A stretch of 64,000 nt of DNA from Thermanaeromonas sp. C210 (GTDB taxonomy: Bacteria; Bacillota; DSM-521; Neomoorellales; Neomoorellaceae). The notes under the pieces are model-generated. The model did not search any database. It was not told where the DNA came from and was given only the letters and a program-made list of their open reading frames with translations. Below are positions 1-64,000 of the stretch, piece after piece; the first letter of the stretch is position 1, and every line of letters begins with the position of its first letter. The translations under genes and the position numbers were made by a program. The DNA is taken from assembly GCF_013167955.1 (NCBI RefSeq), contig NZ_BLWF01000001.1:248001-312000 (forward strand), in the 5' to 3' direction.

Positions 1-339
1 ACCCGCATCCCCTCCAAATATTTAATGCCGGTGGTCTTGCTCTTCTGCATTGTAGGGGCCTATGCCGATAATAACAACATTTTTGATGTATGGGTTATGT
101 TAGGCGCGGGAGCAGCGGGATATTTAATGCGAAAATACGAATACGATCCTGCTCCCCTCCTCATCGGCCTGGTAATGGGCCCCATCATGGAACGCTCTCT
201 CCGGCAGGCCCTGATTATGGGCCGCGGCGATCTGGCCATCTTTACGGCGTCGCCCATTTCCCTCATAATGTACGGCATGGCGCTGGCCCTGGTTATTTTC
301 ATGGCCGTTAAGAAGCCCAGGGTGCTAAGGGCTGACTGA
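1..339 (+). CDS. TctA-family tripartite tricarboxylate transporter permease, C-terminal part
   Basis: The reading frame is open from the first base of the window, so only the last 112 residues or so of the gene are visible. The fragment reads RIPSKYLMPVVLLFC, then VGAYADNNNIFDVWVM and LIGLVMGPIMERSLRQAL. These are the conserved C-terminal segments of TctA, the large membrane subunit of tripartite tricarboxylate transporters, which take up citrate-like or other carboxylates with a periplasmic binding protein. Three hydrophobic stretches and a short basic tail are seen. The substrate cannot be told from this part, and the partner genes (TctB, TctC) would lie to the left of the window. The next gene starts 14 bases downstream, so the two are probably co-transcribed. 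Confidence 0.85.
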   Translation, partial: TRIPSKYLMPVVLLFCIVGAYADNNNIFDVWVMLGAGAAGYLMRKYEYDPAPLLIGLVMGPIMERSLRQALIMGRGDLAIFTASPISLIMYGMALALVIFMAVKKPRVLRAD

Positions 340-353
340 GCTGGGGCAGGCGG

Positions 354-1652
354 ATGGGGAGGCAGAGTGCTTTGCAGGGGAGAACAAGCCTTGGGCTTTA
401 CGCCCTTCAGTGGGTGGTCTTCCACCTGGGGGTCATGGTTTCCGTACCTGTGATCGTGGGCCCTGCCCTGGGCATGAACACCTTGGAAATAGCCAGGTTA
501 AGCCAGACGATTTTTTTCCTCACCGGCCTGGCGAGTTTGCTGCAGGTCAAGTTCGGCCATGGGGTATTGCTGGTGGAAGGGCCGGCGGCTCCCTGGTGGG
601 TCGCCTATGTGCTTTTGGGCGGTATGGCGGCGGAAATGGGAAGACCACCGGCATTGGTCCGGACCGATATTGGAGGCGCCATGATGGCCGTGGGCCTTAT
701 CTTTACCCTTATGGGGTGGGCACGGTTGATCACCAGGTGGCGTTTCTTTTTTACCCCCCGCATCACCGGGGTGCTCCTCACACTATTGGGATTACAGATG
801 GGGGGCGTGGGAGTTAGAGGCCTTGTCGGCGGGGGAACAAAGCTTTTTATAATCGGGCTTCTGACTCTACTAACGGTGATCTACCTCGCCCTGAAGGGCA
901 GGGGCATCCTCAAACAAGGGGCCTTTGTGGCAGGTGTAGCCCTGGGATGGTTGTTGAGCCTGGTGACGGGCTCTTCTTTCATACCACCCGTGAAAGATGT
1001 GGCGCTGATGTCCCTACCTTCTCTTTTTCCCTGGGGCCCTCCTACTTTTGATTGGGGAACCCTATTTTCCCTGGTCCTGCTGGGTATACTTCTGGTACCA
1101 AACGTAATTGGCAGCCTCTCGGCCTGGGAAGCCGCTGCAGGTGACGGGTTGCCCGCTAACAAATATGACCGGGCCCTGGCCGCCAGCGGTGCGGCGAACC
1201 TCCTGAGTGGGGTGGGGGGCGGTGTCGGGACCATTCCCTTTGCCATCTCCGCCGGCCTGGTATCCGTTACGGGGAATACGGAAAAGCGGCCCTTTATCCT
1301 GGCCTGCATATTGTTTATGGCCATGGGGTTATTTCCTCCCCTGGGAGGGCTCATAGGAAGTATTCCCCAGCCGGTGGCGGCGGCGGTGTTGCTGGTTTCC
1401 GGCAGTTCCTTGGTCGAGATCGGCCTTAAAGACCTGTTGCGGGAGGAAGGTGGCTTGCGGGGGACCTTCATAATTGGATTAAGTCTTTTGTCCGGTGTGG
1501 GGGTCATGTTATTACCTGCATCCTACTGGGCAAGGGTGCCGGCCTGGGCGGCGGGGGCCCTGAGCAATGCGGTTATCGTGGGCACGCTGGCCGGTATTTT
1601 ACTGGAACACGTTGTCCTCAGGGAAAAGGGAGAAAGGAGCCGGGCGACTTAA
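354..1652 (+). CDS. Uracil/xanthine permease family (NCS2) transporter
   Basis: A 432-residue polytopic membrane protein with about 12 hydrophobic segments and a short basic tail. The N-terminal segment (YALQWVVFHLGVMVSVPVIVG) and the later SGVGGGVGTIPFAISAGLVSVTGN stretch match the nucleobase:cation symporter-2 fold, where the second is the substrate-site signature region. The family imports uracil, xanthine, urate or related purines and pyrimidines by ion symport at the cytoplasmic membrane. The exact substrate is not evident. It follows the TctA fragment after 14 bases and is followed by a long stem-loop terminator, so it looks like the last gene of that transcript. Confidence 0.8.
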   Translation: MGRQSALQGRTSLGLYALQWVVFHLGVMVSVPVIVGPALGMNTLEIARLSQTIFFLTGLASLLQVKFGHGVLLVEGPAAPWWVAYVLLGGMAAEMGRPPALVRTDIGGAMMAVGLIFTLMGWARLITRWRFFFTPRITGVLLTLLGLQMGGVGVRGLVGGGTKLFIIGLLTLLTVIYLALKGRGILKQGAFVAGVALGWLLSLVTGSSFIPPVKDVALMSLPSLFPWGPPTFDWGTLFSLVLLGILLVPNVIGSLSAWEAAAGDGLPANKYDRALAASGAANLLSGVGGGVGTIPFAISAGLVSVTGNTEKRPFILACILFMAMGLFPPLGGLIGSIPQPVAAAVLLVSGSSLVEIGLKDLLREEGGLRGTFIIGLSLLSGVGVMLLPASYWARVPAWAAGALSNAVIVGTLAGILLEHVVLREKGERSRAT

Positions 1653-1671
1653 AGTCCCTTTTCTCGACTAG

Positions 1672-1755
1672 CCGGCACCGCCCAGGGCAGTTACCCGGGC
1701 GTCACCAGCAGATAAGGGTGCGTCCGGGCCCTGCCCTGGCCGGTGCTTTATTTTT
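1672..1755 (+). terminator. Long stem-loop with U-tract
   Basis: The arms CACCGCCCAGGGCAG and CTGCCCTGGCCGGTG pair almost completely. An inner hairpin sits in the loop, and TTTATTTTT follows the 3' arm. It lies 20 bases after the NCS2 permease gene and is best read as its rho-independent terminator. Confidence 0.75.
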
Positions 1756-1832
1756 GCTGCCGGCTCAAGTAGGGGTATAAATGGCGGCTTTGACGGAAAT
1801 ACTCAAAAACACATGACCATCCTTGCCAATGC

Positions 1833-1860
1833 TTGCCTTATGTTGGGATAGTAGTATAAT
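1833..1860 (+). promoter_or_regulatory. Sigma-A-like promoter for the CoA activase genes
   Basis: TTGCCT (1833-1838) and TATAAT (1855-1860) are separated by 16 bases. They stand 27 bases before the GTG start of the next gene, which has the site AAGGGGGTGA upstream. Confidence 0.55.
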
Positions 1861-1886
1861 TAGGCTTAGCAAGGGGGTGACGCAGA

Positions 1887-4100
1887 GTGGCATGTCGAAT
1901 AGGTATACCGCGAGGGCTGGCCTACTATTATTTTTTTCCCTTTATAGAGGGTTTCCTTAAGGCTTTGGGGGCGGAGGTGGTGGTTTCTCCCCCCAGCGAC
2001 GGGAAAACCTTGCAAGATATGGTGCACTGTCCGACGGATGAGCCCTGCGTGTCGGTGAAGCTTTATTTCGCCCATGCCAAGAGGCTGCTGGACATGGGCG
2101 TGGACTACTTATTCATACCTGTTTTATCGAGCGTGGACAAGAGCAATTACTGTTGTCCCAAGCTCATCGGTGCGGCGGCCATGATTAAGAACGGCCTGGG
2201 CTTGGAGGACGGGCAGGTGCTGGCTCCGGAATGGAATGAGCGCGAAAGGCCGGGGTTATGGGAGGCAAGTTTAAAGGAAATAGCAGCCCGGCTGGGAGCT
2301 GATGAGGAAAGGGCAGCTTTAGCCATCCAGGCGGGAAAGGAAAAACAGGCGGCCTACCACCTGCTTACCCGCCAGCACCTTACGGTCCCCGAAGCTTACC
2401 AGAAGCTGGCTGGCCACAGCCGGAGGTCCAAGCGCCGTTTTGACCCTCTGGCCGAATATAACCGGGAAGAGGTTATAGGCGTCTTAGGTCACCCCTACAT
2501 ACTGTACGATATGGTGGGCCACAATGTAGTAGACCGCCTGCGGGAGTACGGGCAGGTCGTTACTTATGAAATGGTACCCGAAGAAGAAGCCCTGCGGGAA
2601 GCGGCAAGCCTGATAGAAGGAGAAAGGCTGTGGTTTTTCGAGGCCCGTCTCCTGGGAGCGGGCCTGTACCTCCTGCGCCACGGCCTGGTGAACAAGCTCG
2701 TTATGGTAGAAGCCTTTTCCTGCGGGCCCGCTTCGGTTATCGAATCCTTCCTGGAAGCGGAGGCGGAGAAGAGGGGAGTACCCTTCCTTCTGTTAACGGT
2801 GGACGAGCATACCGGCGAAGCGGGGTTTGTTACCAGGCTGGAGGCTTTTCTGGATACCAGTGGGGCCAAAAGGGGAAAACAGGAGCAGCAACCGGCCGGC
2901 CCCGCCGCAGGGGCGATGGGTGCGACCCCTTACCCAGTGCCTCCCCCTCGCCGGGTGGAGCTTAAAGTGGGTGCCCCGGGAATGGGGCTGCTGGATATCG
3001 CCCTGGAAACCGTAATGGCCGAATGCGGGATAGAAATGCTCCCTACCCCGCCGGTATCCAAGACCGTTGTTGAGCTGGGAAAGGAGCTGGCCCCTGAATT
3101 CATTTGTTATCCCATGGTGACTACCCTGGGCCAGATGAGAGCCCTCCTGGAAGCAGGGGCCAACACCATCATCATGGTCGGCGGCAAGGGGCGCTGCCGC
3201 CTCGGCTGGTACGCCCAGCTGCAGGAGCTACTGTTGAAGCGCCGGGGAAGGGAATTCCAGATGATTATAGTGGATTCTCCCGTCCCCCTGAGGACTAACT
3301 GGGGTTCATTTCGGGAGACCCTGCGGCGGGCTACGGGGAATGCCCCCCTCTGGAGAATTGCCAAGGGGTTGTATCTGGGGTATCACAAGATGGCCGCCCT
3401 GGACCGGGGCGAGGTTTGGCTGCGCCGTAAAAGGGCCTATGAACAGGATAGGGGAGGGGCGGACAAGGCCTGGCGGCGGTTCGTGCGTCACATCCGGGCG
3501 GCGGACGGCGTGGGGCAGGTGAAAAAGATCCTCGCGGATTTCCGGGAAGAGCTCCAGGCCATGCCGGAAGAGGATTGCCGTCCCTTACGGGTTAAAATCG
3601 TAGGAGAGATTTATACCGTCTTAGAGAGTTTCGTAAACCAGGAAATCGAGCACTTCCTGGCCTCCCGGCCGGGCTTGAGGGTTGAGGTGGTGCGGGATCT
3701 GAGCGCCAGCCAGTGGTTTGATCTTCATGTATTGCACAAGAAGGCCGCCCGGGAGCACCATCAGCGGGTGATCGGAGCTGCGGAGCCCTACCTACCGGTA
3801 TCCGTGGGCGGACACGGGCAGGAAAGCGTCGGCGAGCTGGTATTGGCGCGGGAAGAAGGTTTTGACGGCGTCATCCATCTCCTTCCCTTCACTTGTATGC
3901 CGGAAACGGTTGCCCAGAATATCATGGTGCCTTTGAGCCAAAAATTGGATATCCCCTTTCTCTCCCTGATCATCAACGAGCAAACGGGTACCGCAGGATG
4001 GGAAACGAGGTTGGAAGCTTTCCTGGAAGTCCTGGTGGAGAGGCGGGCCAAGGAACCCGCCGGTGGAGGTGAGCCAGTTGGATTGCTTTTTGGGTATTGA
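1887..4100 (+). CDS. Two-part acyl-CoA dehydratase activase-related protein (DUF2229 plus HgdB-like half)
   Basis: A 737-residue protein starting at GTG behind AAGGGGGTGA. Residues 1-330 are a DUF2229 domain, with IGIPRGLAYYYFFPF, the Cys motif HCPTDEPCVSVKLYFAHAK and SNYCCPKLIG. These Cys residues are typical of the Fe-S family related to 2-hydroxyacyl-CoA dehydratase. After a Pro/Ala/Gly-rich linker (about 325-350), residues 350-737 form a second, related half with FICYPMVTTLGQMRALLEAG and GGKGRCRLGWY. The BcrA/HgdC-type ATPase gene overlaps its end. Established: such proteins accompany CoA-dependent activases that inject electrons into Fe-S dehydratases or reductases. Inferred: the pair forms a radical-type activation complex of unknown target. 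No dehydratase gene is adjacent. Confidence 0.75.
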   Translation: MACRIGIPRGLAYYYFFPFIEGFLKALGAEVVVSPPSDGKTLQDMVHCPTDEPCVSVKLYFAHAKRLLDMGVDYLFIPVLSSVDKSNYCCPKLIGAAAMIKNGLGLEDGQVLAPEWNERERPGLWEASLKEIAARLGADEERAALAIQAGKEKQAAYHLLTRQHLTVPEAYQKLAGHSRRSKRRFDPLAEYNREEVIGVLGHPYILYDMVGHNVVDRLREYGQVVTYEMVPEEEALREAASLIEGERLWFFEARLLGAGLYLLRHGLVNKLVMVEAFSCGPASVIESFLEAEAEKRGVPFLLLTVDEHTGEAGFVTRLEAFLDTSGAKRGKQEQQPAGPAAGAMGATPYPVPPPRRVELKVGAPGMGLLDIALETVMAECGIEMLPTPPVSKTVVELGKELAPEFICYPMVTTLGQMRALLEAGANTIIMVGGKGRCRLGWYAQLQELLLKRRGREFQMIIVDSPVPLRTNWGSFRETLRRATGNAPLWRIAKGLYLGYHKMAALDRGEVWLRRKRAYEQDRGGADKAWRRFVRHIRAADGVGQVKKILADFREELQAMPEEDCRPLRVKIVGEIYTVLESFVNQEIEHFLASRPGLRVEVVRDLSASQWFDLHVLHKKAAREHHQRVIGAAEPYLPVSVGGHGQESVGELVLAREEGFDGVIHLLPFTCMPETVAQNIMVPLSQKLDIPFLSLIINEQTGTAGWETRLEAFLEVLVERRAKEPAGGGEPVGLLFGY

Positions 4101-5100
4101 TGTGGGCAGTGTCAGCAGCAAGATAGTAGCCATAGGACCCGAGAAGGAGCTCCTCTTTGAAACGTATCTTCGCACCCACGGCGGGCCCATCGAAGCCCTC
4201 CAGACCGGCTTTAGGCAACTCCAGGAAAAATTGCCCCACGCCCGGGTGCTGGCGGTGGGGACCACCGGTTCTGGCCGCCACCTGGCCGCAGCCATGGTGG
4301 GAGCGGATACCATTAAGAACGAGATTACTGCCCATGCCGTGGCCGCGCGGCACGTGAACCCGGAGGTTCGAACGGTAATCGATATCGGGGGTCAGGATTC
4401 CAAGATCATCTACCTCAAAGACGGAGTGTCCCGGGGCTTCAACATGAATAGTGTGTGTGCGGCGGGGACGGGCTCCTTTTTGGATCACCAGGCTACGCGC
4501 TTGAACATCCCCATTGAAAAGTTCGGCGAGCTGGCCTTAAAGTCCAAAAACCCCGTGCGTATTGCCGGACGGTGCGGGGTTTTTGCCGAATCGGACCTCA
4601 TAAGTAAACAGCAGATGGGCTACAGCAAAGAGGACTTGATCGCCGGCCTGTGCCTGGCCCTGGCCCGTAACTACCTCACCAATGTGGCCCGCGGCCGGAA
4701 GATCGAGCCGGTGGTCCTTTTCCAGGGCGGGGTGGCGGCCAACGTGGGCTTAAGGGCCGCCTTTGAGACCTTGCTGGGCCTGCCCGTGGTGGTTCCCCCC
4801 CATTTCCGGGTCATGGGCGCCCTGGGGGCCGCCCTCCTGGCGCGGGAGCGCTGGCTGAAACACGGGGGCACCAGCAAGTTCCGCGGTGTGGCGGCCATTG
4901 CCACCTTCCGCTGCACGCCCCGAAGTTTCATCTGCAACGACTGCGCCAACAGCTGCGAGATCAGTGAGCTCTATGTTCGCGGAGAGCTGGTAGGCCGCTG
5001 GGGAAGCCGCTGCGGCAAATGGGCCAATTTAAACCTATCCTCGGCGGACCGGGAAGACCAGCGGGAACACAGGTTGGTCCTACTGCGCCCCGGCGCCTGA
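4063..5100 (+). CDS. BadF/BadG/BcrA/BcrD-family CoA enzyme activase (ATPase)
   Basis: A 345-residue ASKHA-fold ATPase. FLGIDVGSVSSKIVAIG is the phosphate-1 loop, TTGSGRHLAAAMVGAD follows, DIGGQDSKII is the phosphate-2 motif, and NSVCAAGTGSFLDHQ plus RCGVFAESD carry the Cys residues that hold the [4Fe-4S] cluster between two subunits in HgdC-type activases. A Cys-rich tail (CNDCANSCEI) follows. The family hydrolyses ATP to drive low-potential electron transfer to a dehydratase or reductase. The GTG start overlaps the preceding gene by 38 bases; a TTG at 4078 is an alternative. The overlap implies translational coupling and a shared complex. Confidence 0.85.
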   Translation: MEVSQLDCFLGIDVGSVSSKIVAIGPEKELLFETYLRTHGGPIEALQTGFRQLQEKLPHARVLAVGTTGSGRHLAAAMVGADTIKNEITAHAVAARHVNPEVRTVIDIGGQDSKIIYLKDGVSRGFNMNSVCAAGTGSFLDHQATRLNIPIEKFGELALKSKNPVRIAGRCGVFAESDLISKQQMGYSKEDLIAGLCLALARNYLTNVARGRKIEPVVLFQGGVAANVGLRAAFETLLGLPVVVPPHFRVMGALGAALLARERWLKHGGTSKFRGVAAIATFRCTPRSFICNDCANSCEISELYVRGELVGRWGSRCGKWANLNLSSADREDQREHRLVLLRPGA

Positions 5101-5122
5101 GCCGGGGCATAAAATTTGTCAA

Positions 5123-5400
5123 CCTGGCCGTACCATGAGTTATTCCCACTTTCAAGCCTAGGCCTGCTTGGCTTTCGCTCGCTCCAGAAACCCTCGCGGG
5201 CCAAACTTTCACTCAGCCTGAAAGCTTGAGGCGGACTTCCCGGCAAATTCGACACACGGCTCAGTTGCCGGCCGCAGGCCTCTTTAGGCCTCGGGTCCGC
5301 CTCCGCTTATCATATTCGTGAAGTTTGGCAGCCGCTCGGGCTTAGTCGCTCGCTTGCAAGCCAAGGCAGGCCTCTCCCCAGAAAGTGGGGATAACCCAGG
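5123..5400. mobile_element. MITE-like noncoding repeat, copy A
   Basis: A noncoding block whose reverse complement recurs at 56412-56678. Shared segments include GGCTTTCGCTCGCTCCAGAA, GCGGACTTCCCGGCAAATTC, TCGGGTCCGCCTCCGCTT and GAAGTTTGGCAGCCGCTCGG. Its ends are imperfect inverted repeats of each other: the left has TATTCCCACTTTC and AGGCCTGC, and the right end read backwards has TTATCCCCACTTTC and AGGCCTGC. The left terminus carries a short insertion and no target duplication is visible, so this copy looks older than copy B. It has no coding capacity and fills the gap before coaD. Confidence 0.75.
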
Positions 5401-5501
5401 ACCGTGCCTGCGGGAGCCCTGGCGTAAGATGCCGTGGCAGAAGCCGATATAGGAGATAGGCGGGCCGGAGCGCGGTGACAAAACCCAGGAGGTGGTGCGC
5501 C

Positions 5502-5999
5502 TTGCGGGTGGCAGTTTACCCGGGAACCTTCGATCCCATTACCAACGGGCACCTGGACGTGATTAAACGGTCGTGTAAGCTCTTTGACCGGGTGATCATC
5601 GGTGTGGCGCGGGATAACTACAAGAACCCCCTTTTTTCCCTGGAAGAACGAGTGGCGCTGGTGCGGGAAGTGACGCGGGATATCGCCGGGGTGGAGGTCA
5701 AGGCCTTTCAGGGCTTGCTCATGGATTTCGTGCGCCGGGAAGGCGCCTGCGCCGTAATCCGGGGATTGAGGGCCGTGTCCGATTTCGAGTACGAGTTTCA
5801 GATGTCCATTATGAACAAGAAGTTGGCCGAAGAGGTGGAGACGGTGTTTCTTATGACCGCCACCGAGTATTCCTTCCTGACTTCCAGTATAATCCGCCAG
5901 GTAGCCTCCTTGGGCGGCTGCATCCGGGGGCTGGTCCCGCCGGCGGTCGAGATGGCCTTATATGAAAAATTTAATCTGGCCGAGAAATACAGGGTCTAG
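5502..5999 (+). CDS. coaD: Phosphopantetheine adenylyltransferase
   Basis: A 165-residue CoaD with the usual length and motifs. AVYPGTFDPITNGHLDVI contains the nucleotidyltransferase TNGH site (residues 16-19), VIRGLRAVSDFEYEFQM is the conserved middle segment, and ATEYSFLTSSIIRQ is the ISSTxIR-like motif. It transfers AMP from ATP to 4'-phosphopantetheine, the penultimate step of coenzyme A synthesis in the cytosol. The TTG at 5502 is chosen because AGGAGGTGG lies 7 bases upstream and the protein then starts LRVAVYPG as in the family. Frames opening further upstream add residues the family lacks. A hairpin terminator follows. Confidence 0.95.
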   Translation: MRVAVYPGTFDPITNGHLDVIKRSCKLFDRVIIGVARDNYKNPLFSLEERVALVREVTRDIAGVEVKAFQGLLMDFVRREGACAVIRGLRAVSDFEYEFQMSIMNKKLAEEVETVFLMTATEYSFLTSSIIRQVASLGGCIRGLVPPAVEMALYEKFNLAEKYRV

Positions 6000-6033
6000 T
6001 AATAAGGGACAACATATTTATCATATATTGAGG

Positions 6034-6062
6034 GCAGGTTGACGAAACCTGCTTATTTTTTT
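6034..6062 (+). terminator. Terminator after coaD
   Basis: The stem GCAGGTT/AACCTGC has a five-base loop and is followed by TTATTTTTTTC, 35 bases after the coaD stop. Confidence 0.85.
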
Positions 6063-6177
6063 CTTCGATCAGGCCAAATAACTATTCTACCAAGACCAAT
6101 AATGTTATATAATATCCCTGTAAGAGGAGAAATAGTATAGCATAATTAGTATACATAAAAAAGGAGGGTTCCGTTTC

Positions 6178-7323
6178 ATGGCCGATAAATTAACCTTGAG
6201 CGTAATTAAAGCAGATATCGGGGGCTGTGTCGGGCACTCCGGTGTCCATCCCCGGCTTCTGGATACAGCTAGGCAGGCGCTGGCCGAAAGCGATTTACTG
6301 GTGGATTTCCACGTGGCCCACGTGGGGGACGATATCAATCTCATAATGACCCACCGCCGGGGAGTGGACTGCCCGGAAATCCATCACCTCGCCTGGAATA
6401 CCTTTTTGCGGTGTACTGAGGTGGCCCGCGAGCTCAAGCTCTACGGCGCCGGGCAGGACCTTCTCTCCGACGCCTTCTCGGGCAACGTAAAGGGCATGGG
6501 CCCGGGAGTGGCGGAGATGGAATTCGAAGAACGGAAGAGCGAACCGGTTATCGTTTTTATGGCCGACAAAACCGAGCCCGGGGCCTGGAATCTTCCCCTG
6601 TATAAAATGTTTGCCGACCCCTTCAACACCATCGGGCTGGTCATCGACCCCAAGATGCACCAGGGCTTCCGCTTCGAAGTCTACGATATGATCGAAAACA
6701 AAAAAGTGGTCTTTTCCCTGCCAGAGGAAATGTATGATCTTTTGGTGTTCATAGGAGCTCCGGGCCGCTATGCTATACGGGCCGTCTATTCCAAGGCCAC
6801 CGGAGAAATGGCCGCGGTGTCCAGCACCCAGCGTTTGAACCTCATGGCCGGCCGCTACGTGGGTAAGGACGATCCGGTCTGTATTGTCCGGTGCCAGAAC
6901 GGCCTGCCGGCGGTGGGGGAGGCTTTAGAGCCCTTCACTAATCCCCACCTGGTGGCCGGGTGGATGCGCGGCTCTCATACGGGGCCCTTGATGCCGGTAT
7001 CGGTGGCCAATGCCGTCCCGACACGCTTTGACGGACCGCCACGGGTGGTGGCCCTGGGCTTCCAGCTGGCCAACGGCAAGCTGGTGGGCCCGCAGGACTT
7101 CTTTGCCGACGTAGCCTTCGACCGTGCGCGTCAGACCGCCAATGAAATTGCGGATTATCTCCGGCGGCTGGGCCCCTTTGAACCCCACCGGCTCCCCTTG
7201 GAGGATATGGAGTATACTACCATGCCGGAAGTAATGTCCCGGCTCCGCCATCGCTTCATCAAGGTGGGAGCGGAAACCCAGGCCGAAGTAGCGGCTGCGC
7301 GGGAAGAGCTGGGAGCCAAATAA
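6178..7323 (+). CDS. fbp: Bifunctional fructose-1,6-bisphosphate aldolase/phosphatase (class V FBPase)
   Basis: A 381-residue protein of the archaeal-type FBP aldolase/phosphatase family, full length. Recognisable segments are LSVIKADIGGCVGHSGVHP at the N-terminus, HVGDDINLIMTH, YGAGQDLLSDAFSGNVKGMGPG, MADKTEPGAWNLPLYKMFADPFNT, and FDGPPRVVALGFQLANGKLVGP. The enzyme is known to make FBP from triose phosphates and dephosphorylate it to fructose 6-phosphate at one Mg-dependent site, forcing carbon toward gluconeogenesis. It is typical of archaea and deep-branching thermophilic bacteria, which supports an autotrophic or acetogenic thermophile. AAAGGAGGG lies 8 bases before the ATG, and a strong terminator follows. 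Confidence 0.95.
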   Translation: MADKLTLSVIKADIGGCVGHSGVHPRLLDTARQALAESDLLVDFHVAHVGDDINLIMTHRRGVDCPEIHHLAWNTFLRCTEVARELKLYGAGQDLLSDAFSGNVKGMGPGVAEMEFEERKSEPVIVFMADKTEPGAWNLPLYKMFADPFNTIGLVIDPKMHQGFRFEVYDMIENKKVVFSLPEEMYDLLVFIGAPGRYAIRAVYSKATGEMAAVSSTQRLNLMAGRYVGKDDPVCIVRCQNGLPAVGEALEPFTNPHLVAGWMRGSHTGPLMPVSVANAVPTRFDGPPRVVALGFQLANGKLVGPQDFFADVAFDRARQTANEIADYLRRLGPFEPHRLPLEDMEYTTMPEVMSRLRHRFIKVGAETQAEVAAAREELGAK

Positions 7324-7371
7324 TCCGGACCACCCATAAATAGGCTATCAACCACCCTTTCCCGTATGAGG

Positions 7372-7416
7372 GACGGGGGAGTTGCCACGTCACGGGGCAG
7401 CTCCCCCGTCTTTTTT
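7372..7416 (+). terminator. Terminator after fbp
   Basis: The perfect 10-bp stem GACGGGGGAG/CTCCCCCGTC is followed by TTTTTT. Confidence 0.9.
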
Positions 7417-7622
7417 GTATGGCCAGCAGGAAAGGGCCCCGTATCTCACAAAAAAGGTGATATTATATAACAGAAAATGTGATATCATTGAGCGGCTGGG
7501 CAGGGGGGATTGCCGCTTTGTAGAACCCATGTTAAGGCCGGGGCCCTTCAGGAAGGATAGGCCGGCCGAACCAACAATTATTGCCGGGCATAAGATAATA
7601 AAAGCCGTGCGGTAAATTGGTC

Positions 7623-7651
7623 TTGCATTCTCGTCAGCTTTATGATGTAAT
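7623..7651 (+). promoter_or_regulatory. Probable promoter of the PLP decarboxylase gene
   Basis: TTGCAT and TGTAAT are separated by 17 bases, 41 bases before the chosen start. The match to consensus is moderate. The interval 7417-7622 has no convincing gene. Confidence 0.4.
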
Positions 7652-7692
7652 TTATCTTGTTCGCCAGTAGGTAGTGGAGGGTGAGGGCCAAG

Positions 7693-9192
7693 GTGGACCA
7701 GACGAGGACCCCGATATTTACCGCCCTTAAGCAGTATGTCAATGACGGAGTCCTTCCTTTTCACGTGCCAGGCCATAAGCAGGGTCGGGCCCTGGCAGAG
7801 CTAAAGGAGTATGTAGGAGAGAAGGTCCTGGCCATGGATTTGACCTGCATGCCGGACCTGGACAATATATGCAATCCCCGCAGCGTGATCCGGGAAGCCG
7901 AAGAGCTTACGGCGGCTGCCTACGGGGCGGATTATGCCTTTTTCCTGGTCAACGGTACTACCTCCGGCATCCAGGCCATGATCCTGGCCCTTTGTAAGCC
8001 CGGGGACAAGATCATCATCCCGCGCAACGCCCACCGTTCGGCCCTGGGGGGGCTTATTTTGAGCGGTGCGCGGCCCGTCTATATTGAACCGGAAATCAAT
8101 AGCGATTACGGCATTTCCATGGGCGTTACGCCGGAAAGGGTGGAATGGGCCCTTAAGGAGCACCCCGATGCCAAGGCGGTGTTTATCATCAGCCCCAATT
8201 ATTACGGTACATTGCCGCCCCTGGCGGATATTGTAAAAGTAGCCCACCGGTACGACGTTCCCGTGTTGGTGGATGAGGCCCACGGAGCCCACCTAAAATT
8301 TCATCCAGCCCTCCCCTTATCGTCCATGGAGGCCGGTGCGGATTTGGCGGCTGTAAGCGCCCATAAGCTGGCCGGCTCCCTGACCCAGAGTTCCTTTCTT
8401 CTAGCCAAGGGACACCGGATAGACCCCAAACACTTGAAGGCCGTTCTTAATATATCCCAGACCACGAGCCCTTCGTACATTTTGCTGGCTTCCCTGGATG
8501 TGGCGCGCAAGCAGATGGCTCTGCACGGGCGGGAACTCCTGGACCGCACCCTGGAAATCGCCGGCTGGATCCGGCAGGAGTTGACCCGGATTGAAGGCTT
8601 GCGGGTGCTGGGCAAGGAGGTGATCGGCCTGCCGGGTTGCTCGGACCTCGATCCCACCAAGATCACCGTCAACGTGCAGGAATTAGGCCTTTCGGGCTAT
8701 GAAATGGAAAACCTTTTGCGGCAGCAGTACGGCATCCAGGTGGAACTCTCCGATTTGTATAACGTCCTTCTATTAATCTCCATTGGGGATGACTGGGAAA
8801 TGGCCGGGCGGCTGGTGGAGGCCTTCCGGGATATTGCCCGCAGGCGTTCCCCCAAGAATGTGGTGCGCTTCTGCCCGCCTCTGCCGGCCATCCCTCGCAT
8901 GCTGGTCTCACCCCGGGAAGCCTTTTACAGCCAGACCCACAGTATCGAACTGGAGTATGCCGAAGGAGAGATCAGTGCCGAGGCCATTACCGCCTATCCT
9001 CCCGGTATTCCCTTAATTTGTCCCGGCGAAATCATTACCCGGGAGGTTATCGATTACGTCAACCTGTTGAAGAAAGAGCATGCCGACCTCCAGGGGCCGG
9101 AAGACCCGGAGCTAAAATATATCCGGGTGCTAAAGGATACGGTGAGCATGGTGGAAAGGGAAACAGTCAGCCGCGCCGGTGGCCTGGCCTAG
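7693..9192 (+). CDS. Orn/Lys/Arg decarboxylase family PLP enzyme
   Basis: About 499 residues of a fold-type I PLP enzyme. It opens with VLPFHVPGHKQGRALAEL, the family signature. NGTTSGIQAMILALCKPGDK and NAHRSALGGLILSGA bind cofactor phosphate, LVDEAHGAHL provides the Asp to the pyridine nitrogen, and SAHKLAGSLTQSSFLL contains the PLP lysine. The C-terminal domain (PREAFYSQTHSIELEYAEGEISAEAITAYPPGIPLICPGEIIT) is typical of the short bacterial arginine/lysine decarboxylases. The likely role is making agmatine or cadaverine for polyamines. The frame opens at a GTG at 7681 abutting the GGAGG; the GTG at 7693 gives a proper 12-base spacing. The exact amino-acid substrate is not determined. Confidence 0.85.
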   Translation: MDQTRTPIFTALKQYVNDGVLPFHVPGHKQGRALAELKEYVGEKVLAMDLTCMPDLDNICNPRSVIREAEELTAAAYGADYAFFLVNGTTSGIQAMILALCKPGDKIIIPRNAHRSALGGLILSGARPVYIEPEINSDYGISMGVTPERVEWALKEHPDAKAVFIISPNYYGTLPPLADIVKVAHRYDVPVLVDEAHGAHLKFHPALPLSSMEAGADLAAVSAHKLAGSLTQSSFLLAKGHRIDPKHLKAVLNISQTTSPSYILLASLDVARKQMALHGRELLDRTLEIAGWIRQELTRIEGLRVLGKEVIGLPGCSDLDPTKITVNVQELGLSGYEMENLLRQQYGIQVELSDLYNVLLLISIGDDWEMAGRLVEAFRDIARRRSPKNVVRFCPPLPAIPRMLVSPREAFYSQTHSIELEYAEGEISAEAITAYPPGIPLICPGEIITREVIDYVNLLKKEHADLQGPEDPELKYIRVLKDTVSMVERETVSRAGGLA

Positions 9193-9250
9193 GCCCTTAC
9201 GGACATCCGGCGGAGAATATGTTATAATTTTGCCGGGGTGATCCTTAGAC

Positions 9251-9370
9251 ATGCTCTACGGTCTCCTCGTCTTAGGCGGTATAGTTTTCACCTTCCTCTA
9301 TTACCTGCACCGGCAGCGAAGGGAGCCGGGACATGAAGTTTTCCCGCGCAACAAACTCTATACTTCATAG
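9251..9370 (+). CDS. 39-residue single-pass membrane protein, unknown
   Basis: A short frame that starts at ATG 8 bases after GGGGTGAT. It encodes an N-terminal hydrophobic helix (LYGLLVLGGIVFTFLYYLH) followed by a basic cytosolic-type tail (RQRREPGHEVFPRNK). It lies between the decarboxylase and the HD-GYP gene on the same strand. No family was recognised. Support is the ribosome site, the clean membrane helix with positive-inside tail, and the lack of any other gene here. Confidence 0.5.
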   Translation: MLYGLLVLGGIVFTFLYYLHRQRREPGHEVFPRNKLYTS

Positions 9371-9449
9371 CAGGGGTTAGGTCTTAAAGAGAGGGAAAAA
9401 GCATAAAATGTCGAATTACTGGTCGTAAGCGGTGAGAGGAGGGGAAGGA

Positions 9450-10547
9450 TTGCGCAAACTCCCCCTGGATTGCTTACGGCCAGGAATGGAAGTCGCCCGG
9501 CCTATATACAGTGCGGAAGGCCGGGTACTCTTAAATAAGGGCGTTATTTTAAAACCGTACTACATCAGGCGTTTGCGGGAATTGGGTGTACCGGCGGTTT
9601 ACGTAGTGGACGAGCTGGTAGGTGAATGGGAAGTACAGGATGTAGTAGGAGAGACTACGCGTCTGGAGGCCGTGAAACTGGTCAAAGAGGTAATGGAGGC
9701 AAGCCGCCGTAACAGGTCGGCGGGCAATGGCCTTATCGCTTCCCCCGGGGTAAGCCGGGTAGTGGAGAACATTCTAGACGATCTTCTCCGCCAAAGGGAG
9801 ATTATGGTCAACCTGGTGGATATCCGGGCCATTGATGATTACACCTTCGGCCACTCGGTAAACGTATGCATTCTGGCCTTGATAACCGGGATTACCCTGG
9901 GGTACCGGCGGCCCAGCCTGATACAATTAGGCATGGGGGCCCTGTTCCACGATATAGGGAAAACCCTGATACCCTTCCAGATTCTCAACAAGCCCGGACC
10001 TTTAACGCCGGAAGAATATCAACTGGTGTGCCATCACTGCCGCTACGGCTTTGATATTTTGGCCGGGCAGGAGAATATAGCCCCGGAAGTGGCCATGGTC
10101 GCCCTGGAGCACCACGAGCGCTACGATGGGACCGGTTACCCCCAAGGCCTGCGGGGGGAGGAGATCCACGAATTCGCGGCTATTACCGGCATTGTGGATG
10201 TTTATGATGCCCTGACGGCCGACCGGGTTTACCGGAGGGCATACCTGCCCCATGAAGCCTACGAGATGTTGGCCGGAGCCGGGAACTTCCGCCATGATTA
10301 CCGCTTAGTCAGGGCTTTTCTTTTTAATATCGCCGCTTACCCTTCCGGTACCCTGGTGCAGCTCAACACCGGGGAAATAGGGGTGGTGCTCAGCACCCCC
10401 CGGGGGCAATCTTACCGGCCGCGGGTGCGGCTGCTGTATAATAAGGATGGCGGTATCCTCAAGGATAAACCGGAGGTAGACCTGTCGGCCGAGCCCCAGC
10501 GGTGGGTGAGCCGGGTGATACCGCCCGGCGAGAAGGTCGGGGATTAA
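9450..10547 (+). CDS. HD-GYP domain protein (probable c-di-GMP phosphodiesterase)
   Basis: A 365-residue protein. Residues 1-60 (PLDCLRPGMEVARPIYSAEGRVLLNKGVIL) resemble the N-terminal module often found before HD-GYP domains. The HD-GYP domain spans about 105-290, with FGHSVNVCILALITG, ALFHDIGKTLIP (the HD pair), HHCRYGFDIL, LEHHERYDGTGYP and the GYP-type loop, then DVYDALTADRVYRRAY. A C-terminal domain with PSGTLVQLNTGEIGVV follows. HD-GYP enzymes hydrolyse cyclic di-GMP, and all metal ligands are present. The TTG at 9450 is preferred to the GTG at 9432 because GAGGAGGGGAAGGA is then a usable ribosome site. A zinc-ribbon gene follows after 25 bases. Confidence 0.85.
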   Translation: MRKLPLDCLRPGMEVARPIYSAEGRVLLNKGVILKPYYIRRLRELGVPAVYVVDELVGEWEVQDVVGETTRLEAVKLVKEVMEASRRNRSAGNGLIASPGVSRVVENILDDLLRQREIMVNLVDIRAIDDYTFGHSVNVCILALITGITLGYRRPSLIQLGMGALFHDIGKTLIPFQILNKPGPLTPEEYQLVCHHCRYGFDILAGQENIAPEVAMVALEHHERYDGTGYPQGLRGEEIHEFAAITGIVDVYDALTADRVYRRAYLPHEAYEMLAGAGNFRHDYRLVRAFLFNIAAYPSGTLVQLNTGEIGVVLSTPRGQSYRPRVRLLYNKDGGILKDKPEVDLSAEPQRWVSRVIPPGEKVGD

Positions 10548-10572
10548 ACCTGTTTCACGGAGGGATGGTAAT

Positions 10573-10794
10573 ATGCCCACCTATGATTTCAAGTGCCTGG
10601 AGTGCGGTCACCTATTCACCGAGTTCGTGGCTTTGAAGGATAAGGACAAGGTATCGTGCCCTTCCTGCGGAGGAAAGGTCAGCCAGCGCTTTACCGGTTT
10701 TCTCTACACCCGCAAGGGCGGCGACGGCTCTTCATCTTCGGCGGGCAGCGGCTGCAGCGGGGGCAGTTGCAGCGGCTGCAGCGGGTGCCATTAA
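10573..10794 (+). CDS. FmdB-family zinc ribbon protein
   Basis: A 73-residue protein starting PTYDFKCLECGHLFTEF, with CLECG (Cys pair 1) and SCPSCGGKV (Cys pair 2) forming the FmdB/CxxC zinc ribbon. The C-terminal third is a low-complexity Gly/Ser/Cys tail (CSGGSCSGCSGCH) that occurs in many family members. FmdB proteins were named as putative regulators beside formamidase and amidase genes, but their role is unclear. The gene follows the HD-GYP gene closely with its own ribosome site (GGAGGGATGG). Confidence 0.85.
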   Translation: MPTYDFKCLECGHLFTEFVALKDKDKVSCPSCGGKVSQRFTGFLYTRKGGDGSSSSAGSGCSGGSCSGCSGCH

Positions 10795-11295
10795 AGGGCC
10801 TGGGGGTGGAAGGGGCTCCGTGACATTATTAATTGCCGGTTGAGGGACGGGGAGGAAGGAAAGAGCGGAGAGGGGGCTTGTGATGAAAAATACTAGCCCC
10901 CGCCCGGAACCGGAGTTGCAAGTGTTAGAAGTTGCAAGAAAATTAATGTATTTTGAGGAGGATTTTTTACCTAGTTGTAGAATATATTTACCTGTAAGGT
11001 GGCCTAACCACCAGATTATTAAGACTACGGGGAAGGATAAACGTTGCGCCGCAAACCGGAGGGAGGATAGGTCCATCGGGTCGGCTCTTAAGGCGCCCAA
11101 GAATAGCCGTCGTGCATACAGTGGGGCAAAGAGCATATCTTATTTTTAGTCAAGTATAATTACCGGGAAATATGATATTAAAATGGCGTGCGAGAATTTT
11201 AAGTCACCTTGATAACAGAAGAGGAGGGCACCGAAGAGGAGAGCCCCGTTGAAAGGGGTGATGGGTCTAAGAGGAATGCAATCCCTTGCGGAAGT
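10795..11295. other. Gene-free leader region before lactate permease
   Basis: About 500 bases in which I see no convincing gene. A frame at 10883-11149 has a weak ribosome site but its product has no recognisable domain. AT-rich promoter-like DNA lies near 11145-11185, and a small GC hairpin (CCCC..GGGG) near 11245-11262. It may be the promoter and leader of the permease gene. Confidence 0.35.
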
Positions 11296-11316
11296 GTTAA
11301 TTTTGTTGCAATTAAC
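11296..11316 (+). promoter_or_regulatory. Palindromic operator candidate upstream of lactate permease
   Basis: GTTAATT and AATTAAC form a perfect 7+7 inverted repeat with a 7-base centre, ending 22 bases before the permease ATG. The position between promoter and ribosome site suits a repressor site, possibly of a GntR/LldR-type regulator. No such regulator gene is in the window. Confidence 0.45.
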
Positions 11317-11338
11317 CCGTAAGTAAAGGAGGTTAATC

Positions 11339-13012
11339 ATGAGTACCGGATTACTAGCCTTCCTGGCCTTCTTGCCTATCTTAGTAGCCATGGTCCTGCT
11401 GGTCGGCTTGGGGTGGGGCGCCCGCCAGGCCATGCCCGTGGGCTATATCGTGGTCGTAATTATCGGCTTCCTCGTCTGGAAAATGGACTTGATCACCATA
11501 CTTGCTGCTTCCATCCAGGGATTATGGATTGCGGCAACCCTTCTCTGGATTATTTTTGGGGCCCTCCTTTTGCTGGCTACCCTTAAATACAGCGGCGCAA
11601 TCGCCACCATCAGGGCCGGTTTTATGAAGATAAGCCCTGACCGGCGTATCCAGGCCATCATAGTAGGTTTCCTGTTCGGCTGCTTTATCGAGGGGGCCTC
11701 GGGATTCGGCACCCCGGCGGCCATAGTGGGCCCGCTCCTCTTGGCCCTTGGCTTCCCTGCCTTTGCCGCGGTGATTGTAGGCATGATTACCCAGAGCGTA
11801 CCGGTTACCTTCGGTGCGGTGGGTACGCCCATCCTGGTCGGTGTAAACGGCGGTCTGACGGGCGCCAAGGTGGTGGAAGCCCACGCCCAGGCCCTGGGCC
11901 TGACGTGGACCGAATATATCGCCAGTATAGGGGCGCGGGCAGGCACTTTCCACGCCCTCATCGGATTCGTCATGCCCCTTATTATTTCCATGATGTTGAC
12001 GCGGTTCTTCGGCAAGAACAAGTCCTGGAAGGAAGGGCTTGAGGTATGGCCTTTCGCCCTCTTTGCCGGGTTGCTCTTTGTCACCCCCTACGTCCTTCTG
12101 GCCAATTTCGTGGGTCCCGAGTTCCCGTCCATGCTGAGCGGTTTGTTGGGTGTGGGTATAAGCAGTTATGCGGCCAGTAAAGGCTTCCTGCAGCCCAAGA
12201 CCGTGTGGGATTTCCCGCCTCAAGAAGAATGGCCTTCTTACTGGATGGGAACCGTAAGCGGCGATCCGGGCCAGGCCCGGGCCCAAATGTCCCTTGTTAA
12301 AGCGTGGATTCCCTATGTTTTGGTGGGTATCATCCTGGTGCTTACCCGCATGCATCCCGGCCTCCAGCAGGCCTTAACTAAGATAACGATAGATCACAAT
12401 AATATCCTGGGAACGAGTATTAGCCACAGCTGGCAGTGGGTATATTCGCCCGGCGCCCTTATCGGCTTGGTGGCCGTAATTACATGGCTGTTTCACCAAA
12501 TGAAAGGCCAGGAGATTAAAGCGGCTCTAAAGGAGTCGGCCGGCCAGTTGTTCAATGCCTCCATGGCCCTTATTTTCACCGTTCCCATGGTGCGGGTGTT
12601 CATCATGTCCAACCTGAATAATAGCGGCCTTGAAAGCATGCCTATTCTCATGGCCCGCTTCGTAGCCGATTCCGTCGGGGGAGCATGGCCGGCCTTTGCG
12701 GCCGTCATCGGTGCCATAGGAGCCATGATCGCGGGTTCCAATACCGTTAGCAACCTGACCTTCTCCTTATTCCAGTGGTCGGTGGCAGACTTTATCGGGG
12801 TATCCCAGCGCATCGTGGTTGCCATTCAGGCCGTCGGGGGCGCGGCGGGCAATATGATATGTGTGCATAACGCCGTGGCGGCCGCGGCTGTGGTCGGCAT
12901 GATCGGTAAAGAGGGGCTGATCTTGCGCCGAACCTTCTTGCCGACCATCTATTATCTGGTGGCAGTCGGAGTATACGGTATGATTGCCATTTACGTTTTA
13001 GGCTTTAGTTAA
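11339..13012 (+). CDS. lctP: L-lactate permease
   Basis: A 557-residue LctP/LldP-family permease with about 13-14 membrane segments. Diagnostic segments are GFLFGCFIEGASGFGTPAAIVGPLL, SVPVTFGAVGTPILVGV, and in the C-terminal half MIAGSNTVSNLTFSLFQW and VHNAVAAAAVVGM. It imports lactate (or glycolate) with protons. A strong AAAGGAGG lies 6 bases before the ATG and a compact terminator follows, so it appears to be a single-gene transcript under the palindrome noted upstream. No lactate dehydrogenase gene is adjacent. Confidence 0.93.
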   Translation: MSTGLLAFLAFLPILVAMVLLVGLGWGARQAMPVGYIVVVIIGFLVWKMDLITILAASIQGLWIAATLLWIIFGALLLLATLKYSGAIATIRAGFMKISPDRRIQAIIVGFLFGCFIEGASGFGTPAAIVGPLLLALGFPAFAAVIVGMITQSVPVTFGAVGTPILVGVNGGLTGAKVVEAHAQALGLTWTEYIASIGARAGTFHALIGFVMPLIISMMLTRFFGKNKSWKEGLEVWPFALFAGLLFVTPYVLLANFVGPEFPSMLSGLLGVGISSYAASKGFLQPKTVWDFPPQEEWPSYWMGTVSGDPGQARAQMSLVKAWIPYVLVGIILVLTRMHPGLQQALTKITIDHNNILGTSISHSWQWVYSPGALIGLVAVITWLFHQMKGQEIKAALKESAGQLFNASMALIFTVPMVRVFIMSNLNNSGLESMPILMARFVADSVGGAWPAFAAVIGAIGAMIAGSNTVSNLTFSLFQWSVADFIGVSQRIVVAIQAVGGAAGNMICVHNAVAAAAVVGMIGKEGLILRRTFLPTIYYLVAVGVYGMIAIYVLGFS

Positions 13013-13044
13013 AGCCTGGCCGGAAAGGGAATAGGCATCACCCC

Positions 13045-13066
13045 GGGGGCGCTGGCCCCCTTTTTT
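13045..13066 (+). terminator. Terminator after lactate permease
   Basis: GGGGGC/GCCCCC stem, four-base loop and TTTTTT, 32 bases after the stop. Confidence 0.9.
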
Positions 13067-13210
13067 GTGGTGTGTTCGCCTCCCTCGTCCAGCCGGAGGA
13101 CGGTTTACGGCGGCCGGCCCCGCGGCCCATGGCTACTTCCCGAGGGAGCAACCCCCTCTTTGCCGGCGTGGCAGAGGTGGCGCGGGCGCATAGAGTGCTC
13201 CTGCCGGGCC

Positions 13211-15144
13211 CGAGTTCGACAGTTGCTAGGCAAAAATGGGTGCTTTTTAGATGAAGAAGCCTTATAAATCAAGGGTTTTCGGTTTCGGGGAAGTCCAAAA
13301 ATGAAAAACTGTATAGGCACACGATTGAGAGTTTATCCCTTGATGATAAGGTAGTACATGGGCTATAATATAGACATGTACATACGAACTGTTTCCCGCA
13401 AGAACAAGGACGGCTCTGTTGTCCGTTATATTCAGCTGGCCCACAACGTCTGGGACCCTAAAGCCGGCTACCCGAAAGCTAAAGTACTCTACAACTTCGG
13501 CCGTGAAGAGGAGGTAGACCGGGAAGCCCTGGTCCGCCTGGTAAAGAGTATTACGCGTTTTTTGGGACCGGAAGAGGCTTTATGCACCCAGGCAGAGTTA
13601 AATGGCGGCACTCCCCTGAAATTCATCTCCAGCCGGCCTATGGGTGGCGTCTGGGTGTTAAACGAGCTCTGGAACCGGCTGGGTATCAACCGGGTTTTGG
13701 CCGGATTGCTGGCCAAACGTAAGTTCCAGGCGCCGGTCGAACGGGCCATTTTCGCTATGGTAGCCAACCGGGCTTTGAACCCAGCCAGTAAACTTAAGAC
13801 CGAGGATTGGGTCAGCCACGATGTTTTCATTCCCGGCCTTGCGGAGGTGCCGGTGCAAAACCTTTACCGGGCCATGGACTTCTTACTGGAAGCTGCTGAA
13901 GAACTGCAAAAGGATATCTTCTTCTCCGTGGCCCACCTCTTTAACCTGGAAGTCGATCTCTTATACTTCGATACCACCTCAACCTACTTTGAAGTAGAGG
14001 AAGAGGATAATCCTGAAGATAACAAGCAGCACTTACGCCGTAAAGGCAACTTTAAGGACCACCGGCCGGATTTACCGCAAGCTGTAATAGGTCTGGCTGT
14101 CACGAGGGGAGGCCTACCGGTACGCTGCTGGGTCTGGCCGGGCAATACCGCCGACATGGCGGTAATCGAGCAAGTCAAAAAGGACCTGGTGGGCTGGCAA
14201 CTGGGCCGGGTCATCACCGTTGTTGACCGCGGTTTTGCTTCGGAAGATAATCTCCGTTACCTCCAGCGCGCCGGCGGCCATTATATTGCCGGTGAAAAGA
14301 TGCGCGGCGGCAAAGATACAGTGGCAGAGGCCCTGGCCCGGCCGGGCCGTTACAAAACCGTCAGAGATAACCTTGAAGTTAAAGAAGTTATTGTCGGCGA
14401 CGGTGAAAAAAGGGTACGGTATATCCTGGTACGCAACCCTAAAGAAGCAGAAAAAGACAGACTGGAGCGTGAGGAAATCCTGGCCCGCCTCAAAGAAGAA
14501 CTAAGGGCTATCGGGGACCTTAAAGGCGAACCCCATACCAAAGCCTGTTGTCAACTCATCGCCCACCCCACCTATGGCCGCTATCTCAAGACCGACAAGA
14601 AGGGTCAACCGTATGTCGATATGGCCAAGGTAAAAGCCGAAGAAAAGCTGGACGGCAAATACCTGTTAAGAACCTCTGACGATACCTTAAGTGCTGAAGA
14701 CGTAGCCCTGGGATATAAGCAGCTTCTCGAAGTAGAAGACGCCTTCCGCACCATGAAGCAGTCGCTAGAGCTGCGGCCTATTTATCATCGTCTGAGCGAC
14801 CGCATCCATGCCCACGTCCTCCTGTGCTGGCTAGGGCTGCTCCTAATCCGGGTAGCTGAAACGAAAGTGCAGGATAGCTGGCGGAACATCCGCCAGACCC
14901 TAGAACGCATGCACCTGGGCGAATTTGTTGGTCCTGAGGGCAGGGTCCTTCAAAGGACGGAAACAACCCCACCACAGCAGCATATCTTTAAGGCCCTCGG
15001 GATAAAGGAGCCGCCGCAAATAATCGCGGTTGAAATAAAAGGCCAAAAGCAGTCCCTAGTAACACAAGCTCAAAAAGCCGATCCCTGAACCCCTTGCGCA
15101 ACAAGCTGTTGCGCTTATTATTCACCTAGTAACTGTCGAACTCG
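13211..15144 (+). mobile_element. Complete IS1634-family insertion sequence (first copy)
   Basis: The transposase gene is bracketed by inverted ends. The left end reads CGAGTTCGACAGTTGCTAGG and the right end, read backwards, CGAGTTCGACAGTTACTAGG. The element is 1,934 bp. I found no target duplication at these ends. It separates the lactate permease terminator from the CotJC-like region; the DNA at 13067-13210 and just after 15144 does not obviously join into one gene. Confidence 0.85.
13376..15088 (+). CDS. IS1634-family DDE transposase
   Basis: A 570-residue transposase. MYIRTVSRKNKDGSVVRYIQ and HNVWDPKAGYPKAKVLYNFG are the usual N-terminus of IS1634-family proteins. LLYFDTTSTYFE has the first catalytic Asp, VITVVDRGFASEDN the second, and YKQLLEVEDAFRTMKQSLELRPIYH the E-containing block. 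ATG 13376 is chosen because the homologous IS at 53.5 kb also begins with a similar MFIKITKS motif; an ATG six codons earlier is possible. The gene looks intact. Confidence 0.9.
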   Translation: MYIRTVSRKNKDGSVVRYIQLAHNVWDPKAGYPKAKVLYNFGREEEVDREALVRLVKSITRFLGPEEALCTQAELNGGTPLKFISSRPMGGVWVLNELWNRLGINRVLAGLLAKRKFQAPVERAIFAMVANRALNPASKLKTEDWVSHDVFIPGLAEVPVQNLYRAMDFLLEAAEELQKDIFFSVAHLFNLEVDLLYFDTTSTYFEVEEEDNPEDNKQHLRRKGNFKDHRPDLPQAVIGLAVTRGGLPVRCWVWPGNTADMAVIEQVKKDLVGWQLGRVITVVDRGFASEDNLRYLQRAGGHYIAGEKMRGGKDTVAEALARPGRYKTVRDNLEVKEVIVGDGEKRVRYILVRNPKEAEKDRLEREEILARLKEELRAIGDLKGEPHTKACCQLIAHPTYGRYLKTDKKGQPYVDMAKVKAEEKLDGKYLLRTSDDTLSAEDVALGYKQLLEVEDAFRTMKQSLELRPIYHRLSDRIHAHVLLCWLGLLLIRVAETKVQDSWRNIRQTLERMHLGEFVGPEGRVLQRTETTPPQQHIFKALGIKEPPQIIAVEIKGQKQSLVTQAQKADP

Positions 15145-15222
15145 AGTGTCCGGCTACATGCTTATTATGCCCTCCGCTGGACCCTCCAGGTGGCGAAAAT
15201 CGCGGGAAGAGAGATAAGAGGA

Positions 15223-15244
15223 AAAGCCCCTTTACCGGGGCTTT
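15223..15244 (-). terminator. Terminator after the cotJC-like gene
   Basis: AAAGCCCC/GGGGCTTT stem just downstream of the minus-strand stop, with a T-run on the minus strand. Confidence 0.75.
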
Positions 15245-15248
15245 AGCT

Positions 15249-15761
15249 TTAATAATACTTTTTTCTCTGCAGATAATCGTATACCAAATTTAACGTTTCA
15301 CCGAAACGCTGGAAATGGACGACCTCCCTTTCGCGTAAGAACTTTAAAGCATCTGTCACATCGGGGTCATCGGAGAGCTGGAACAGGTATTCGTAGGTAG
15401 AACGGGCCTTTTGCTCGGCGGCCATATTTTCATAAAGGTCCGTGATGGGATCGCCCTTGGACTGGATGTAGGCGGCCGTCCACGGAGCCCCTTCAGCGTT
15501 AACAAAATACAGGGCCCGGTCATGGTCGGCATAGTAGCCGTCCAGCCCGGCTCGCTTAATCTCCTCTAAGGAAGCGTCCTTAATCAAGTTATACACCAGG
15601 GCGGCGACAATCTCCATGTGAGCCAGCTCTTCCGTGCCGATGTCCGTTAGTACTGCCTTGGCCTGGGGGATGGGCATGGTGTAGCGCTGGGTCAGATAAC
15701 GCAGGGAAGCAGCCAGTTCCCCATCGGGTCCGCCATACTTCAACTTTTGATAACGGAGCAC
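15249..15761 (-). CDS. cotJC: CotJC-like manganese catalase (spore coat), 5' end altered
   Basis: A 170-residue ferritin-like protein. YGGPDGELAASLRYLTQRYTMP, LTDIGTEELAHMEIVAALVY, DHDRALYFV, GDPITDLYENMAAEQKARSTYEYL and EVVHFQRFGETL are the CotJC/Mn-catalase signatures, with the Glu and His ligands of the dinuclear Mn site. It should sit in the spore coat and may degrade hydrogen peroxide. The normal N-terminal 20 or so residues (aromatic, PVKV-type) are missing. The frame is closed by a stop nine bases before the GTG, while another frame upstream reads VSDPPGPFGEKV. So the 5' end is either frameshifted or replaced by an inserted element. A 27-nt near-copy of its first codons lies at 16549. 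Confidence 0.8.
   Translation of the reverse strand: MLRYQKLKYGGPDGELAASLRYLTQRYTMPIPQAKAVLTDIGTEELAHMEIVAALVYNLIKDASLEEIKRAGLDGYYADHDRALYFVNAEGAPWTAAYIQSKGDPITDLYENMAAEQKARSTYEYLFQLSDDPDVTDALKFLREREVVHFQRFGETLNLVYDYLQRKKYY
15731..15757 (-). repeat. Att-like repeat in cotJC, copy 1
   Basis: CGCCATACTTCAACTTTTGA plus TAACGGA, matching 16549-16575 at 23 of 27 positions in the same orientation. It covers the first codons of the remaining cotJC frame. It is read as one half of a recombination site pair (inference). Confidence 0.5.
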
Positions 15762-15926
15762 TAAGCCTTACCTTTTCGCCAAAAGGTCCGGGTGGATCAG
15801 ACACCACCCAAAGGGCCTTCTTTCCCTTACGGGGCAGGGAAGTCCTCGCGGCTACTTTAACAGGTATTTAGTTGCTTATTTTATTTAGTGCTACGTTGTG
15901 TTATAATATACCACAGGTGAAATCCC

Positions 15927-16223
15927 TTGAAGATAACATGGTTTATCATGCCGCCCGACCGTATTAGGCACATTGCTAAGCACTCCGTGACTCCTGAAGA
16001 AGTGGAGCAGGTAGCGTACGAAGACCGTCACCATATAGTGCAGCGGCTTAAGCCTTCCACGTCCAACCCTAGCGAGAATGTTTACCGCTTACTGGGGAGG
16101 ACAGAAGCAGGGCGCTACCTGGCAGTAATATTTATCTATAAAGGCCACGGCCGCGCCTATCTCGTCACAGCCCGGGACATGACGTCAGCTGAAAGGAGGT
16201 ACTACCTTGCGAAAAGAAGTTAA
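15927..16223 (+). CDS. brnT: BrnT-family toxin
   Basis: A 98-residue protein with the BrnT layout: MKITWFIMPPDRIRHIAKHSVTPEEVEQV at the start (the KHGV-type helix), then SENVYRLLGRTEAGRYLAVIFI and the C-terminal ARDMTSAERRYY. BrnT is a ribonuclease toxin with a RelE-like fold. The TTG start is taken from the family pattern MKxxW and the AGGTGAAA ahead of it. It overlaps the CopG-like gene by 17 bases in the usual toxin-first order, with probable autoregulation by the BrnT-BrnA complex. Confidence 0.8.
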   Translation: MKITWFIMPPDRIRHIAKHSVTPEEVEQVAYEDRHHIVQRLKPSTSNPSENVYRLLGRTEAGRYLAVIFIYKGHGRAYLVTARDMTSAERRYYLAKRS

Positions 16224-16467
16224 TCTTCCCGCCAGCGATGATATAGAAAGGCTTGCCGACTTTTTCGACCGTACTGATACCCAGGCGTTAGATTGGGAGG
16301 ATACTGATGTTGAATTCGAAAAGCCTGAGCTCGTTCACGTATCGGTACGCTTACCCAAAGAAGATGTAGCCGCCATTAAAAGAGCCGCGAGGAAGAAGGG
16401 GCTAGGTTACACCACCTACATCCGGATGGTGCTGCGGGAAGCTATAAAAAGAGAGGCTGGGTCATAA
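16207..16467 (+). CDS. brnA: BrnA/CopG-family antitoxin
   Basis: An 86-residue protein. The N-terminal half is acidic (DRTDTQALDWEDTDVEFEKPE) and the C-terminal half is a ribbon-helix-helix DNA-binding domain (HVSVRLPKEDVAAIKRAARKKGLGYTTYIRMVLREAI). It should neutralise the BrnT partner and repress the operon. The TTG start has GAAAGGAGG 9 bases upstream, inside the toxin gene, so the pair is translationally coupled. Confidence 0.8.
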   Translation: MRKEVNLPASDDIERLADFFDRTDTQALDWEDTDVEFEKPELVHVSVRLPKEDVAAIKRAARKKGLGYTTYIRMVLREAIKREAGS

Positions 16468-16548
16468 GAGTTCAAAGACACCAAGCTGGCCATTCAGGGA
16501 AGGTGTAGAAACAGAGACGACAAAGGGGTGCACCTTACACCGTCCGGC

Positions 16549-16575
16549 CGCCGTACTTCAACTCTTAATAACGAA
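16549..16575 (-). repeat. Att-like repeat, copy 2, next to the recombinase stop
   Basis: CGCCGTACTTCAACTCTTAA plus TAACGAA, the near-copy of the cotJC start at 15731-15757. It directly abuts the TAG stop of the serine recombinase gene. Translated like cotJC it gives RY*ELKYGG, a broken version of RYQKLKYGG. Confidence 0.5.
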
Positions 16576-18183
16576 CTAGGTCAATTTAAAAACTACATCC
16601 GAGATGGTGTAGTCGCTGCGGAGGTATATTGCTTCAAAAGTTGTGCTCACATAAGTGATTTTTTCTTCATAGGGGAGCTCGTGGATCTTGTCCAGCTTCT
16701 TAGAAATCTTTTCGTAAATCGCGTTCAGCCTGTCCATTAACGTGTCGCTTCTGGCCAACTTTTCGTTAAGGTTCTCCAGTTTTTGCATTAGCAGGTGCCT
16801 TTCTTCCCTCAGCTCGGCTATCCTCTCCCGGTACTCCTCCAGGGTGATAACATCCTCCTCGTAAGCCACCTGCTGTTTTCTCATGGCCTTCTCGATTTGG
16901 TCGAGCCTCTGCCTGACCTTTTCTCTTTCCCCGGCCAGGGCATCCGTGTCCTGATCGAAGATACTGCTCTGCTCCTTTATAGCCTGCATGAGCTTTTCCT
17001 TGTCAGCAAATATACTCTTGAAGAGCTCCATTATGAGGTAATCGACCCTTTCCATATGCCAGTACTTCATAGGCGGGCTGCACTTGCCATTTGTTCCCAT
17101 GCAACGGTAATAATAGAGATATTTGCCCTCCGCTTTTTTCCCTTTGACCCTTTTGGGGTAGCGGAAGCCGAATATTTTCCCCCCGCACTCAGCACACCGC
17201 AAGATGCTAGAACCCAAGTACTTACGGTCGCATGTCCACTCTTTGGTGTCCTTTTCCCGCCTCCTCTGCATTATCTGCTGGACCTTTTCGAACTCTTCCG
17301 GGGTAATTAAAGGTTCGTGAGTGCCCTCCCGGATTATCCACTCCTCCTTTGGCCGCATTACTTGCTTCTGCTTACCGGACGAGTCCCTGACCCTGGTAGT
17401 AGTATTATAAATCGTTATCCCCAGGTAAACAGGATTGGAAAGTATGGTCTTTATAGCGTTGCTGCACCATTTGCACCCGCGCTTGCTCGGTATCCCTAAC
17501 TGGTTAAGGTATTTGGCGATTTTGGCCTGGCCCCATCCTTCCAGAAACTTCTCGACTATCAGCCGGTAAATGGGGGCCGTATCTTCGTTCACAACCAGGT
17601 GCTGGCCGTCCTCGCTCAGCTTGTAGCCGTAAGCAGGATCGGGCACATTGGTCTTGCCCTCTTTAGCTTTGATGATTTGGGTCACTTTCACCCTGCTGGC
17701 AGTCGTCTTGCGCTCCTTCTGCGCCAGGGCGGCGTGCAGGACCAGCAGAAATTCGTCGTCGTCCGTGCGGCTGTCATAGTTCTCCTTAATGGAAATGAAG
17801 AAGGCACCGTAGTACGTTATCTCCCTCTTAAGTTCCAGTATATCCATTACGTCCCTGCTGGTCCGCGATATTTCCTTGGTGACCACTCCCTTAATTCTGC
17901 CCAGGCGTATATCCTCCCTTAGCTGGTTCATCTCGTCCCGCAGGTAGGCGTACTCGCCTGACTTCACGTCGATATAGAACCGGACCAGGTTGTAGCCGTT
18001 GACCTCAGCCCATTGCGAGAGCAGCTTTTTCTGGTTTTCAATGCTGGAGAGCTGGCTGTCCTTACGGGTGGAGATCCTTATATAGCCGCCGATGTTCACC
18101 CCCTTTTGCTCTAGGGTATCTTTCGGATCGGTGAGGACCTCCAGCCTCCGGCCAGCCACATGGGCAGGCACGAGGGTCCTCAT
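16576..18183 (-). CDS. Large serine recombinase (resolvase/integrase)
   Basis: A 535-residue large serine recombinase. Residues 30-175 are the catalytic domain: GGYIRISTRKDSQLSSIENQ holds the nucleophilic Ser in RIST, and VTKEISRTSRDVMD supplies the conserved Arg residues. About 180-290 is the recombinase domain (AYGYKLSEDGQHLVVNE.. NQLGIPSKRG). LRCAECGGKIFG with YRCMGTNGKC is the zinc ribbon, and a coiled coil follows at about 405-490. Such enzymes integrate and excise mobile elements at unlike att sites and are used by skin-type elements that interrupt sporulation genes. A 47-aa ORF precedes it by 32 bases. Confidence 0.9.
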   Translation of the reverse strand: MRTLVPAHVAGRRLEVLTDPKDTLEQKGVNIGGYIRISTRKDSQLSSIENQKKLLSQWAEVNGYNLVRFYIDVKSGEYAYLRDEMNQLREDIRLGRIKGVVTKEISRTSRDVMDILELKREITYYGAFFISIKENYDSRTDDDEFLLVLHAALAQKERKTTASRVKVTQIIKAKEGKTNVPDPAYGYKLSEDGQHLVVNEDTAPIYRLIVEKFLEGWGQAKIAKYLNQLGIPSKRGCKWCSNAIKTILSNPVYLGITIYNTTTRVRDSSGKQKQVMRPKEEWIIREGTHEPLITPEEFEKVQQIMQRRREKDTKEWTCDRKYLGSSILRCAECGGKIFGFRYPKRVKGKKAEGKYLYYYRCMGTNGKCSPPMKYWHMERVDYLIMELFKSIFADKEKLMQAIKEQSSIFDQDTDALAGEREKVRQRLDQIEKAMRKQQVAYEEDVITLEEYRERIAELREERHLLMQKLENLNEKLARSDTLMDRLNAIYEKISKKLDKIHELPYEEKITYVSTTFEAIYLRSDYTISDVVFKLT

Positions 18184-18215
18184 AACCCCGGTTTCCCCTC
18201 CCTTGCAAAGGTCCT

Positions 18216-18359
18216 TCAGCCTTTCTTGGCTATTTTATTGGCCACCTTAAGCGGTTTTTCCTGCACAACTGACTGAATCAGCATTTTCACCAGCCGCCGG
18301 TAAACCTGGTCCGGGACTTCCAACTGGAGTTGGTTCTTGAGGTCTACGTGCTGCACCAA
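18216..18359 (-). CDS. 47-residue basic protein upstream of the serine recombinase
   Basis: A short frame starting TTG (or GTG one codon later) behind GGGAGGTG. It reads VQHVDLKNQLQLEVPDQVYRR, then LVKMLIQSVVQEKPLKVANK. It is an amphipathic, helical, Lys/Arg-rich product with no recognised family. It lies 32 bases before the recombinase gene on the same strand and could be a recombination directionality factor or an accessory DNA-binding peptide. That role is inference from position and size only. Confidence 0.5.
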   Translation of the reverse strand: MVQHVDLKNQLQLEVPDQVYRRLVKMLIQSVVQEKPLKVANKIAKKG

Positions 18360-18497
18360 GTAAGACACCTCCCGGTATCAGCATATTGGCGTACAAGGGC
18401 AAAGGTTCCGATAGCCATATCTGAAAGTGACCATTATGCGTTGACCCGGGCCGATAAGAGGGCTATACCTCCACAGGCATTAAATGAGAGACAAACA

Positions 18498-18532
18498 AGC
18501 GGTCCTCTCTTTTGGGGTTACAGAGGACCGCT
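18498..18532 (-). terminator. Inverted repeat after the HTH gene
   Basis: The perfect 11-bp stem AGCGGTCCTCT/AGAGGACCGCT has a 13-base loop. It lies 33 bases past the HTH stop, with a T-rich minus-strand run. Confidence 0.6.
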
Positions 18533-18565
18533 GGTTGCACGCGCCGTCCATGGTTTATACCAGAC

Positions 18566-19102
18566 CTAACTCATGTTATGCACCAGTGCTCTCTTGGCTC
18601 CACCCTTACCTTTTTTGAACCCATAGAAGGCGGCTTCTACCGGCCAGATGACCGCCGGTATCTTCTCCGGTATATCGGCTGGCCTAGTTTTTTCATCGAG
18701 GGCATATATGTACTCTATGTGACTTACATCTAGCTCATAAGCATTACCGGCCCACCTAAGCAAGTCTCCGTTGCCTACCCTGACCCGGGGACCGGAAATT
18801 TCTCTTACCGCTAAAACGTGCTGTTCCCGTAGGCAAAAGGCTATAGCTTCCTCCTCCTCGCTAGACCCGGTACCCCTCGGGCCATGTTGGCCTACTCTCC
18901 TGTTGGCGGGCAGGCCCAGGCGCTTGCGGGCCTTGGCTATGGTGCTCCGCTCCATTCCTATTTCAGCAGCTATCTCGGCATCACTTTTCCCTTCACCATG
19001 GAGCTGTCTTAGCCTTTCCAGATCTATTACCTCTGGCCGCCCAGGAGATTTTTTCACATTTCCCATGGGCACACTACGGCTAATGTATTGCTCCCCCGGC
19101 AA
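18566..19102 (-). CDS. Helix-turn-helix protein of unknown role
   Basis: A 178-residue protein. Residues 20-65 (GRPEVIDLERLRQLHGEGKSDAEIAAEIGMERSTIAKARKRLGL) form a resolvase/Hin-type helix-turn-helix with the GRPxxID lead typical of the C-terminal DNA-binding part of serine recombinases. The rest (REISGPRVRVGNGDLLRWAGNAYELDVSHIEYIYALDE) is not recognised. The TTG at 19102 has GGGAGAGGATC in front of it; an ATG at 19066 has no site. It probably binds DNA in the mobile segment. Confidence 0.65.
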   Translation of the reverse strand: MPGEQYISRSVPMGNVKKSPGRPEVIDLERLRQLHGEGKSDAEIAAEIGMERSTIAKARKRLGLPANRRVGQHGPRGTGSSEEEEAIAFCLREQHVLAVREISGPRVRVGNGDLLRWAGNAYELDVSHIEYIYALDEKTRPADIPEKIPAVIWPVEAAFYGFKKGKGGAKRALVHNMS

Positions 19103-19271
19103 TTAGATCCTCTCCCGCAATAAGTTTTTATGCCTTTAGCGCAAGTTACCAGAGGTTTGTTGCCTATTGTGGCGAATATGTATACATATGTGTATATTGG
19201 TCACACTTGAACACATAAGGTGAGTATTATGTATCTCATGGCCTAGTGCTATGCATTTTGGTTTTTTACTT

Positions 19272-19325
19272 TAGGTACTATAAGTACCTAATTCTATCTT
19301 GAGTATAAGGTACTAATAGTACCTT
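19272..19325. promoter_or_regulatory. Two palindromic operators upstream of the first XRE gene
   Basis: TAGGTACTATAAGTACCTA (19272-19290) and AAGGTACTAATAGTACCTT (19307-19325) are two near-identical palindromes with 35 bases between their starts. They sit just before the XRE gene and after AT-rich promoter DNA. They are likely binding sites of the adjacent repressor. Confidence 0.7.
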
Positions 19326-19359
19326 GTCAAGACCTTTTTACCAAAGGAGGCAATCGGTT

Positions 19360-19578
19360 TTGGTGACCCTTGGAGAAAGGCTGCGGAGTCTGCGAAAGGC
19401 TAGAAACCTTAAGCGAGAACAATTAGCTGCTGCTATCGGGGTAACTCCAAGGGTAATAACCTTTTACGAAACAAATGATAGGGAACCGAGTTTAAGGGTT
19501 CTTATCGCCCTCGCCGACTTTTTCGACGTCTCCCTTGACTACCTTGTGGGCCGCTCGGACAATCCCCGGCGGCGGTAA
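19360..19578 (+). CDS. XRE-family transcriptional repressor (short)
   Basis: A 72-residue Cro/C1-type helix-turn-helix protein: LGERLRSLRKARNLKREQLAAAIGVTPRVITFYETNDREPSLRVLIALADFFDVSLDYLVGRSDN is one XRE domain and little else. It resembles repressors of prophages and integrative elements. TTG 19360 (or GTG 19363) is used because AAAGGAGG ends at 19350. Twin GGTAC-type palindromes upstream suggest it represses itself. Confidence 0.8.
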   Translation: MVTLGERLRSLRKARNLKREQLAAAIGVTPRVITFYETNDREPSLRVLIALADFFDVSLDYLVGRSDNPRRR

Positions 19579-19638
19579 AGTAGCTTAATGTTTAATTCCA
19601 GTTTACTCTATTAGTGTATTAAGGCAAACATAATTTCG

Positions 19639-19718
19639 GCTAATAGGAGAATATGTTCATGCTTTATATTCTTCTTTCTTCTTATAGCAGAATATAGCTC
19701 ATACTTTCTCCTAATAGC
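19639..19718. promoter_or_regulatory. Inverted operator-like repeats between the two XRE genes
   Basis: GCTAATAGGAGA (19639-19650) recurs inverted as TCTCCTAATAGC (19707-19718) with one mismatch. Between them lies a third related TATAGCAGAATATA site. The layout resembles a repressor operator cluster and differs in sequence from the first pair, so each XRE protein may have its own sites. Confidence 0.5.
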
Positions 19719-19779
19719 TGATTGTATTTAGCCCTGTAGAAAGCTACACTAAAATCAGCCACTAGCGGAGTTGACGTAT

Positions 19780-20196
19780 ATGGATAATGCCGGTAGGTTA
19801 AGGGAGATCAGGGAAAGCAAAGGGTTAAGCGGCACAAAAGTAGCGGAGTTGCTCGGTATATCGCCGCAGTATTATTACGAGCTAGAAAAAGGTAAAAAAC
19901 GCCTGAACGACGAACTTCTCATGAAGCTAGCGGAGCTGTACAATGTGTCAACGGACTACCTGCTTGGTCGTACCGATGATCCCCGGCCGGTAGACCAGAT
20001 TACCCTTGAAGCCCAGAAGAGAATAGAAGAAGCGCTACACGGCGATGAAGAGCTCCTCGCCTTCTGGCAGGAGTTAAAGGAGCGCGAGGAGTTGCAGCTA
20101 CTGTTCAAGCAAACACGACCCCTATCGCCGCTATCGATCAAGAAAATTATCAAGATAATCAAGGCCATAGAGGACGCAGAGGCCATGGAAGACTGA
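19780..20196 (+). CDS. XRE-family regulator with C-terminal helical tail
   Basis: A 138-residue protein. Residues 1-65 are a helix-turn-helix (RLREIRESKGLSGTKVAELLGISPQYYYELEKGKKRLNDELLMKLAELYNVSTDYLLGRTDD), and the remainder is a charged helical region (AQKRIEEALHGDEELLAFWQELKEREELQLLF) that could mediate dimerisation or cleavage. The ATG at 19780 follows AGCGGAG by 9 bases. The next gene is an ImmA-type protease, the usual partner that cleaves such repressors to induce an element. Confidence 0.8.
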   Translation: MDNAGRLREIRESKGLSGTKVAELLGISPQYYYELEKGKKRLNDELLMKLAELYNVSTDYLLGRTDDPRPVDQITLEAQKRIEEALHGDEELLAFWQELKEREELQLLFKQTRPLSPLSIKKIIKIIKAIEDAEAMED

Positions 20197-20219
20197 AGCT
20201 GCCGTTACTAGGCAGCTTC
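20195..20219 (+). terminator. Hairpin at the end of the second XRE gene
   Basis: GAAGCTGCC/GGCAGCTTC is a perfect 9-bp stem that overlaps the stop codon. A T-rich stretch ending in ATTTTTTC follows. Confidence 0.65.
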
Positions 20220-20346
20220 TTAGCTTATCGTCATTTTTTCGACAGGATGTGACCGAGGTGCTCTTCAGACCACGACGCAAGCTATGCCGCTATGCTTATG
20301 TTATTGTACGCACTCTCTTTGATAAAAACCTCGATCCGGGGAGATT

Positions 20347-20640
20347 ATGAGGGCCTACCATATTTACCCCCAATTCGGGGACTTGGAACCCGATGTGGCA
20401 GCGTTTGTGTACCGCTCCCGTAAAGACAGGTTCTATATAATCATCAATGCCCGTTTAAATTGCGAAGCGCGTCTTAAGGTATTTTTCCACGAGATATACC
20501 ACGTATTGGAGCATATGCCGCAGCAAGCTTATATCCTGGGCATGGACATGCAGCGCTGCGAAATCGAGGAAGAGGCGGAGATGTTTGCCAAGGAAGTAGT
20601 GGCAAAGTATATGGAAGGTAGAATTAATTATGGAGTGTAA
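20347..20640 (+). CDS. ImmA/IrrE-family metallopeptidase
   Basis: A 97-residue protein with the zinc-protease motif HEIYH in FFHEIYHVLEHMP and the downstream Glu cluster EIEEEAEMFAKEVV, as in ImmA/IrrE (DUF955) peptidases. Known family role: ImmA cleaves the XRE repressor of ICEBs1-type elements to trigger excision. Its place right after the XRE gene fits. It is slightly short but carries the catalytic part. ATG follows GGGGAGATT. Confidence 0.8.
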   Translation: MRAYHIYPQFGDLEPDVAAFVYRSRKDRFYIIINARLNCEARLKVFFHEIYHVLEHMPQQAYILGMDMQRCEIEEEAEMFAKEVVAKYMEGRINYGV

Positions 20641-20790
20641 AATACCTCATGCCCAAGTACTTGCTGGATACAGTATAATTTGCCAGCTTCTTAGCTTGGC
20701 TAAACCGGTAGAATTCCACAAGCGCTACTGGTTGCCTGGCGAGGTGAGCGCCCCGGTGACTGACAAGGATTTGATATGAAAACATGCGCA

Positions 20791-20901
20791 TTCTCACCAA
20801 ATGCTAACCACCCTATTGCGCGGCAGCGCTTTGGGACAGTTCATGAGCTAGCCCATCTCTGTCTCAGAAAAGGGGGGACTGCACTTTTGTTCCCCTGGTA
20901 A
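20791..20901 (+). pseudogene. Remnant of a second ImmA/IrrE metallopeptidase
   Basis: The frame reads NANHPIARQRFGTVHELAHL then CLRKGG and stops. RFGTVHELAHL is the RFTxAHELGHL zinc-site motif of ImmA/IrrE proteins. Neither the upstream nor the downstream part of the domain is present, so this is a short fragment. Confidence 0.6.
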
Positions 20902-20955
20902 CTGGTGCCATGAAGACCCTCTAGAACACAACGAAGACGATAAAACGATCTCACG

Positions 20956-21129
20956 ATTTACGCCAGCAAGGAACAGAAAGGATTTATGCTGGCGGTGTTG
21001 GTGGGTGGCAGGTTCGGCGAGCAGCCCAAGTCGGGGCAAGAGCTTATGGAGCATTCCCAGCTAAGTGTCACCCTGGACCCGTGCAGCCACGTCCTGCTGA
21101 AGTTTAAGAAGTTGCAGCGGCCAAGCTGA
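20956..21129 (+). pseudogene. Remnant of a tyrosine integrase C-terminus
   Basis: A 57-residue frame ending LMEHSQLSVTLDPCSHVLLK. This matches the C-terminal end of phage/ICE tyrosine integrases (LGHSSISxTLDxYSHVLP), with the catalytic Tyr of the DTYSHV motif replaced by Cys (DPCSHV). The rest of the integrase is missing. It suggests an older integration event between the XRE/ImmA module and the tRNA-Ala fragment. Confidence 0.55.
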
Positions 21130-21173
21130 ACGACCTATGGCCAAAGAAAAGGTTGTTTTAGTTAGGGAAGCAG

Positions 21174-23064
21174 ATCGAGTAGGAGGGGGCGGCTAGCCCC
21201 CGTCCTCTCACACCACCGGACATGCGGGTCCGCATCCGGCGGTTCATCAAGCTTGACGAAGACAAGAATAGCGGTCGGTTAAGCTCATGAGGCCCTGGGA
21301 CTGCCAATAGGCATTGCCCAGGGCTCTATTCATTGGCCCATGGGCCATCCGCCATGGCCCTTTGCGAGCATTGGCAAATTGATGTACTACCCACTCTGGT
21401 AGCCCCAGTGCACGCAGTTCGCGGTATCTTGTCCGTACTCGCTTCCACTGCTTCCAGAGACACATGCGTAGCCTCCTCCGCATCCAGCCTTCTATCTCCT
21501 CAAAGACGCTGGGCGTTTCGGCCAGGGCAAAGTATCCTATCCACCCGCCCAAGTAGGCGTTGAGACGCTCTATACGCTCGGCCATACTCACGGGTTTATT
21601 CCGGGCAGTTATCTCCCGAATTTTCCCTTTCACCCGCTCGATGGTCTGAGGCGCCAGGCGGATAAGAATTTCTCCTGTCTTGCGTTTGTGCATGCTGAAC
21701 CCCAGGAATTTCAGTTTCCACGGTCGGTCTACCGCGCTCTTTTGCTCATTAATCTTGAGCTTCAACCGCTCCTGCAGGAAGTTGCGGATACTTGCCATGA
21801 CCCTTTCTCCCGCTCGTTTGCTTTTGACGTAGATGTTGCAGTCGTCGGCGTAACGGACGAATTTGTGGCCCCTCTTTTCCAGTTCTTTGTCCAGGTCGTC
21901 CAGGAGGATGTTGGCCAGTAACGGGCTTAAAGGTCCACCCTGCGGCGTCCCTTCTGCCGTCTCTATGACTATTCCGTTTACCATGACGCCTGCCTGGAGA
22001 TAACGGCGGATAAGGATGAGTACCCTCTTATCCGTTACTTTTCGGGCCACTCGGGCCATGAGTATGTCGTGGTTTACCCGGTCGAAGTATTTCTCGATGT
22101 CCAGGTCCACAGCCCATTCGTATCCTTCTTCTACGTACTGCCGCGCCTTCTTTACCGCGTCGTGGGCTCTCCTTCCGGGTCGAAACCCGAAACTGCCTTC
22201 TGAAAACTGCGGTTCGAAGATGGGCGTCAATACCTGCAGGAGGGCCTGCTGGATCAGGCGGTCCATCACTGTGGGTATCCCCAGCTTCCGTTTGCCTCCC
22301 CCGGGTTTCGGGATTTCGACCCGGCGCACGGGCTTTGGTCTGTAGGTTCCCGCGAGCAGTTCTCCCCGGATGCGCGGCCTTGTCAAACGCGTATTTGGTC
22401 CCGCAACCCTTCGGCCGGGATGCCGTCCACGCCGGGCGCGCCTCCGTTCCGCTCTACCCGCTTTAACGCGGCCAGCATGTTGCTCCTTTCCACCACCTGC
22501 TCCATCAGGCCGCTACCTTGGCCTCCGCGAGGTGACGTTCCGCTTTGTGCCGGAGAAGAACTCGGCCCTCCCGCGGTCCCCCGTGGCTTCACCACTTCCT
22601 CCCGCGGACAGGCCCCTTGCGGGGTTTTCTGCTGTCTTCGTCCTTCTCGCGAACGCATCGGTTTCACCTCTGACTTGATGTTCGGGCCTTCCCCTGGTGT
22701 TCATGACCCCCTGGGTACTATGCCCTCTGCTGACTCCTGCCGGTTCAGCCGTGCCTTCCGACACGGGTTGCCAGCTTTCCCTGGCTTATCCGGCAGGCCT
22801 CCCCGGGTAAGAGCGTTAACCTTCGCCCCGCGCCCGCCCCATCTACTCTACCGCCCCTTGGCAGCCTGGGATTTCGCTGTGTGTTGCCAGCTCATCCGAA
22901 CGGTCTAGCCTCCTATGGGGTTCTTGTTCATCGGGCCGTGGCTTTGCCTCCGGCTTCCTTCGAATCCTACCTCGCGGTAGGCACCCTTGCCTTTGGCTAG
23001 CAGACTGTGCTGCCTCGCCTGCAGCGGACTTTCACCACCAAGTTAACGCCCATGCCGGGCGCAC
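21174..23064 (-). mobile_element. Group II intron (minus strand), class C-like
   Basis: On the minus strand the element opens with GTGCGCCCGGCATGGGCG (a GUGYG 5' end) and ends with a domain V/VI structure: the GAACCGCCGGATGCGG/GGTGGTG hairpin, then GGGGGCTAGCCGCCCCC and CTCCTACTCGAT. Between them lies a reverse-transcriptase/maturase gene without an HNH endonuclease domain. The 5' exon ends 10 bases after a strong GC hairpin, which is the known target preference of bacterial class C introns. The region 22668-23064 is the noncoding ribozyme domain I-IV part. Exact ends are my reading of the conserved termini. Confidence 0.75.
21247..22667 (-). pseudogene. ltrA: Group II intron reverse transcriptase/maturase, frameshifted
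   Basis: The N-terminal part is in one frame (22667-22383: LMEQVVERSNMLAALKRVER, GGAPGVDGIPAEGLRDQIRV). It stops near 22383, and the rest continues in another frame from 22386 (PRIRGELLAGTYRPKPVRRV). RT motifs are intact there: FGFRPGRRAHDAV, VDLDIEKYFDRVNHD, GTPQGGPLSPLLANI and RYADD. The maturase X domain is LNAYLGGWIGYFALAE. There is no endonuclease domain. One base change near 22385 restores a full-length protein of about 470 residues, so this is a recent break, a sequencing error or a recoding site. Splicing could still occur if another maturase acts. Confidence 0.8.
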
Positions 23065-23074
23065 AACCTCGCAA

Positions 23075-23104
23075 GAGGCCGCCGGGAATTACCCCGGCGG
23101 CCTC
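23075..23104 (-). terminator. GC hairpin in the 5' exon of the intron
   Basis: GAGGCCGCCGGG/CCCGGCGGCCTC is a perfect 12-bp stem. It lies just ahead of the group II intron on the minus strand and looks like the terminator used as the intron insertion target. Confidence 0.6.
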
Positions 23105-23198
23105 ACGTTATCCACAGGTAGGGGCGCCGATCGTACTAGGGTTGTAGTAAATCGCTTTTTGGGAGTAGCCACCCAAGGCCGCAACCCATTGTCATATC

Positions 23199-23257
23199 TG
23201 GTGGAGCCAGGGGGAGCCGAATCCCTGACCTCTTGAATGCCATGCACGCTAGGGCCA
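23199..23257 (-). pseudogene. Degenerate 3' half of tRNA-Ala (GGC)
   Basis: Read on the minus strand, the sequence has an anticodon-arm-like TGCATGGCATTCA (anticodon GGC), then AGAGGTCAGGGATTCGGCTC, CCCCTGGCTCCACCA. It matches the 3' half of bacterial tRNA-Ala down to the encoded CCA. The D-arm and 5' acceptor strand are absent, and the T-stem has A-C mismatches. It is best read as an old attachment-site copy left by an integrating element. Confidence 0.55.
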
Positions 23258-23673
23258 TTTCAAGAGTTCCGCCAGAATTTACTTGGTGCAGAAAAACCTA
23301 TTAATAATTTCAAGGCTCCCCAGCCAGGGACATTTTGTCACGTCCCTAGAATTCCGCCCCCTCCGGCAAATGTGAACAACTTTTTGGCCAACCAAAGCTC
23401 TTTAAACATTTACCACCACGTGCCCGAGGGTTGTGACGATCAGCCACGCCCCCAGGCACGTGGCGGGACCCCGCTGACGGCCGGAAGGCCGGGCAGCTCC
23501 CGCGGCCAAAAAACTAAGTCAGACCAAGGTTATTTGCATGGATACCAGGGCGGTTATTACATACAGTGCCCGCGCGATCGGACCCCGCCGTACCGGGCAC
23601 GGCGCTCAAAGGCACGCGGTCCCCGGCGTAAGGCGCTAGGTCCTTCGCGCGATCCCCCACCCGAAGCTTACGG
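23258..23673. other. Gene-free stretch at the left edge of the GC-rich island
   Basis: No gene recognised in about 415 bases. A small inverted repeat AGGGAC/GTCCCT lies at about 23327-23345. The base composition turns GC-rich from about 23,440 on. Confidence 0.4.
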
Positions 23674-26600
23674 CTACCGCCGCCCTCCCCGGGCGCCTTG
23701 CCCCGACCCCGGACCGCAAAAGCCCCGGAAGTCGCATGCCTTGCAACGTACCAGAGCCTCTCCGGCGGGCCCGGCGTTGAACTCCCTCCGTTTGATACGG
23801 CGCGCCGTTTCCACGAGCGTCTGCCGCGCGGCGTCAAGCGCCGCGTCGTCCAGGGCCACCGCCACCTCGCGGCGGGCCGGGTCGACCTCGCCCAGGTACC
23901 TGATCAAACCGCGCTCCGGCTCGTACTGCAACTCCCGCCTGGCGGCAAGCCCGTAGAGGGCAATCTGCAGCCGCATCTCCCCTTCATCCAGGCCGGACGC
24001 GGCCTCCGATTCCGGCCCCTCCCCGGACTTGAAGTCGATGAGCGTTACCCGCGGCGGGTCGTCGAGCCGCACGAGGTCTACCGCCCCGGAAACCAGTACC
24101 TGCTCCTCCTCGATCAGCGTTTCGAACTCACGCTCCGGCTCGTACACCAAGCGCTCCAGCTCGTGCGCATACGTCATAACATAGTCGGACACCACCTCGG
24201 CTCCCTTTCGACGCATGTTCTCGGCCGGCTCGCCGGTCGTGTAGCGGAGGTAAAACAGGCCCCGACGGACGAGCTCTTCCACAGCGGTGAGGACCGCCCC
24301 CGGGTCGGAGGCGAGGCCCGCCCATTTCCTGGGGTTCGCGTGCACCTCGCGCAAGAGGTTGTGGATCCCCCTGCCGTAACCGAAGGCCTGACTGATGCTA
24401 GGTGCAAAGCCTAGGACCTTGCGGAAGTAAAAATCGTGCGGGCAGCGCAGAAAGTAGCAGAGGTCGGTAAAGGAGGTGGCCAGCCGGAACTCGCGGCGCG
24501 CCTCCGACCTCAGGTGGCGGATGCCCTGGGGCACGTCGGTCTGTTCGACGACCCCACCGACCTCGGCGACCAGCCGCGCAATCTCGCGGAAGAAGCGCGA
24601 CCGGCGCTTCCCCGAGCAGGTGACGAAAAGGTAGCGCTCAGCGCGGGTCAGCGCCACGTACATGAGCCTGCGCTCGTCGTCATAGTTTTCGTTGTCCGCG
24701 AGGGCGGCGGGATTTATGCGCTTAAGTATCGGGCCCTCGAAGGGGAGTTCTTTCTCATGTCGCGCTAGCCCGCTGGGGAACCTGTTCGCGCAGACGTCCG
24801 CCAGGAACACCGCGGCGAACTCCAGGCCCTTCACCGCGTGAACGGTGGCGATGGTTACCGCGTCGGGCGGAACCAGAAGGGGCGCCTCCTCCGTGCGGGC
24901 GTTACGCGCGCCCCACTGGCAAAGGCCGATAATTTGGTTCTTGAGATCTCCCGGGGACGTCCAACCCGGCGTCTCGATCCCCTTGATGAGGGTGCTGAAC
25001 TGGCCGAGGTGGAACATGACCTTCCGCCCTCCGGCCGACCCGTCGTCCCATCGGGCCGCCCCGGCCTCCTCAAGCAGGAGGTGGTAGAGTGTCTGCGGGA
25101 AGACGCGGCGGACCGAGCCGTCCTGCGAAAGCCAATCTCTTAGACGGCGGGCCCGCAGCCGGCCCGCCTCCTGCGGCGAGGGAGGGTCGCCAGCCCGGAG
25201 GCCCAGCCTTCTCCCGATCAGGTCGGTCGCCAGAAGCAGGCGCTCCTCCGCGTCCTCATCGAGAGGCAGGCCAGCACGGTGCAGCGCCGCGCAGGCGGCC
25301 CGGAGTACCGCCTCCGGCTCCGGTGGGCACCCCAACACGGCCCGGATCCGCGAGGGAAGGCTCTTCGGGTCGTGCGGAGCCCCCATGAACTCATCCATAC
25401 CCACCGCGCGGGCGAACGCCGCCGTGAACAGGAGTACCTCCGGCCGGGAGAACAGGTCGGGACCGGCACGGAAAACGGCCGGAACCCCCCGTCTCTCCAA
25501 CGCTTCCATATAGGTCCGCGCGTCGGTGGAGGAGCGCACCAGAATCGCCACGTCGGCGTAGCAGATGCCTCGCCCGCCGTCCTCCGCGTCGTGGAACGCC
25601 CCTACGCCCTCCTTCTCCTTAACCAACAGCGCGATCCGATCGGCAATCCACGCCGCCTCCTCCTCCCGGGAGGGAAAGGCCACGACGGCCACGTGCGTCC
25701 GGTCCTCATCGTTTCGGCGTTCGTTCCCCGGCTTCATCGGAGGGTTGCCCAGCCCGCCTACGGCCCCGATCGTGTCGGCCCAGGCGTTCGCAAGGGAGAC
25801 GATTCGGGGCGTCGAGCGGAAATTCTCCTCCAGCTCCACCACCTGGCCGTCGTCCGCCGCCCTAAGCTCCTCGCATAGCCTTGCCATCAACTCCACCCTG
25901 GCCCCCCGCCACGCGTATATAGCCTGCCGGTGGTCGCCGACCGCCATAAGGTGTCCGGCGTCGCCTACGATGAGGCAGACCAGTTGATCTTGCACGGGGT
26001 TGAGGTCCTGCACCTCGTCCACCACCACGTGGGTCAGCCGGGAGCGAAGGGCCGCGAGGGCCTCTCCGTCCCGCCGCAGCAGGCGCAGCAATTCCGACTG
26101 CGACGTGCTGAAGTCCAGGAACCGGCGGCAGCGAAGGTAGGCGTAGTAGCGAGCGGCGGCGTCCGCGAAGGCGCGGGCAAGGGGGCCGGACCCGACGTCG
26201 GTGAGGAGCCGGGCCTGCTTGCACCAAGCCGTCTCGGAGGCCTGGTCGAAAGGCGGAGCCGACGGCAGCGCCACCTCCAGCTCCCCGTACTCGTTAAGCA
26301 GGTCGTAGGCCTCCAGAAACAACTCGACGGTTTGATACTTCGGCTTGCCGGTTCTTTCTTCCAGGGCGTTCAATCCGAGCACGTCGTAGTACCCGCGCTC
26401 CACCAACGCCGGGCGCGCCGCCTCGTCGAGGACGTCGAAGTTGTGGTACTCGGTCGGCCGCAGCTCGCGCAGCACCTTCAGGCAGAACCCGTGTATGGTT
26501 CCGACGTACATGCCTCCGAGCGTGGCGTCCTCTCCCGGAGGGGTGACGCGGCCGATGTGCTGCCGAATCCGGAACTTCATCTCCTCGGCCGCCCGTTCCG

Positions 26601-26790
26601 TAAAGGTGAAGGCGGCGATGGCGCCCTTGGACACGCCCTCGACGGCCGCCCACCAGGCCACGCGCCGCGCCATGACCTCTGTCTTGCCGGATCCCGCCCC
26701 AGCGATTACCAGGAGGCGGCGCTTCACCGACGAAACGGCCTCCTGCTGCCGCGGCTTAAGCCCCTGCAGCAGGATTTCTCGTGGTTGCAT
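23674..26790 (-). CDS. UvrD/AddA-like helicase with C-terminal Fe-S RecB-type nuclease
   Basis: A 1038-residue superfamily 1 helicase-nuclease. IAGAGSGKTEVMARR (residues 29-43) is Walker A, AAFTFTERAAEEMKFRI motif Ia, HVVVDEVQDLNPVQDQL motif II, MAVGDHRQAIYAWRGA motif III, and TVHAVKGLEFAAVFL plus YVALTRAERYLFV the C-terminal motifs. From about 780 a PDDEXK_1 nuclease begins (FLRCPHDFYFRKVLGF). VSGAVDLVRLDD and VTLIDFKSGEG hold the D..DxK residues, and CKACDFRGFC gives the remaining Cys of an AddB-type Fe-S cluster. It should unwind and degrade DNA ends. Its start overlaps the upstream HNH endonuclease gene by 35 bases, so it belongs with that restriction module. Confidence 0.88.
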   Translation of the reverse strand: MQPREILLQGLKPRQQEAVSSVKRRLLVIAGAGSGKTEVMARRVAWWAAVEGVSKGAIAAFTFTERAAEEMKFRIRQHIGRVTPPGEDATLGGMYVGTIHGFCLKVLRELRPTEYHNFDVLDEAARPALVERGYYDVLGLNALEERTGKPKYQTVELFLEAYDLLNEYGELEVALPSAPPFDQASETAWCKQARLLTDVGSGPLARAFADAAARYYAYLRCRRFLDFSTSQSELLRLLRRDGEALAALRSRLTHVVVDEVQDLNPVQDQLVCLIVGDAGHLMAVGDHRQAIYAWRGARVELMARLCEELRAADDGQVVELEENFRSTPRIVSLANAWADTIGAVGGLGNPPMKPGNERRNDEDRTHVAVVAFPSREEEAAWIADRIALLVKEKEGVGAFHDAEDGGRGICYADVAILVRSSTDARTYMEALERRGVPAVFRAGPDLFSRPEVLLFTAAFARAVGMDEFMGAPHDPKSLPSRIRAVLGCPPEPEAVLRAACAALHRAGLPLDEDAEERLLLATDLIGRRLGLRAGDPPSPQEAGRLRARRLRDWLSQDGSVRRVFPQTLYHLLLEEAGAARWDDGSAGGRKVMFHLGQFSTLIKGIETPGWTSPGDLKNQIIGLCQWGARNARTEEAPLLVPPDAVTIATVHAVKGLEFAAVFLADVCANRFPSGLARHEKELPFEGPILKRINPAALADNENYDDERRLMYVALTRAERYLFVTCSGKRRSRFFREIARLVAEVGGVVEQTDVPQGIRHLRSEARREFRLATSFTDLCYFLRCPHDFYFRKVLGFAPSISQAFGYGRGIHNLLREVHANPRKWAGLASDPGAVLTAVEELVRRGLFYLRYTTGEPAENMRRKGAEVVSDYVMTYAHELERLVYEPEREFETLIEEEQVLVSGAVDLVRLDDPPRVTLIDFKSGEGPESEAASGLDEGEMRLQIALYGLAARRELQYEPERGLIRYLGEVDPARREVAVALDDAALDAARQTLVETARRIKRREFNAGPAGEALVRCKACDFRGFCGPGSGQGARGGRR

Positions 26791-27594
26791 CTCCGCCCGT
26801 CTCTCCCTTCCTTTCGGACTTTACCCCGCGTGCGGCCCTCACGATCTCCCTCAACTCTTCGAGCCCCAGTACCCTGTCCCTCCTGCGGTGGACCATACGG
26901 TGGCAGTTCGCGCACAGGACGGTCAGGTCCGCCCGGGGGTCCACGGCGGCAGGCCCCCCGAGGGCGCTCACGGGCTTGAGGTGGTGGACCTCTATGTAGC
27001 CCCGGCCTCTTTCGCCGTACGCCTCCTCGAAGTCGAACCCGCAGGCGAGGCACCTCGTTCCGTGCAGTCTTATCGCCGCGCGCCGTAGCTCAGGGTCCCG
27101 CTCGTACACGTTTACGTATTGCCTTTTAGGGCTGCCTTCGACGTACGTTTCGGCTTCGAGCGCATCGACGTCCTGGACCTGGAGCGATAGGTCGCTTGCG
27201 AAACGGGCCGTGAAGCGGGTCGGCCGGGTTCCCTCATGGGCGACTACTCTACGGGGCCGTAGTAGCGGAAGGCGGCTCCGGCCTCTTTTCCGTACGCATA
27301 CTTCGAGGGCCTGTAGAAGAGGAGCAGCTCGTACCCGGTCGCCCTGCTATCGATGATCAGCCCGTCGGTCTTTCCCGATAGCTGACCGTCGAAGTACACG
27401 TACTCCCCCTCGATGCGGTCTTTGTAGGGCGTCCGATCCGCCTGCTTCTCTCCGGTAAGGAATATCCAGACCGAGTCGTGGCCCGAAGGCTTAAAGATAC
27501 CGTTGTACAGGGCGGCGTCCGTGATGCCGAACATCCTTTTCAACCGTTCCCTGTTGTACAGCCCGCCTATCACCAAGTGCTCCGAGGTTTTCAC
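26756..27594 (-). pseudogene. DUF3427-HNH restriction endonuclease with one frameshift
   Basis: The gene starts at GTG 27594 behind AAAGGAGGG. The first part (SEHLVIGGLYNRERLKRMFG, SGHDSVWIFLTGEKQADRTP, ELLLFYRPSKYAYGKEAGAAFRYYGP) is the DUF3427-type DNA-recognition domain. It ends at a stop at 27244, while the neighbouring frame continues at once as VVAHEGTRPTRFTARF, then KRQYVNVYERDPELRRAAIR and the HNH domain CLACGFDFEE, YIEVHHLKPVSALGG, LTVLCANCHRMVH. All HNH zinc Cys and His residues are present. A single base change near 27250 separates the halves. It is the likely endonuclease partner of the neighbouring methyltransferase. The last 35 bases overlap the helicase gene. Confidence 0.75.
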
Positions 27595-27860
27595 CGTAAC
27601 CCTCCTTTCACGTATCGCCCGCCGACGGCCGGGCAAGCCGTCCCCTTTCGGCAACCCGACCCGGCTGCGTGACCCCCTCGGGCCGCAGCCCACCTCGCTC
27701 CCCGCGGGGCCCACGCAGATCGGGGTTCCGGCTACCACGTGTGGGGCCGCCCGTGCGCCCGGAAAATTACTCTTGAGGGCCCCCGGTTTCTTCGGTAGAA
27801 TAATCGGGAGAGCACGAACGGGGCGGCCCGATTACTTTCTCAAGAAAGGGAGGGCGAATC

Positions 27861-28994
27861 TTGGGTAGAAAGCGCCTGACTGCGGTGGACCTTTTCGCCG
27901 GAGCTGGCGGCGCGGCCCTGGGGCTGAAGGCCGCCGGGTTCGAGATCCTCGCGGCCCTCGAGATAGACCCCGACGCCGCGGCCACCTACGAGAGGAACAT
28001 CGGCGTGACCCCCCTGGTCGCCGACATCCGCCTGGTGGATCCGGATGCCTGGCGGGACCGCCTCGGGCTGGCCCCCGGCGAGCTGGACCTGATGGTCGGC
28101 TGCCCGCCCTGCCAGGGCTTCACCCGCCTCCGGGGACCGAAAGGCGCCTCCGACCCGCGCAACGAGCTGGTCGACGTCTTCGCCCGCTTCGTCCGCTCCT
28201 TCCTGCCGAAGATGGTGGCGTTTGAGAACGTACCGGGCCTCATCAAGAGCACCCACGGCCGCGCCTACTACGAGCGGCTGATCGCCGCCCTCGAGGCCGC
28301 CGGGTACGAGGTGACGGAACGCGTGCTGGACGCGGCGGACTTCGGCACGCCCCAGCACAGGCCGCGCCTGGTGGTGGTGTCCGCGCACGGGCGGAAACCC
28401 CCTCTGCCGGAGCCGACGCACGGCGCTCCCGACGACCCCGAGGTCTTGGCGGGGCGGCGGAAGCCCTGGCGGACCGTAAGGGACGCCATATCGCATTTTC
28501 CGCCCTTGGCGGCGGGCGAGAGCTGCCCCAACGTCCCCAACCACTCCGCGTCGTCGATAGGACCGAGGGTCCTTCGTTTCATAGAGATGGTCCCGCGCAA
28601 CGGCGGCAGCCGCCGCGAGGTGCCGCGGGAGTTCTGGCTACCCTGCCACCTGACGCACGACGGCCATAAGGACGTCTTCGGCCGCCTCGCCTGGGACGAA
28701 CCGTCGTCGGTGGTCGTAACGTCCGGGTGCATCAACCCCTCGAAAGGCCGCTTCGTCCACCCCGAGCAGGACAGGGCGCTCACGCCGCGCGAGGCTGCGG
28801 CGCTGCAGGGCTTTCCGGATCACTTCGCATTTTCCGGCGGCCGCCTTTCGGTAGCCTCGCAGATAGGTAACGCCTTCCCGCCGCCGCTTGCCGAGGCGGT
28901 CTTCCGCGCCGCCGCCGCCTTTCTGCGCCGAGGCGCGCGGGACGATGCGCGGAGCTCAACCCGCCAGCAGGGCGGAGCCGCACAGATCGCCTAG
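27861..28994 (+). CDS. DNA (cytosine-5) methyltransferase
   Basis: A 377-residue C5 methyltransferase. TAVDLFAGAGGAALGLKAAG is motif I (AdoMet), VGCPPCQGFTRL holds the catalytic Cys (motif IV), AFENVPGLI is the ENV motif VI, FGTPQHRPRLVVVS motif VIII, a target-recognition region spans about 240-300, and LTPREAAALQGFPDHF to IGNAFPPPLAEAV are IX and X. It starts at TTG behind GAAAGGGAGGG. It is divergent from the HNH endonuclease and its end overlaps the glycosylase gene by 39 bases tail to tail. The recognition sequence cannot be read from the protein. Confidence 0.92.
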   Translation: MGRKRLTAVDLFAGAGGAALGLKAAGFEILAALEIDPDAAATYERNIGVTPLVADIRLVDPDAWRDRLGLAPGELDLMVGCPPCQGFTRLRGPKGASDPRNELVDVFARFVRSFLPKMVAFENVPGLIKSTHGRAYYERLIAALEAAGYEVTERVLDAADFGTPQHRPRLVVVSAHGRKPPLPEPTHGAPDDPEVLAGRRKPWRTVRDAISHFPPLAAGESCPNVPNHSASSIGPRVLRFIEMVPRNGGSRREVPREFWLPCHLTHDGHKDVFGRLAWDEPSSVVVTSGCINPSKGRFVHPEQDRALTPREAAALQGFPDHFAFSGGRLSVASQIGNAFPPPLAEAVFRAAAAFLRRGARDDARSSTRQQGGAAQIA

Positions 28995-29618
28995 AGGGCA
29001 CTCCCCGCACCGTGGCCTTCTCGGCCGGCAGACGTGCCGCGTGAAGTCGATCAGCCGCCCGGGCTCGGGCCCGCCCTCGGCCGGACCCAACCGGGCCACG
29101 AGGCTCCTCAGAGTCGGGCTTCCCTTTGTGGGATGGCCCGACGGCAGGCCGGTCAGCCTGGAAAGGAACCGGAGCACGTTGACGTCCGCCGGCACGACCG
29201 GGCGGCCGAACGCGAAGGCGGACACCGCGGCCGCCGTATAAGGACCCATCCCCGGAATCTTTTGAAGCTCGCCCGACTCCTCGGGCAGCCTACCTCCGTA
29301 CCGCTCCACCACGTGCGCCGCGGCCCGCTTCAACAGCGGAACCCTCTTCCTCAGCCCCAGCGGCGCCACCAGAGCCGCCAGTTCGCCCTCGTCCGCAGCC
29401 GCCAGCGCCTCGAAAGAGGGGTAGCGGCGCAGCAACTCCTCCCACACCCTTGCGACAACGTCGGCCCGGGTGCGGACCAGCAGGAACTCCGCGACAAACA
29501 CGGCATAGGGGTCGGCCTCCGTCCTCCACGGCGGTGGCTCGCCGAAAGGGCCGGAGGCCGCCAATCTGGCCGCGGCCGCGGATACCAGGGCCGCAAGACG
29601 TTCGGCCTCGCACGTCAT
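28956..29618 (-). CDS. HhH-GPD DNA glycosylase, MIG-like T:G mismatch type
   Basis: A 220-residue endonuclease III-superfamily glycosylase. The helix-hairpin-helix is LQKIPGMGPYTAAAVSAFAFG, the catalytic Asp is in VPADVNVLRFLSRL, and the [4Fe-4S] loop is CRPRRPRCGECPLGDLC. At the position of the EndoIII lysine this protein has Tyr (GPYTA), as in the thermophilic mismatch glycosylase MIG. MIG removes T from T:G pairs that arise when 5-methylcytosine deaminates and is encoded next to a C5 methyltransferase. The same neighbourhood here supports that function. The start overlaps the NurA-like stop by ATGA, so it is co-translated with the HerA/NurA genes. Alternative: a MutY-type adenine glycosylase. 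Confidence 0.85.
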   Translation of the reverse strand: MTCEAERLAALVSAAAARLAASGPFGEPPPWRTEADPYAVFVAEFLLVRTRADVVARVWEELLRRYPSFEALAAADEGELAALVAPLGLRKRVPLLKRAAAHVVERYGGRLPEESGELQKIPGMGPYTAAAVSAFAFGRPVVPADVNVLRFLSRLTGLPSGHPTKGSPTLRSLVARLGPAEGGPEPGRLIDFTRHVCRPRRPRCGECPLGDLCGSALLAG

Positions 29619-31636
29619 TTCCCCGACCCGTACCTCCTCTTTATCTCAGCAACGATCTGGAGAACCTTGGCCTCCACGCTCCTGCCGTACTCGCGCGCCG
29701 TGAACGAGGCGGCCACATGCGCCTCCTTGACAGCCGTCGGGACGATGCGCGGCAGGGCGCTCCAGAGGTCGCCCGTGGCGTCGGTTTCGACCGCGCCCGG
29801 CCGCGCCAGCGCCGCCAGCACCCGGGCCACGAGTTTCCTCTCGCCCGCCTCCCCGGGCCCGCCCAGCGCCTCGAAGTCCACGGCCGGAGGCAGTACCTCG
29901 AGGCGGGGGAGGGAAAAGGGCGCGTCGGGCGGAGCCTGCGCGGGCAGCGCGAAGAACATCAGCACGCCTATCCGCTTGCACAGCTCCTTAAACACCGTGT
30001 ATTGGTCCTGTGTCAACGGCCTGCGGGCGCCCTCGTAGAGGGCGTCCCTGCGACGCCGTGCCTCCCTCTGCACAAACAACACGTCCCAATCCTGCATGCT
30101 CTTGTAGTCGAGCGGGCGCACCCCGCCGTCCTCGGTTTCCAGCAACGGAGGCATGCCCAGGCCCGATATGTCCGCGAAGCGGCGCAGGGCCCGGAAGGTA
30201 ACCGGGACGGCGCCACCAGCTCCGGCCGCCTGCCGCGCCGCGGCGAGCAGTGGCCCCGCAAGCGCGGTGTCGACGCAGCCGAGGCGCAGGACGGCCTCCT
30301 CCTCCACCTCCTCTCTTCCCGCCTTGAAGCGGGCGTACCAGAGCACCAGGGGCGAGAGGTAGGGCAGCTCGGGCGACTTTACGACCCCCGCGTACACCGG
30401 CCTGGCGCCCGTGCCAGCCACCCACAGGAATACCGCGTAGAAGGCCTTCAGGTTCCGCCTGACCATCTCGCCGTAGAAGGTGTCGTCCTCGTAATCGTTT
30501 ATCTTGTGGTCTATGGGGAGGATCCGGCCGTTCCTGAACACGACACCGGGCTCCGGCGGCAGCCCGGTGTCGGGGTGGGCCTGCCACCGCGCCGTGCCCC
30601 GCATAACCCTCTCGTCGTGAAGGTAATGCCGTAGGTCCATCGCCACGGCCCGAGTGTGCCGCCACCTGGACTCCCCGAGCACGGCGGCCCAGCGGGGCGG
30701 TAGGAGCAGGCCCTCGACCGCGGCGGAGTCCTCGTCGTAGGCGAGGAGGCGGTCCGGGTCGACGTCGTAATCGTGGAAAGCCCTCGCGGTGTTGAAGTCC
30801 ACCAGGGCCGCTGCCGTAGCGGTAAGCACCGCCAGGCCGCCGAGGGCAGCGGGGCCGTAGAGGGGCGAGGTGGCGATGTCGAATACGGAGGCGTCCGTCG
30901 CTGCCGTCGCGTCGACATTGCCCTCCGGGGCCATCAGCTCTATCACGGCGTCACCGTAAACCCTCTCGCGAAGGACCGCGTTCAGCGCCGACCGGTCGAG
31001 GCTCACGAACCGATCGTCGGGGGCGGACGGGTCCGCGAAGGCGGGGTCGGAAGGGTCCGTCGCCCTGAAGACCCGGCGATCGACCCCGAAGACCTGCCTG
31101 AAGTACCGCTCGACGAAAGTCCTGAGAAGCTCCCACCGGGCGCGGGCCCTTCTACGGCGCTCCACGCCGTCCGCGCGCAGTAGCTCGCGCCTGCTGCGGC
31201 GCATCTCCTCCGCTGCCCACTCGGCCATCTCCGCCAGCAGGGTCCGCGGGCTTTCCCGGAGCAACCTCGGCGCCACCGCGGCGGCCGCCCGCAAGAGGTC
31301 CGCGTCCCTGGCCGCGTCCCAGGCGACCTGCCCCAGGACGCCGAACTCGCGCTCCACCGCCTCCCTGGGGGTGGGGCGCACGACGTCCCCCCTCTCGGCG
31401 TACTCCGAGGCTACGTACAGGCGCGCCCTCCGCCCTCCGCCTGCCGGCGGAGGGCCCCAGCGGGCCACGACCTCCCCTTCCTCGACCAGGCGCGCCAGTT
31501 GCCTCCTCACGGTTGCCTCCGACGCGCCGGGTCGGGCGCCCTCCTCCACCCTCGCGGCGACCTCGGCGGCGGTAACTCCCTCCCGGCCAGCCGCCCGCAC
31601 GATCTCCGCTATTTGCCCCTTGAGGTCCTCGACCAT
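29615..31636 (-). CDS. NurA-like nuclease with N-terminal winged helix (HerA partner)
   Basis: A 673-residue protein. Residues 1-80 look like a winged helix-turn-helix (AEIVRAAGREGVTAAEVAAR, SEATVRRQLARLVEEGEVVARWG). The central and C-terminal part has NurA-like features: VAMDLRHYLHDERVM, ILPIDHKINDYEDDTFYGEM, VRRNLKAFYAVFLW, then PVYAGVVKSPELPYLSPLVLWYARF and a C-terminal LPRLEVLPPAVDFEAL. NurA is a 5'-3' nuclease that resects DNA ends together with the HerA hexamer. The gene sits between and overlaps HerA (28 bases) and the glycosylase (4 bases). It is much longer than archaeal NurA (about 330-450). The NurA call rests on weak motif similarity plus context. Catalytic residues are not proven. 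Confidence 0.55.
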   Translation of the reverse strand: MVEDLKGQIAEIVRAAGREGVTAAEVAARVEEGARPGASEATVRRQLARLVEEGEVVARWGPPPAGGGRRARLYVASEYAERGDVVRPTPREAVEREFGVLGQVAWDAARDADLLRAAAAVAPRLLRESPRTLLAEMAEWAAEEMRRSRRELLRADGVERRRRARARWELLRTFVERYFRQVFGVDRRVFRATDPSDPAFADPSAPDDRFVSLDRSALNAVLRERVYGDAVIELMAPEGNVDATAATDASVFDIATSPLYGPAALGGLAVLTATAAALVDFNTARAFHDYDVDPDRLLAYDEDSAAVEGLLLPPRWAAVLGESRWRHTRAVAMDLRHYLHDERVMRGTARWQAHPDTGLPPEPGVVFRNGRILPIDHKINDYEDDTFYGEMVRRNLKAFYAVFLWVAGTGARPVYAGVVKSPELPYLSPLVLWYARFKAGREEVEEEAVLRLGCVDTALAGPLLAAARQAAGAGGAVPVTFRALRRFADISGLGMPPLLETEDGGVRPLDYKSMQDWDVLFVQREARRRRDALYEGARRPLTQDQYTVFKELCKRIGVLMFFALPAQAPPDAPFSLPRLEVLPPAVDFEALGGPGEAGERKLVARVLAALARPGAVETDATGDLWSALPRIVPTAVKEAHVAASFTAREYGRSVEAKVLQIVAEIKRRYGSGK

Positions 31637-33117
31637 AGCTCCACCTCTGCCTTCAGGTCGGGCGTCGGCGCCCCGTGCGTCGTGCGCCTCCGCCTGACCT
31701 CCACCATCAGGGTGTGGCGTACCAGCTCAGCCCCGCCGGATAGAACCGCCACGCCCTGCCCGAGCTTGGGTATCCTCTCCCTCATCTGCTCCGGGGCATC
31801 CGCGAGGAAGCCCGACATCGCCCGCAGGTCCTCGCCGTCGAGGGCGAAGATAAGCCTCGTGTTGCAAAGGAGCATTACCTGCCGGTCGATGCCCAGCGGG
31901 CTCTGCGACACGAGGACCACGCCGACCTTCATGTGGCGGCCCATGCGGACGAACTCGCGGATGACCGCCGTGGAGGGCGATTCCCTTCCTCCAGCCGGGA
32001 GGAACAGGTGAGCTTCGTCGAGGCCGAAAACGAAAGGCGGCACTTCTTCCCGCAGCCGCCTTCGCTGGAGCATGCGCGCGGTGGCCGCGACCACGATCTC
32101 GCGCTGGGACCTTTTGAGGCCCCCGAGCAGCACGTTGACGAACCGATAGCGGCGGAGCAGGTCGGACCAGTCGCCCAACTCGCCTATTATGGCGTTTTGG
32201 CGGATGCCGTAGCCCAGCCGGCGTATCGCCCTGTCCACCACGTCGGCGCGCTGGGCGACGGCGGCGCCCACGCGGCGGATCTCGTCGGCCAGCTCTTCCC
32301 AGGTCCACACCTCCCGGCGCTCCGAAAGATCTATATACGCGTCGACGATGAGGTCCTGGTGCGCCTGGGTGAGGTTGGGCTGAAGCGAGAGAAGCTCCGA
32401 CTCACCGAGGGCCCAGAGCGGAACCTTGTAGTCGACGCCCGGGACGAGGTTGACACCTCCCAGCTCGACCGCGGCCTCGGCCATCTCGCCGTTGGCGTCG
32501 AAGTTGACCTGCGGGATCCCGTGCCGCGCGATCTCCTCGGCCAGCACGCCCCGCGCGTAGCTCTTGCCGGTGCCCGGCCGGCCGACGATGAGGATGTGGC
32601 GCGGCAGTGCGGACCGCGGGAGGACCACCGCCGCGTCGGCGCCGAAGGCGCGTCCCAGCTCCAGGCCCTCCCCGGGCGGCGGAAAGCCGAGCAGCGCCTC
32701 GGCGAGGGCCCCGGCCAGGGGGACGACGGGTTTTCCCGTCTGGGGAAGGTTGGCCGGAGGTTCGACCGCCACCGACACCGGGGAGCCCTCGAGAACCGCA
32801 ACCTCGCCCAGCACCTCGAGCTCCGCCACGCGATGCAGGAACAGTGAGTCGTCTCCGCGCCGCATTGGCATGTCAAGGTGCAAGGCCCCGGCCTGCTGTA
32901 GGCGCGAAGGCGCGGCGTCCTCGTTGCTCTCGTAGCCGCTTACGACCCTGCCGTAGTGCGCACGCCTGCCGTCCGGGTCCGGAACGGCGTAGAGCCCGTT
33001 CAGGACGACCTTTTTCCCGGGGCTTATCACGAAGGGTATCGTGTCGAAGGTGGGCCCGGCGCCCGGGCGCGGCGAGGCCGTGTACCCTACCGGCTCGACG
33101 TCGAAGACGCCCTGCAT
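31609..33117 (-). CDS. HerA-type hexameric DNA translocase ATPase
   Basis: A 502-residue HerA/FtsK-superfamily ATPase. Residues 1-150 form a beta-rich HAS-barrel-like region (GYTASPRPGAGPTFDTIPFV). LIVGRPGTGKSYARGVLAEEI is Walker A, VNFDANGEMAEAA the early HerA motif, PPFVFGLDEAHLFLPAGG Walker B, VVLVSQSPLGIDRQVM sensor 1, and NTRLIFALDGEDLRAM the arginine-finger region. HerA pumps double-stranded DNA into the NurA nuclease. It is the first gene of a minus-strand operon with the NurA-like and glycosylase genes. A 17-base palindrome lies just before its start. Confidence 0.85.
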   Translation of the reverse strand: MQGVFDVEPVGYTASPRPGAGPTFDTIPFVISPGKKVVLNGLYAVPDPDGRRAHYGRVVSGYESNEDAAPSRLQQAGALHLDMPMRRGDDSLFLHRVAELEVLGEVAVLEGSPVSVAVEPPANLPQTGKPVVPLAGALAEALLGFPPPGEGLELGRAFGADAAVVLPRSALPRHILIVGRPGTGKSYARGVLAEEIARHGIPQVNFDANGEMAEAAVELGGVNLVPGVDYKVPLWALGESELLSLQPNLTQAHQDLIVDAYIDLSERREVWTWEELADEIRRVGAAVAQRADVVDRAIRRLGYGIRQNAIIGELGDWSDLLRRYRFVNVLLGGLKRSQREIVVAATARMLQRRRLREEVPPFVFGLDEAHLFLPAGGRESPSTAVIREFVRMGRHMKVGVVLVSQSPLGIDRQVMLLCNTRLIFALDGEDLRAMSGFLADAPEQMRERIPKLGQGVAVLSGGAELVRHTLMVEVRRRRTTHGAPTPDLKAEVELWSRTSRGK

Positions 33118-33132
33118 TCAGTTGAACCCCCC

Positions 33133-33149
33133 CGATGAAATTTTCATCG
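33133..33149. promoter_or_regulatory. Operator-like palindrome before herA
   Basis: CGATGAAATTTTCATCG has 8-base arms that are perfectly symmetrical around a central T. It lies 16 bases upstream of the HerA start, beside AT-rich DNA (TATAAAAT on the minus strand) that could be the promoter. The site suits a repressor of the operon. Confidence 0.5.
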
Positions 33150-33535
33150 ATATTTTATACCAAAAATTCAAGGGTGGCAAGCCCGCGCCCGGCGCGTCGT
33201 CGACGCAATCGACCTCTACCGTGGGTGTAGCTATCGGCGGCACAAAAAAAGAGAGACACGCCGCGCTTTCGGCCGGGCCGACGCGGTCTCTCCTCTGGCT
33301 CATCACGAGAGGGCCGGTAGGCCAACCGATAAAGAGGCGGGTCGGCCCGCCGACCGCGCCCGCACGGGGCCACCGTAAAGCGCCGAGAGATTTCGGCTTT
33401 TTGCCCGTCGGGCGAGACCGTACGCGCGGGCGAACCGGCGGTAGGCCGCGTGGCAGCTTCATCGAAGCCCCCGACCTCCTTTTTCTCCCCCCGCCCGGGC
33501 CCTCTGGCCTAATCCCGGCGCGTCGGGGGCCCGGA
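33150..33535. other. Gene-free stretch between GHKL ATPase and HerA genes
   Basis: No gene recognised in about 385 bases. It holds the terminator at 33244-33292 and a further GC hairpin near 33342-33358 (GGTCGGC..GCCGACC). Confidence 0.5.
33244..33292 (-). terminator. Minus-strand terminator after the GHKL ATPase gene
   Basis: On the minus strand GAGAGACCGCG pairs with CGCGGCGTGTCTCTC (one bulge), followed by TTTTTTT. It separates the GHKL gene from the HerA operon. Confidence 0.75.
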
Positions 33536-35545
33536 TCAGCCCGGCGACGCGGCCCCGGCCGCGGCCTCGGAGCAGCCCGGCCGCAGCGCCTGCAGTCGCT
33601 CGTCGTCCGGGGCGCGCAATCTCAAGACCTCCAGAAATTCCTCCCATTGGGCCGCGGCGCGGGCGAGCAGCGTCTCCCATTCCATAGCCCACATTCCGCT
33701 TGACGATAGGTCCTGTAACTTAGATAAGATGTCCGGCTTCTTGCTTAGCCCGTCGGCGATCAGGTAGCCGTTTGCAAACTTGAACGGCCCTCCGGTATCG
33801 GCTGCCAGCTTCGCTCTTACCGCGCGAACGTACCGCTCGAATCGGAAAATATGATCCCAATCCGCGGTCAGGCCAGGGCGCATGAATTCGACGATTGCCA
33901 GTTGGTCGCCGCTGCCCAGCGCCAAGTCTATCCGCCCCTGCCAGTCCTCGTCTGCTTCCATACCCACCTCGGCGGCGACATCCCTGAGAAGCTTCTCTAT
34001 CCGTCTCTCCCGCCTGAAGGTTTGCATCTCCGGGCCGAAAAGCCAGGGGTTGTCGGCAATATAATTTCTTATGTCGGGCTCCTTGTCCCGCCTGGCTATC
34101 CGCTCCTCCAATCCCTTGATGATGAGCAGCTTAGTTTTCACAACCTCCGCCGTATGAAGCGCCGTTAGGACGTTGGCCTCGAGGAGTATTTCCAAAAACC
34201 TCGCCTCGCTCATGTCCGGGCTTTCGGCCAGCTCGCGAATCAGCTCCTTGAGCCTGCCCCCCTCCCAGGCCGTGAGAACGGCCTCGCCGATTTCTTGAAA
34301 CTGCTCGTCGCTTATGGTCGAAATGCGGGCGAGCTTGTTCAGGGCCTGCTTGATAACTTTTTGCTCGCTGCTGGGAAGCCGCGCCAGGCGCCGGGCAAAC
34401 GGCGCCAGCCGTGCCTCTATGGCCTCAAGCCTCTTCTCGGCCCGCCGATCCCTCCAGATCCTTAGGAGGCTCTTGACGCGCTCCCGCCCCCACTCGAGCA
34501 CCAGCTCCGTCTCGGGCAGCTCCCAATTGATCCTCTGCCTCTCGGTTGCGGTCACGTCCGTTGCCAGATCGTCGAGGAAGTCCGCCTCCACCTGGCCGGA
34601 AAGGTATTCCATGCCCTGTTGGCCGCCCAGCCCTCCGACGAGGTTAAAAAAGAAAGGAGTCTGGGCGAGCTTTCCCCGGATGAAGACCGCCACGCCGCGC
34701 AGCTCTTCCTCGTCGATGGGATCTTTGTAGAAGAGAAAGCGCCAGCGGATCTTGCGCTCCCCTAGCGGCTCCTCGCCCCAGCCGGTCTCGGGCTCGATCC
34801 TGATGCCCTCCGGCCTTTGGTCGTCGCGGTAATCCCTCGGAAAGACAAACTCTACCTTCTCCGCGTCCTCGCCTTCCGGAAGCGGCCTGCCGTTGACGAG
34901 CACCTTAAAGTCCGCAACGCGCTGATGAAGGAGGAACCTTCGGGCCATGCTCCTCGCAAACGCGTCGGGGGCGGGTCGCTTTGCCAAGGTCAGGCGCCTC
35001 AGCCTTATGGCCGTCCCGTGTGCCTCCCTTGCGCGGTTTTCGTCCGGCCCCTCGTACTCGATCACCTCTACGTCCGCAGGCGGCGCCACGTAATCGCCGT
35101 CGGACTCCCCGCGCAATTTCGTTATGTCCAGCTCGAAGACCGTTTTTTCGCCGGTTACCTTGCTGACCGTCTCGATGCGGATTACCCCCGCGATTCCGAA
35201 GCCGGCAAACTTGCCTATCCCTTTTCTCCCGAGGAGCGGGCGCTTTTTCTCGAGGGACGTCCCGCCGTCCTTTTGCCTGCGATCGTACCCTACCTTCAGG
35301 TACCTCTCTTGGCAATCCTCGAACGTCATGCCAATGCCGTTATCTCTGATCACGATCTCGGCCTCCGGACCCAGCTCGGCCGGTAGGGCAACCGACACTT
35401 CCTCGGCGTCCGCGTCCCAGGCATTGGCTATCAGCTCGGCGATCGCCGCTACGGGGCTCTGGTACATTTGTATGCCGAGGTGATCGATGATCCGCCCGTG
35501 GAAGCTCAGGCGCAGTCTCTTGGCCTCTTCGCTCACGGAAGTCAC
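33536..35545 (-). CDS. GHKL (Hsp90/MORC-like) ATPase fused to a PD-(D/E)XK-like C-terminal domain
   Basis: A 669-residue protein. Residues 30-120 are a Bergerat-fold ATP site: PVAAIAELIANAWDADA (N box), IVIRDNGIGMTFED (G1) and LGRKGIGKFAGFGIAG (G2). A transducer-like region follows (FFFNLVGGLGGQQGMEYLSG), then a helical linker (about 340-500). About 500-640 resembles the C-terminal nuclease part of Shedu/DUF4263-type proteins: YIADNPWLFGPEMQTFRRER, RIDLALGSGDQLAIVEFMRP. The Asp and Glu of a D..ExK site are present, but the lysine position reads Met-Arg. Family knowledge: MORC/MutL-like ATPases occur in bacterial restriction and conflict systems. Catalysis is uncertain. It has its own terminator and follows a 47-aa ORF. 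Confidence 0.8.
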   Translation of the reverse strand: MTSVSEEAKRLRLSFHGRIIDHLGIQMYQSPVAAIAELIANAWDADAEEVSVALPAELGPEAEIVIRDNGIGMTFEDCQERYLKVGYDRRQKDGGTSLEKKRPLLGRKGIGKFAGFGIAGVIRIETVSKVTGEKTVFELDITKLRGESDGDYVAPPADVEVIEYEGPDENRAREAHGTAIRLRRLTLAKRPAPDAFARSMARRFLLHQRVADFKVLVNGRPLPEGEDAEKVEFVFPRDYRDDQRPEGIRIEPETGWGEEPLGERKIRWRFLFYKDPIDEEELRGVAVFIRGKLAQTPFFFNLVGGLGGQQGMEYLSGQVEADFLDDLATDVTATERQRINWELPETELVLEWGRERVKSLLRIWRDRRAEKRLEAIEARLAPFARRLARLPSSEQKVIKQALNKLARISTISDEQFQEIGEAVLTAWEGGRLKELIRELAESPDMSEARFLEILLEANVLTALHTAEVVKTKLLIIKGLEERIARRDKEPDIRNYIADNPWLFGPEMQTFRRERRIEKLLRDVAAEVGMEADEDWQGRIDLALGSGDQLAIVEFMRPGLTADWDHIFRFERYVRAVRAKLAADTGGPFKFANGYLIADGLSKKPDILSKLQDLSSSGMWAMEWETLLARAAAQWEEFLEVLRLRAPDDERLQALRPGCSEAAAGAASPG

Positions 35546-35647
35546 TGCCCCCTCAAAGTCGGTCTCTTCACAGGTCTCCCTTTACGGCCCTCTATCGACA
35601 TGGGTACGGGGCACGCCGAGCCGTGCGCTTTGGGGTGTCCGCCGCGG

Positions 35648-35791
35648 TCATCGGGCGGAATGCTCCGGGTCGTATACTTCTTCCTGGCGCTTTCTGTTGA
35701 TGACCCTCAGGATGTCGTCGAGGCCCAGCGCTAATATCCGCCTCTCGACCTCTTTCCAGGGGGTCATTTCCGCCTTAACGGATACGTGCAC
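35648..35791 (-). CDS. 47-residue protein upstream of the GHKL ATPase gene
   Basis: The frame starts GTG behind GAGG and reads HVSVKAEMTPWKEVERRILA, then LGLDDILRVINRKRQEEVYD and stops. Composition and codon use look coding, with a likely two-helix, charged product. It lies 102 bases before the GHKL gene on the same strand. No family was recognised. It could be a small regulator or partner. Confidence 0.45.
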   Translation of the reverse strand: MHVSVKAEMTPWKEVERRILALGLDDILRVINRKRQEEVYDPEHSAR

Positions 35792-35832
35792 GTTAACCTC
35801 GGCATTCGCCCCTGTACCTTAAGCCCGCAAGC

Positions 35833-36012
35833 CTAATCCCGCGTGCGCCGGGGGTTGGGTCGCAGGATTCGAACGGCCTTCCGCGCCGATATCACATAGA
35901 AATCGGTCTCGCGCGCGGCCTCCCTGAACTTCTCCCAATGCCGCCGCACTAGCAACGATCCCAGTTTGGTACGAAAGCTGTAAGCAGTAAGGTTGAACAA
36001 AACCTTGGACAT
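35833..36012 (-). CDS. Hypothetical 59-residue basic protein
   Basis: The frame reads SKVLFNLTAYSFRTKLGSLL then VRRHWEKFREAARETDFYVI and a basic tail. It starts at ATG without a strong ribosome site, and a GTG nine codons earlier is also possible. No family was recognised. It lies at the right edge of the GC-rich island. The call rests only on an open frame with plausible composition. Confidence 0.3.
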   Translation of the reverse strand: MSKVLFNLTAYSFRTKLGSLLVRRHWEKFREAARETDFYVISARKAVRILRPNPRRTRD

Positions 36013-36294
36013 CCTGCACCAAAAATAAAGATTGGCCACGTTTACCGTGGTTTACCAGGAATAGCTCCGGGCCGAGAAGGTCTCTAGGAGGACTTATTTA
36101 GACACTGCCAGCCATGTAAGGTCTATATTATTCTCTTTTTAGTAAGTAATTCTACGGTTTCCTGGAATGTCCTGCAACCGGAAACCATTTATTGTTTAAT
36201 AGTTCTGGCAAGGAGCCTATATGTGGTGGCCCAATTATATGGTTTCTACTCGTGTACCCGGTGGATATATTTCTTCCAAAAAACCGCAGGAATT

Positions 36295-36951
36295 TTACCC
36301 CTGCGGTTCTTGAATAAAGACACTATAACCATCATGTTTAAGCTTCTTGGCTAGGGCCTCGGCGTTCGCTTTTTTGGCGAAGGCCCCCACCTCGACCCGC
36401 CAGAGGCTGGCGGGGCTGGCGGTGGGCGCGGGCTCCCCGCCAGGACCGCCCTTTCCCCGCACCGCCACTTCCTTATCCTCCAAGACCACGCCTTCCCTCC
36501 GGCCGCCGGTTTGCGCCGGTGCCGTTTCCCCGTCTCCGGCGGAGGCGGACGCCTCTGGCCGCAGCCGCTCCATGTCCATAAACCTCCACGGGCAGTCCGT
36601 GGCCGCCCCCGGCACTTCTTTGTGGCCGAGGACCCGCTCCGGAGGCACGTCAAACCGGCGGTACAGCTCCCGCACCAGCCCGGTGAGGGCCTGCCACTAT
36701 TCTTTTGTAGGCGGGCGGTCCATGAGGTTGCCGAGGACGGCAACGCCAGCCGACCTGTAGTTCATCCCCGCGTCCCGGCAGTGGGCGCCGGGTATGTCGA
36801 GGCTCCTTCCGGCCACCGCCCTGCCGTCCCGCTCGACTATGTAGTTGTAGCCCACGTCCCGCCAGCCCAGGGAGAGATGGTAGCGCCGCACCTGCTCGGC
36901 GTCCTTTTCTTCTGCCCCTGTGTGGTGGACGATGATGTACTGGATTTTCAT
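36295..36951 (-). pseudogene. N-acetylmuramoyl-L-alanine amidase with SPOR domain, amber-interrupted
   Basis: It starts at ATG 36951 with GGAGG 9 bases ahead. KIQYIIVHHTGAEEKDAEQV, HLSLGWRDVGYNYIVERDGR and GAHCRDAGMNYRSAGVAVLGN are the Amidase_2 (PGRP) zinc site. A TAG at 36697-36699 interrupts the same frame, which then continues WQALTGLVRELYRRFDVPPE and RVLGHKEVPGAATDCPW (the remaining zinc His). The C-terminal part has a Pro/Gly linker and a SPOR repeat (WRVEVGAFAKKANAEALAKK). One base change (CAG or TGG to TAG) explains the break. The protein would cleave peptidoglycan. YvrJ and DUF2922 genes lie upstream, a common small-gene neighbourhood in Clostridia. Confidence 0.8.
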
Positions 36952-37204
36952 CTGCTCTAACCTCCGCGATGTTTCTCCCGTGCTGGCGGTCCCACTTCCG
37001 GACACGCCGGTCACCCTTCAGCTTCCCGACCCCCGACGTCCGGGCTTTCGTCCCGTCAGCCGCGCCAGGTGAACTAGGTTGCTCCGCGCCTCAAAAGAGA
37101 AATTTTTCCCTCAGAGAAACTTTTCCCTCGCAGGGAAAGTTAACGGCGCTAAAATGCCAGCCATTTTCGACTCCGTGAAAAGCTGGCTTGCCGGTCACAA
37201 GTTA

Positions 37205-37241
37205 AGGCCCCGCCTTGCTTTCCTTTTTCGCGGCGGGGCCT
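37205..37241 (-). terminator. GC inverted repeat after yvrJ-like gene
   Basis: AGGCCCCGCC/GGCGGGGCCT is a perfect stem with a 17-base loop, 9 bases past the yvrJ-like stop on the minus strand. The following T-run is weak. The interval up to the amidase (36952-37204) holds a second small inverted repeat, AACTTTTCCCT/AGGGAAAGTT. Confidence 0.5.
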
Positions 37242-37249
37242 ATGGCGCA

Positions 37250-37447
37250 CTATTTGCCAGTACCGTTCCCCTCCACCAGCCTGCGGGCTTCCTCGTAGTC
37301 CACCCTGCCTTGGCGGGCCACCACCACGGTTAGGACCGTCACTGACTTCTGCAGCTCTTTGATGACTGGCTCCAGCCGCATGAGGACGTAGAAGGCGATG
37401 ACCATCGGGAAGCCGTAGTTAGCCTGGTCCACCCGCTTACTGTTCAC
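37250..37447 (-). CDS. YvrJ-family small membrane protein
   Basis: A 65-residue product with one hydrophobic segment: NYGFPMVIAFYVLMRLEPVI followed by KELQKSVTVLTVVVARQG. The order QANYGFP, membrane helix, R-x-E-P matches YvrJ-family proteins (holin-like small membrane proteins of unknown role). It is usually next to DUF2922 and amidase genes, as here. The GTG start has no strong ribosome site. Confidence 0.6.
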   Translation of the reverse strand: MNSKRVDQANYGFPMVIAFYVLMRLEPVIKELQKSVTVLTVVVARQGRVDYEEARRLVEGNGTGK

Positions 37448-37471
37448 TGTAAAAAGAGGGGGGAAGCCCCC

Positions 37472-37660
37472 CTAGGATTCGATGAGCTCGGTGATCTCCC
37501 TGGTGACTATTCGCGCCCCGGCGACGGCCACCAGGTCCCCGCCGCTGGACGTGAATATGTTTCTGGCGATGACCAGTTCCATAGACGCCATGACGTCCGC
37601 CGCACTCAAGTCGCTCCTGGACGCTCCGGCGGGATGAAATGGGCCGCAGATTAGTTCCTG
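37472..37660 (-). pseudogene. DUF2922 protein, C-terminal fragment
   Basis: The frame reads SDLSAADVMASMELVIARNI then FTSSGGDLVAVAGARIVTRE and ends ITELIES. This is the C-terminal half of DUF2922 small proteins (I-A-K-N-I-F-T-S-S-G-G-D-L). The N-terminal beta-strand half is missing. In its place the frame runs back to the stop of the next gene, pointing to a deletion or insertion junction near 37650. Confidence 0.6.
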
Positions 37661-38204
37661 CTAATCCTTTAAGAGCAATTTTGCAGTTATGGTAATCAAG
37701 TTGTCCTCCCAACCTTTAGCCGCCAGTTTTCTAATTCTTTCCTTTATCTGGGACGGCGAAATGAATATCCACCCGTTTTTTTGAAAGTAGTCTTGAATTC
37801 TTGCTTCGTCATTGGAATAAACATGGCCAGCGGCCAGAGCGTAATTTATCCTGGTAGTGGCGTTTATGAGGCCTTGAGCTAAATAATCTTCCTTCATCTT
37901 TCTGGTCACTATCTCTCTGAAGCGAGCATCGGTAAAGAGGCGGTAGCGTTTACCGATATCCCGGTTTTCCCCGGTCACGTCGCAGAAGCGAACTCCAGGA
38001 GAATCAAGATAAGATTTGGCCTTGATTAATAAGGGGAGATTTTCCTTGGCCTTGAAGGCGACGAGGTCTATCTCCGGCCTCGGCATGGAAGGCAGGCCAA
38101 TTAACCTTATTTTCTTCCTTGGAGATGTTGACCTTAACCGATTTCCTGACCCAGTAACCTTCTTCTTCGAAATAATAGGCCACAATATCCTCAAAGGCGT
38201 TCAT
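37661..38204 (-). pseudogene. PD-(D/E)XK-like nuclease family protein, frameshifted, catalytic Glu lost
   Basis: The N-terminal part MNAFEDIVAYYFEEEGYWVR KSVKVNISKEE is in one frame (from 38204). From about 38115 the neighbouring frame continues IRLIGLPSMPRPEIDLVAFK and LPLLIKAKSYLDSPGV. IDLVAFK..LLIxAKSYLDS is the PD-(D/E)XK core, but the usual Glu before AK is Lys (IKAKS). A helical C-terminus follows (YALAAGHVYSNDEARIQDYF). The frameshift and the changed catalytic residue together say the gene is dead. Confidence 0.6.
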
Positions 38205-38237
38205 TTTTTCTCCTCGTGGTGTAAGTATTGGTCGTCA

Positions 38238-39168
38238 TTAGTCGTCCTGCCAGACGAGGGCGAATATTTCTTCCGCCAGCTCCTCAATCCGTTCCCGCAT
38301 GGTGATTTTCTCCCGCCACTCTTCCGGTATGCCGTCCTCGCAGTAGTAGGCGCTGGCGAGCTGGCCGTAGACGGCGCCGGTGGTATCGGCATCCTCGCCC
38401 AGGTTTACCGCCAGGAGCGCCCCCTCCCAGAAGGAAGAACTACGATAGAAGGCCCATAGGGCGGCCTCCAAGCAGGCGACCACGTAGCCCGTTCCCCTGA
38501 TTTCGGGCGGGTTGCGCCTCTTGAAGGAGCTGCGGCCACGGCGGCAACATTTGGCGTCAGGGGGGCCTCCTGCCACAGCCCCGGCTCCGGCTCGTAATGG
38601 TCGGACAGGAGCTCTTCTTTCGATGCACCGTTTACGACTCCAACGATCATAGCGGCCAGGTAGCGGCAGGCGTCGAAGGCTTTCACCGCACCGTGAGTGG
38701 TGCGGGAGCTTTCCCCGTCCTTGGCGACGGCCTCCCTCGGACTGCGGGCGTAGAAGAGGGCCACCGGCGCCAGCCGCATGAGGGAGCCGTTGCCGGCGGT
38801 AAAGGGATCGGTCGAGCCGCAGTAAGGCTCCCGGGTGCGCTCAAAGCGCTCTAAGGCCGCCCGCACCGTGTTGCCGACGTCGAAGCAGTACCCGGTGCTG
38901 CTCATATATCCTTCCCGGTACCAGCGCAGGTACCTTCCATCTGGTCAAGGGGGTCGAAGCCCCGGCATTCCACCAGGCTCTCCGCCAGGCACAGGGCCAT
39001 TGCGGTGTCGTCGGTCCACTGTCCGGGCTTCAGTTTAAAGGGCCCGCCGCCCACCATGTCGCCGATGGGCTCAAAGGACCCGGGCGGCCGGAACTCCAGG
39101 GCAGTCCCCAGGGCGTCCCCCACCGCCAGGCCCAGCAGGCTGCCGCAGTAGCGGTGAATCTGGGCCAT
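38238..39168 (-). pseudogene. ADP-ribosylglycohydrolase with two frameshifts
   Basis: Three successive frames rebuild one DraG-like protein. From ATG 39168: [20 protein letters not shown] and [16 protein letters not shown] (metal-binding TDD). A one-base loss near 38937 moves to the frame [36 protein letters not shown] second near 38530 leads to [20 protein letters not shown] and [20 protein letters not shown] (the second metal site). The family removes ADP-ribose from proteins or small molecules. All key motifs survive, so the breaks are recent or are assembly errors. Confidence 0.8.
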
Positions 39169-39183
39169 ATAATCCCCTCTCAT

Positions 39184-39800
39184 TTGGTCGATGACTTACC
39201 ACCAAGGTAACCTCTAAAGAGTTCGGTTTCTATCTTACGACCTATTAAATCGAAACCTTTGCTTTCCGGCGAACTAGCCGCGCGTTTTATCGGGCTTGCT
39301 GTTATTTATTTCTATAAACGCGTGACAAATCCCTGCTCCACCGGGCCTAAAGGGCATGCTTCCCTCTCAACCCCCGAACTTCCACTCTTTCTCCAGCCGC
39401 CAACGGCCTGTCTGCCGTCAGCCGCCTGCCAGGGCGGACCCGCCTTTCCAGATAAGCCCCCGCCGCACGAAGCGGGAAAAAGGCGTCCCCGCATCCCGGC
39501 CGGCGGGTGCCGGAACCACCCCCCGCTCGCTTTTCCGGTCCGGGCTGCCCTTCCCGCCAGAGCCGTGGCGTCGCACGGTAAAGGTGCAGGAAAAAGACGG
39601 GAGCGCAACGAATTTCATTTATGCCCCGGCTGGGAAGCCGCAGGAGGGACAGGCGACATATGCCGGGGAAAAAGCACGACCACAAACCCGGGATCTATCC
39701 CCGGGGAAGAGACTCCAAAGGGAGGGAAAAATGTGAACAGCTTCCTTTTTATTACACCAGGGAGCTGTTCACAGTGCCGTAAACCCTTGCAGGACCTCAA
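39184..39800. other. Gene-free stretch
   Basis: About 600 bases with no recognised gene on either strand; the open frames are overlapping GC-biased shadows. It marks the border between the decayed glycohydrolase gene and the IS66 remnant. Confidence 0.4.
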
Positions 39801-39814
39801 TTTTTCTGGTGGAG

Positions 39815-40034
39815 CTAATTATTCTTCCGGCAAATGGGTGGCAGAGTTTCCGACCACGGTAGGAGTTGATCCAGGGCTTCTTTATCCTGCGGGTCCAGGT
39901 TCGGCAGCCTTTCGAAGAGGTAAGCAAGGTAGTGGAAGGAATTTAACCCGTTTTCCTTGGCCGTCTCTGTGATGCTATAGACAATAGCGCTGGCTTTAGC
40001 ACCCCGCGGGGTGTTGGCAAATAACCAGTTCTTG
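39815..40034 (-). pseudogene. IS66 TnpC transposase, C-terminal fragment
   Basis: The frame [60 protein letters not shown] is nearly identical to the last 72 residues of the complete IS66 transposase at 45425-46999. The upstream part is replaced abruptly at 40034 by the dispersed repeat. It is a remnant of an earlier IS66 copy. Confidence 0.85.
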
Positions 40035-40145
40035 CGCCCAGCCCGGGAGCATATGCCGCAGGCCCACTCCCTTATCAACTGGGGCCCTGGCGGCAGTAGC
40101 GGCAGTAAAATAAATAAGCGGCCGGAAAGGCTGTACAATTGAGGG
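40035..40145. repeat. Dispersed repeat 2, copy at 40.0 kb
   Basis: AGCCCGGGAGCATATGCCGC followed by AGGCCC, later AGTAAAATAA and GGCCGGAAAGGCTG, matching 57780-57880. It abuts the IS66 fragment without a gap. Confidence 0.6.
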
Positions 40146-40159
40146 ACGTACCGCCTTTA

Positions 40160-41223
40160 TTACTTCCTTCTCCAGGGCCATATGCCTTTCTTGGAAGGAT
40201 TTTTTGCCCGCGGCAATATGGAGCCCAAAAGCCCGGCCAACGGCTCGTCAGCCATTTTAAAGGGTTCAGGTGCATAGGGGAGCTTGTAGGTGGCCGGTAC
40301 CGCCATTTTCACCCGTCTAAACACGTCTTCCGGCGGGTCTATCAAGGCTATATGGTATGAGCCAATGGACTCCACCATCTCAAAGTCCCTTACCCTCCAC
40401 CTGGCGGCGCTGGCCACAAGGATGGGGAGGGTGGCCCTCAATGCCTCCCTGTCCCTATTCTTCTCCCAATAGCCCAGGTCGCGCACAACATAGTCATATT
40501 GCCCCCGTCTTAAGTCCGGCAGGATACGCTCGAACAGCAAGGTCTTCGGCTTGGGATCAATAACCTCGCTCAGGGGCTCGTCCAGGTTGAAAAGGTAAGC
40601 TAAAACTGGTCAAGTGCGAACCTCTGGCTATCCTCCACCAGAGCCACTTTGTAACCTTGCCTGGCAAGGAATGCGCTAATAGCCAAAGCGGTATGGGTAC
40701 AACCCAAGCCCGGGGCAGCCCCCATTACCGCTATGGTGACTGCCCCTGCCGGTCGCTCTTCGATTATGACCCTCTCTTTTACATGCTCGTCGCCATCCGG
40801 CCCCGGCATGACGTGCCACCGGGCAGCCTGGGCGTAGGTAGCAGGAGGACCAACGAGGGCCTTGCCAACGAGAGCCTCCCAATCAGCCTCAATTGGTGCG
40901 GCGACTATATCATAAATACCTAGGCCCACCAGCCCGGCCACCGTGGGGTCGCCTGGCTCACGGGCGGGAGCCAAGACGATTATTCTGACATGCGGCCTGG
41001 CTATACGGTAGCACCGGGCGGCGGCCACCAGGTCCGGGCCCGGAGCGGCATCTATATCAAGAACCAAGACGTCGGCCGCCACCCTAGCGGCAGACTGGAA
41101 GGCATTATGAATACTAAAAGAATCCATAGTCCCGGCCTGATCAAATACCACTTCGCCGTGTCCTATGGCGGCTTTTCTCACCTGCTCCGCCCTGGCCGGG
41201 GTAACCAATAGGGCGTAAATCAT
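40160..41223 (-). pseudogene. CpaE/TadZ-like MinD-family ATPase, frameshifted
   Basis: The first part (from ATG 41223) has a receiver-like N-terminus (MIYALLVTPARAEQVRKAAI .. ADVLVLDIDAAPG), then the ATPase start VTIAVMGAAPGLGCTHTALA, where the usual P-loop lysine is replaced. A stop near 40605 is bypassed by a one-base shift: AYLFNLDEPLSEVIDPKPKT, then YDYVVRDLGYWEKNRDREAL and LIDPPEDVFRRVKMAVP. Such proteins position secretion or conjugation machines. It lies at the end of the conjugation gene block and is broken by one frameshift. Confidence 0.65.
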
Positions 41224-41314
41224 AAGCGTCCACCTCTTCCCAAGGTTTTTCCACCAATTTCTTATCCTACGTCAAGTACACAGCCACCAAGGAATTCTCC
41301 TCACCTATCAGCGG

Positions 41315-42400
41315 TCAACTCTCGAGCGTTGCCACTAGATCCACCTCTACCACAGGGCTTTTTGCCTTTTCTCCCAAAAACTGGAGTGCCTGGCGTCTCC
41401 CCCACGCCGCCGTTCCAGCCGGCCGGACCTCCTGCAGTTGCCAGGGCGTACCCCGCAGGGTTTCACGAAACAAGTCTTCCGGCCTACATTTTATCGGAGC
41501 AGACGGGAGGACCCCGAAACGGACCACCAGCCGTGCACCCGGCGCGCAGGCCTTAGCCACATTGGTCCATACCTGCCTTAACCCCTGGACGAAACTGTCG
41601 AGCGCGGCGGTAGCTAACTGCCCCTGATAGCCGTACTGGACTTCTGGATTACCGCCGGTGAACCAGTGCCGCAGCCACTGGTCGGGCACATAAGTCCTCA
41701 TGCCAAAATAGGGAGGCGAAGTCACTACCCAGGTGTAGGGCCCGCCGAGCTCAAGGAGGTCGAACTGCCTGCTGTCGGCCAGGGCCACGCGGCCTTGCGT
41801 TGGCGGCGGCAGGCCTTCCAGATAGCAGGGCGCTTTGCGGGCCACTAGGTCCAAGACGCTCACCCTCGGCGGGCTACACAGCCCCTTCTTCCTCCAGAAC
41901 CGCACAGCATACCCCGGCTTGGGGGCAAAAGTGCGGGGCATCTGGTTGGACAGGTAAGAAGGAGCACCCTTCCTCAAAGGGCCGTGGAGGCGGCCGAGGA
42001 TGATGAGGCGCAAGAGGCGGCGGGTGTCGCTGTCCTCGCCGTATATGAGGGCCTCTCTCAGTCGGCATACCTCTTCCAGGGTCTCACGGTGGTAGGCCAG
42101 TTCCCAGAACTCTCCTTCCGGCACGTCCACAGGAGCAGACCGGGAGCTGAGGATCTGCCCGCAGGCTTTCACCACCTGTTCGGGGGAAGCTCCGGCCAGC
42201 ACGGCGTCGGAAATGGCTGCCGCTATGGGGCTTACATCCACCCCCGAGGCGGGGAGACCTAAAAGCCTCGCTGCGTACAGGGTCGTCCCCCGCCCGCAGA
42301 AAGGGTCCAGGACCCACTCCCCGGGTCGGGCGTTCTTCAGGTGCTCCAAGGGAAAGTCTATGGGAAACATAGTATAGTAAGGGCAGGCCTGGATGAGCAC
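41315..42400 (-). CDS. Site-specific DNA methyltransferase, probable N4-cytosine type
   Basis: A 361-residue beta-class methyltransferase. EHLKNARPGEWVLDPFCGRGTTLYAARLLGLPASGVDVSP is the AdoMet motif, and TWVVTSPPYFGMRTYVPDQWL holds the catalytic TSPPY typical of N4-cytosine (and some N6-adenine) enzymes. GTG start behind GGGGAGGAGAA. No endonuclease is adjacent, so it is an orphan, perhaps protecting the conjugative element from host restriction. It lies 15 bases after the M23 peptidase gene within the conjugation operon. The frame is intact, unlike its neighbours. Confidence 0.8.
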   Translation of the reverse strand: MLIQACPYYTMFPIDFPLEHLKNARPGEWVLDPFCGRGTTLYAARLLGLPASGVDVSPIAAAISDAVLAGASPEQVVKACGQILSSRSAPVDVPEGEFWELAYHRETLEEVCRLREALIYGEDSDTRRLLRLIILGRLHGPLRKGAPSYLSNQMPRTFAPKPGYAVRFWRKKGLCSPPRVSVLDLVARKAPCYLEGLPPPTQGRVALADSRQFDLLELGGPYTWVVTSPPYFGMRTYVPDQWLRHWFTGGNPEVQYGYQGQLATAALDSFVQGLRQVWTNVAKACAPGARLVVRFGVLPSAPIKCRPEDLFRETLRGTPWQLQEVRPAGTAAWGRRQALQFLGEKAKSPVVEVDLVATLES

Positions 42401-42415
42401 TTCATTCTCCTCCCC

Positions 42416-43358
42416 TCACTTGAAGTAGTCAGTGGGGTTGACGGGCTGCTGGTGGACTCTGACCTCAAAGTGCAGGTGCGGCCCGGTGGACTTCCCTGTA
42501 GACCCGACGTAGCCGATAAGTTCACCGGCCTGGACCACCTGGCCCCTTTTGACTGCAATCCCGGCGAGGTGGGCGTATATTGTCTCCACCCCTCCCTCGT
42601 GCTGGAGGAACACCGCCAGGCCGTAGTTGCCTGCTCGCCCGGCGTGGGCAACCACACCGGGGGCAGCAGCCACGACGGGCGTCCCCTGGGGAGCTCCTAT
42701 GTCCACCCCCGTATGGAAGCCGTCAATGCCCTCCACGAGGTCTATCCGGGGGCCAAAACCTGAAGTAATAACGTAGACACCAGGCACGGGCCACTTGAGG
42801 TCCTTCTCTACCGGCACCCATCCCGGCGGCACTTCCGCGCCCACTTCCAGGAGGAAGGACAGGTCCACGGTAAGGATATTCCTTACCTTCTCCTGCTGCG
42901 CTTCAGTGAATCCCAAGTCATTTAGGACCTCGCCGAGGTCCCTCAACCTGTAGGTAGGGTAACTCTGTCAGGTGGGCGGGTCCTTGCCCGTGCATACCCG
43001 ATATGTTCCATTTTGCTCTATGAACACTCCTGGCGAGCTCCCTGGCCCTGGCGGGGGTTGCCTTCCGGAAGTCCGGGTTTAGCCTTGCGGCCTCAATAGC
43101 CAAAAGCGGCTGCCATTCGATTTTAACGCCTGGGTCACACGGGGATTTTGTGCTTTCGCTCGCCTCCCTGGCCGCATCAACATAGATTTGCACTTGCGAG
43201 GGACTGGCTATGGGCACCCTCTCCCATATAACAATTGGCCCTGCAAAGAGCAGGGCCAGAAGAGCAAGCGGTAGAATTAGTATTATCACCGTCCAAAGGA
43301 GCACTCTCTCCGCCTCCAGCAGTAGGGCGCCAGCTATTTTAGCTATTAGTCTAGCCAC
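42416..43358 (-). pseudogene. Membrane-anchored M23 peptidase of the conjugation module, frameshifted
   Basis: It starts at GTG 43358, overlapping the VirB4 stop. The N-terminal part has a membrane segment (VLLWTVIILILPLALLALLF) and a muramidase-like stretch (KIEWQPLLAIEAARLNPDFR). Near 42960 the frame shifts by one base into PTYRLRDLGEVLNDLGFTEA, and the M23 domain follows: GFHTGVDIGAPQGTPVVAAA, IYAHL and GPHLHFEVRVHQQPVNP (HxGxDxxxP and HxH zinc motifs). It should open the cell wall for the transfer channel. The C-terminal part alone is still an open frame of 176 residues. Confidence 0.75.
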
Positions 43359-45160
43359 TACTGGCCACCTCCTGCCAGGTAGGGTATCTCGTACGGCGCA
43401 GCCTCAATCCGTACATGCACCCTCTGGGTCCCGGCAACGAGAAGGCCTTCGCCTCGCTTGGCAGTGGCCAGCAAATCCCTCTCGGCTTCGCTCAAGTTCA
43501 TAAGTTGGGTTATAGCCTCCAGGTCCTTCTCGCCCTGGCCAGGCTCGCCCTGGCCAGGAGGAGCTTATATGTCGGGTTATCGAGGAGGGCCTGGCCGTGG
43601 CGCTGCACCTCAGGGGCCAGGAAGTCAATCACGTTCTGGGTTATGACCACCAGACCCCCCATGTATTTGCGGATCCTCTTGCTGGTGTCCCTCAAGAAGG
43701 CCAGGGCCTGGGGCGTCTGGGGGTCCACCAAGAGCCAGGCCTCGTCCACCACCAGCAGGGTCCTCTCCTGTCGGTCCCGCTCGATTAAGTCCCAAGCGAA
43801 GGAGAGCACATTAAAGTATTGCGCCCTCCTCACTGAGTCGTCGGCGTTTGTCGTGGACGTCTAAGACTATTAAGTCGTTGTCGGCACTGGCCGTAGTAGG
43901 CCCGGCCCACAGGGCGGCGTCCGCACCCAGGGCCGCCTTTTTTAACAACACCGCCAGCCTGGAATAAGTCTCGGGCAGCTTCTCTGCCTGTTCAGCTACA
44001 TAGGTGTGGAGTTCCCTCATGGTGGGCCATTCTTCTGCCGGTATAGAATCAGGGTCCGTCTCCCAAGTAATGCCCGCCCGGCGGTACACTTCCACCAGAG
44101 CGTCCTCCAAAGCGGCCTTCTCCAAGTCCACAAGGTCCCGGAGGTAAAGGGAGAAGAAGGTGCGGAGGGTCTGGAGGTGCAGGGCCAGGGGGCCCTGGCC
44201 GGACCTCGCGTCCCCTTCTCCATCCTCCTCTAGGGGGACGGGTCTCACCTGGAGGGGGTTAATCCTCCCCTTGCCGCCGGCGCAGTTTATCCAGGTGCCA
44301 CCTAAGAGGCGGCACATCTCCCGGTACTCGCGCTCGGGTTCGATTATTATCACCTTGGAGCCCTGGGCCAAGTTGCGGAGAGCCAAAAGCTTCACGGCAA
44401 AGGATTTACCTGCACCGGGCTTGGCCAGCACCGTCCAATTGGAGTTAGTGCGGTCTCCTCCCCTCTCCCATGTATCCACCAGAACCAAGCCGCCGTCCCT
44501 GTCCCTCCCCAGCACTACACCACTGCCGTCGTTAATACCGCTGGCCGTAAAGGGAAAACCGGCCGCCACTGTCTCGGCGGGCATATTTCTCGCCCCGGCT
44601 TCTTTGGTATCCTTAGGAAGTATTGCCCAGGGCCCTACGGCCTTAAGGCCTTCTTCCTGGCGGAAGGTGGCGGTCCTGGCCCGCATTCCTGCCGCGGCTA
44701 GAGTGGCCTCCACCTGGCGGGTCCTCCGCTCCAGGGTCTCCTGGTCGGGAGCCAGCACTAGGAGCACTACCGTAACGTAGAACACCTGCTGCTGCTCCTG
44801 GTCTATCTTCCTCAGCAGCTCTTGGGCGTCCTTTAAGGCCTGCTCCGTTCTTTGCATGACCAGGGCGTTGCCGCCCATCTCAAGCCTAGCTGCATATTCG
44901 CCTATGGCCTTGTTTATGCTCAAGATTAACTCGGTAGGGTCAGTGGGTGTTACATGAACCGAGCACACCACGCCTGGTATGGCGGCCACCCGGGCCAGCC
45001 AGGCAGGGCCCACCTTGGGGGGATAGTTCGTCACCACCAGGACCCTTGCAAGCTGGTCGCCAAAGGTGACCTGCCTAGCCCCGAACTCCAGTGCCTAAGG
45101 GGCCAGGATATCTAGTAAACCGGAAACGCCTGCCGTTTGAGGTTGTGTTTTGGTCTTCAT
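43358..45160 (-). pseudogene. virB4: VirB4/TraC-type conjugation ATPase, multiply disrupted
   Basis: ATG 45160 begins KTKTQPQTAGVSGLLDILAP, then an in-frame TAG (45096-45098), then ALEFGARQVTFGDQLARVLV. Walker A is TVLAKPGAGKSFAVKLLALR and IIIEPEREYREMCRLLGG follows. Near 43850 the frame shifts to ADDSVRRAQYFNVLSF and LLVVDEAWLLVDPQTPQALA (Walker B), VVITQNVIDF. Near 43560 it shifts again to GQGEKDLEAITQLMNLSEAE; there a 15-bp tandem duplication and a lost G are visible. VirB4 powers assembly of type IV secretion channels. Three independent lesions mean this copy is dead. Confidence 0.85.
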
Positions 45161-45424
45161 GTAACGGACCCCCTTGTACCTCTGGGGATTACTTAGGACG
45201 GTTGATATACCGCATATATGCTATAGTCGGAATATAGATGGTGAATCCTTTACAATGCCGGGAGAGATAAAATAGATGGGCGATGTCCGGCGGCACCTCG
45301 AGCAAAACCTGGGTAAGCCCGAGTTCTGCTATGTAAGCGTCAAATACAACCCACCTTGCGGGTTACGGCAGTAAGCATAAAAGAAACCCCTACCTAATCA
45401 CCTAAGGTAGGGGCTAAAGCAAAC

Positions 45425-46999
45425 CTAATTATTCATCCGGCAAATAGGGGGCAAAGTTTCCGACCACGGCAGGAGTTGTTCCAATGCCTCTTCATCTTGC
45501 GGGTCCAGGTTGGGTAGCCTCTCAAAGAGATAAGCAAGGTAGTAGAAGGGATTTAACCCGTTCTCCTTGGCTGTCTCTATAATGCTGTAAACAATAGCGC
45601 TGGCTTTAGCACCCCGAGGGGTGTTGGCAAATAACCAGTTCTTGCGCCCAATAACAAAGGGTTTTATAGAACGCTCGCTGCGGTTGTTATCGAGTTCCAA
45701 ACGCCCGTCTTGTAAAAAGGCGACAAGTTTCTCCCATTGGCTAAGGCAATAGTAAACCGCCTGCCCAAAGGCACTTTTGGGCAGCACCTGCGCTTTCTGC
45801 TTCTTAAGCCATGCTAAAAATTCGTCCAGCTCTGGTTTGCTGCGCTCCTGGCGGATTTGATACCGTTCTTCCGGGGTTTTGTCTTTAAGCTCGCTCTCTA
45901 TGGCAAAGAGCCGGTTGCAGAACTTAAGCCCCTCCCGGGCAGCCACTGCTTTGTTGCGTTTATCTTGCGGCAGGGCTTTTAAGGCTTCGTCGAACTTGCG
46001 CCGGGCATGAGCCCAGCAGCCTACCAGGGTGACATCCACAAGCTCATGGTAGCCGGCATAGCCGTCAACGTGTAAATAGCCCTTAAAACCTTTCAGGAAC
46101 CGGCGGGGGTGTTTGCCGGCCCGGGTGGTCTGGTAGTCGTAGAGGATAATCGGGGGACCGTCCCGCCCGGTACGGTAAAGCCAAAGGAATGATTTGGTGG
46201 TAGCTTCCCTTCCCGGTTCATGAAGTACCTGCAACGTGGTCTCATCGGCATGGAGAATGTCTCTTTTAAGAAGGTGTTCATGGAGACGGTCGTAAATAAG
46301 GGTTAAGTAGGTGTTAGCTCCATGGAGCACCCAGTTGGCCATGGTCTGCCGGGAAAGGTCTATCCCTAAGCTTTTAAACTGCTGCTCCTGGCGGTAAAGG
46401 GGTAATCCTGCCCCGTATTTCTGGGTCATAATGTAGCTAAGAAGCGAGGGAGATACCGGGCTTCCCGGAAGTACAGGAGCAGGCATGGGCGCCGTGATAA
46501 CAGGAGTGGTTATCTCTTCTTTCTCGCAGCGGCGGCAAGAATAGACGTAGCGCACGTGCTTGACCACTTTCACTTGGGCCGGGATAATTTTGAGCTCCTG
46601 CCGCACTTCGGTGCTCATTTCATGTAAAGGGCCACCGCAGCACGGGCAGACCCGCTCCTCTTCCGGCAGGCGGTGCTCTACTACTTCTACCGGCAGCTCT
46701 TCCAGGTTCATCTCCCGGCGGCCGCGCGTTTTACGGCGCTGGTAGGTGATGGTCTCCAAATCCGGTTCAACTGCTTCCGGCCGGGCTTCCGCTTCCGCCT
46801 CATTAAAAAGCAAAAGCTGCTCTTCTAGTGCGCAAGTCCTCTCGCTGGAAGAACCGAATTGCCGCTTCTTGCTTAAACGGAACTGCTCCATAAACCAGTT
46901 TAACTTGGCGGTAAGTTCGGCAACCTGTTGTTCCAATTGAGCACAGTGCTCTCGCAGCTCTTCTATGGTCATGGTAGCTATAGACTTAGCCGTGTCCAT
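45425..46999 (-). CDS. tnpC: IS66 transposase TnpC
   Basis: A 524-residue DDE transposase. An N-terminal leucine-zipper region ([22 protein letters not shown]) is followed by the zinc-binding [18 protein letters not shown] motif. The catalytic core has [13 protein letters not shown] and [11 protein letters not shown] (Asp residues), and [20 protein letters not shown] has the Glu. Full length. Its last 72 residues recur as a fragment at 39.8 kb. Confidence 0.95.
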
Positions 47000-47079
47000 G
47001 CTTTAATAATTCGACGAATCAGCCCCAATTCCTCTAGAATCAACCATAAGGTAAAAATATTTCTTCCTGAGGCTTTATA

Positions 47080-47436
47080 TTACAAGATGGTGCGCGCTTT
47101 TACCTCAGGATGGGCTTTAGGCTGGTTTAAGGGAAGACCATCAAGCAGCCAGCGCAGCTCCCGGCGGCTTATGGTGATGGTAGAAGAAGTATTTCCCACC
47201 GGCCATATGAATTTGCCCTTCTCCAGCCGGCGGTAATAAAGCCAAAACCCGTTGTGCTCCCAATGGAGAATCTTCAGTTTGTCCCTCTTACGGTTGCAAA
47301 AGACAAAGAGGCAGGAAGAGAAGGGGTCCAGCTCGAAGCCTTCCTTGACCAGCACCGCCAGGCCGTCAATAGATTTACGCAAGTCTGTGGCGCCGCAGGC
47401 GAGGTAAACCCGGTCGATACCAACTTCGTTTAGCAT
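47080..47436 (-). CDS. tnpB: IS66 TnpB protein
   Basis: A 118-residue IS66 Orf2 protein: VYLACGATDLRKSIDGLAVL, FVFCNRKRDKLKILHWEHNG and FWLYYRRLEKGKFIWP are its hallmark segments. Needed for IS66 transposition; its mechanism is unclear. It overlaps tnpA by 7 bases. Confidence 0.93.
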   Translation of the reverse strand: MLNEVGIDRVYLACGATDLRKSIDGLAVLVKEGFELDPFSSCLFVFCNRKRDKLKILHWEHNGFWLYYRRLEKGKFIWPVGNTSSTITISRRELRWLLDGLPLNQPKAHPEVKARTIL

Positions 47437-47756
47437 AACGCTATCAGCACCCGGACTACCTGGGTGAGCAAGGCCGGGTCAAACCCGGGTCTTACCTCGA
47501 TGCTGGTCTTGCCTATCCTGACCAGCAAGGAGTTGCCCCCATCCCCAGAAGATGACTCGCTTATTTCTACCGGCAGCCAACGGGTTGGCTTCTCGAGGGA
47601 AACTCCGTTTTGGTCTTTATACTTCCGCAGCCAGTACCATAACTGCCTGGGGCTAATGCCCTCATGGGAGGCGCACCATTCTTTAACGCTTTGCCCGCTC
47701 GCTTGGTATTCGGCTATCCGGGTTTCCCATAACTTTTGCCGTTCGGCTCTGGTCAT
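47430..47756 (-). CDS. tnpA: IS66 TnpA-like helix-turn-helix protein
   Basis: A 108-residue protein. The N-terminal part RIAEYQASGQSVKEWCASHE GISPRQLWYWLRKYK is a helix-turn-helix, and the C-terminal strand-rich part LLVRIGKTSIEVRPGFDPAL matches IS66 accessory Orf1 proteins. First gene of the element. Confidence 0.88.
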   Translation of the reverse strand: MTRAERQKLWETRIAEYQASGQSVKEWCASHEGISPRQLWYWLRKYKDQNGVSLEKPTRWLPVEISESSSGDGGNSLLVRIGKTSIEVRPGFDPALLTQVVRVLIALC

Positions 47757-47973
47757 AATAAAAAATCCTCCTCAAGCGTATTTTCTGAGAAGGATTATCC
47801 CCTGTACTTGGGGTTGGTGCCAAGGTGGGTTGTATTTGACGCTTACTCTGCTATGCCTACACCCTTATGAAGGGACTCAATATCCCTTATTTGCTCCGTA
47901 ACACACTGTGTGGGAGGCCCTGATATGGTCTAAAGAACACCAATTTAGGACTTGTAGGGACACATTGTCAAGG

Positions 47974-48081
47974 GTGAAGCAGGTGGAAGCCTTTAAGGAG
48001 TGCCAGGGGGTGTTTACCTCTGAGGAATACTCGGAATTCAAAACTTTAAATTCCGGCAGGAAAATTGTCGTCGATGTCTAA
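47974..48081 (+). CDS. 35-residue ORF before the CRISPR array
   Basis: GTG start; the frame reads KQVEAFKECQGVFTSEEYSE then FKTLNSGRKIVVDV. It resembles part of the 63-aa ORF on the other side of the array (ALRECSGIFSPGEYPEFKDQ). Its stop overlaps the next ATG (ATGTCTAA). No known family. Confidence 0.4.
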   Translation: MKQVEAFKECQGVFTSEEYSEFKTLNSGRKIVVDV

Positions 48082-48280
48082 TAATGCAAAAAGACTGGGG
48101 GATCGACGACAAGCTATCAGAAGAAGAAATCCACATCTGAAGCCGGATAAAGGGCTTAAACTTTTTCGTGTGGAAAATAGTACCATCGAGGAGGACGAAA
48201 TTATTTCGTTAATTTATGCGCCCAAAATGGGTTTCCAGCCTACCTACGAGGGATTGAAACAGGAAAAGGAGGTGGCTTGA
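48074..48280 (+). CDS. Basic small ORF running into the first CRISPR repeat
   Basis: ATG overlaps the stop of the preceding ORF. It reads SNNAKRLGDRRQAIRRRNPH then LKPDKGLKLFRVENSTIEED and EIISLIYAPKMG, and only then enters repeat 1 and stops in spacer 1. The part before the array may be a real gene truncated by the array, or simply leader DNA. Low confidence. Confidence 0.25.
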   Translation: MSNNAKRLGDRRQAIRRRNPHLKPDKGLKLFRVENSTIEEDEIISLIYAPKMGFQPTYEGLKQEKEVA

Positions 48281-50588
48281 TGGGGGTTTGCGGAGGTTTC
48301 CAGCCTACCTACGAGGGATTGAAACCGGAGCAGGCTCTGGACATAAGCAGACGCCGAAACGGTTTCCAGCCTACCTACGAGGGATTGAAACTTTTTCCTC
48401 CTTTTTCCCGCGCCTTGCCCCCGCGCGGGTTTCCAGCCTACCTACGAGGGATTGAAACCTGGGATAAGGCTCCCAGCGGGCTATTTTTTTTTGAGTTTCC
48501 AGCCTACCTACGAGGGATTGAAACCGCCTGCTGGAGCAATTTAAGGTAATCCAACGGGCTAAGTTTCCAGCCTACCTACGAGGGATTGAAACCTTATAGC
48601 CCTCTCCGGGGCGTTCCCAAATCTGGCTGTTTCCAGCCTACCTACGAGGGATTGAAACGTTGATCGGGGAACATTATGAAGAAGGCGAATGGAAGTTTCC
48701 AGCCTACCTACGAGGGATTGAAACAGCGTTAGTGCGGTTATAGATGAATCTCTAATTTTTGTTTCCAGCCTACCTACGAGGGATTGAAACCCCGCCCAGC
48801 AGATTTCAGGTTTCAGAACCCAGATTGTTTCCAGCCTACCTACGAGGGATTGAAACCAGATTAATCATTTCGCTCATCTCTTTCCTTGCCAGGTTTCCAG
48901 CCTACCTACGAGGGATTGAAACTTAAACTAAAGCATATTTCTATACCACTATCGTCATAGTTTCCAGCCTACCTACGAGGGATTGAAACTGTTTCAAGGC
49001 TTGCAGGCATTGCTACTGTCGAAAATCGTTTCCAGCCTACCTACGAGGGATTGAAACCAACCAGCACTGGGTTGCTAAGGTGTGGCCCAGTGGGTTTCCA
49101 GCCTACCTACGAGGGATTGAAACCCTGTAACCCGATACGTATACCGGGAAGGGCTAGTAGTTTCCAGCCTACCTACGAGGGATTGAAACATTGGGCCGGA
49201 TTAAAGGCTCCGGCGGGCCGTATTTGGGGGTTTCCAGCCTACCTACGAGGGATTGAAACTCGTACCGAGGAACAAGTTCATACCAGAGATATAAGTTTCC
49301 AGCCTACCTACGAGGGATTGAAACCTAATACAGCAAGTGCGTTTTCATCGCCTAGTTCCGTTTCCAGCCTACCTACGAGGGATTGAAACTATAATTCTTC
49401 ATAAGCACCCGCACGACGGGTGCCGTTTCCAGCCTACCTACGAGGGATTGAAACCATTAAAAAAGCTTTCAAGAAAGCATTAAGAAAAGCGTTTCCAGCC
49501 TACCTACGAGGGATTGAAACGCTCCTACTCTTCAAACATATCCAGGATCAAGTTTAGGTTTCCAGCCTACCTACGAGGGATTGAAACAACTTTATTTTAG
49601 ACAAACTTACGCCAGAACAACGTGTTTCCAGCCTACCTACGAGGGATTGAAACGCTGATCGGGGAGCATTATGAAGAAGGCGAATGGAAAGTTTCCAGCC
49701 TACCTACGAGGGATTGAAACACCACCGGAGGCAATACGCCACCAGGATTTTTGGCAGGTTTCCAGCCTACCTACGAGGGATTGAAACGCGGGAAAGTGGC
49801 CATGATTGACACCGAACGTGGAAGCGTTTCCAGCCTACCTACGAGGGATTGAAACATTTCAATGCTTTGGATTTGAGCTTTTACCATACTAGTTTCCAGC
49901 CTACCTACGAGGGATTGAAACCGTATCAAGGCATTGCTGGCATTGCTACTGTTGAAGTTTCCAGCCTACCTACGAGGGATTGAAACGCCCTAGCATTTCT
50001 GCATGTACCAATGTACATAGATGTTTCCAGCCTACCTACGAGGGATTGAAACTACACCTTCGTCCCCTATGGGGGTAAAAACCCCATAGGGTTTCCAGCC
50101 TACCTACGAGGGATTGAAACGCAGCCTCCGCCGCCCGGCGCTCGGCCTCCGCCAGCGCGTTTCCAGCCTACCTACGAGGGATTGAAACTCTAAAGCCCCT
50201 TTAACGATGACCTCGTAATATTTTGTTTCCAGCCTACCTACGAGGGATTGAAACGTCGTGGCACCTTGGGGGAACTGGAGGAAGGCACAGGTTTCCAGCC
50301 TACCTACGAGGGATTGAAACCCCTTGCGGTTGAGCAGTACCTCCAATCTAGCCCCATCCGTTTCCAGCCTACCTACGAGGGATTGAAACTCAAAAGGAAC
50401 TATGAACGTGGGTTGTGGAACAAGCGTTTCCAGCCTACCTACGAGGGATTGAAACTACAGCCTGCCCAACTCGTATCCTCCTCCTTGTCGCGTTTCCAGC
50501 CTACCTACGAGGGATTGAAACCCGCAGCCAGAATAATCCCCTGTCAAGGGAAAAACCTGTTTCCAGCCTACCTACGAGGGATTGAAAC
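48231..50588 (+). CRISPR. CRISPR array, 36 repeats and 35 spacers, no cas genes nearby
   Basis: The 30-base repeat starts GTTTCCAGCCTACC and ends TACGAGGGATTGAAAC and is identical in all 36 copies I located. The 35 spacers are 35-40 bases long. The repeat end ATTGAAAC is typical of type I-A/I-B/III arrays and suggests transcription on the plus strand, so the leader should lie at about 48080-48230 (moderately AT-rich). No degenerate terminal repeat is seen at either end. No cas gene is present in the window, so the array must use Cas proteins encoded elsewhere or be silent. It is placed between conjugation genes. Confidence 0.98.
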
Positions 50589-50673
50589 TCATAACAGCCT
50601 GGCTCAAGTCGGAGAAGTGCCTGGACCTTCAGCCCCATGAGGGGCCGCAGTAAAACACCTTGGAGGCTCTGAC

Positions 50674-50865
50674 ATGTCGAAGAAGACCAAACCCCCGAAA
50701 ACAGGCTTCCAGCCCAGCCAGGCGAAAGCCCTCAGGGAGTGTTCAGGGATATTTTCTCCTGGCGAATATCCAGAATTTAAGGACCAGGAGAGCATCGAAG
50801 CCGGGGTAAGAAGCTTACGACGGGAAGTAGATAAAAGGCTGGCTCAGTGGTTGAAAGAAAGATAG
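50674..50865 (+). CDS. 63-residue ORF after the CRISPR array
   Basis: ATG behind CTTGGAGG. It reads KKTKPPKTGFQPSQAKALRE then CSGIFSPGEYPEFKDQESIE and VDKRLAQWLKER. The central part resembles the 35-aa ORF on the other side of the array. The charged helical C-terminus and clean ribosome site support a real gene; no family was recognised. Its end overlaps the endonuclease gene on the other strand. Confidence 0.5.
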   Translation: MSKKTKPPKTGFQPSQAKALRECSGIFSPGEYPEFKDQESIEAGVRSLRREVDKRLAQWLKER

Positions 50866-51276
50866 TAACACCCTCTGTCTCAGAAGTAGGTGGGGATCCT
50901 CAATTCTATCTTTTTCTGGGTCCTGCTCATCAGATGATAAGAAACTAACCTCTATGCCGCGGCCGCTCAATATAAGCTTAGTCTTCATGTCTTCTCTTAT
51001 GCCGCCTCCGGCAAAAACAATTATTGTAGGTATAGGGCAGGCCAGGCAATCTTCCAGGGCATAACTCAACTTTTGATATGCGGTCCCCGAACTCTCCTGA
51101 AGCTTGGCTTCTATGCCCATGTACCTGCCGCCGTGACGTAACACAATATCCAGTACCCGTGGCGTACCTACAAACCTGTAGCCCACAGGTTTTTCCTTCA
51201 AAACCTCAATGTCCTCGCCCCAAGAGTTTATATACCTAATGATGGCATCCCGAAAACGAGCATCTCTAGGTGGCAT
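50815..51276 (-). CDS. PD-(D/E)XK restriction endonuclease candidate, partner of Dam-type methylase
   Basis: A 153-residue protein. FVGTPRVLDIVLRHGGRYMG IEAKLQESSGTAYQKL gives the order D..E-A-K of a PD-(D/E)XK nuclease core, followed by AYQKL, CPIPTIIVFAGGG and a basic tail. It begins 15 bases after the stop of a Dam-family adenine methylase on the same strand. A short PD-(D/E)XK protein beside an orphan methylase is the usual look of a type II restriction-modification pair. The specificity and activity are inference. Confidence 0.65.
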   Translation of the reverse strand: MPPRDARFRDAIIRYINSWGEDIEVLKEKPVGYRFVGTPRVLDIVLRHGGRYMGIEAKLQESSGTAYQKLSYALEDCLACPIPTIIVFAGGGIREDMKTKLILSGRGIEVSFLSSDEQDPEKDRIEDPHLLLRQRVLLSFFQPLSQPFIYFPS

Positions 51277-51291
51277 TAACGTCAGCCGTCC

Positions 51292-52134
51292 TCACCGGTA
51301 ATTTCTAATAACTAGTTCTGTTATTGGTCCTCTCCGGTCAGGCCTGCAGTTTATGGCCCTCCTGGCGTAGACCACCCGGATATCGTATCCCGAATAAAGC
51401 TCACGTATGAAGGGCGTATCCGAATTGCTCAGCATCACCAGACAGCCACTTCTGTCCAGTTCCCGGAATACGACCGCCAATCTCTTCTGGTCCTCCGGCC
51501 CGAAAGCGTCCGGAGTGTAGCCCGTAAAGTTGGCCGTATCGGATAAGGGGTAATAGGGAGGGTCGAAATATACAAAGGCACCAGGCCGGGCGAACTCCAG
51601 CACGCGGCTAAAGTCGCCGCAGATTATCTGGGCATGTTTCAAAGCCTCGGCTACCGCCCGGAGGTTGGGCTCGTCTACAATCTTGGGATTCTTATATCTC
51701 CCAAAGGGCACGTTATGCTTACCCTGGCTGTTTACCCTCCACAGCCCATTATAAGCCGTCTTGTTGAGATAAAGGAACCGGGAGGCCCTCTCCACGGGCG
51801 AAAGCTCCTCGGGATCTAAGGCGCGGACGGAGTAGTAATATTCCCGCGTGTTCTTGTGCTTTCTGAGGTCCCTTAGCAGTTCCTCCAGGTTGTCTCGCAC
51901 CACCAGGTAAAAGTTGATAAGCTCCTCGTTGCTATCGATAAGGATAGCCTGGTGGGGCAGCAGGTGGAAAAATACCGCCCCGCCCCCCACGAAGGGTTCT
52001 ATGTAAAGGTTATATTCCTTCTTAGGAAACAGTGGCTCAAGTTGAGGTATAAGTTGAGCCTTACCCCCTGCCCACTTTACAGGAGGCTTGGGCCTTAGTG
52101 CGTGAGGCGATAATGAAGAAGATTGATCTAACAC
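51292..52134 (-). CDS. Dam/DpnM-family DNA adenine methyltransferase
   Basis: A 280-residue D12-class N6-adenine methyltransferase: PPVKWAGGKAQLIPQLEPLF (AdoMet motif I), YIEPFVGGGAVFFHLLP, ASRFLYLNKTAYNGLWRVNS and GAFVYFDPPYYPLSDTANFT (catalytic DPPY). VMLSNSDTPFIRELY follows. The family usually methylates GATC or related sites. It is followed by a likely endonuclease gene, and the pair lies as cargo between the TraC-like and VirB4 genes. Confidence 0.9.
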   Translation of the reverse strand: MLDQSSSLSPHALRPKPPVKWAGGKAQLIPQLEPLFPKKEYNLYIEPFVGGGAVFFHLLPHQAILIDSNEELINFYLVVRDNLEELLRDLRKHKNTREYYYSVRALDPEELSPVERASRFLYLNKTAYNGLWRVNSQGKHNVPFGRYKNPKIVDEPNLRAVAEALKHAQIICGDFSRVLEFARPGAFVYFDPPYYPLSDTANFTGYTPDAFGPEDQKRLAVVFRELDRSGCLVMLSNSDTPFIRELYSGYDIRVVYARRAINCRPDRRGPITELVIRNYR

Positions 52135-52196
52135 CGGTTATCACCTCCCGGGTTAGCCTCTAGCAGAATATTCGCTTCCAGGAGACAAATTCCTTC

Positions 52197-52829
52197 TTAC
52201 ACCGCTCCCAACAGGGGTGGCAGGTACGGCCCCGCCAGTGCAGGGGGCCGCTCGAAGGCCGCCTGGGCCGGGTGCAAAAAGACAAAGAGCAAATCCATGA
52301 TCTCCTGCTCCTCGCATATAGTCACCTTGAGTCCTGCCCGCTCAAGATTAGAAGCCAGCTCGTGCGCCCTCTGTAGTACTTCCTCCCTTTCCTTCCCAGG
52401 AAGGAGGAGGTAGTACCTTCTCTCTAGTGCCTCCCCGGTGGAAACTAAGGCACTGACGTAATGAATATATTCCTGGAGGAGCTTTCTCCTGATAAAGCTG
52501 GTAGTCTCCCTGGCTTTTTCCTGTAATTCCCTTAAGTAAGCGTCCAGGTCCACCGGCCTGCCAAGGGACACAATCTGGAAGGGCTCCTTAAGCCCGTTTA
52601 TGGCCTCGAAGACGGCGGTGATGATGCGCTTCTTCTCCGTCTCGCTCTTCAGGGAAAGGTTGAAAGGTTCCACTCTTAGAATTGCTGCAACCTGAGCGTC
52701 CTTCCTCACCAGGACTCCCCCTGCAATATCTTTAAAGGGCAGCCATTCCTGGACGGCCTTCCTGGCCTCTTCCTGGGTTGCCTGTTTCTTCTTGGTGGCC
52801 TCCTTTTTGCCTGGAAATTTGAGCATCAC
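52197..52829 (-). CDS. TraC-like conjugation protein (VirB4 N-terminal type)
   Basis: A 210-residue soluble protein. EWLPFKDIAGGVLVRKDAQV and AAILRVEPFNLSLKSETEKKRIITAVFEAINGLKEPFQIVSLGRPVDLDAYLREL resemble the N-terminal domain of VirB4/TraC ATPases, which in Gram-positive integrative elements is often a separate gene directly before VirB4. Here VirB4 is 7 kb away, behind the cargo. The ATG overlaps the end region of the PrgI-like gene. The frame is intact. Confidence 0.65.
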   Translation of the reverse strand: MMLKFPGKKEATKKKQATQEEARKAVQEWLPFKDIAGGVLVRKDAQVAAILRVEPFNLSLKSETEKKRIITAVFEAINGLKEPFQIVSLGRPVDLDAYLRELQEKARETTSFIRRKLLQEYIHYVSALVSTGEALERRYYLLLPGKEREEVLQRAHELASNLERAGLKVTICEEQEIMDLLFVFLHPAQAAFERPPALAGPYLPPLLGAV

Positions 52830-52833
52830 AGTA

Positions 52834-53122
52834 TCACTCTCCCCTGGTGACGTAGAAGTATCGTTTCTGGCTGCTCTTCCACCCTCGCCAAAGTTTGATT
52901 AAGCCGTCCAAGCTCTGGCCGTCCGGCCCCGGCCTGGTGACGAAGTAGGCCAGGAGGAATAATGAAGAAGACTGCCCGGAAAAAAGACTCGGTAAAAAGG
53001 CCTGCTAGAAAGTAAAGCGGGAGCCCCAATATAGCTCCTCCCACCACGCTCACGAGCTCGAACCAGCCGAAGCCGGGGAAGAACTTAAACCTCGCCTTAA
53101 CATTCCTGGGTATAAGGTACAC
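52834..53122 (-). pseudogene. PrgI-family (VirB3-like) membrane protein, frameshifted
   Basis: It begins MYLIPRNVKARFKFFPGFGW then ELVSVVGGAILGLPLYFLAG, with two membrane helices and the P-R-N-V/K-x-K lead of PrgI proteins. Near 52925 a one-base loss moves the true C-terminus to the next frame: YFVTRPGPDGQSLDGLIKLW RGWKSSQKRYFYV, which ends in TGA at 52834. It would be a component of the type IV secretion inner-membrane complex. Confidence 0.65.
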
Positions 53123-53348
53123 CCTTATCGCCCCCTAAACCCTCGTGAACATCCTCCGCATAATGTACCAGGTGCCCGCGGTCTGTACCGTATGTCCCAT
53201 AGCAGAACCCAGGCCGGAGTGGTAGGCGAACTGGCGCAGGACCGCCGGGGTCTTGAAGGCCACCCAGAGCCAGCCGATCAGAAGAAAGGGCTTCAAAATA
53301 TCTACGCCGAAGGTTATGGTCATCACCGTGGCCAGGAACCCCTTGATT

Positions 53349-53418
53349 AGAAAGACTTGCACGGCCTGGGAGGCTGAGAGCACCACGAGTTCCCTCCACC
53401 ATACCGCCGCCACTCCCT
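53349..53418. repeat. 70-bp target duplication, left copy
   Basis: Identical to 55307-55376. It starts AGAAAGACTTGCACGGCCTG and ends GCCGCCACTCCCT, directly outside the left inverted end of the IS. Confidence 0.95.
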
Positions 53419-55306
53419 CCTGACTTTATCAGATGAGAATCTAGAAGTCGCATAAAATCTAGGAAGATAGAAACCAAGGCGTGCATTTTGCCACTACGCC
53501 TGGCCCTGCCAGCGAGAAGCAAACTCTTCTACACGAGTGATATTGGCAGGGGGAGCGATTCGCATCAGGCGCAGGATCTTTTTGCTTAACTCTGTACCCT
53601 TGGTCTTAATAAAGAAGGTTTCTCCTTCGATTTCCACCTCGGCAAAGTTGAGGGAGTTTAACGCTTCCCGGATCTCTACCGGCGAGGCGTTTTCTCCAGC
53701 TTGCCGGAGCTTGGATTCCAGGGTGCGTTCGAGAAGAAAGGCCAGGAAACAGATTACAAAGTGCCCCTTAATCCGCCTTTCGGTCCAATGGAAAACCGGT
53801 CGTACTTCCAGGGTGCTTTTCATGACGCGGAAGGATTCTTCAATCCGCCACAGGTTGTGGTAAGCATCCAGAATGTCTTTGGCGCTCATCTCTTTCTCGT
53901 TGGTCTGGATGCCGTAGTAGCCGTCAAATTGTTGGTCCCAGTTAATTGCTTCTTCGTCCAGCACCCAGGTGCCGGTACAATCTACTTCTTTGAGGTATTT
54001 CTTGCCGCCGCGTTTATTGCTGGCCCGGATTTTAGCCTTGCTTTCTAAAAGGCTTTGGGCCTTCTCGATTAACCTTTCCCGGTCGGACCGGTCTTTCTCC
54101 GCCCGCCGGCTGGAGTAGGTGACGATCAGTTTTTCGGGTAATTGGTATTTTTCTCCTTCAGCGGTGAACTCGTTTATGTATTCGATAACCTTGTAGCGAA
54201 GGACTTCTCCTTCTTCGTCGTCCTTGATCTCCTGATAGCCGTCTTCGTCCAGGATCATATCGGTAATCTCTTTCTTCATCTTCTTAATGCGGGCGGCAAA
54301 AATGTAGCTGTAGTTACGTTCTACTATGCGCTTTAAATTGAGCTTGCTGTTAATCCCCCGGTCCGCCACGATAATTACCCGGCGCAGGCCAAAACGTTTT
54401 TCCAGCTTTTCTAAGGCTGCTTCCAGGGTTTTACCGTCAAAGGTATTGCCGGGGAAAAGCTCATAGCCTATGGGCCGACCTTCGCAATCAATAAGTAAAC
54501 CCAGTACCACCTGGACTTCGTTGTACTTGCCGTCTTTACTGAAGCCAAAATCTCGTAAAGTATCGGCTTTGACGCTGGCAAAGGAAAAGGTCGTTACGTC
54601 GTAAAATACCACATCTACTTTCATGTTGAAAAGGTGGCGGTTCTTCCGGAACATCTCTTCTTCCAGCAATTCTTTGTGCTCACTGAGTAAATCCAGGGAG
54701 CGATAGAGGTGGTTCAAAGCCACGTCGGGCAAACTGGCATAACGTTGCTGGTGGTTGTAGGTGCCCAGTTTGCTCCTGGGCTCAAGGAGGTGCTGGACGA
54801 CCATCAGAAAACTCGCGTCACTTAAGCTGAATTGGACCTTGTGTTTGGCACTAATCTCTTTCAGCAGTTCGGGTAGTTCAAATTGGTTCCAGATCTTCCG
54901 GTAGACCACATAACCCCAGTTCTTGATCTGCGCCTCAGAGAAGTTCGCTAAACTGGTCACCTCCCTGGCCTTGGACAATTCTAAAAGGCGCTTTCCCAAT
55001 CTTTGAAAGCTGGGGTTGTTTTCAATCTCATCCAGGCGGCCGAGATTTAAAAGGACCTTGTGTTTGACAACACCGTTTTCCCGGTAAGACCGAACCAACT
55101 GAACGTACTGGTGGTCCCTAGATTTAGTTATCTTGATGAACATGTTTTTATGATACCACTATTTACACCTATTGTCTAGCTATATAACCATTATTACCGC
55201 TAATGTTGCCACTACACTTTTCGCTTTCTGACCGGCTTTGAGCCCGCAAACCTAGATTTTATGCGGGTCCCTGTTTCCAAAACGAGTTGTAACTGATAAA
55301 GTCAGG
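53419..55306 (-). mobile_element. IS1634-family element with a 70-bp target duplication
   Basis: The ends are CCTGACTTTATCAG and its perfect complement, the element is 1,888 bp with one transposase gene, and the flanks carry an identical 70-bp direct repeat. Very long target duplications are known for some IS1634-family members such as IS1549. The element differs in sequence from the IS at 13.2 kb. Confidence 0.93.
53494..55143 (-). CDS. IS1634-family transposase (second type)
   Basis: A 549-residue DDE transposase. MFIKITKSRDHQYVQLVRSY starts it, DVVFYDVTTFSFASVKADTL has the first catalytic Asp, RRVIIVADRGINSKLNLKRI the second, and ILDAYHNLWRIEESFRVMKS the Glu block. The frame is intact. 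Only distant similarity to the transposase at 13.4 kb is visible. Confidence 0.92.
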   Translation of the reverse strand: MFIKITKSRDHQYVQLVRSYRENGVVKHKVLLNLGRLDEIENNPSFQRLGKRLLELSKAREVTSLANFSEAQIKNWGYVVYRKIWNQFELPELLKEISAKHKVQFSLSDASFLMVVQHLLEPRSKLGTYNHQQRYASLPDVALNHLYRSLDLLSEHKELLEEEMFRKNRHLFNMKVDVVFYDVTTFSFASVKADTLRDFGFSKDGKYNEVQVVLGLLIDCEGRPIGYELFPGNTFDGKTLEAALEKLEKRFGLRRVIIVADRGINSKLNLKRIVERNYSYIFAARIKKMKKEITDMILDEDGYQEIKDDEEGEVLRYKVIEYINEFTAEGEKYQLPEKLIVTYSSRRAEKDRSDRERLIEKAQSLLESKAKIRASNKRGGKKYLKEVDCTGTWVLDEEAINWDQQFDGYYGIQTNEKEMSAKDILDAYHNLWRIEESFRVMKSTLEVRPVFHWTERRIKGHFVICFLAFLLERTLESKLRQAGENASPVEIREALNSLNFAEVEIEGETFFIKTKGTELSKKILRLMRIAPPANITRVEEFASRWQGQA

Positions 55307-55376
55307 AGAAAGACTTGCACGGCCTGGGAGGCTGAGAGCACCACGAGTTCCCTCCACCATACCGCCGCCACTCCCT
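55307..55376. repeat. 70-bp target duplication, right copy
   Basis: Identical to 53349-53418 and directly outside the right inverted end of the IS, within the VirB6-like gene. Confidence 0.95.
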
Positions 55377-55904
55377 CGTCGGCGCGGGTCAGGCCCACGG
55401 CCATGACCGTGCCGACAGCCGCCAAGAGGGCCACCTCCACCGAGCGTATACCCATCTGGATAAGGTTCAAAGCCCAGATAAGGATGGCGATCAGGGAGGT
55501 AATTATTGTCAGGAAAGGCGCCGTGGCAGTAAAAGTTATGATGGTATCCAGGGGCGACGATGGCTGCCCTACAGAACCCAGGTGGGCCACACTATCGGCC
55601 AGGGCGGGGCCCCAGAGATAAACGTTTTTCACCGTCCAGGGCCCGGCCCCTATGGCCGCCGCGGCAAAGGCGGTACGCTTTAGAAGACCTCCGGGGTCGG
55701 CCCCGGGGTCGCCGCCGAGATAGAGCACATAGGAGCGCGTAGCCTCTACACCCACCTTCAGGGCCAAGAGGTTCCCGGCCAAGGCCTGGACCAGCCTTAT
55801 GGCGTTCTGCACGTAAACCGAATCGAGGATCGGCGTGGCCAGGGCCATCTCGTTCCCGGCGAACTGGGCAAAGGTGGTAAGGGCATTTTCAAAAATCGGA
55901 CAGG

Positions 55905-55950
55905 AATTTGTTTATAGCTTAAATTATTGTTTATAGCTTAAATTATAAGG
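55905..55950. repeat. Tandem AT-rich repeat upstream of the VirB6-like gene
   Basis: TTTATAGCTTAAATTA occurs twice in tandem (about 55911-55945). It lies in front of the VirB6-like gene, where it could be promoter or operator DNA or a slippage product. Confidence 0.5.
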
Positions 55951-56042
55951 TTGGTTATTACCTACACTGGTTTTCCCCCTCCCTCATTAAGGGGGCAGGC
56001 CCGGAAGAGCCGGGCCTGCCGTAGAAGGATATTCCCAACGGA

Positions 56043-56400
56043 TTATTGGAAGTAGGAGAGGAAAGCCTTGGTGATGCCCACGGCGCTTTCCCCGATGGCA
56101 CCTTTTGCGTCTGTGTCTTTCCAGCTCCCTTTCCGCCAGGAGTAAGGCCGGGGCCTCGGCCCTGGTGCGTTCCCGCTCCAATGCCCGCCAGGCAGCCTTC
56201 CAGACGGTGTGGGCTACCCTCACCTGCCCATAGCGGGCCTGCCCGGGCTCAATCTCTTCCTCGCGTTGCAGGTGGTACATTCTGTTAACCGCACTTGGGT
56301 ACTTTCTCCCTTGGAAGGCCCATTCGGCCTCATCCCAGGTTTGCCATGCCTTTTCTATTTTGGTCCGGGCGAACAGCTTCTTAAACGCGGTGTCGCTCAT
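56043..56400 (-). pseudogene. Conjugation-module protein of unknown function, frameshifted near its end
   Basis: ATG 56400: SDTAFKKLFARTKIEKAWQT then WDEAEWAFQGRKYPSAVNRM and ARYGQVRVAHTVWKAAWRAL. Near 56130 the frame shifts; the other frame reads KDTDAKGAIGESAVGITKAF LSYFQ and stops at 56043, a much better C-terminus than the Arg/His-rich one in the original frame. No family was recognised. It is the first gene of the minus-strand conjugation block, and MITE copy B has inserted just before it. Confidence 0.5.
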
Positions 56401-56411
56401 GGGATAATAAT

Positions 56412-56678
56412 CTGGCGTATCCCCGCTTTTTGCGGGAAGGGCCTACCTTGGCTTGAAAGCGAGCGACTAAACCCGAGCGGCTGCCAAACTTCACGAAGTC
56501 GAAAGCGGAGGCGGACCCGAGACCACGGACGGCCGAGGCCGGCAACTGAGACAGGAGGTCGAATTTGCCGGGAAGTCCGCCGGAGCTTGAGACTGAGTGA
56601 TAGATAGTTTGGCCCGCAAGGGTTTCTGGAGCGAGCGAAAGCCCAGTAGGCCTAGCCTCGAAAGTGGGGATACGCCAG
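56412..56678. mobile_element. MITE-like element, copy B, with inverted ends and 9-bp duplication
   Basis: The ends CTGGCGTATCCCC and GGGGATACGCCAG are perfect inverted repeats that extend imperfectly for about 50 bases. GATAATAAT lies directly outside both ends (56403-56411 and 56679-56687). The 267-bp interior is noncoding and is the reverse complement of copy A at 5.1 kb. It must be moved by a transposase supplied in trans. It changed the last codons of the MNT gene. Confidence 0.85.
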
Positions 56679-57002
56679 GATAATAATCCCTTCCCGGCTT
56701 ATACTCTGATAAAGGGGCCCGGACCGGAATAGAGGAGACTCAAACTTCTCAAGGTCGTATATAAGGGGTATCAGTACTACATCCTTATCAAGGCTAATCT
56801 CAAAGGCTTCGTTTAGAATGACCTCGCGTATTTTTGCGTCGAGCTTCTCAGTAACCACAAGAACATCAATATCAGAATCCGACTCGTAGTCACCCCTCGC
56901 CTGGGACCCGAAGAGGATTACCGACTTAATAGGGAGGTTCTTTTTCCTCAAGGTTTCTACGTATAATCTAGCTATGTCTATTGCTTTCTGGTTGGGTGAC
57001 AT
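56652..57002 (-). CDS. MNT-type nucleotidyltransferase (antitoxin of a HEPN/MNT pair), tail altered by MITE
   Basis: ATG 57002 follows GGAGGTGATCCC. About 116 residues with SVILFGSQARGDYESDSDID VLVV, the minimal nucleotidyltransferase motif GSxARG..SDxDxxV. MNT proteins AMPylate and neutralise HEPN ribonuclease toxins. The last residues (LAYPHFRG) are encoded by the inserted MITE. Before insertion the frame would have ended IIIP with a stop that overlaps the start of the next gene. The HEPN gene just upstream is truncated. Confidence 0.8.
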   Translation of the reverse strand: MSPNQKAIDIARLYVETLRKKNLPIKSVILFGSQARGDYESDSDIDVLVVTEKLDAKIREVILNEAFEISLDKDVVLIPLIYDLEKFESPLFRSGPLYQSISREGIIILAYPHFRG

Positions 57003-57006
57003 GGGA

Positions 57007-57114
57007 TCACCTCCCATTCAATATGGTTTCAGCGGTTTCCAGGTCGTATTCGGCCTGTTTTAACCATTCTCCTGCCTCCGGGTGCATACAGCTTTTTCCA
57101 TCTTCCAAATACAT
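57007..57114 (-). pseudogene. HEPN toxin, N-terminal fragment
   Basis: ATG 57114: the frame reads GEWLKQAEYDLETAETILNG, the first helix pair of a HEPN domain, and then stops 5 bases before the MNT start. The catalytic RxxxxH part is missing, so the toxin is dead while its MNT partner survives. Confidence 0.6.
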
Positions 57115-57141
57115 AATACCATTTAGTGTCAGGAACATCAA

Positions 57142-57492
57142 TTAAATAACCCTTATATCCAATCCGGCCACCAGGGCGTCATCTATCCCTTTTTCCTCTT
57201 TCGACCTGGCTCTCCATATTGCTTCCCGGACCGTTATGCCCAGTTTCTTCAATTCTGCCACCAGCATTCTCTTGCCCCTGGCCACTTCTTTATTCGTTTC
57301 CTGGTCCCTGTCGTAGGCGATTACCACTTCTCTTGCTGCCGGTTCGACCACCACCGGGACCACGGGTTTCCAGGAAGTGGCGCCCTGGGCGCCTACGACC
57401 ACCGCGCCGAGGTAAGCCGCGGCAATATCCGCCTTTAATTGCCCTTCCGTAATCCAAACCCGCCCGTCTTTTACTTCCCTTGGCCTAGCCAC
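57142..57492 (-). CDS. TOPRIM/DUF3854-type domain fragment (element replication)
   Basis: A 116-residue frame: VWITEGQLKADIAAAYLGAV has the TOPRIM Glu, REVVIAYDRDQETNKEVARG the DxD, and LKKLGITVREAIWRARSKEE KGIDDAL follows. This is the C-terminal TOPRIM-like domain found in phage and plasmid primase-like proteins. The N-terminal part is absent; upstream lies an unrelated ArdC-like start, so two genes were fused by deletion. GTG or ATG starts are unclear. Probably a pseudogene. Confidence 0.6.
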   Translation of the reverse strand: MARPREVKDGRVWITEGQLKADIAAAYLGAVVVGAQGATSWKPVVPVVVEPAAREVVIAYDRDQETNKEVARGKRMLVAELKKLGITVREAIWRARSKEEKGIDDALVAGLDIRVI

Positions 57493-57653
57493 ATGGGCGG
57501 GAGTGCCGCAGGATTATCACTCGGTTTCCCGTAGCCCGCCCGGGCGTTGATAAAGGTCCGCGCCGATTTCTTCGGCAGATCACCACTTTGAAGCATGGCT
57601 AGCAAACTATTCACTGCCTGCTTGACTTTGTTTTCCTCAAGTTTTACAGCCAT
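57471..57653 (-). pseudogene. ArdC-like protein, N-terminal fragment
   Basis: ATG 57653: VKLEENKVKQAVNSLLAMLQ then SGDLPKKSARTFINARAGYG KPSDN, which resembles the start of ArdC-like ssDNA-binding antirestriction proteins. After PSDN the frame breaks off into unrelated codons and stops. The rest was lost in a deletion that joined it to the TOPRIM fragment. Confidence 0.45.
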
Positions 57654-57678
57654 CCGTACCGCCTCCTTATCTTTTTGG

Positions 57679-57880
57679 CCTTTCGGCCTTTGGCCTTCCG
57701 GCCTTGGCTGCCGAATACAGCCGCCCGGCCGGGCGGCAAGGGCGGCCCGCAGGGCCGGGCCGAGGAATAGCGGACCGGGCGCCAGCCCGGGAGCATATGC
57801 CGCAGGCCCCTGCCCTTGCCGGACCGGGCCCGAGCGGTAGTAAAATAAGGAGGCAGCCGGAAGGCCTGGAGGCTTAAAAT
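57679..57880. repeat. Dispersed repeat 2, copy at 57.8 kb
   Basis: Very GC-rich, palindrome-rich noncoding DNA. GGCCTTCCGGCC near the left end pairs with GCCGGAAGGCC near the right end, and inner hairpins are present (GCCGCCCGGCCGGGCGGC). The right part AGCCCGGGAGCATATGCCGC matches 40035-40145. The DNA from 57881 to about 58165 shows no gene. Confidence 0.6.
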
Positions 57881-58165
57881 CAAGGCAGCAGGTGCGCCTA
57901 AAACGCGCTCCTGCTGCCTACTGCTGTCGCTTCCATACTAAGGCCGCCGCTACGTAAGCCCGTTCGGACGTAAACGTTGCGGCGGCCCCTTAACCTCTAT
58001 TCTCCTTTCCCAAATACGTTTTATTTTTCTACTCTTCCGCCTGTAGGAATACCTATAGCAGGAATTCCTTGGCCTTCGGTCCTAGGAATTCCTGTATCAG
58101 AATTCCTTTCCTTGTCATATTTTGGACGCTTAAAGGGGTCTAAAGGGAAGAGGATAGAATTTATT

Positions 58166-58199
58166 TAAAAGAATAGCCGGTGGCGCTGTTACCACCGGC
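58166..58199 (-). terminator. Terminator after the PC4-like gene
   Basis: GCCGGTGG/CCACCGGC stem followed on the minus strand by TATTCTTTTAAAT. Confidence 0.7.
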
Positions 58200-58227
58200 C
58201 ATGAGAAAAAGAAGCTTGCTGTTTTTT

Positions 58228-58416
58228 TTATTTACCGCCCACTTCTTCCAGGGCTTTTACCACTTCCGGCAAGAGCTCGCGCTTAAAGGCCACGCCTTTT
58301 CGCGAGGGCTTCCATTCCTGCTTCGTGGCATCATAGTAGTACACCCGGATATCGACATACTCGACACCCTTAAAGATACCGACCTGGACCCTCAGCTGTT
58401 CGCTCCCGCTCTTTAA
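58228..58416 (-). CDS. PC4/p15 (YdbC-like) transcriptional coactivator family protein
   Basis: About 61 residues: EQLRVQVGIFKGVEYVDIRV then YYYDATKQEWKPSRKGVAFK and RELLPEVVKALEEVGGK. LRV..YKGxxYVDIRVYY..GEWKPTxKGI is the PC4 single-stranded-DNA-binding fold. Bacterial members bind ssDNA. AAAGGGGG precedes the frame, but the codons after it are TTA AAG AGC, so no normal start codon is visible in the right place. The start may be mutated or non-canonical. The gene is flanked by two similar GCCGGTGG terminators. Confidence 0.65.
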   Translation of the reverse strand, partial: LKSGSEQLRVQVGIFKGVEYVDIRVYYYDATKQEWKPSRKGVAFKRELLPEVVKALEEVGGK

Positions 58417-58442
58417 ACCCCCTTTGCTGTGTTTTTAAAACA

Positions 58443-58470
58443 AAAAACCGGTGGCAGAGGTGCCACCGGC
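58443..58470 (-). terminator. Terminator after the HEPN gene
   Basis: CCGGTGGCA/TGCCACCGG, perfect 9-bp stem with four-base loop, then TTTTTTG on the minus strand. Confidence 0.85.
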
Positions 58471-58486
58471 CCTAACTTATAACTCC

Positions 58487-58870
58487 TCAGTTAGTTGTTT
58501 CTCTTAATTTAACAAAATCCCTCACCCGTTTAGCAATATCCAAGGCCTTCTTTGCATCGTCTTGGTTGGGTAGGCCTTCAGGTAGGCTTCCCACAGGGGC
58601 AGTCGGGTACCGGGTCGGAATGTAGTACATATCCAGTATCAGAGCCTCTTCTTTGAGTTCTTCAATTTCGGCGCCTGCCTGCTGGCATAGACTTAAGAGG
58701 CCAGGGAGCTTATGTATCCTAGGTGGGCTTATTCTATGTTTTACGAGGAATGCTTTCAGATACTTCTCGGCGGCCTGGTGAGAGTGAAAACAGGCCAAAT
58801 TGTATAGCCCTGCTTTAATAAGTTCTTCAGCAGCCTTTAAATCGTCATCAGCATAGTTAAGCCAGGCCAT
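58487..58870 (-). CDS. HEPN-domain protein (toxin of an MNT/HEPN pair)
   Basis: A 127-residue HEPN protein: AWLNYADDDLKAAEELIKAG, LYNLACFHSHQAAEKYLKAF and LVKHRISPPRIHKLPGLLSL are the four-helix HEPN core. The C-terminal part carries IPTRYPTAPVG. HEPN toxins are RNases. ATG 58870 overlaps the stop of the MNT gene by 14 bases and is the best start; earlier starts would extend into it. A terminator follows. Confidence 0.8.
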   Translation of the reverse strand: MAWLNYADDDLKAAEELIKAGLYNLACFHSHQAAEKYLKAFLVKHRISPPRIHKLPGLLSLCQQAGAEIEELKEEALILDMYYIPTRYPTAPVGSLPEGLPNQDDAKKALDIAKRVRDFVKLRETTN

Positions 58871-59228
58871 GTATTCCTGCTGCCCCGCTGTCATAAAGCA
58901 CAACCCCCTTTTTGACCACCTCTTCCTTCAAGAACAGATTGCCGTCTTCCATCATCTGCCTGAATTCCTCCGGCGTATATACAAGAAAATCTACTCCTAC
59001 CTGTGGCTTGGTCAGCCTGGCCAGGAACAATAGCCTGTCCATAAATCGCATGTCTGTTTTCATGACTACCACCAGGTCAAGGTCGCTATATTCCTTCGCC
59101 CTGCCTCCTGCGAGAGAACCAAAAAGAATAATTTTCTCGGGGCGGCAGTTTTTAATTATAATGCCACTTATCCGTTCCAGCTCTTCTTGTAGATATTGGC
59201 TACTACCCCCGCCTAAATCTATAGCCAA
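58857..59228 (-). CDS. MNT-type nucleotidyltransferase (antitoxin)
   Basis: A 123-residue protein with KIILFGSLAGGRAKEYSDLD LVVV (GS-x-A-x-G..SDxD) and DRLLFLARLTKPQVGVDFLV YTPEEF, the MNT fold with its third Asp (VDF). It precedes and overlaps the HEPN gene, so this pair appears complete. It is distinct in sequence from the MNT genes at 56.7 and 59.3 kb. Confidence 0.85.
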   Translation of the reverse strand: MAIDLGGGSSQYLQEELERISGIIIKNCRPEKIILFGSLAGGRAKEYSDLDLVVVMKTDMRFMDRLLFLARLTKPQVGVDFLVYTPEEFRQMMEDGNLFLKEEVVKKGVVLYDSGAAGIHGLA

Positions 59229-59318
59229 GGAAATCGCTCCTTTCTCTCCCTATCTCGAAAAGTACTTTTGGAAACAGCCGGTAATACTCTCACACTACCG
59301 GCCGGGAGGCAACAATGC

Positions 59319-59639
59319 TTATAAAATGACCTTGCCTTTATCAATTATTTCATCATGCAAGAACTCGCCATTGCAAGCTTTTAGGTATTGCTCCACCGAA
59401 TACGGCCTTGGAGAAATATCTAGATCTACCTCCTCGGCTATCTTCTTCAGAAACACTGCCTCCTCAATACGGTCTTTGCCCAGGTCCGGACTTATAATGG
59501 CCACATCAATGTCGCTATCCTCTCGAGCTTGGCCTCTAGCATAGGAACCAAAGAGAATGGCCCGGTAAACCCGGATATTGTTCTTCCGCAGTAGATTTAT
59601 ATACTCACGTATAGTTATTTCAACTTGCTTGCCAGCCAT
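59319..59639 (-). CDS. MNT-type nucleotidyltransferase, third copy
   Basis: A 106-residue protein: YRAILFGSYARGQAREDSDI DVAII and EEVDLDISPRPYSVEQYLKA are the MNT motif and the third Asp. ATG 59639 overlaps the end of a HEPN-like remnant. Its toxin partner appears to be lost. Confidence 0.85.
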   Translation of the reverse strand: MAGKQVEITIREYINLLRKNNIRVYRAILFGSYARGQAREDSDIDVAIISPDLGKDRIEEAVFLKKIAEEVDLDISPRPYSVEQYLKACNGEFLHDEIIDKGKVIL

Positions 59640-59716
59640 CCGACCACCCTTTCGGTTTGTTCAACAATCTCCCTCGTATAATTCTCTGTATATTTTTCAG
59701 CCAGTTTTGCTTTATC
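59615..59716 (-). pseudogene. HEPN-like C-terminal remnant upstream of the third MNT gene
   Basis: The frame reads DKAKLAEKYTENYTREIVEQ TERVVGWLASKLK and ends overlapping the MNT start. A stop closes it at its left side. The helix resembles the last helix of HEPN proteins, and the overlap with MNT is the usual arrangement. The identification is weak. Confidence 0.3.
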
Positions 59717-60230
59717 TTAAGCCTCGAGAAGACCAGTAAGCTTGCCCAATACTACAAGGTCGTGCTTGCGCGGTCGAACTCTCCCAGATCTCTTGAAATA
59801 CATCACCTCAAAAAGCTTTTTCTAAGGCTTGTTGACCACAGGAACACAGGCCACAAATAGCGTTTGCCCTCAAGATTATATTTGGCCGTGTCCAGGTCTT
59901 CATATGCGATTTCCATCCGGGCGTCGGGGATAGAAAAGGATATACAGTATTTTCCATCTCTTCTATGTTTATAGTACCATACGGTATTGGGAAAAACAAT
60001 CTATGCAACCCTGAATCTCTTCCCAAGAGGCGAACCTCTTAATTCGGAGGCCTCTTATTTCTGCGTTATAGGGCCACGCCGGCATATAGACCTGGTTAAC
60101 TGCTTCTTGTAACCCAAGCGCCTCGCATTTTTCTTAAGCCATAATAGGCAATATGCGCACTGTATTCAAGTAAACACCTCGCTCTATTTCGCCTTTTACT
60201 GAACTTAGTTTGGTAGAATGAGGAAACGTT
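59717..60230. other. Gene-free stretch
   Basis: About 500 bases without a recognisable gene or structured RNA. Short frames here lack ribosome sites and domains. Confidence 0.4.
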
Positions 60231-62336
60231 TTAGGGGCGGGTTCCATACCGTAGGGTCCTGGTGGCGTTAAAAATGGCTACCAAAGTCACACCCACATCG
60301 GCAAAGACCGCTTCCCAGATCGTCGCCACCCCGAAAGCCCCAAGGACCAGGAAGAAGGCCTTCACCCCCAGGGCCAGGACCACGTTTTGGCGTACGATCC
60401 GGCCCGTGTACCTGGCTATCTCCACCGCGGTGGCCAGCCGGGAGGGTTTATCCTCCATGAGGACCACATCGGCTGCTTCAATGGCGGCGTCGCTCCCCAA
60501 TCCCCCCATGGCCACCCCCACGTCAGCCCTGGTAATGACCGGGGCGTCGTTGATTCCATCGCCGACAACGGCTAACTTCTGCTTGCGGCGCTCGGCGAGA
60601 CCCGCTGCCAGTTCCTCCACCTTAGCCACTTTGTCTTCCGGCAGGAGTTCAGCGAAGTAGGCGTCCAGCCCGAGGCTCTCGGCCACCCGCCGGGCTACCG
60701 ACTCCTCGTCCCCGGTAAGCATGACCGTCTGCTGGACCCCTAGCTCCTTCAGGCGGGCGATGGCTTCCTTGGCGTCCGGCTTCAGTTCGTCGGAAATAAT
60801 GATGTATCCGGCGAAGGTGCCGTCCACGGCCACGTACACGCCGGTGCCCTCGAGGTCGCAGACATCGTGGGCAATGCCCTCACGGTGCATCAGGCGGTCG
60901 TTTCCCGCCAGCACCCTTTTCCCACCCACCACGGCACTGATGCCGTGGCCGGCGATTTCTTGGTATTCACCCACCGCGTCCGCCGGAATCTCCCGGCCAT
61001 AGGCTTCCCGGATGGACCGGGCGATGGGGTGGGTGGAGAAGGCCTCGGCGTGGGCGGCCAGGGACAGAAGTTCCTCTGCGGAAAAACCGTTGTAGGGCAC
61101 AACCCGCGTCACCCGGAAAACGCCCCGGGTCAGTGTGCCAGTCTTGTCAAAGACCACCGTGTGGAGACCCGCTAGGGCGTCCAAAAAGTTCGCCCCCTTG
61201 ATCAGGATACCCCGGCGGGATGCTCCGCCGATGCCGCCGAAGTAACCCAGGGGAACGGAGATCACCAGGGCGCAGGGGCAGGAAATGACCAGCAGCACCA
61301 GAGCACGGTAGATCCATTCGGAAAATGTGGCTCCGGGGATGACCAGGGGAGGTACCACGGCCACGGCCAGCGCGCCGAAGACCACCGCCGGAGTATAGTA
61401 GCGGGAAAAGGCGGTGATAAACTGTTCCGTAGGGGCCTTCCGGCCGGCGGCGTTTTCCACCAGTTCCAGGATGCGGGCCACTGAAGACTTGGCGTAGGGC
61501 TTCGTCACCCGAACCGTCAAGAGGCCCTGGGTGTTAACCATCCCGGCCAGGACCTTTTCGCCGGCTTCCACCTTGCGGGGTACGGATTCCCCCGTCAGGG
61601 CCGAGGTGTCTACAAAGGAGGTCCCCTCCAGCACCTCGCCGTCCAGGGGTACCCTCTCTCCGGGCTTGACAACGATGATTTGACCCACCGCCACTTCCTC
61701 CGGCCGGACCTGCTTGGTTTCCCCGTTCAGCTTCAGGTTGGCGTAATCCGGCCTAATATCCAGGAGGGCGGTAATGGCGCGGCGAGAACGGTTCACCGCC
61801 CGTTCCTGGAAATATTCCCCAACAGCGTAGAAGAGCATCACTGCCGCGGCTTCGGGCAACTGGTGGATGGCGATGGCGCCGACGGTGGCCACACTCATCA
61901 GGAAGTTCTCGTCGAAGACCTGCCCCCGAACCAGGTTCCGGAAGGCGGTCTGGATGACCGGTCCCCCGACCAGGAGGTAGGCGGCCAGCAACACGGCGTA
62001 TTCAGCCCAGGCGTAGGGGGTGCGGTGGAGCTGCTGGTTGAAGAGGAAACCCACTCCCCAAAGAAGCCCTGCGGCCACGATCAGGTAGAGGGCCTTCTTT
62101 CCCTCTCCTTCCTCTTCTGCGGCCGCCGGCCTTCGCTCGCCCTGCTCCACGAGCCGCACGCCGGGTTCCACCCGGCTAATGGCCTCCTGGGCCGCTGCCG
62201 CCAGTTCCGGGGGCAGTTCCACGCTCTGGTCGGCAAAGTTCACGGTTACCCCTTCCAATCCCTTGATTTTACGTAATTCTTGCTCAATCTTGGCGGCGCA
62301 ACTGGCGCACTCCAATCCGGCCAGGGTGTAACGCAT
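60231..62336 (-). CDS. cadA: Cd/Zn/Pb-transporting P1B-type ATPase
   Basis: A 701-residue heavy-metal ATPase. The HMA domain has GLECASCAAKIEQEL (CxxC). Eight membrane segments follow; the transport motif is VISCPCALVISVPLGYFGGIG (CPC), the phosphorylation site is VFDKTGTLTRG, the HP motif is AEAFSTHPIARSI, and the hinge is VGDGINDAPVI. The CPC and the HMA type fit Zn/Cd/Pb export across the membrane. ATG 62336 is preferred because GAGGTGG lies 8 bases upstream; a GTG four codons earlier overlaps that site. It is the last gene of the metal operon. Confidence 0.93.
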   Translation of the reverse strand: MRYTLAGLECASCAAKIEQELRKIKGLEGVTVNFADQSVELPPELAAAAQEAISRVEPGVRLVEQGERRPAAAEEEGEGKKALYLIVAAGLLWGVGFLFNQQLHRTPYAWAEYAVLLAAYLLVGGPVIQTAFRNLVRGQVFDENFLMSVATVGAIAIHQLPEAAAVMLFYAVGEYFQERAVNRSRRAITALLDIRPDYANLKLNGETKQVRPEEVAVGQIIVVKPGERVPLDGEVLEGTSFVDTSALTGESVPRKVEAGEKVLAGMVNTQGLLTVRVTKPYAKSSVARILELVENAAGRKAPTEQFITAFSRYYTPAVVFGALAVAVVPPLVIPGATFSEWIYRALVLLVISCPCALVISVPLGYFGGIGGASRRGILIKGANFLDALAGLHTVVFDKTGTLTRGVFRVTRVVPYNGFSAEELLSLAAHAEAFSTHPIARSIREAYGREIPADAVGEYQEIAGHGISAVVGGKRVLAGNDRLMHREGIAHDVCDLEGTGVYVAVDGTFAGYIIISDELKPDAKEAIARLKELGVQQTVMLTGDEESVARRVAESLGLDAYFAELLPEDKVAKVEELAAGLAERRKQKLAVVGDGINDAPVITRADVGVAMGGLGSDAAIEAADVVLMEDKPSRLATAVEIARYTGRIVRQNVVLALGVKAFFLVLGAFGVATIWEAVFADVGVTLVAIFNATRTLRYGTRP

Positions 62337-62354
62337 TCGTTGTTCCACCTCACA

Positions 62355-63032
62355 TCATAATAGCAAAGTAATGACGCCGAGCATCGTAATGAGGGCCCCC
62401 GATATTAGTTCGCCATACTGCTCCAGCCAGGCGAAGCGGAGGGTTTCCAGACCCCGCACCGAAAGCCAGACGATGCCGACCATGGACAACACGGTCACCA
62501 CCACCCAGGCCCCGATGGCGGCTAGGGATGAAAAGACTCCCTGCGTGCTTGCCGCCAGAAAAATGGGAATGGCCTCCCCGCAGGGCCGCACCCCCAGGAT
62601 GGCGCCCAGGGTGTAATCCGACCCCGGCCCGTTGGTGTGGGAATGTTCTTTTTTCTGGTAATTGTACCTATGACCAAACCCTTCTGGCAGGTGATCGTAC
62701 ATATGACTGTGCTCATGCCGCTGACCCTTTCCGGCCCAACCCCGCCAGAGGAAGTACAGCCCGAGGCCAACCACCACCAGGCCAATCAGCCGCTCCAACC
62801 CCCAGGTGATCCTAGCGGCCGCGCTTTCACCGGCCAGGGCAAACACCAGGCCGATAATTACTGTGGAAAAAAGATGGGTGATCGCTCCGGCTCCCGCCAT
62901 CACGACCGTCCTGCCGTGGGACATTTGCCTGGCCCTGGCGGTCAGCACGTAGGGCAGCCAGTGGTCCGGGAGGAGAGTATGGGCGGCAGCCGCAGCGGCA
63001 GCGGTACCTACTAGCACGTATGTTGGTACCAT
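62355..63032 (-). CDS. NicO/RcnA-like nickel-cobalt (metal) transporter
   Basis: A 225-residue membrane protein with six helices. AAAAAHTLLPDHWLPYVLTA has the His-x4-Asp of NicO/UreH-type transporters, GAGAITHLFSTVIIGLVFAL is the second conserved helix, and a His-rich loop (KGQRHEHSHMYDHLPEGFGH .. KKEHSHTNG) precedes GAILGVRPCGEAIPIFLAAS. The His loop suggests a divalent metal. Role as metal exporter is inferred from the operon with ArsR and CadA. Confidence 0.75.
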   Translation of the reverse strand: MVPTYVLVGTAAAAAAAHTLLPDHWLPYVLTARARQMSHGRTVVMAGAGAITHLFSTVIIGLVFALAGESAAARITWGLERLIGLVVVGLGLYFLWRGWAGKGQRHEHSHMYDHLPEGFGHRYNYQKKEHSHTNGPGSDYTLGAILGVRPCGEAIPIFLAASTQGVFSSLAAIGAWVVVTVLSMVGIVWLSVRGLETLRFAWLEQYGELISGALITMLGVITLLL

Positions 63033-63041
63033 GAATAGAGC

Positions 63042-63410
63042 CTACCTCCCTTCCGCAAAGTGGGCCTGGGCCTCGCGGATCAAGTTTAGGATGTGCTCAT
63101 CGTCCAGGGAATAGTAGACCATCTTGCCCTCCCGGCGGTACTTGACCAGGCGCAAGGCCTTCAACAACCGCAAATGGTGGGAAACGGCGGGCAAACTCAT
63201 ATCCAGGAGTGCGGCCAGGTCACACACGCAGAGTTCCTTGTGGGCTAGCAGATAAAGGATTTTGGTCCTGGTTTCGTCCCCGAGGACCTTAAAAATTTCC
63301 GATAAACCGGCTACTTCCAGTACCCTGCCCTTCAGGTGCTCAAGATGGCCGGAAGGGCAGAAGGTATCACAGAGGTCATTATTAGGGTTGGAAGCACTCC
63401 CTTTATCCAA
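63042..63410 (-). CDS. ArsR/SmtB-family metal-sensing repressor (CadC-like)
   Basis: A 122-residue winged-helix protein: LSEIFKVLGDETRTKILYLL, HKELCVCDLAALLDMSLPAV (ELCVCDL metal box) and SHHLRLLKALRLVKYRREGK. An N-terminal Cys pair (LCDTFCPSG) could complete a CadC-type Cys4 site for Cd/Pb/Zn. Metal binding releases it from DNA. It is first in the operon and has a palindrome over the transcription start region. Confidence 0.9.
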   Translation of the reverse strand: MDKGSASNPNNDLCDTFCPSGHLEHLKGRVLEVAGLSEIFKVLGDETRTKILYLLAHKELCVCDLAALLDMSLPAVSHHLRLLKALRLVKYRREGKMVYYSLDDEHILNLIREAQAHFAEGR

Positions 63411-63429
63411 AGGATAATCACCCCTAACG

Positions 63430-63479
63430 ATTAATCAATTGTTTAATTATAGTATATTTATTTGCCCCTCCTAAGTCAA
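63430..63479 (-). promoter_or_regulatory. Consensus promoter and ArsR-type operator
   Basis: On the minus strand TTGACT and TATACT are separated by exactly 17 bases. Just downstream ATTAAACAATTGATTAAT (63430-63447) is an imperfect palindrome typical of ArsR/SmtB operators. Confidence 0.8.
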
Positions 63480-63505
63480 GCTCAAGGGTTTCTGAGTTAC
63501 CGATA

Positions 63506-64000
63506 CTACACTTTTATCCAGCCCCTCGCTAGAGCCTCATGTAACAATAATCCCACCACAAAGGCGACCCCCATATTCCACATGGCGAAACCTGCCGTGA
63601 CCAGAGTAACGTAAAATTCCTGCCGGCCGGCAGCCTCCGGCCTCGCCGTCAGGGCCAGTTCCGCTCCGGCAAAAAACAAGATCACGCCCAGAATGGCCGG
63701 AGGGAACAACTGCAAAAGAATATTTACCCCGCGATTAAAAAAGATGGCGACGGCAATAACCATAAAGCCCATGATAACCAGGCTGCCACCCGTCCGGGCG
63801 CCAAAACGGACGTGGCCGGCCATCCCTCCCGCACCATGGCACATGGGAACCCCGCCAAAAAGGGGGGCCAGGAGGTTAATTAAGCCGGTGGAAATGGCAA
63901 TCTTACCCTCGGTGATAGGCCGCTGGGGAAAGAGCTCGTTGTTTTCCGCCACAATAGCAATGACAGCATTACCCAGGGTCAAGGGGACCTGGGGTAAGGC
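63506..64000 (-). CDS. Molybdate/sulfate transporter (MolT/MOT1-like), partial
   Basis: The frame is open to the right edge of the window, so the N-terminal part is outside. Visible: LPQVPLTLGNAVIAIVAENN, LINLLAPLFGGVPMCHGAGG, MAGHVRFGARTGGSLVIMGF, the MFS_MOT1/sulfate-permease-like signatures of the putative molybdate/sulfate transporter family. About five membrane helices are visible. Confidence 0.8.
   Translation of the reverse strand, partial: ALPQVPLTLGNAVIAIVAENNELFPQRPITEGKIAISTGLINLLAPLFGGVPMCHGAGGMAGHVRFGARTGGSLVIMGFMVIAVAIFFNRGVNILLQLFPPAILGVILFFAGAELALTARPEAAGRQEFYVTLVTAGFAMWNMGVAFVVGLLLHEALARGWIKV

What the first reader, a model, noticed from the sequence alone, without database searches (positions are those of the whole stretch)
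28956..33117. HerA, NurA-like nuclease and T:G glycosylase in one overlapping operon
The three minus-strand genes overlap by 28 bases (HerA to NurA-like) and by ATGA (NurA-like to glycosylase), so they are translated together. HerA-NurA is a DNA-end resection machine of archaea and some bacteria. A MIG-like mismatch glycosylase coupled to it, next to a C5 methyltransferase, is an arrangement I do not know as a described system. One reading is a methylation-linked repair or defence complex for a thermophile: methylate, repair deaminated 5mC, and resect broken or foreign DNA. The NurA-like protein is very long (673 aa) and has an N-terminal winged helix, as if it also binds DNA or regulates.
Basis: partly seen in the sequence, partly recalled or inferred. 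Interest (0 to 1): 0.82.

Follow-up and report, generated by a model that had tools for sequence, protein, structure and literature searches.

The report
Methylation-linked HerA–NurA restriction system
Next to a DNA-marking enzyme sit a DNA-pumping motor, a DNA-shredding nuclease and a repair enzyme, and the same set recurs in distant bacteria and archaea, which points to a little-described kind of restriction–modification defence in which the motor and nuclease would destroy unmarked DNA.

Summary
HerA (31609-33117), a 673-aa NurA-like protein (29615-31636) and a MIG-type glycosylase (28956-29618) overlap as stated, and a C5 methyltransferase (Dcm) converges on them. The 673-aa protein is a divergent NurA with a winged-helix head: a relative's model gives Sulfolobus and Deinococcus NurA as the two best PDB hits. 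The arrangement is not unique. I found 12 more loci with an adjacent HerA–long-NurA pair in Chloroflexota, Cyanobacteriota, Thermoproteota, Thermoplasmatota and on one IMG/VR contig. All 13 carry a DNA-modification gene: Dcm in nine, a DpdA-like transglycosylase plus a DUF6884/DpdC-like protein in four. Of 68 control HerA loci, only 3 have a Dcm. Six of nine Dcm loci also carry a G:T repair enzyme, MIG in three and Vsr in three. The winged helix is present in all nine Dcm loci and absent from the four DpdA loci. Only two of 13 loci carry a recognisable restriction enzyme beside it. Best reading: a rare, patchily distributed restriction–modification-type defence in which HerA–NurA is the restricting machine. 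How it tells modified from unmodified DNA is inferred. The window's copy has N369 where 12 of 13 have a catalytic Asp, so it may be impaired.

The parts
31609..33117 (-). HerA-type DNA translocase, 502 aa; the four residues critical in Sulfolobus HerA (K154, D176, E356, R381) correspond to K185, D207, E368, R394
   Evidence: invariant in 11 aligned family HerAs; critical residues from PMC4351679
29615..31636 (-). Long NurA-like nuclease, 673 aa, with N-terminal winged helix (about residues 1-75). Motif I D248; motif II acids D334/D341; motif III N369 (Asp in the other 12 family members); K420; R578; H640
   Evidence: AF2 pLDDT 84.6, pTM 0.79; Foldseek rank 1 = D. radiodurans NurA 7f6d_G, prob 0.99; relative L140 model: 2ygk NurA E 1.4e-6; residue table
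31609..31636 (-). 28-nt overlap of HerA and NurA-like genes
28956..29618 (-). MIG/V-type T:G mismatch DNA glycosylase, 220 aa, with 4Fe-4S cluster; overlaps the NurA-like gene by ATGA
27861..28994 (+). C5-cytosine DNA methyltransferase (Dcm), 377 aa; PPCQ, ENV and QxRPR motifs intact; convergent with the operon
33133..33149 (.). Perfect 17-nt palindrome CGATGAAATTTTCATCG between a TATAAAAT -10-like box and the HerA start codon; candidate operator (function inferred)
   Evidence: one match in the window; 14 of 100 shuffles gave at least one match with up to 3 mismatches
33536..35545 (-). BbrUII/HgiDII-like GHKL-ATPase restriction enzyme, 669 aa; upstream neighbour, lower GC, not conserved in the other loci. 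Probably an added R gene, not a core part
   Evidence: NF050001 293 bits (cut-off 550); GC 61.8% vs 69-71%

Best explanation
This is a modification-linked HerA–NurA defence system, in effect a restriction–modification system whose restricting part is a motor-driven nuclease. Dcm methylates cytosine in a target site on host DNA (inferred from family and intact catalytic motifs). The V-type enzyme, MIG here and Vsr elsewhere, repairs the G:T mismatches left when 5-methylcytosine deaminates, so the marked sites are not eroded (inferred from family and linkage). The long NurA docks on the HerA ring; its winged-helix head senses DNA, most likely the unmethylated target site (inferred). HerA then pumps the duplex into NurA, which cuts both strands (inferred from studied HerA–NurA). 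Shown here: the genes, the NurA fold, the conserved linkage to a DNA-modification gene, MIG/Vsr exchange, and the correlation of the winged helix with Dcm. In cyanobacteria the same pair is linked to DpdA/DpdC-like genes instead.
For: All 13 loci with an adjacent HerA–long-NurA pair carry a modification gene: nine Dcm (window, L050, L051, L052, L141, L149, L150, L151, L159) and four TGT/DpdA-like with DUF6884 (L055, L138, L139, L140). Seven of them were found with a NurA-like profile alone, and L159 with HerA alone. Control: 3 of 68 HerA loci without the long NurA have a Dcm within the fetched flanks and none a TGT; naive hypergeometric P 7.6e-12 for the first 12 loci. MIG (window, L051, L150) and Vsr (L050, L052, L151; TIGR00632 103 and 119 bits for two, Pfam Vsr 81 bits for L151) alternate within supported clades. 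Winged helix: 9/9 Dcm loci, 0/4 DpdA loci. HerA and NurA overlap or lie within about 25 nt in every locus. NurA fold. Patchy distribution: 1/398, 5/292, 1/300, 4/321 and 1/194 genomes; window block 67% GC vs 55%.
Against: No activity, methylation state or phage protection was measured. HerA–NurA as studied acts on DNA ends and has no known site specificity, so the discrimination step has no precedent in this family. The window copy has N369 at a position (D133 in Sulfolobus NurA) reported as critical. Two of 13 loci (window, L150) also carry a conventional type II restriction enzyme. Two Dcm loci have no V gene (L141, L159) and one is undetermined (L149). Within the NurA tree the four DpdA loci form one clade, so the winged-helix/modification correlation may reflect one event.
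Confidence: 0.68

Rival explanations
1. An ordinary type II R-M system: the BbrUII/HgiDII-like enzyme cuts, Dcm protects, MIG repairs, and HerA–NurA only degrades the cut ends.
For: BbrUII-like gene 419 bp upstream; L150 also has a type II REase and MTase beside the cluster; HerA–NurA needs ends in known cases (PMC12977600).
Against: Eleven of 13 loci show no restriction enzyme next to the set; the BbrUII-like gene differs in GC and is not conserved.
Confidence: 0.12
2. A repair module: the V enzyme opens G:T mismatches or abasic sites at 5mC and HerA–NurA resects the resulting breaks.
For: V enzymes in six of nine Dcm loci; HerA–NurA has long been assigned to end resection (PMC4351679); NurA and V genes overlap in three loci.
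Against: The same pair occurs with DpdA/DpdC-like genes and no V enzyme; two Dcm loci have no V; a repair module would be expected to be less patchy; T. kodakarensis HerA–NurA degrades both strands (PMC12977600).
Confidence: 0.1
3. A trigger-sensing HerA effector of the HerA–DUF4297 or Sir2–HerA kind, activated by phage proteins or ends, that merely shares a defence island with modification genes.
For: HerA pairs with other effectors in known anti-phage systems (PMC11291478; discussion of PMC12977600); PADLOC HerA and mad8 models match.
Against: A modification gene within one or two genes in 13/13 loci versus 3/68 controls; V enzymes and the winged helix track the 5mC version.
Confidence: 0.1

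Closest known systems
Archaeal/bacterial HerA–NurA (Sulfolobus, Thermococcus, Deinococcus; PF09376, PF01935)
   Same: HerA with all critical residues; NurA fold (2ygk, 7f6d); same gene pairing
   Different: NurA about twice as long, winged-helix head, too divergent for Pfam's cut-off, no Mre11/Rad50 linkage seen, always beside a DNA-modification gene
pFV1 MthTI R-M plasmid locus with MIG (V.MthTI)
   Same: C5 methyltransferase with a MIG-type glycosylase (also Thermus L041, Caldicellulosiruptor L042)
   Different: There the restriction enzyme is a classic type II NgoPII-family nuclease, no HerA–NurA
MORC/paraMORC R-M systems with Dcm and Vsr (PMC2292703)
   Same: Dcm with Vsr and an ATP-driven machine plus a GHKL protein nearby
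   Different: No HerA or NurA there; GHKL gene not conserved here
HerA–DUF4297 and Sir2–HerA anti-phage systems
   Same: HerA hexamer driving a partner enzyme
   Different: Partner is a NurA nuclease; linked modification gene
Dpd 7-deazaguanine system and BREX-related capture systems (PMC12839542, PMC11888242)
   Same: The cyanobacterial loci have DpdA-like TGT and DUF6884 (the dpdC domain); BREX-related capture systems join HerA with TGT
   Different: No DpdB, DpdD-K, PglZ or DUF6079 seen in the four-gene cyanobacterial set; a NurA is the nuclease; the window has Dcm instead

Membership tests
NurA nuclease | NurA (RNase H-like) fold | tested here: met
   window model, 7f6d_G rank 1, prob 0.99, E 8.4e-3; L140 model, 2ygk_A E 1.4e-6, 7f6d_G E 4.8e-4
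NurA nuclease | Pfam PF09376 above gathering cut-off | tested here: not met
   No hit for the window protein; best relative L140 19.8 bits vs cut-off 21, E 6.2e-4 over nearly the whole profile
NurA nuclease | Catalytic residues equivalent to D58, E116, D133, K202 | tested here: inconclusive
   Family: Asp 12/12, acid 12/12, Asp 11/12, Lys 12/12, L159 also complete; the window itself has N369 at the third position
HerA translocase | HerA/DUF87 domains with Walker A, Walker B and Arg finger | tested here: met
   K185, D207, E368, R394
HerA translocase | Hexamer in complex with NurA | not testable with these tools
   Needs purification or cryo-EM
MIG-type T:G glycosylase | HhH-GPD fold, Tyr and Asp of MIG, 4Fe-4S, no MutY GLGYYxR motif, no MutY C-terminal domain | tested here: met
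   Alignment and tree
MIG-type T:G glycosylase | Removes T from G:T mismatches | not testable with these tools
   Enzyme assay needed
Type II R-M system | Methyltransferase with a dedicated site-specific restriction endonuclease | tested here: inconclusive
   BbrUII-like gene nearby in the window, 293 bits vs cut-off 550; absent beside 11 of 13 related clusters
HerA–DUF4297 / Sir2–HerA | Partner is DUF4297 or Sir2 | tested here: not met
   No such Pfam, NCBIfam or PADLOC hit in the window NurA-like protein; no PADLOC hit in relatives
Dpd system | DpdA (TGT) and DpdC | tested here: not met
   None in the window's neighbouring genes; present only in relatives L055, L138, L139, L140
MADS | Full mad1-8 set | tested here: not met
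   Only HerA matches mad8 (72 bits); none of the eight neighbouring genes has a comparable mad1-7 hit in the listed families

The most novel reading that the evidence does not exclude
A distinct type of restriction–modification in which the restriction enzyme is a processive HerA–NurA machine with its own winged-helix sensor, able to work with either of two unrelated self-marks: 5-methylcytosine guarded by MIG or Vsr, or a 7-deazaguanine base made by DpdA/DpdC-like enzymes.
Probability: 0.5. Interest if true: 0.88.

Novelty: new variant of a known kind. Interest (0 to 1): 0.8.

Why it matters
The cellular role of HerA–NurA is disputed: resection factor or antiviral shredder. A version that is always beside a DNA-modification enzyme, with two different kinds of mark, gives a direct genetic test of the antiviral view and would add a motor-driven restriction machine to the R-M repertoire. 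Exchange of MIG for Vsr beside the same pair also shows that protection from 5mC deamination is repeatedly favoured in these systems. None of the tested NurA-like proteins matches a PADLOC model, so that tool would miss the nuclease.

Tried and rejected
Direct sequence searches with the 673-aa protein in plasmids, phages, viral contigs and genome contigs found nothing; relatives came only through a HerA alignment. PF09376 does not ring in the own genome. phmmer against the PDB gave nothing real for the 673-aa protein. GTCGAC (the HgiDII/BbrUII site, my recollection) is found eight times in the window, all at 23881-33204; I considered site avoidance and dropped it, because the block is GC- and CpG-rich and the genome holds 245 sites in 2.68 Mb. 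G098 HerA (39% identity) proved to be a lone HerA next to pilus-like genes. Profile-profile comparison with haloarchaeal NurA was weak (0.6% probability, E 0.095), though it placed FRDG on the NurA YDG motif. Weak hits in Thermoproteota, Thermoplasmatota, some Chloroflexota and Acidobacteriota were to the winged helix only and were discarded. MutY as identity of the glycosylase was rejected by motif and tree; the row labelled own Nth in that tree was a wrong frame and should be ignored. Plasmid searches with L140 and L141 NurA found none.
Full report
OBSERVATION. Dcm (27861-28994, +) converges on them. The block 23.5-33.5 kb has 65-72% GC against 55% in the rest of the window, and only 1 of 398 genomes sampled from the host's phylum has the 673-aa protein, so the set looks acquired. 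Upstream lies a BbrUII/HgiDII-like GHKL restriction gene (NF050001, 293 bits, below the 550-bit cut-off) with lower GC (61.8%).

IDENTITY OF THE LONG PROTEIN. Alone it gives no family hit beyond a weak helix-turn-helix. With relatives in hand the picture is clear. An AlphaFold2 model from 12 sequences has pLDDT 84.6 and pTM 0.79, and its best PDB match is NurA of the D. radiodurans HerA–NurA complex (prob 0.99, E 8.4e-3); nearly all the next hits are winged-helix proteins. A model of the shorter relative L140 (pLDDT 78.9, pTM 0.81) has Sulfolobus NurA 2ygk (E 1.4e-6) and D. radiodurans NurA (E 4.8e-4) as the only PDB hits with E below 0.001. L140 also matches PF09376 over almost the whole profile at E 6.2e-4, just under the cut-off. 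Residues reported critical in Sulfolobus NurA (D58, E116, D133, K202; PMC4351679) have counterparts in order: D248, D334 or D341, position 369, K420. Across 12 aligned members these are invariant in kind, except that the window has Asn at 369 where the other 11 have Asp; L159, found later, also has Asp. The assignment of residues to motifs is by order and local motif, not by superposition.

THE OTHER GENES. HerA keeps K185, D207, E368 and R394, invariant in 11 aligned family HerAs. The glycosylase is of the MIG/V kind: it lacks MutY's GLGYYxR and C-terminal domain, keeps the Tyr and Asp of MIG and the 4Fe-4S cysteines, and groups with L150's enzyme and MIG-like proteins apart from MutY. The Dcm–MIG pairing is known from pFV1 of Methanothermobacter and recurs on Thermus and Caldicellulosiruptor plasmids.

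CONSERVATION. A HerA alignment led to genome contigs with the same neighbours, and a NurA-like profile then found more, as did a HerA search of viral contigs. The 13 loci are as follows. Window: HerA–NurA–MIG with convergent Dcm. L050 Thermoflexus: Dcm–Vsr–HerA–NurA. L051 Thermoprotei archaeon: Dcm–HerA–NurA–MIG, with a Cas4-like gene upstream. L052 Thermoplasmata archaeon: Vsr–Dcm–HerA–NurA with housekeeping genes downstream. L149 Chloroflexota: divergent Dcm and HerA–NurA. L150 Chloroflexota: HerA–NurA–MIG–Dcm, then a type II REase and MTase. L151 Chloroflexota: Dcm–Vsr–HerA–NurA. L141 cyanobacterium: divergent Dcm and HerA–NurA. L159 IMG/VR contig: HerA–NurA with convergent Dcm. L055, L138, L139, L140 cyanobacteria: DUF6884–HerA–NurA–TGT. 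Sources. HerA and NurA genes overlap or lie within about 25 nt in every locus.

LINKAGE TO DNA MODIFICATION. Every one of the 13 has a modification gene within one or two genes of the pair. Among 68 other HerA loci from the same scan, three have a Dcm anywhere in the fetched flanks and none a TGT. For the first 12 loci the naive hypergeometric P is 7.6e-12; the loci are not all independent (L055 and L138 are nearly identical), and four of them were found through HerA rather than NurA. The G:T repair enzyme is MIG in three Dcm loci and Vsr in three; both kinds occur in the clade that holds the window and L050, and in the sister pair L051/L052, so one has probably replaced the other more than once. 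The TGT is closest to DpdA (PADLOC 30-39 bits), and DUF6884 is the domain of DpdC according to PMC11888242; both assignments are homology-level only. The winged helix is present in all nine Dcm-linked NurAs and absent in the four DpdA-linked ones.

MECHANISM. Shown: gene identities, fold, linkage, exchange of repair enzymes, correlation of the winged helix with 5mC. Inferred: Dcm marks host sites; MIG or Vsr repairs deaminated marks; the winged helix of NurA reads the target; HerA pumps DNA to NurA, which cuts both strands. The last step has a biochemical precedent in T. kodakarensis, where HerA–NurA degrades both strands and the authors doubt a resection role (PMC12977600). Read-out of the mark is not shown. 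An alternative is that the winged helix binds the palindrome at 33133-33149 and controls the operon.

COMPARISON. It works like a restriction–modification system. It is not a member of Dpd, MADS, HerA–DUF4297 or Sir2–HerA by the tests made. PMC10853773 and PMC12839542 describe other HerA/FtsK capture systems; neither mentions NurA. My literature searches found no description of this set, but the library holds open-licence papers only.

LIMITS. The window copy may be impaired (N369). No wet-lab evidence was found for any member.

Noticed in passing
window 26756-27590 (-): A YDG/PUA-like half and an HNH half (PADLOC mREase_IV, 29 bits) lie in two different frames: a modification-dependent type IV-like nuclease gene apparently broken by a frameshift, right beside Dcm, with which an intact 5mC-dependent enzyme would be incompatible. 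The YDG-like reading is by eye.
   Followed up: partly
window 23674-26790 (-): 1038-aa UvrD helicase fused to a PD-(D/E)XK nuclease, in the same high-GC block and overlapping the HNH gene; another likely defence or repair gene.
   Followed up: no
window 33536-35545 (-): BbrUII/HgiDII-like GHKL ATPase restriction enzyme; weak NucS-like match at its C-terminal part (NCBIfam, E 0.0023).
   Followed up: partly
window 33133-33149: Perfect palindrome CGATGAAATTTTCATCG just upstream of the HerA start, unique in the window; possible operator.
   Followed up: partly
window 21247-22667 (-): Reverse transcriptase/maturase-like gene resembling a group II intron protein (by eye) at the edge of the high-GC block.
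   Followed up: no
window 23881-33204: All eight GTCGAC sites of the window lie in the island; the remaining part of the window has none (about 5 expected). Probably compositional.
   Followed up: partly
L058 7709-9354: Acidobacteria contig with DUF6884 followed by HerA, cut by the contig end: probably a further member of the DpdA-type version; NurA not visible.
   Followed up: partly
L159 7006-7668 (-): A 3-methyladenine (AAG/Mpg-type) DNA glycosylase, by eye, lies just upstream of HerA–NurA on this IMG/VR contig, which has no MIG or Vsr.
   Followed up: no
L141 5115-5762 (-): 215-aa protein of no known family next to Dcm in the cyanobacterial locus that lacks a G:T repair enzyme.
   Followed up: no
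L038, L039: Haloarchaeal plasmids carry helicase–metallophosphoesterase–SMC–NurA–small protein–HerA clusters (Mre11/Rad50-like set).
   Followed up: no

What the first reader, a model, noticed from the sequence alone, without database searches (positions are those of the whole stretch)
48231..50588. Orphan CRISPR array carried inside a conjugation module
36 identical repeats lie between the TraC-like gene and VirB4 of a decayed integrative conjugative element, with a Dam-type R-M pair on one side and an IS66 on the other. No cas gene is in the window. The array may have moved with the element and use host Cas proteins, so the element could carry immunity against rival elements and phages.
Basis: partly seen in the sequence, partly recalled or inferred. 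Interest (0 to 1): 0.7.

Follow-up and report, generated by a model that had tools for sequence, protein, structure and literature searches.

The report
Cas-less CRISPR array in dead conjugative element
A complete bacterial immune-memory array (a CRISPR array with its control region but no cas genes beside it) sits inside the remains of a self-transferring DNA element and probably borrows the cell's own CRISPR proteins encoded elsewhere in the genome; this is a good example of a known phenomenon rather than a new system.

Summary
In detail: 36 identical 30-nt repeats and 35 spacers (48231-50588), between traC-like and virB4 genes of a decayed conjugation module. A D12 methylase/nuclease pair lies on one side and an IS66 with an 8-bp target duplication on the other. 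No cas gene was found in the window.

The array does not look like a relic. It has a full leader (48053-48230) with a 44-nt dyad that precedes arrays of the same repeat family in many bacteria. Of 112 leaders compared, the nearest is the host's own type I-B locus (contig C3; repeat 27/30 identical). Service in trans by host Cas proteins is therefore likely.

Relatives with the same gene order have no array there, only a vapBC-like pair or nothing. An intact related ICE in another family (G243) carries a cas-less array with the same leader; two close relatives of that ICE lack it at that slot.

Target evidence is thin: one spacer of 35 matches a phage tail-fibre gene (32/36, all differences synonymous). 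Nothing shows rival ICEs or plasmids as targets. This copy lacks relaxase and coupling-protein genes, so it probably cannot move. It is a new member of a known kind.

The parts
48231..50588 (+). CRISPR array: 36 identical 30-nt repeats GTTTCCAGCCTACCTACGAGGGATTGAAAC, 35 spacers of 35-40 nt; read left to right from the leader
48053..48230 (+). leader, about 178 bp, homologous to the leader of the host's I-B array on contig C3 (from the dyad on 79%, after the dyad 76% identical)
48067..48110 (+). 44-nt leader dyad GTCGTCGATGTCTAATAATGCAAAAAGACTGGGGGATCGACGAC, 120 nt before the first repeat; 0 expected by chance in the window
47911..48040 (+). left remnant of a vapB-like antitoxin gene (decayed, internal deletion, stops) ending at the leader
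50659..50865 (+). right remnant of a vapB-like gene (63-aa ORF 50674-50865; central part missing, C-terminal part kept)
45333..47846 (-). IS66 element with 8-bp target duplication TCTGCTAT (45325-45332 and 47847-47854); further copies on C3
43811..45160 (-). virB4 pseudogene: ATG at 45160, TAG at codon 22, shorter than in relatives (450 codons against about 600)
52197..52829 (-). traC-like gene of the T4SS operon
51292..52134 (-). D12-class (Dam-type) adenine methyltransferase
50815..51276 (-). PD-(D/E)XK nuclease-like protein, possible restriction partner (pairing inferred)
52826..53122 (-). prgI-like gene
53135..53413 (-). detached distal part of trbL
53494..55143 (-). DDE_Tnp_1 transposase of an IS interrupting trbL
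55252..55848 (-). trbL, proximal part
42416..43358 (-). M23-peptidase-type T4SS gene, in two frames (42416-42946 and 42918-43358)
16576..18183 (-). large serine recombinase, candidate integrase of the element (30% identical to the one near the G243 element)

Best explanation
A cas-less subtype I-B-like CRISPR array with its complete leader was inserted as cargo into the variable slot between traC and virB4 of an ICE, at a vapB-like gene; the ICE has since decayed in place. Shown: array, leader, slot, decay, and a host I-B cas locus on another contig with a related repeat and the most similar leader. Inferred: the host's Cas6 cuts the array transcript in the conserved ATTGAAAC 3' part of the repeat, the Cas8b/Cas7 complex with Cas3 uses these crRNAs against invading DNA, and Cas1/Cas4 (with Cas2) can add spacers at this leader. 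At least one spacer points at a phage tail-fibre gene. The array may have entered the slot by ICE transfer from a related host or by copying from the host's own I-B array.
For: 36 identical repeats with no degenerate last copy. Leader dyad at the usual distance (120 nt; mostly 95-160 nt in 91 other arrays). The nearest of 112 leaders is the host C3 leader, 76% after the dyad against a 45% median, which equals the shuffled level. Host C3 locus with Cas6, Cas8b/Csh1, Csh2, Cas3, Cas4, Cas1b. Relatives with the same gene order and no array in the slot. An independent array in an intact ICE of the same T4SS family, with cas1 on other contigs, absent from that slot in two close relatives. Spacer 8 matches a phage tail-fibre gene 32/36 with synonymous differences only, and a spacer of another genome 33/36, also synonymous.
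Against: The repeat differs from the host I-B repeat at 3 of 30 positions, so recognition by host Cas6 and effector is not proven. No transcription data. A target was found for only 1 of 35 spacers. No strain comparison shows recent spacer gain. Host cas5 and cas2 were not individually identified.
Confidence: 0.62

Rival explanations
1. The array is dead cargo: neither transcribed into usable crRNAs nor extended, and slowly being lost with the element.
For: The surrounding module is decayed; the repeat differs from the cas-linked one at 3 positions.
Against: All 36 repeats are identical and the leader keeps its dyad and repeat-proximal end, whereas the neighbouring genes carry stops and deletions.
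Confidence: 0.22
2. The array is a relic of a chromosomal CRISPR-Cas locus whose cas genes were lost, and the conjugation genes were inserted around it later.
For: Orphan arrays are often read as remnants of decaying systems (PMC9071438 discussion).
Against: trbL-prgI-traC-virB4 order is kept in relatives without any array, and vapB-like sequence lies on both sides of the array; the host I-B cas locus is present elsewhere.
Confidence: 0.05
3. A variant of the best explanation on origin only: the array was seeded from the host's own C3 I-B array after the element was already resident, so the element never carried it between cells.
For: The closest leader known is the host's own; the slot has no array in any relative read.
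Against: The leader differs by about a quarter, the repeat by 3 positions and no spacer is shared, so it is not a recent copy. The related ICE in G243 shows that such arrays do sit in elements with a complete transfer module.
Confidence: 0.4

Closest known systems
Orphan CRISPR arrays on plasmids (NAR 2021, PMC9071438: 207 orphan arrays)
   Same: cas-less array on a mobile element, proposed there to use host Cas machinery in trans
   Different: here an integrated and decayed conjugative element, an array of 36 repeats (orphan arrays are on average shorter than cas-linked ones), and the matching host locus and leader were identified
Virus-borne mini-CRISPR arrays (Medvedeva et al. 2019, PMC6858448; reviewed in PMC11656645)
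   Same: array without cas genes relying on host CRISPR
   Different: mini-arrays hold one or two spacers, mostly against related viruses, with repeats identical to the host's; here 35 spacers, repeat 27/30, no target among related elements found
Campylobacter ICE with a CRISPR-Cas9 system (PMC8743540); type IV systems on Acidithiobacillia ICEs (cited in PMC11656645)
   Same: CRISPR memory on an ICE
   Different: those carry cas genes; this one carries none
Host subtype I-B locus on contig C3 (about 231236-244851)
   Same: leader with the same dyad and repeat-proximal end, repeat of the same family, similar spacer lengths
   Different: 3 repeat positions, all spacers, location

Membership tests
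CRISPR array | identical direct repeats with unique spacers of similar length | tested here: met
   36 of 36 identical, 35 spacers of 35-40 nt; spacers 7 and 22 are variants of one target
CRISPR array | leader at the 5' end | tested here: met
   homologous to the C3 leader; dyad 120 nt upstream
CRISPR array | spacers derived from foreign DNA | tested here: inconclusive
   spacer 8 matches a phage tail-fibre gene; the other 34 are not assigned
Subtype I-B CRISPR-Cas (array served in trans) | I-B cas genes in the same genome with a matching repeat | tested here: met
   Cas8b/Csh1, Csh2, Cas3, Cas4, Cas1b, Cas6 on C3; repeat of the adjacent array 27/30 identical
Subtype I-B CRISPR-Cas (array served in trans) | processing of, and interference with, these crRNAs | not testable with these tools
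   needs RNA or protein experiments
MGE-borne orphan array | no cas genes beside the array | tested here: met
   cas1 only on C2 and C3; no cas family among the window ORFs examined
MGE-borne orphan array | array lies within a mobile element and is absent from the corresponding site of relatives | tested here: met
   relatives with the module and no array
Functional ICE | relaxase, coupling protein, T4SS and integrase present | tested here: not met
   relaxase, VirD4 and pilin not found in the window, virB4 and trbL broken; a serine recombinase is present

The most novel reading that the evidence does not exclude
The 44-nt leader dyad is a portable landing signal recognised by I-B-type adaptation machinery across phyla, so that cas-less arrays carrying it on ICEs, plasmids and phage-plasmids can keep learning in whichever host they enter: a transferable immune memory without its own enzymes.
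Probability: 0.25. Interest if true: 0.65.

Novelty: new member of a known kind. Interest (0 to 1): 0.4.

Why it matters
It gives a concrete, testable case of CRISPR memory stored away from its enzymes in a conjugation module, and a second case in an intact ICE whose close relatives lack the array at that slot. If the leader alone lets a resident system read and extend such arrays, conjugation could spread immune memory separately from cas genes. For this copy the immediate consequence is modest: extra memory for the host's own I-B system.

Tried and rejected
All 35 spacers against the phage and plasmid collections gave only chance-level hits. A BLAST of all spacers against 61 genomes gave one real match, itself a spacer in another genome's array. 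Spacers 7/22, 24 and 33 as exact or codon patterns: no hit for 7/22 in viral contigs or 398 genomes and none for 33. Spacer 24 was found at peptide level in one viral AAA ATPase (GRVAMIDTERGT), but this is a common ATPase motif and was kept as a lead only. No self-targeting in the window or the genome stretches fetched; the rest of the genome was covered only by the BLAST. A first leader pattern had wrong spacing and found nothing. The idea that such arrays are enriched near conjugation modules is not supported: none of 120 leader loci from the genome scan had these T4SS genes within the held flank, and 2 of about 27 modules inspected is near what the number of arrays per genome would give by chance (rough own estimate). 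Two literature searches did not return a description of the leader dyad, but the library is incomplete, so its novelty is open.

Full report
Observation. The array is real and exact: 36 identical 30-nt repeats at 48231-50588, 35 spacers of 35-40 nt. It lies between a traC-like gene (52197-52829, -) and virB4 (43811-45160, -). Beside it are a D12 adenine methyltransferase and a PD-(D/E)XK protein on the right and an IS66 on the left. The IS66 runs from 45333 to 47846 and is flanked by the 8-bp duplication TCTGCTAT (read).

Where the Cas proteins are. The window is part of contig C1 of a 2.68-Mb genome in 19 contigs. cas1 occurs twice, on C2 and C3. The C2 locus is type I-C with an unrelated 37-nt repeat. 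The C3 locus is a type III module (Cas10, Csx10, Csx7 RAMPs) followed by Cas6, a TIGR02221 protein, Cas8b/Csh1, Cas7/Csh2, Cas3, Cas4 and Cas1b, then a 47-repeat array whose repeat GTTTTTAGCCTACCTATGAGGGATTGAAAC differs from the window repeat at 3 of 30 positions. cas2 and cas5 were not identified individually.

The leader. The 178 bp before the first window repeat align with the leader of the C3 array. Both contain the dyad GTCGTCGA-N5-AATAA(T/A)-GCAAAAA-N8-GATCGACGAC and end in TTTATGCGCxCAAAATGG. Of 123 matches, 91 are followed, mostly 95-160 nt downstream, by a repeat of the family GTTTnTAnnCTACCTATnAGGnATTGAAAC; one more 'hit' was a masked stretch of N and is not counted. Of the 31 without a detected array, 18 lie within 250 nt of the end of the held sequence and 13 have room. 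In the window the pattern occurs once, with none expected. Among 112 leaders the closest to the window's is the host C3 leader (76% after the dyad), then a Syntrophomonadaceae leader (61%); the median, 45%, equals shuffled sequence.

The site. In four modules of the same family (G005, G017, G011, G009) the order is trbL-prgI-traC-[small gene on the opposite strand]-virB4; in four others (from G003, G004 and two of G006) traC and virB4 are adjacent; none has an array. The small gene encodes about 91 aa and is vapB-like by context only (no Pfam hit); in G017 it is followed by a PIN-domain protein (PF01850). In the window two decayed copies of this small gene flank the array: left 47911-48040, ending at the leader, and right 50659-50865. 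The conjugation genes are therefore the older layer, and the array, the methylase pair and the IS66 are later. The relatives have a relaxase, VirD4 and pilin; the window has none of these and a broken virB4 and trbL. This copy is unlikely to transfer itself. A serine recombinase at 16576-18183 is a candidate integrase; the ends of the element were not mapped.

An independent case. A survey of traC homologues in 398 genomes of the phylum gave 34 carriers. Of 18 further modules read with about 8 kb on each side, one, G243 (another family), has a 33-repeat array of the same repeat family and the same leader dyad (one mismatch), about 2.3 kb from virB4 in an intact module with MobL relaxase and VirD4. 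Its other neighbour is a protein with an ABC-3C C-terminal domain. G243's cas1 genes are on other contigs. Two relatives of this ICE (VirB4 99% and 95% identical) lack the array at that position: G425 has only 389 bp between the flanks and G423 has other DNA. G425 has a 39-repeat array of this kind elsewhere, beyond the far side of its module; whether that one is inside the element was not settled. G413's contig length equals that of NC_015958.1 (Thermoanaerobacter wiegelii), so G243's family is probably that of Thermoanaerobacter (inference). Short arrays with the dyad and no cas gene among the listed features also sit on Geobacillus and Aneurinibacillus plasmids, one typed conjugative and one with phage tail genes; two of these records were read only in part and the gene tables are incomplete. 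One viral contig (L196) also has an array behind the dyad.

Targets. Spacer 8 differs from a spacer in G048 at three positions, all synonymous in the frame SVSAVIDESLIF. A codon pattern of this peptide found two viral contigs. In L273 the DNA is 32/36 identical with only synonymous differences; both proteins match phage tail-fibre families. The flank 5' of the L273 site is TCA. The spacer has the sense of the gene, so its crRNA would pair with the DNA template strand and not with the mRNA; this fits a DNA-targeting type I effector better than the type III module (inference). Spacers 7 and 22 are variants of one target, differing within LIGEHYEEGEW only at synonymous positions, so the same kind of invader was met twice; it was not found in viral contigs or 398 genomes. 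No spacer matched an ICE or plasmid.

Judgement. The anatomy is certain; use in trans is likely but inferred. Whether the array came with the element or was seeded from the host's I-B locus cannot be decided: the leader is closest to the host's, yet too diverged for a recent copy. Orphan arrays on plasmids and CRISPR systems on ICEs are known (PMC9071438, PMC11656645, PMC8743540), so this is a new member of a known kind. The widely conserved leader dyad is the most interesting by-product; I could not establish whether it has been described.

Noticed in passing
window 48067-48110; L069-L188: A 44-nt leader dyad, roughly GTCGTCGACCTCCAATAGTGCAAAAACCCCTGGGGATCGACGAC, precedes arrays with ATTGAAAC-type repeats in many phyla at a fairly fixed distance.
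   Followed up: partly
L230-L235 (Geobacillus and Aneurinibacillus plasmids): Short arrays with this leader on plasmids, with no cas gene among the listed features; some plasmids have two such arrays on opposite strands.
   Followed up: partly
L240 1296-3445 (G243:C7): Array of about 33 repeats with the same leader in an intact ICE, next to an ABC-3C-domain protein; absent from that slot in two sister ICEs.
   Followed up: yes
G000:C3:244822-264989 (L025, L026): Behind the host I-B array lies a sequence that looks like the start of a group II intron, two IS66 copies and a second 7-repeat array without the dyad leader, possibly the cut-off tail of the first.
   Followed up: no
window 53135-53413 and 55252-55848: Both pieces of trbL on the two sides of the inserted IS contain the stretch AAVWWRELVVLSASQAVQVFL, a duplication much longer than a usual target-site duplication.
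   Followed up: no
window 23674-35545: Cluster of likely defence genes: UvrD-type helicase-nuclease (GajB-like hits), HerA-like ATPase, HATPase protein similar to type II restriction enzymes, endonuclease III-like nicking enzyme.
   Followed up: partly
G048:C15:5023-5058 (L195): A spacer of another genome's array (different repeat) differs from window spacer 8 only at synonymous positions: two hosts hold memory of the same kind of phage tail-fibre gene.
   Followed up: yes
window 21247-22386: Group II intron reverse transcriptase/maturase within the element region.
   Followed up: no
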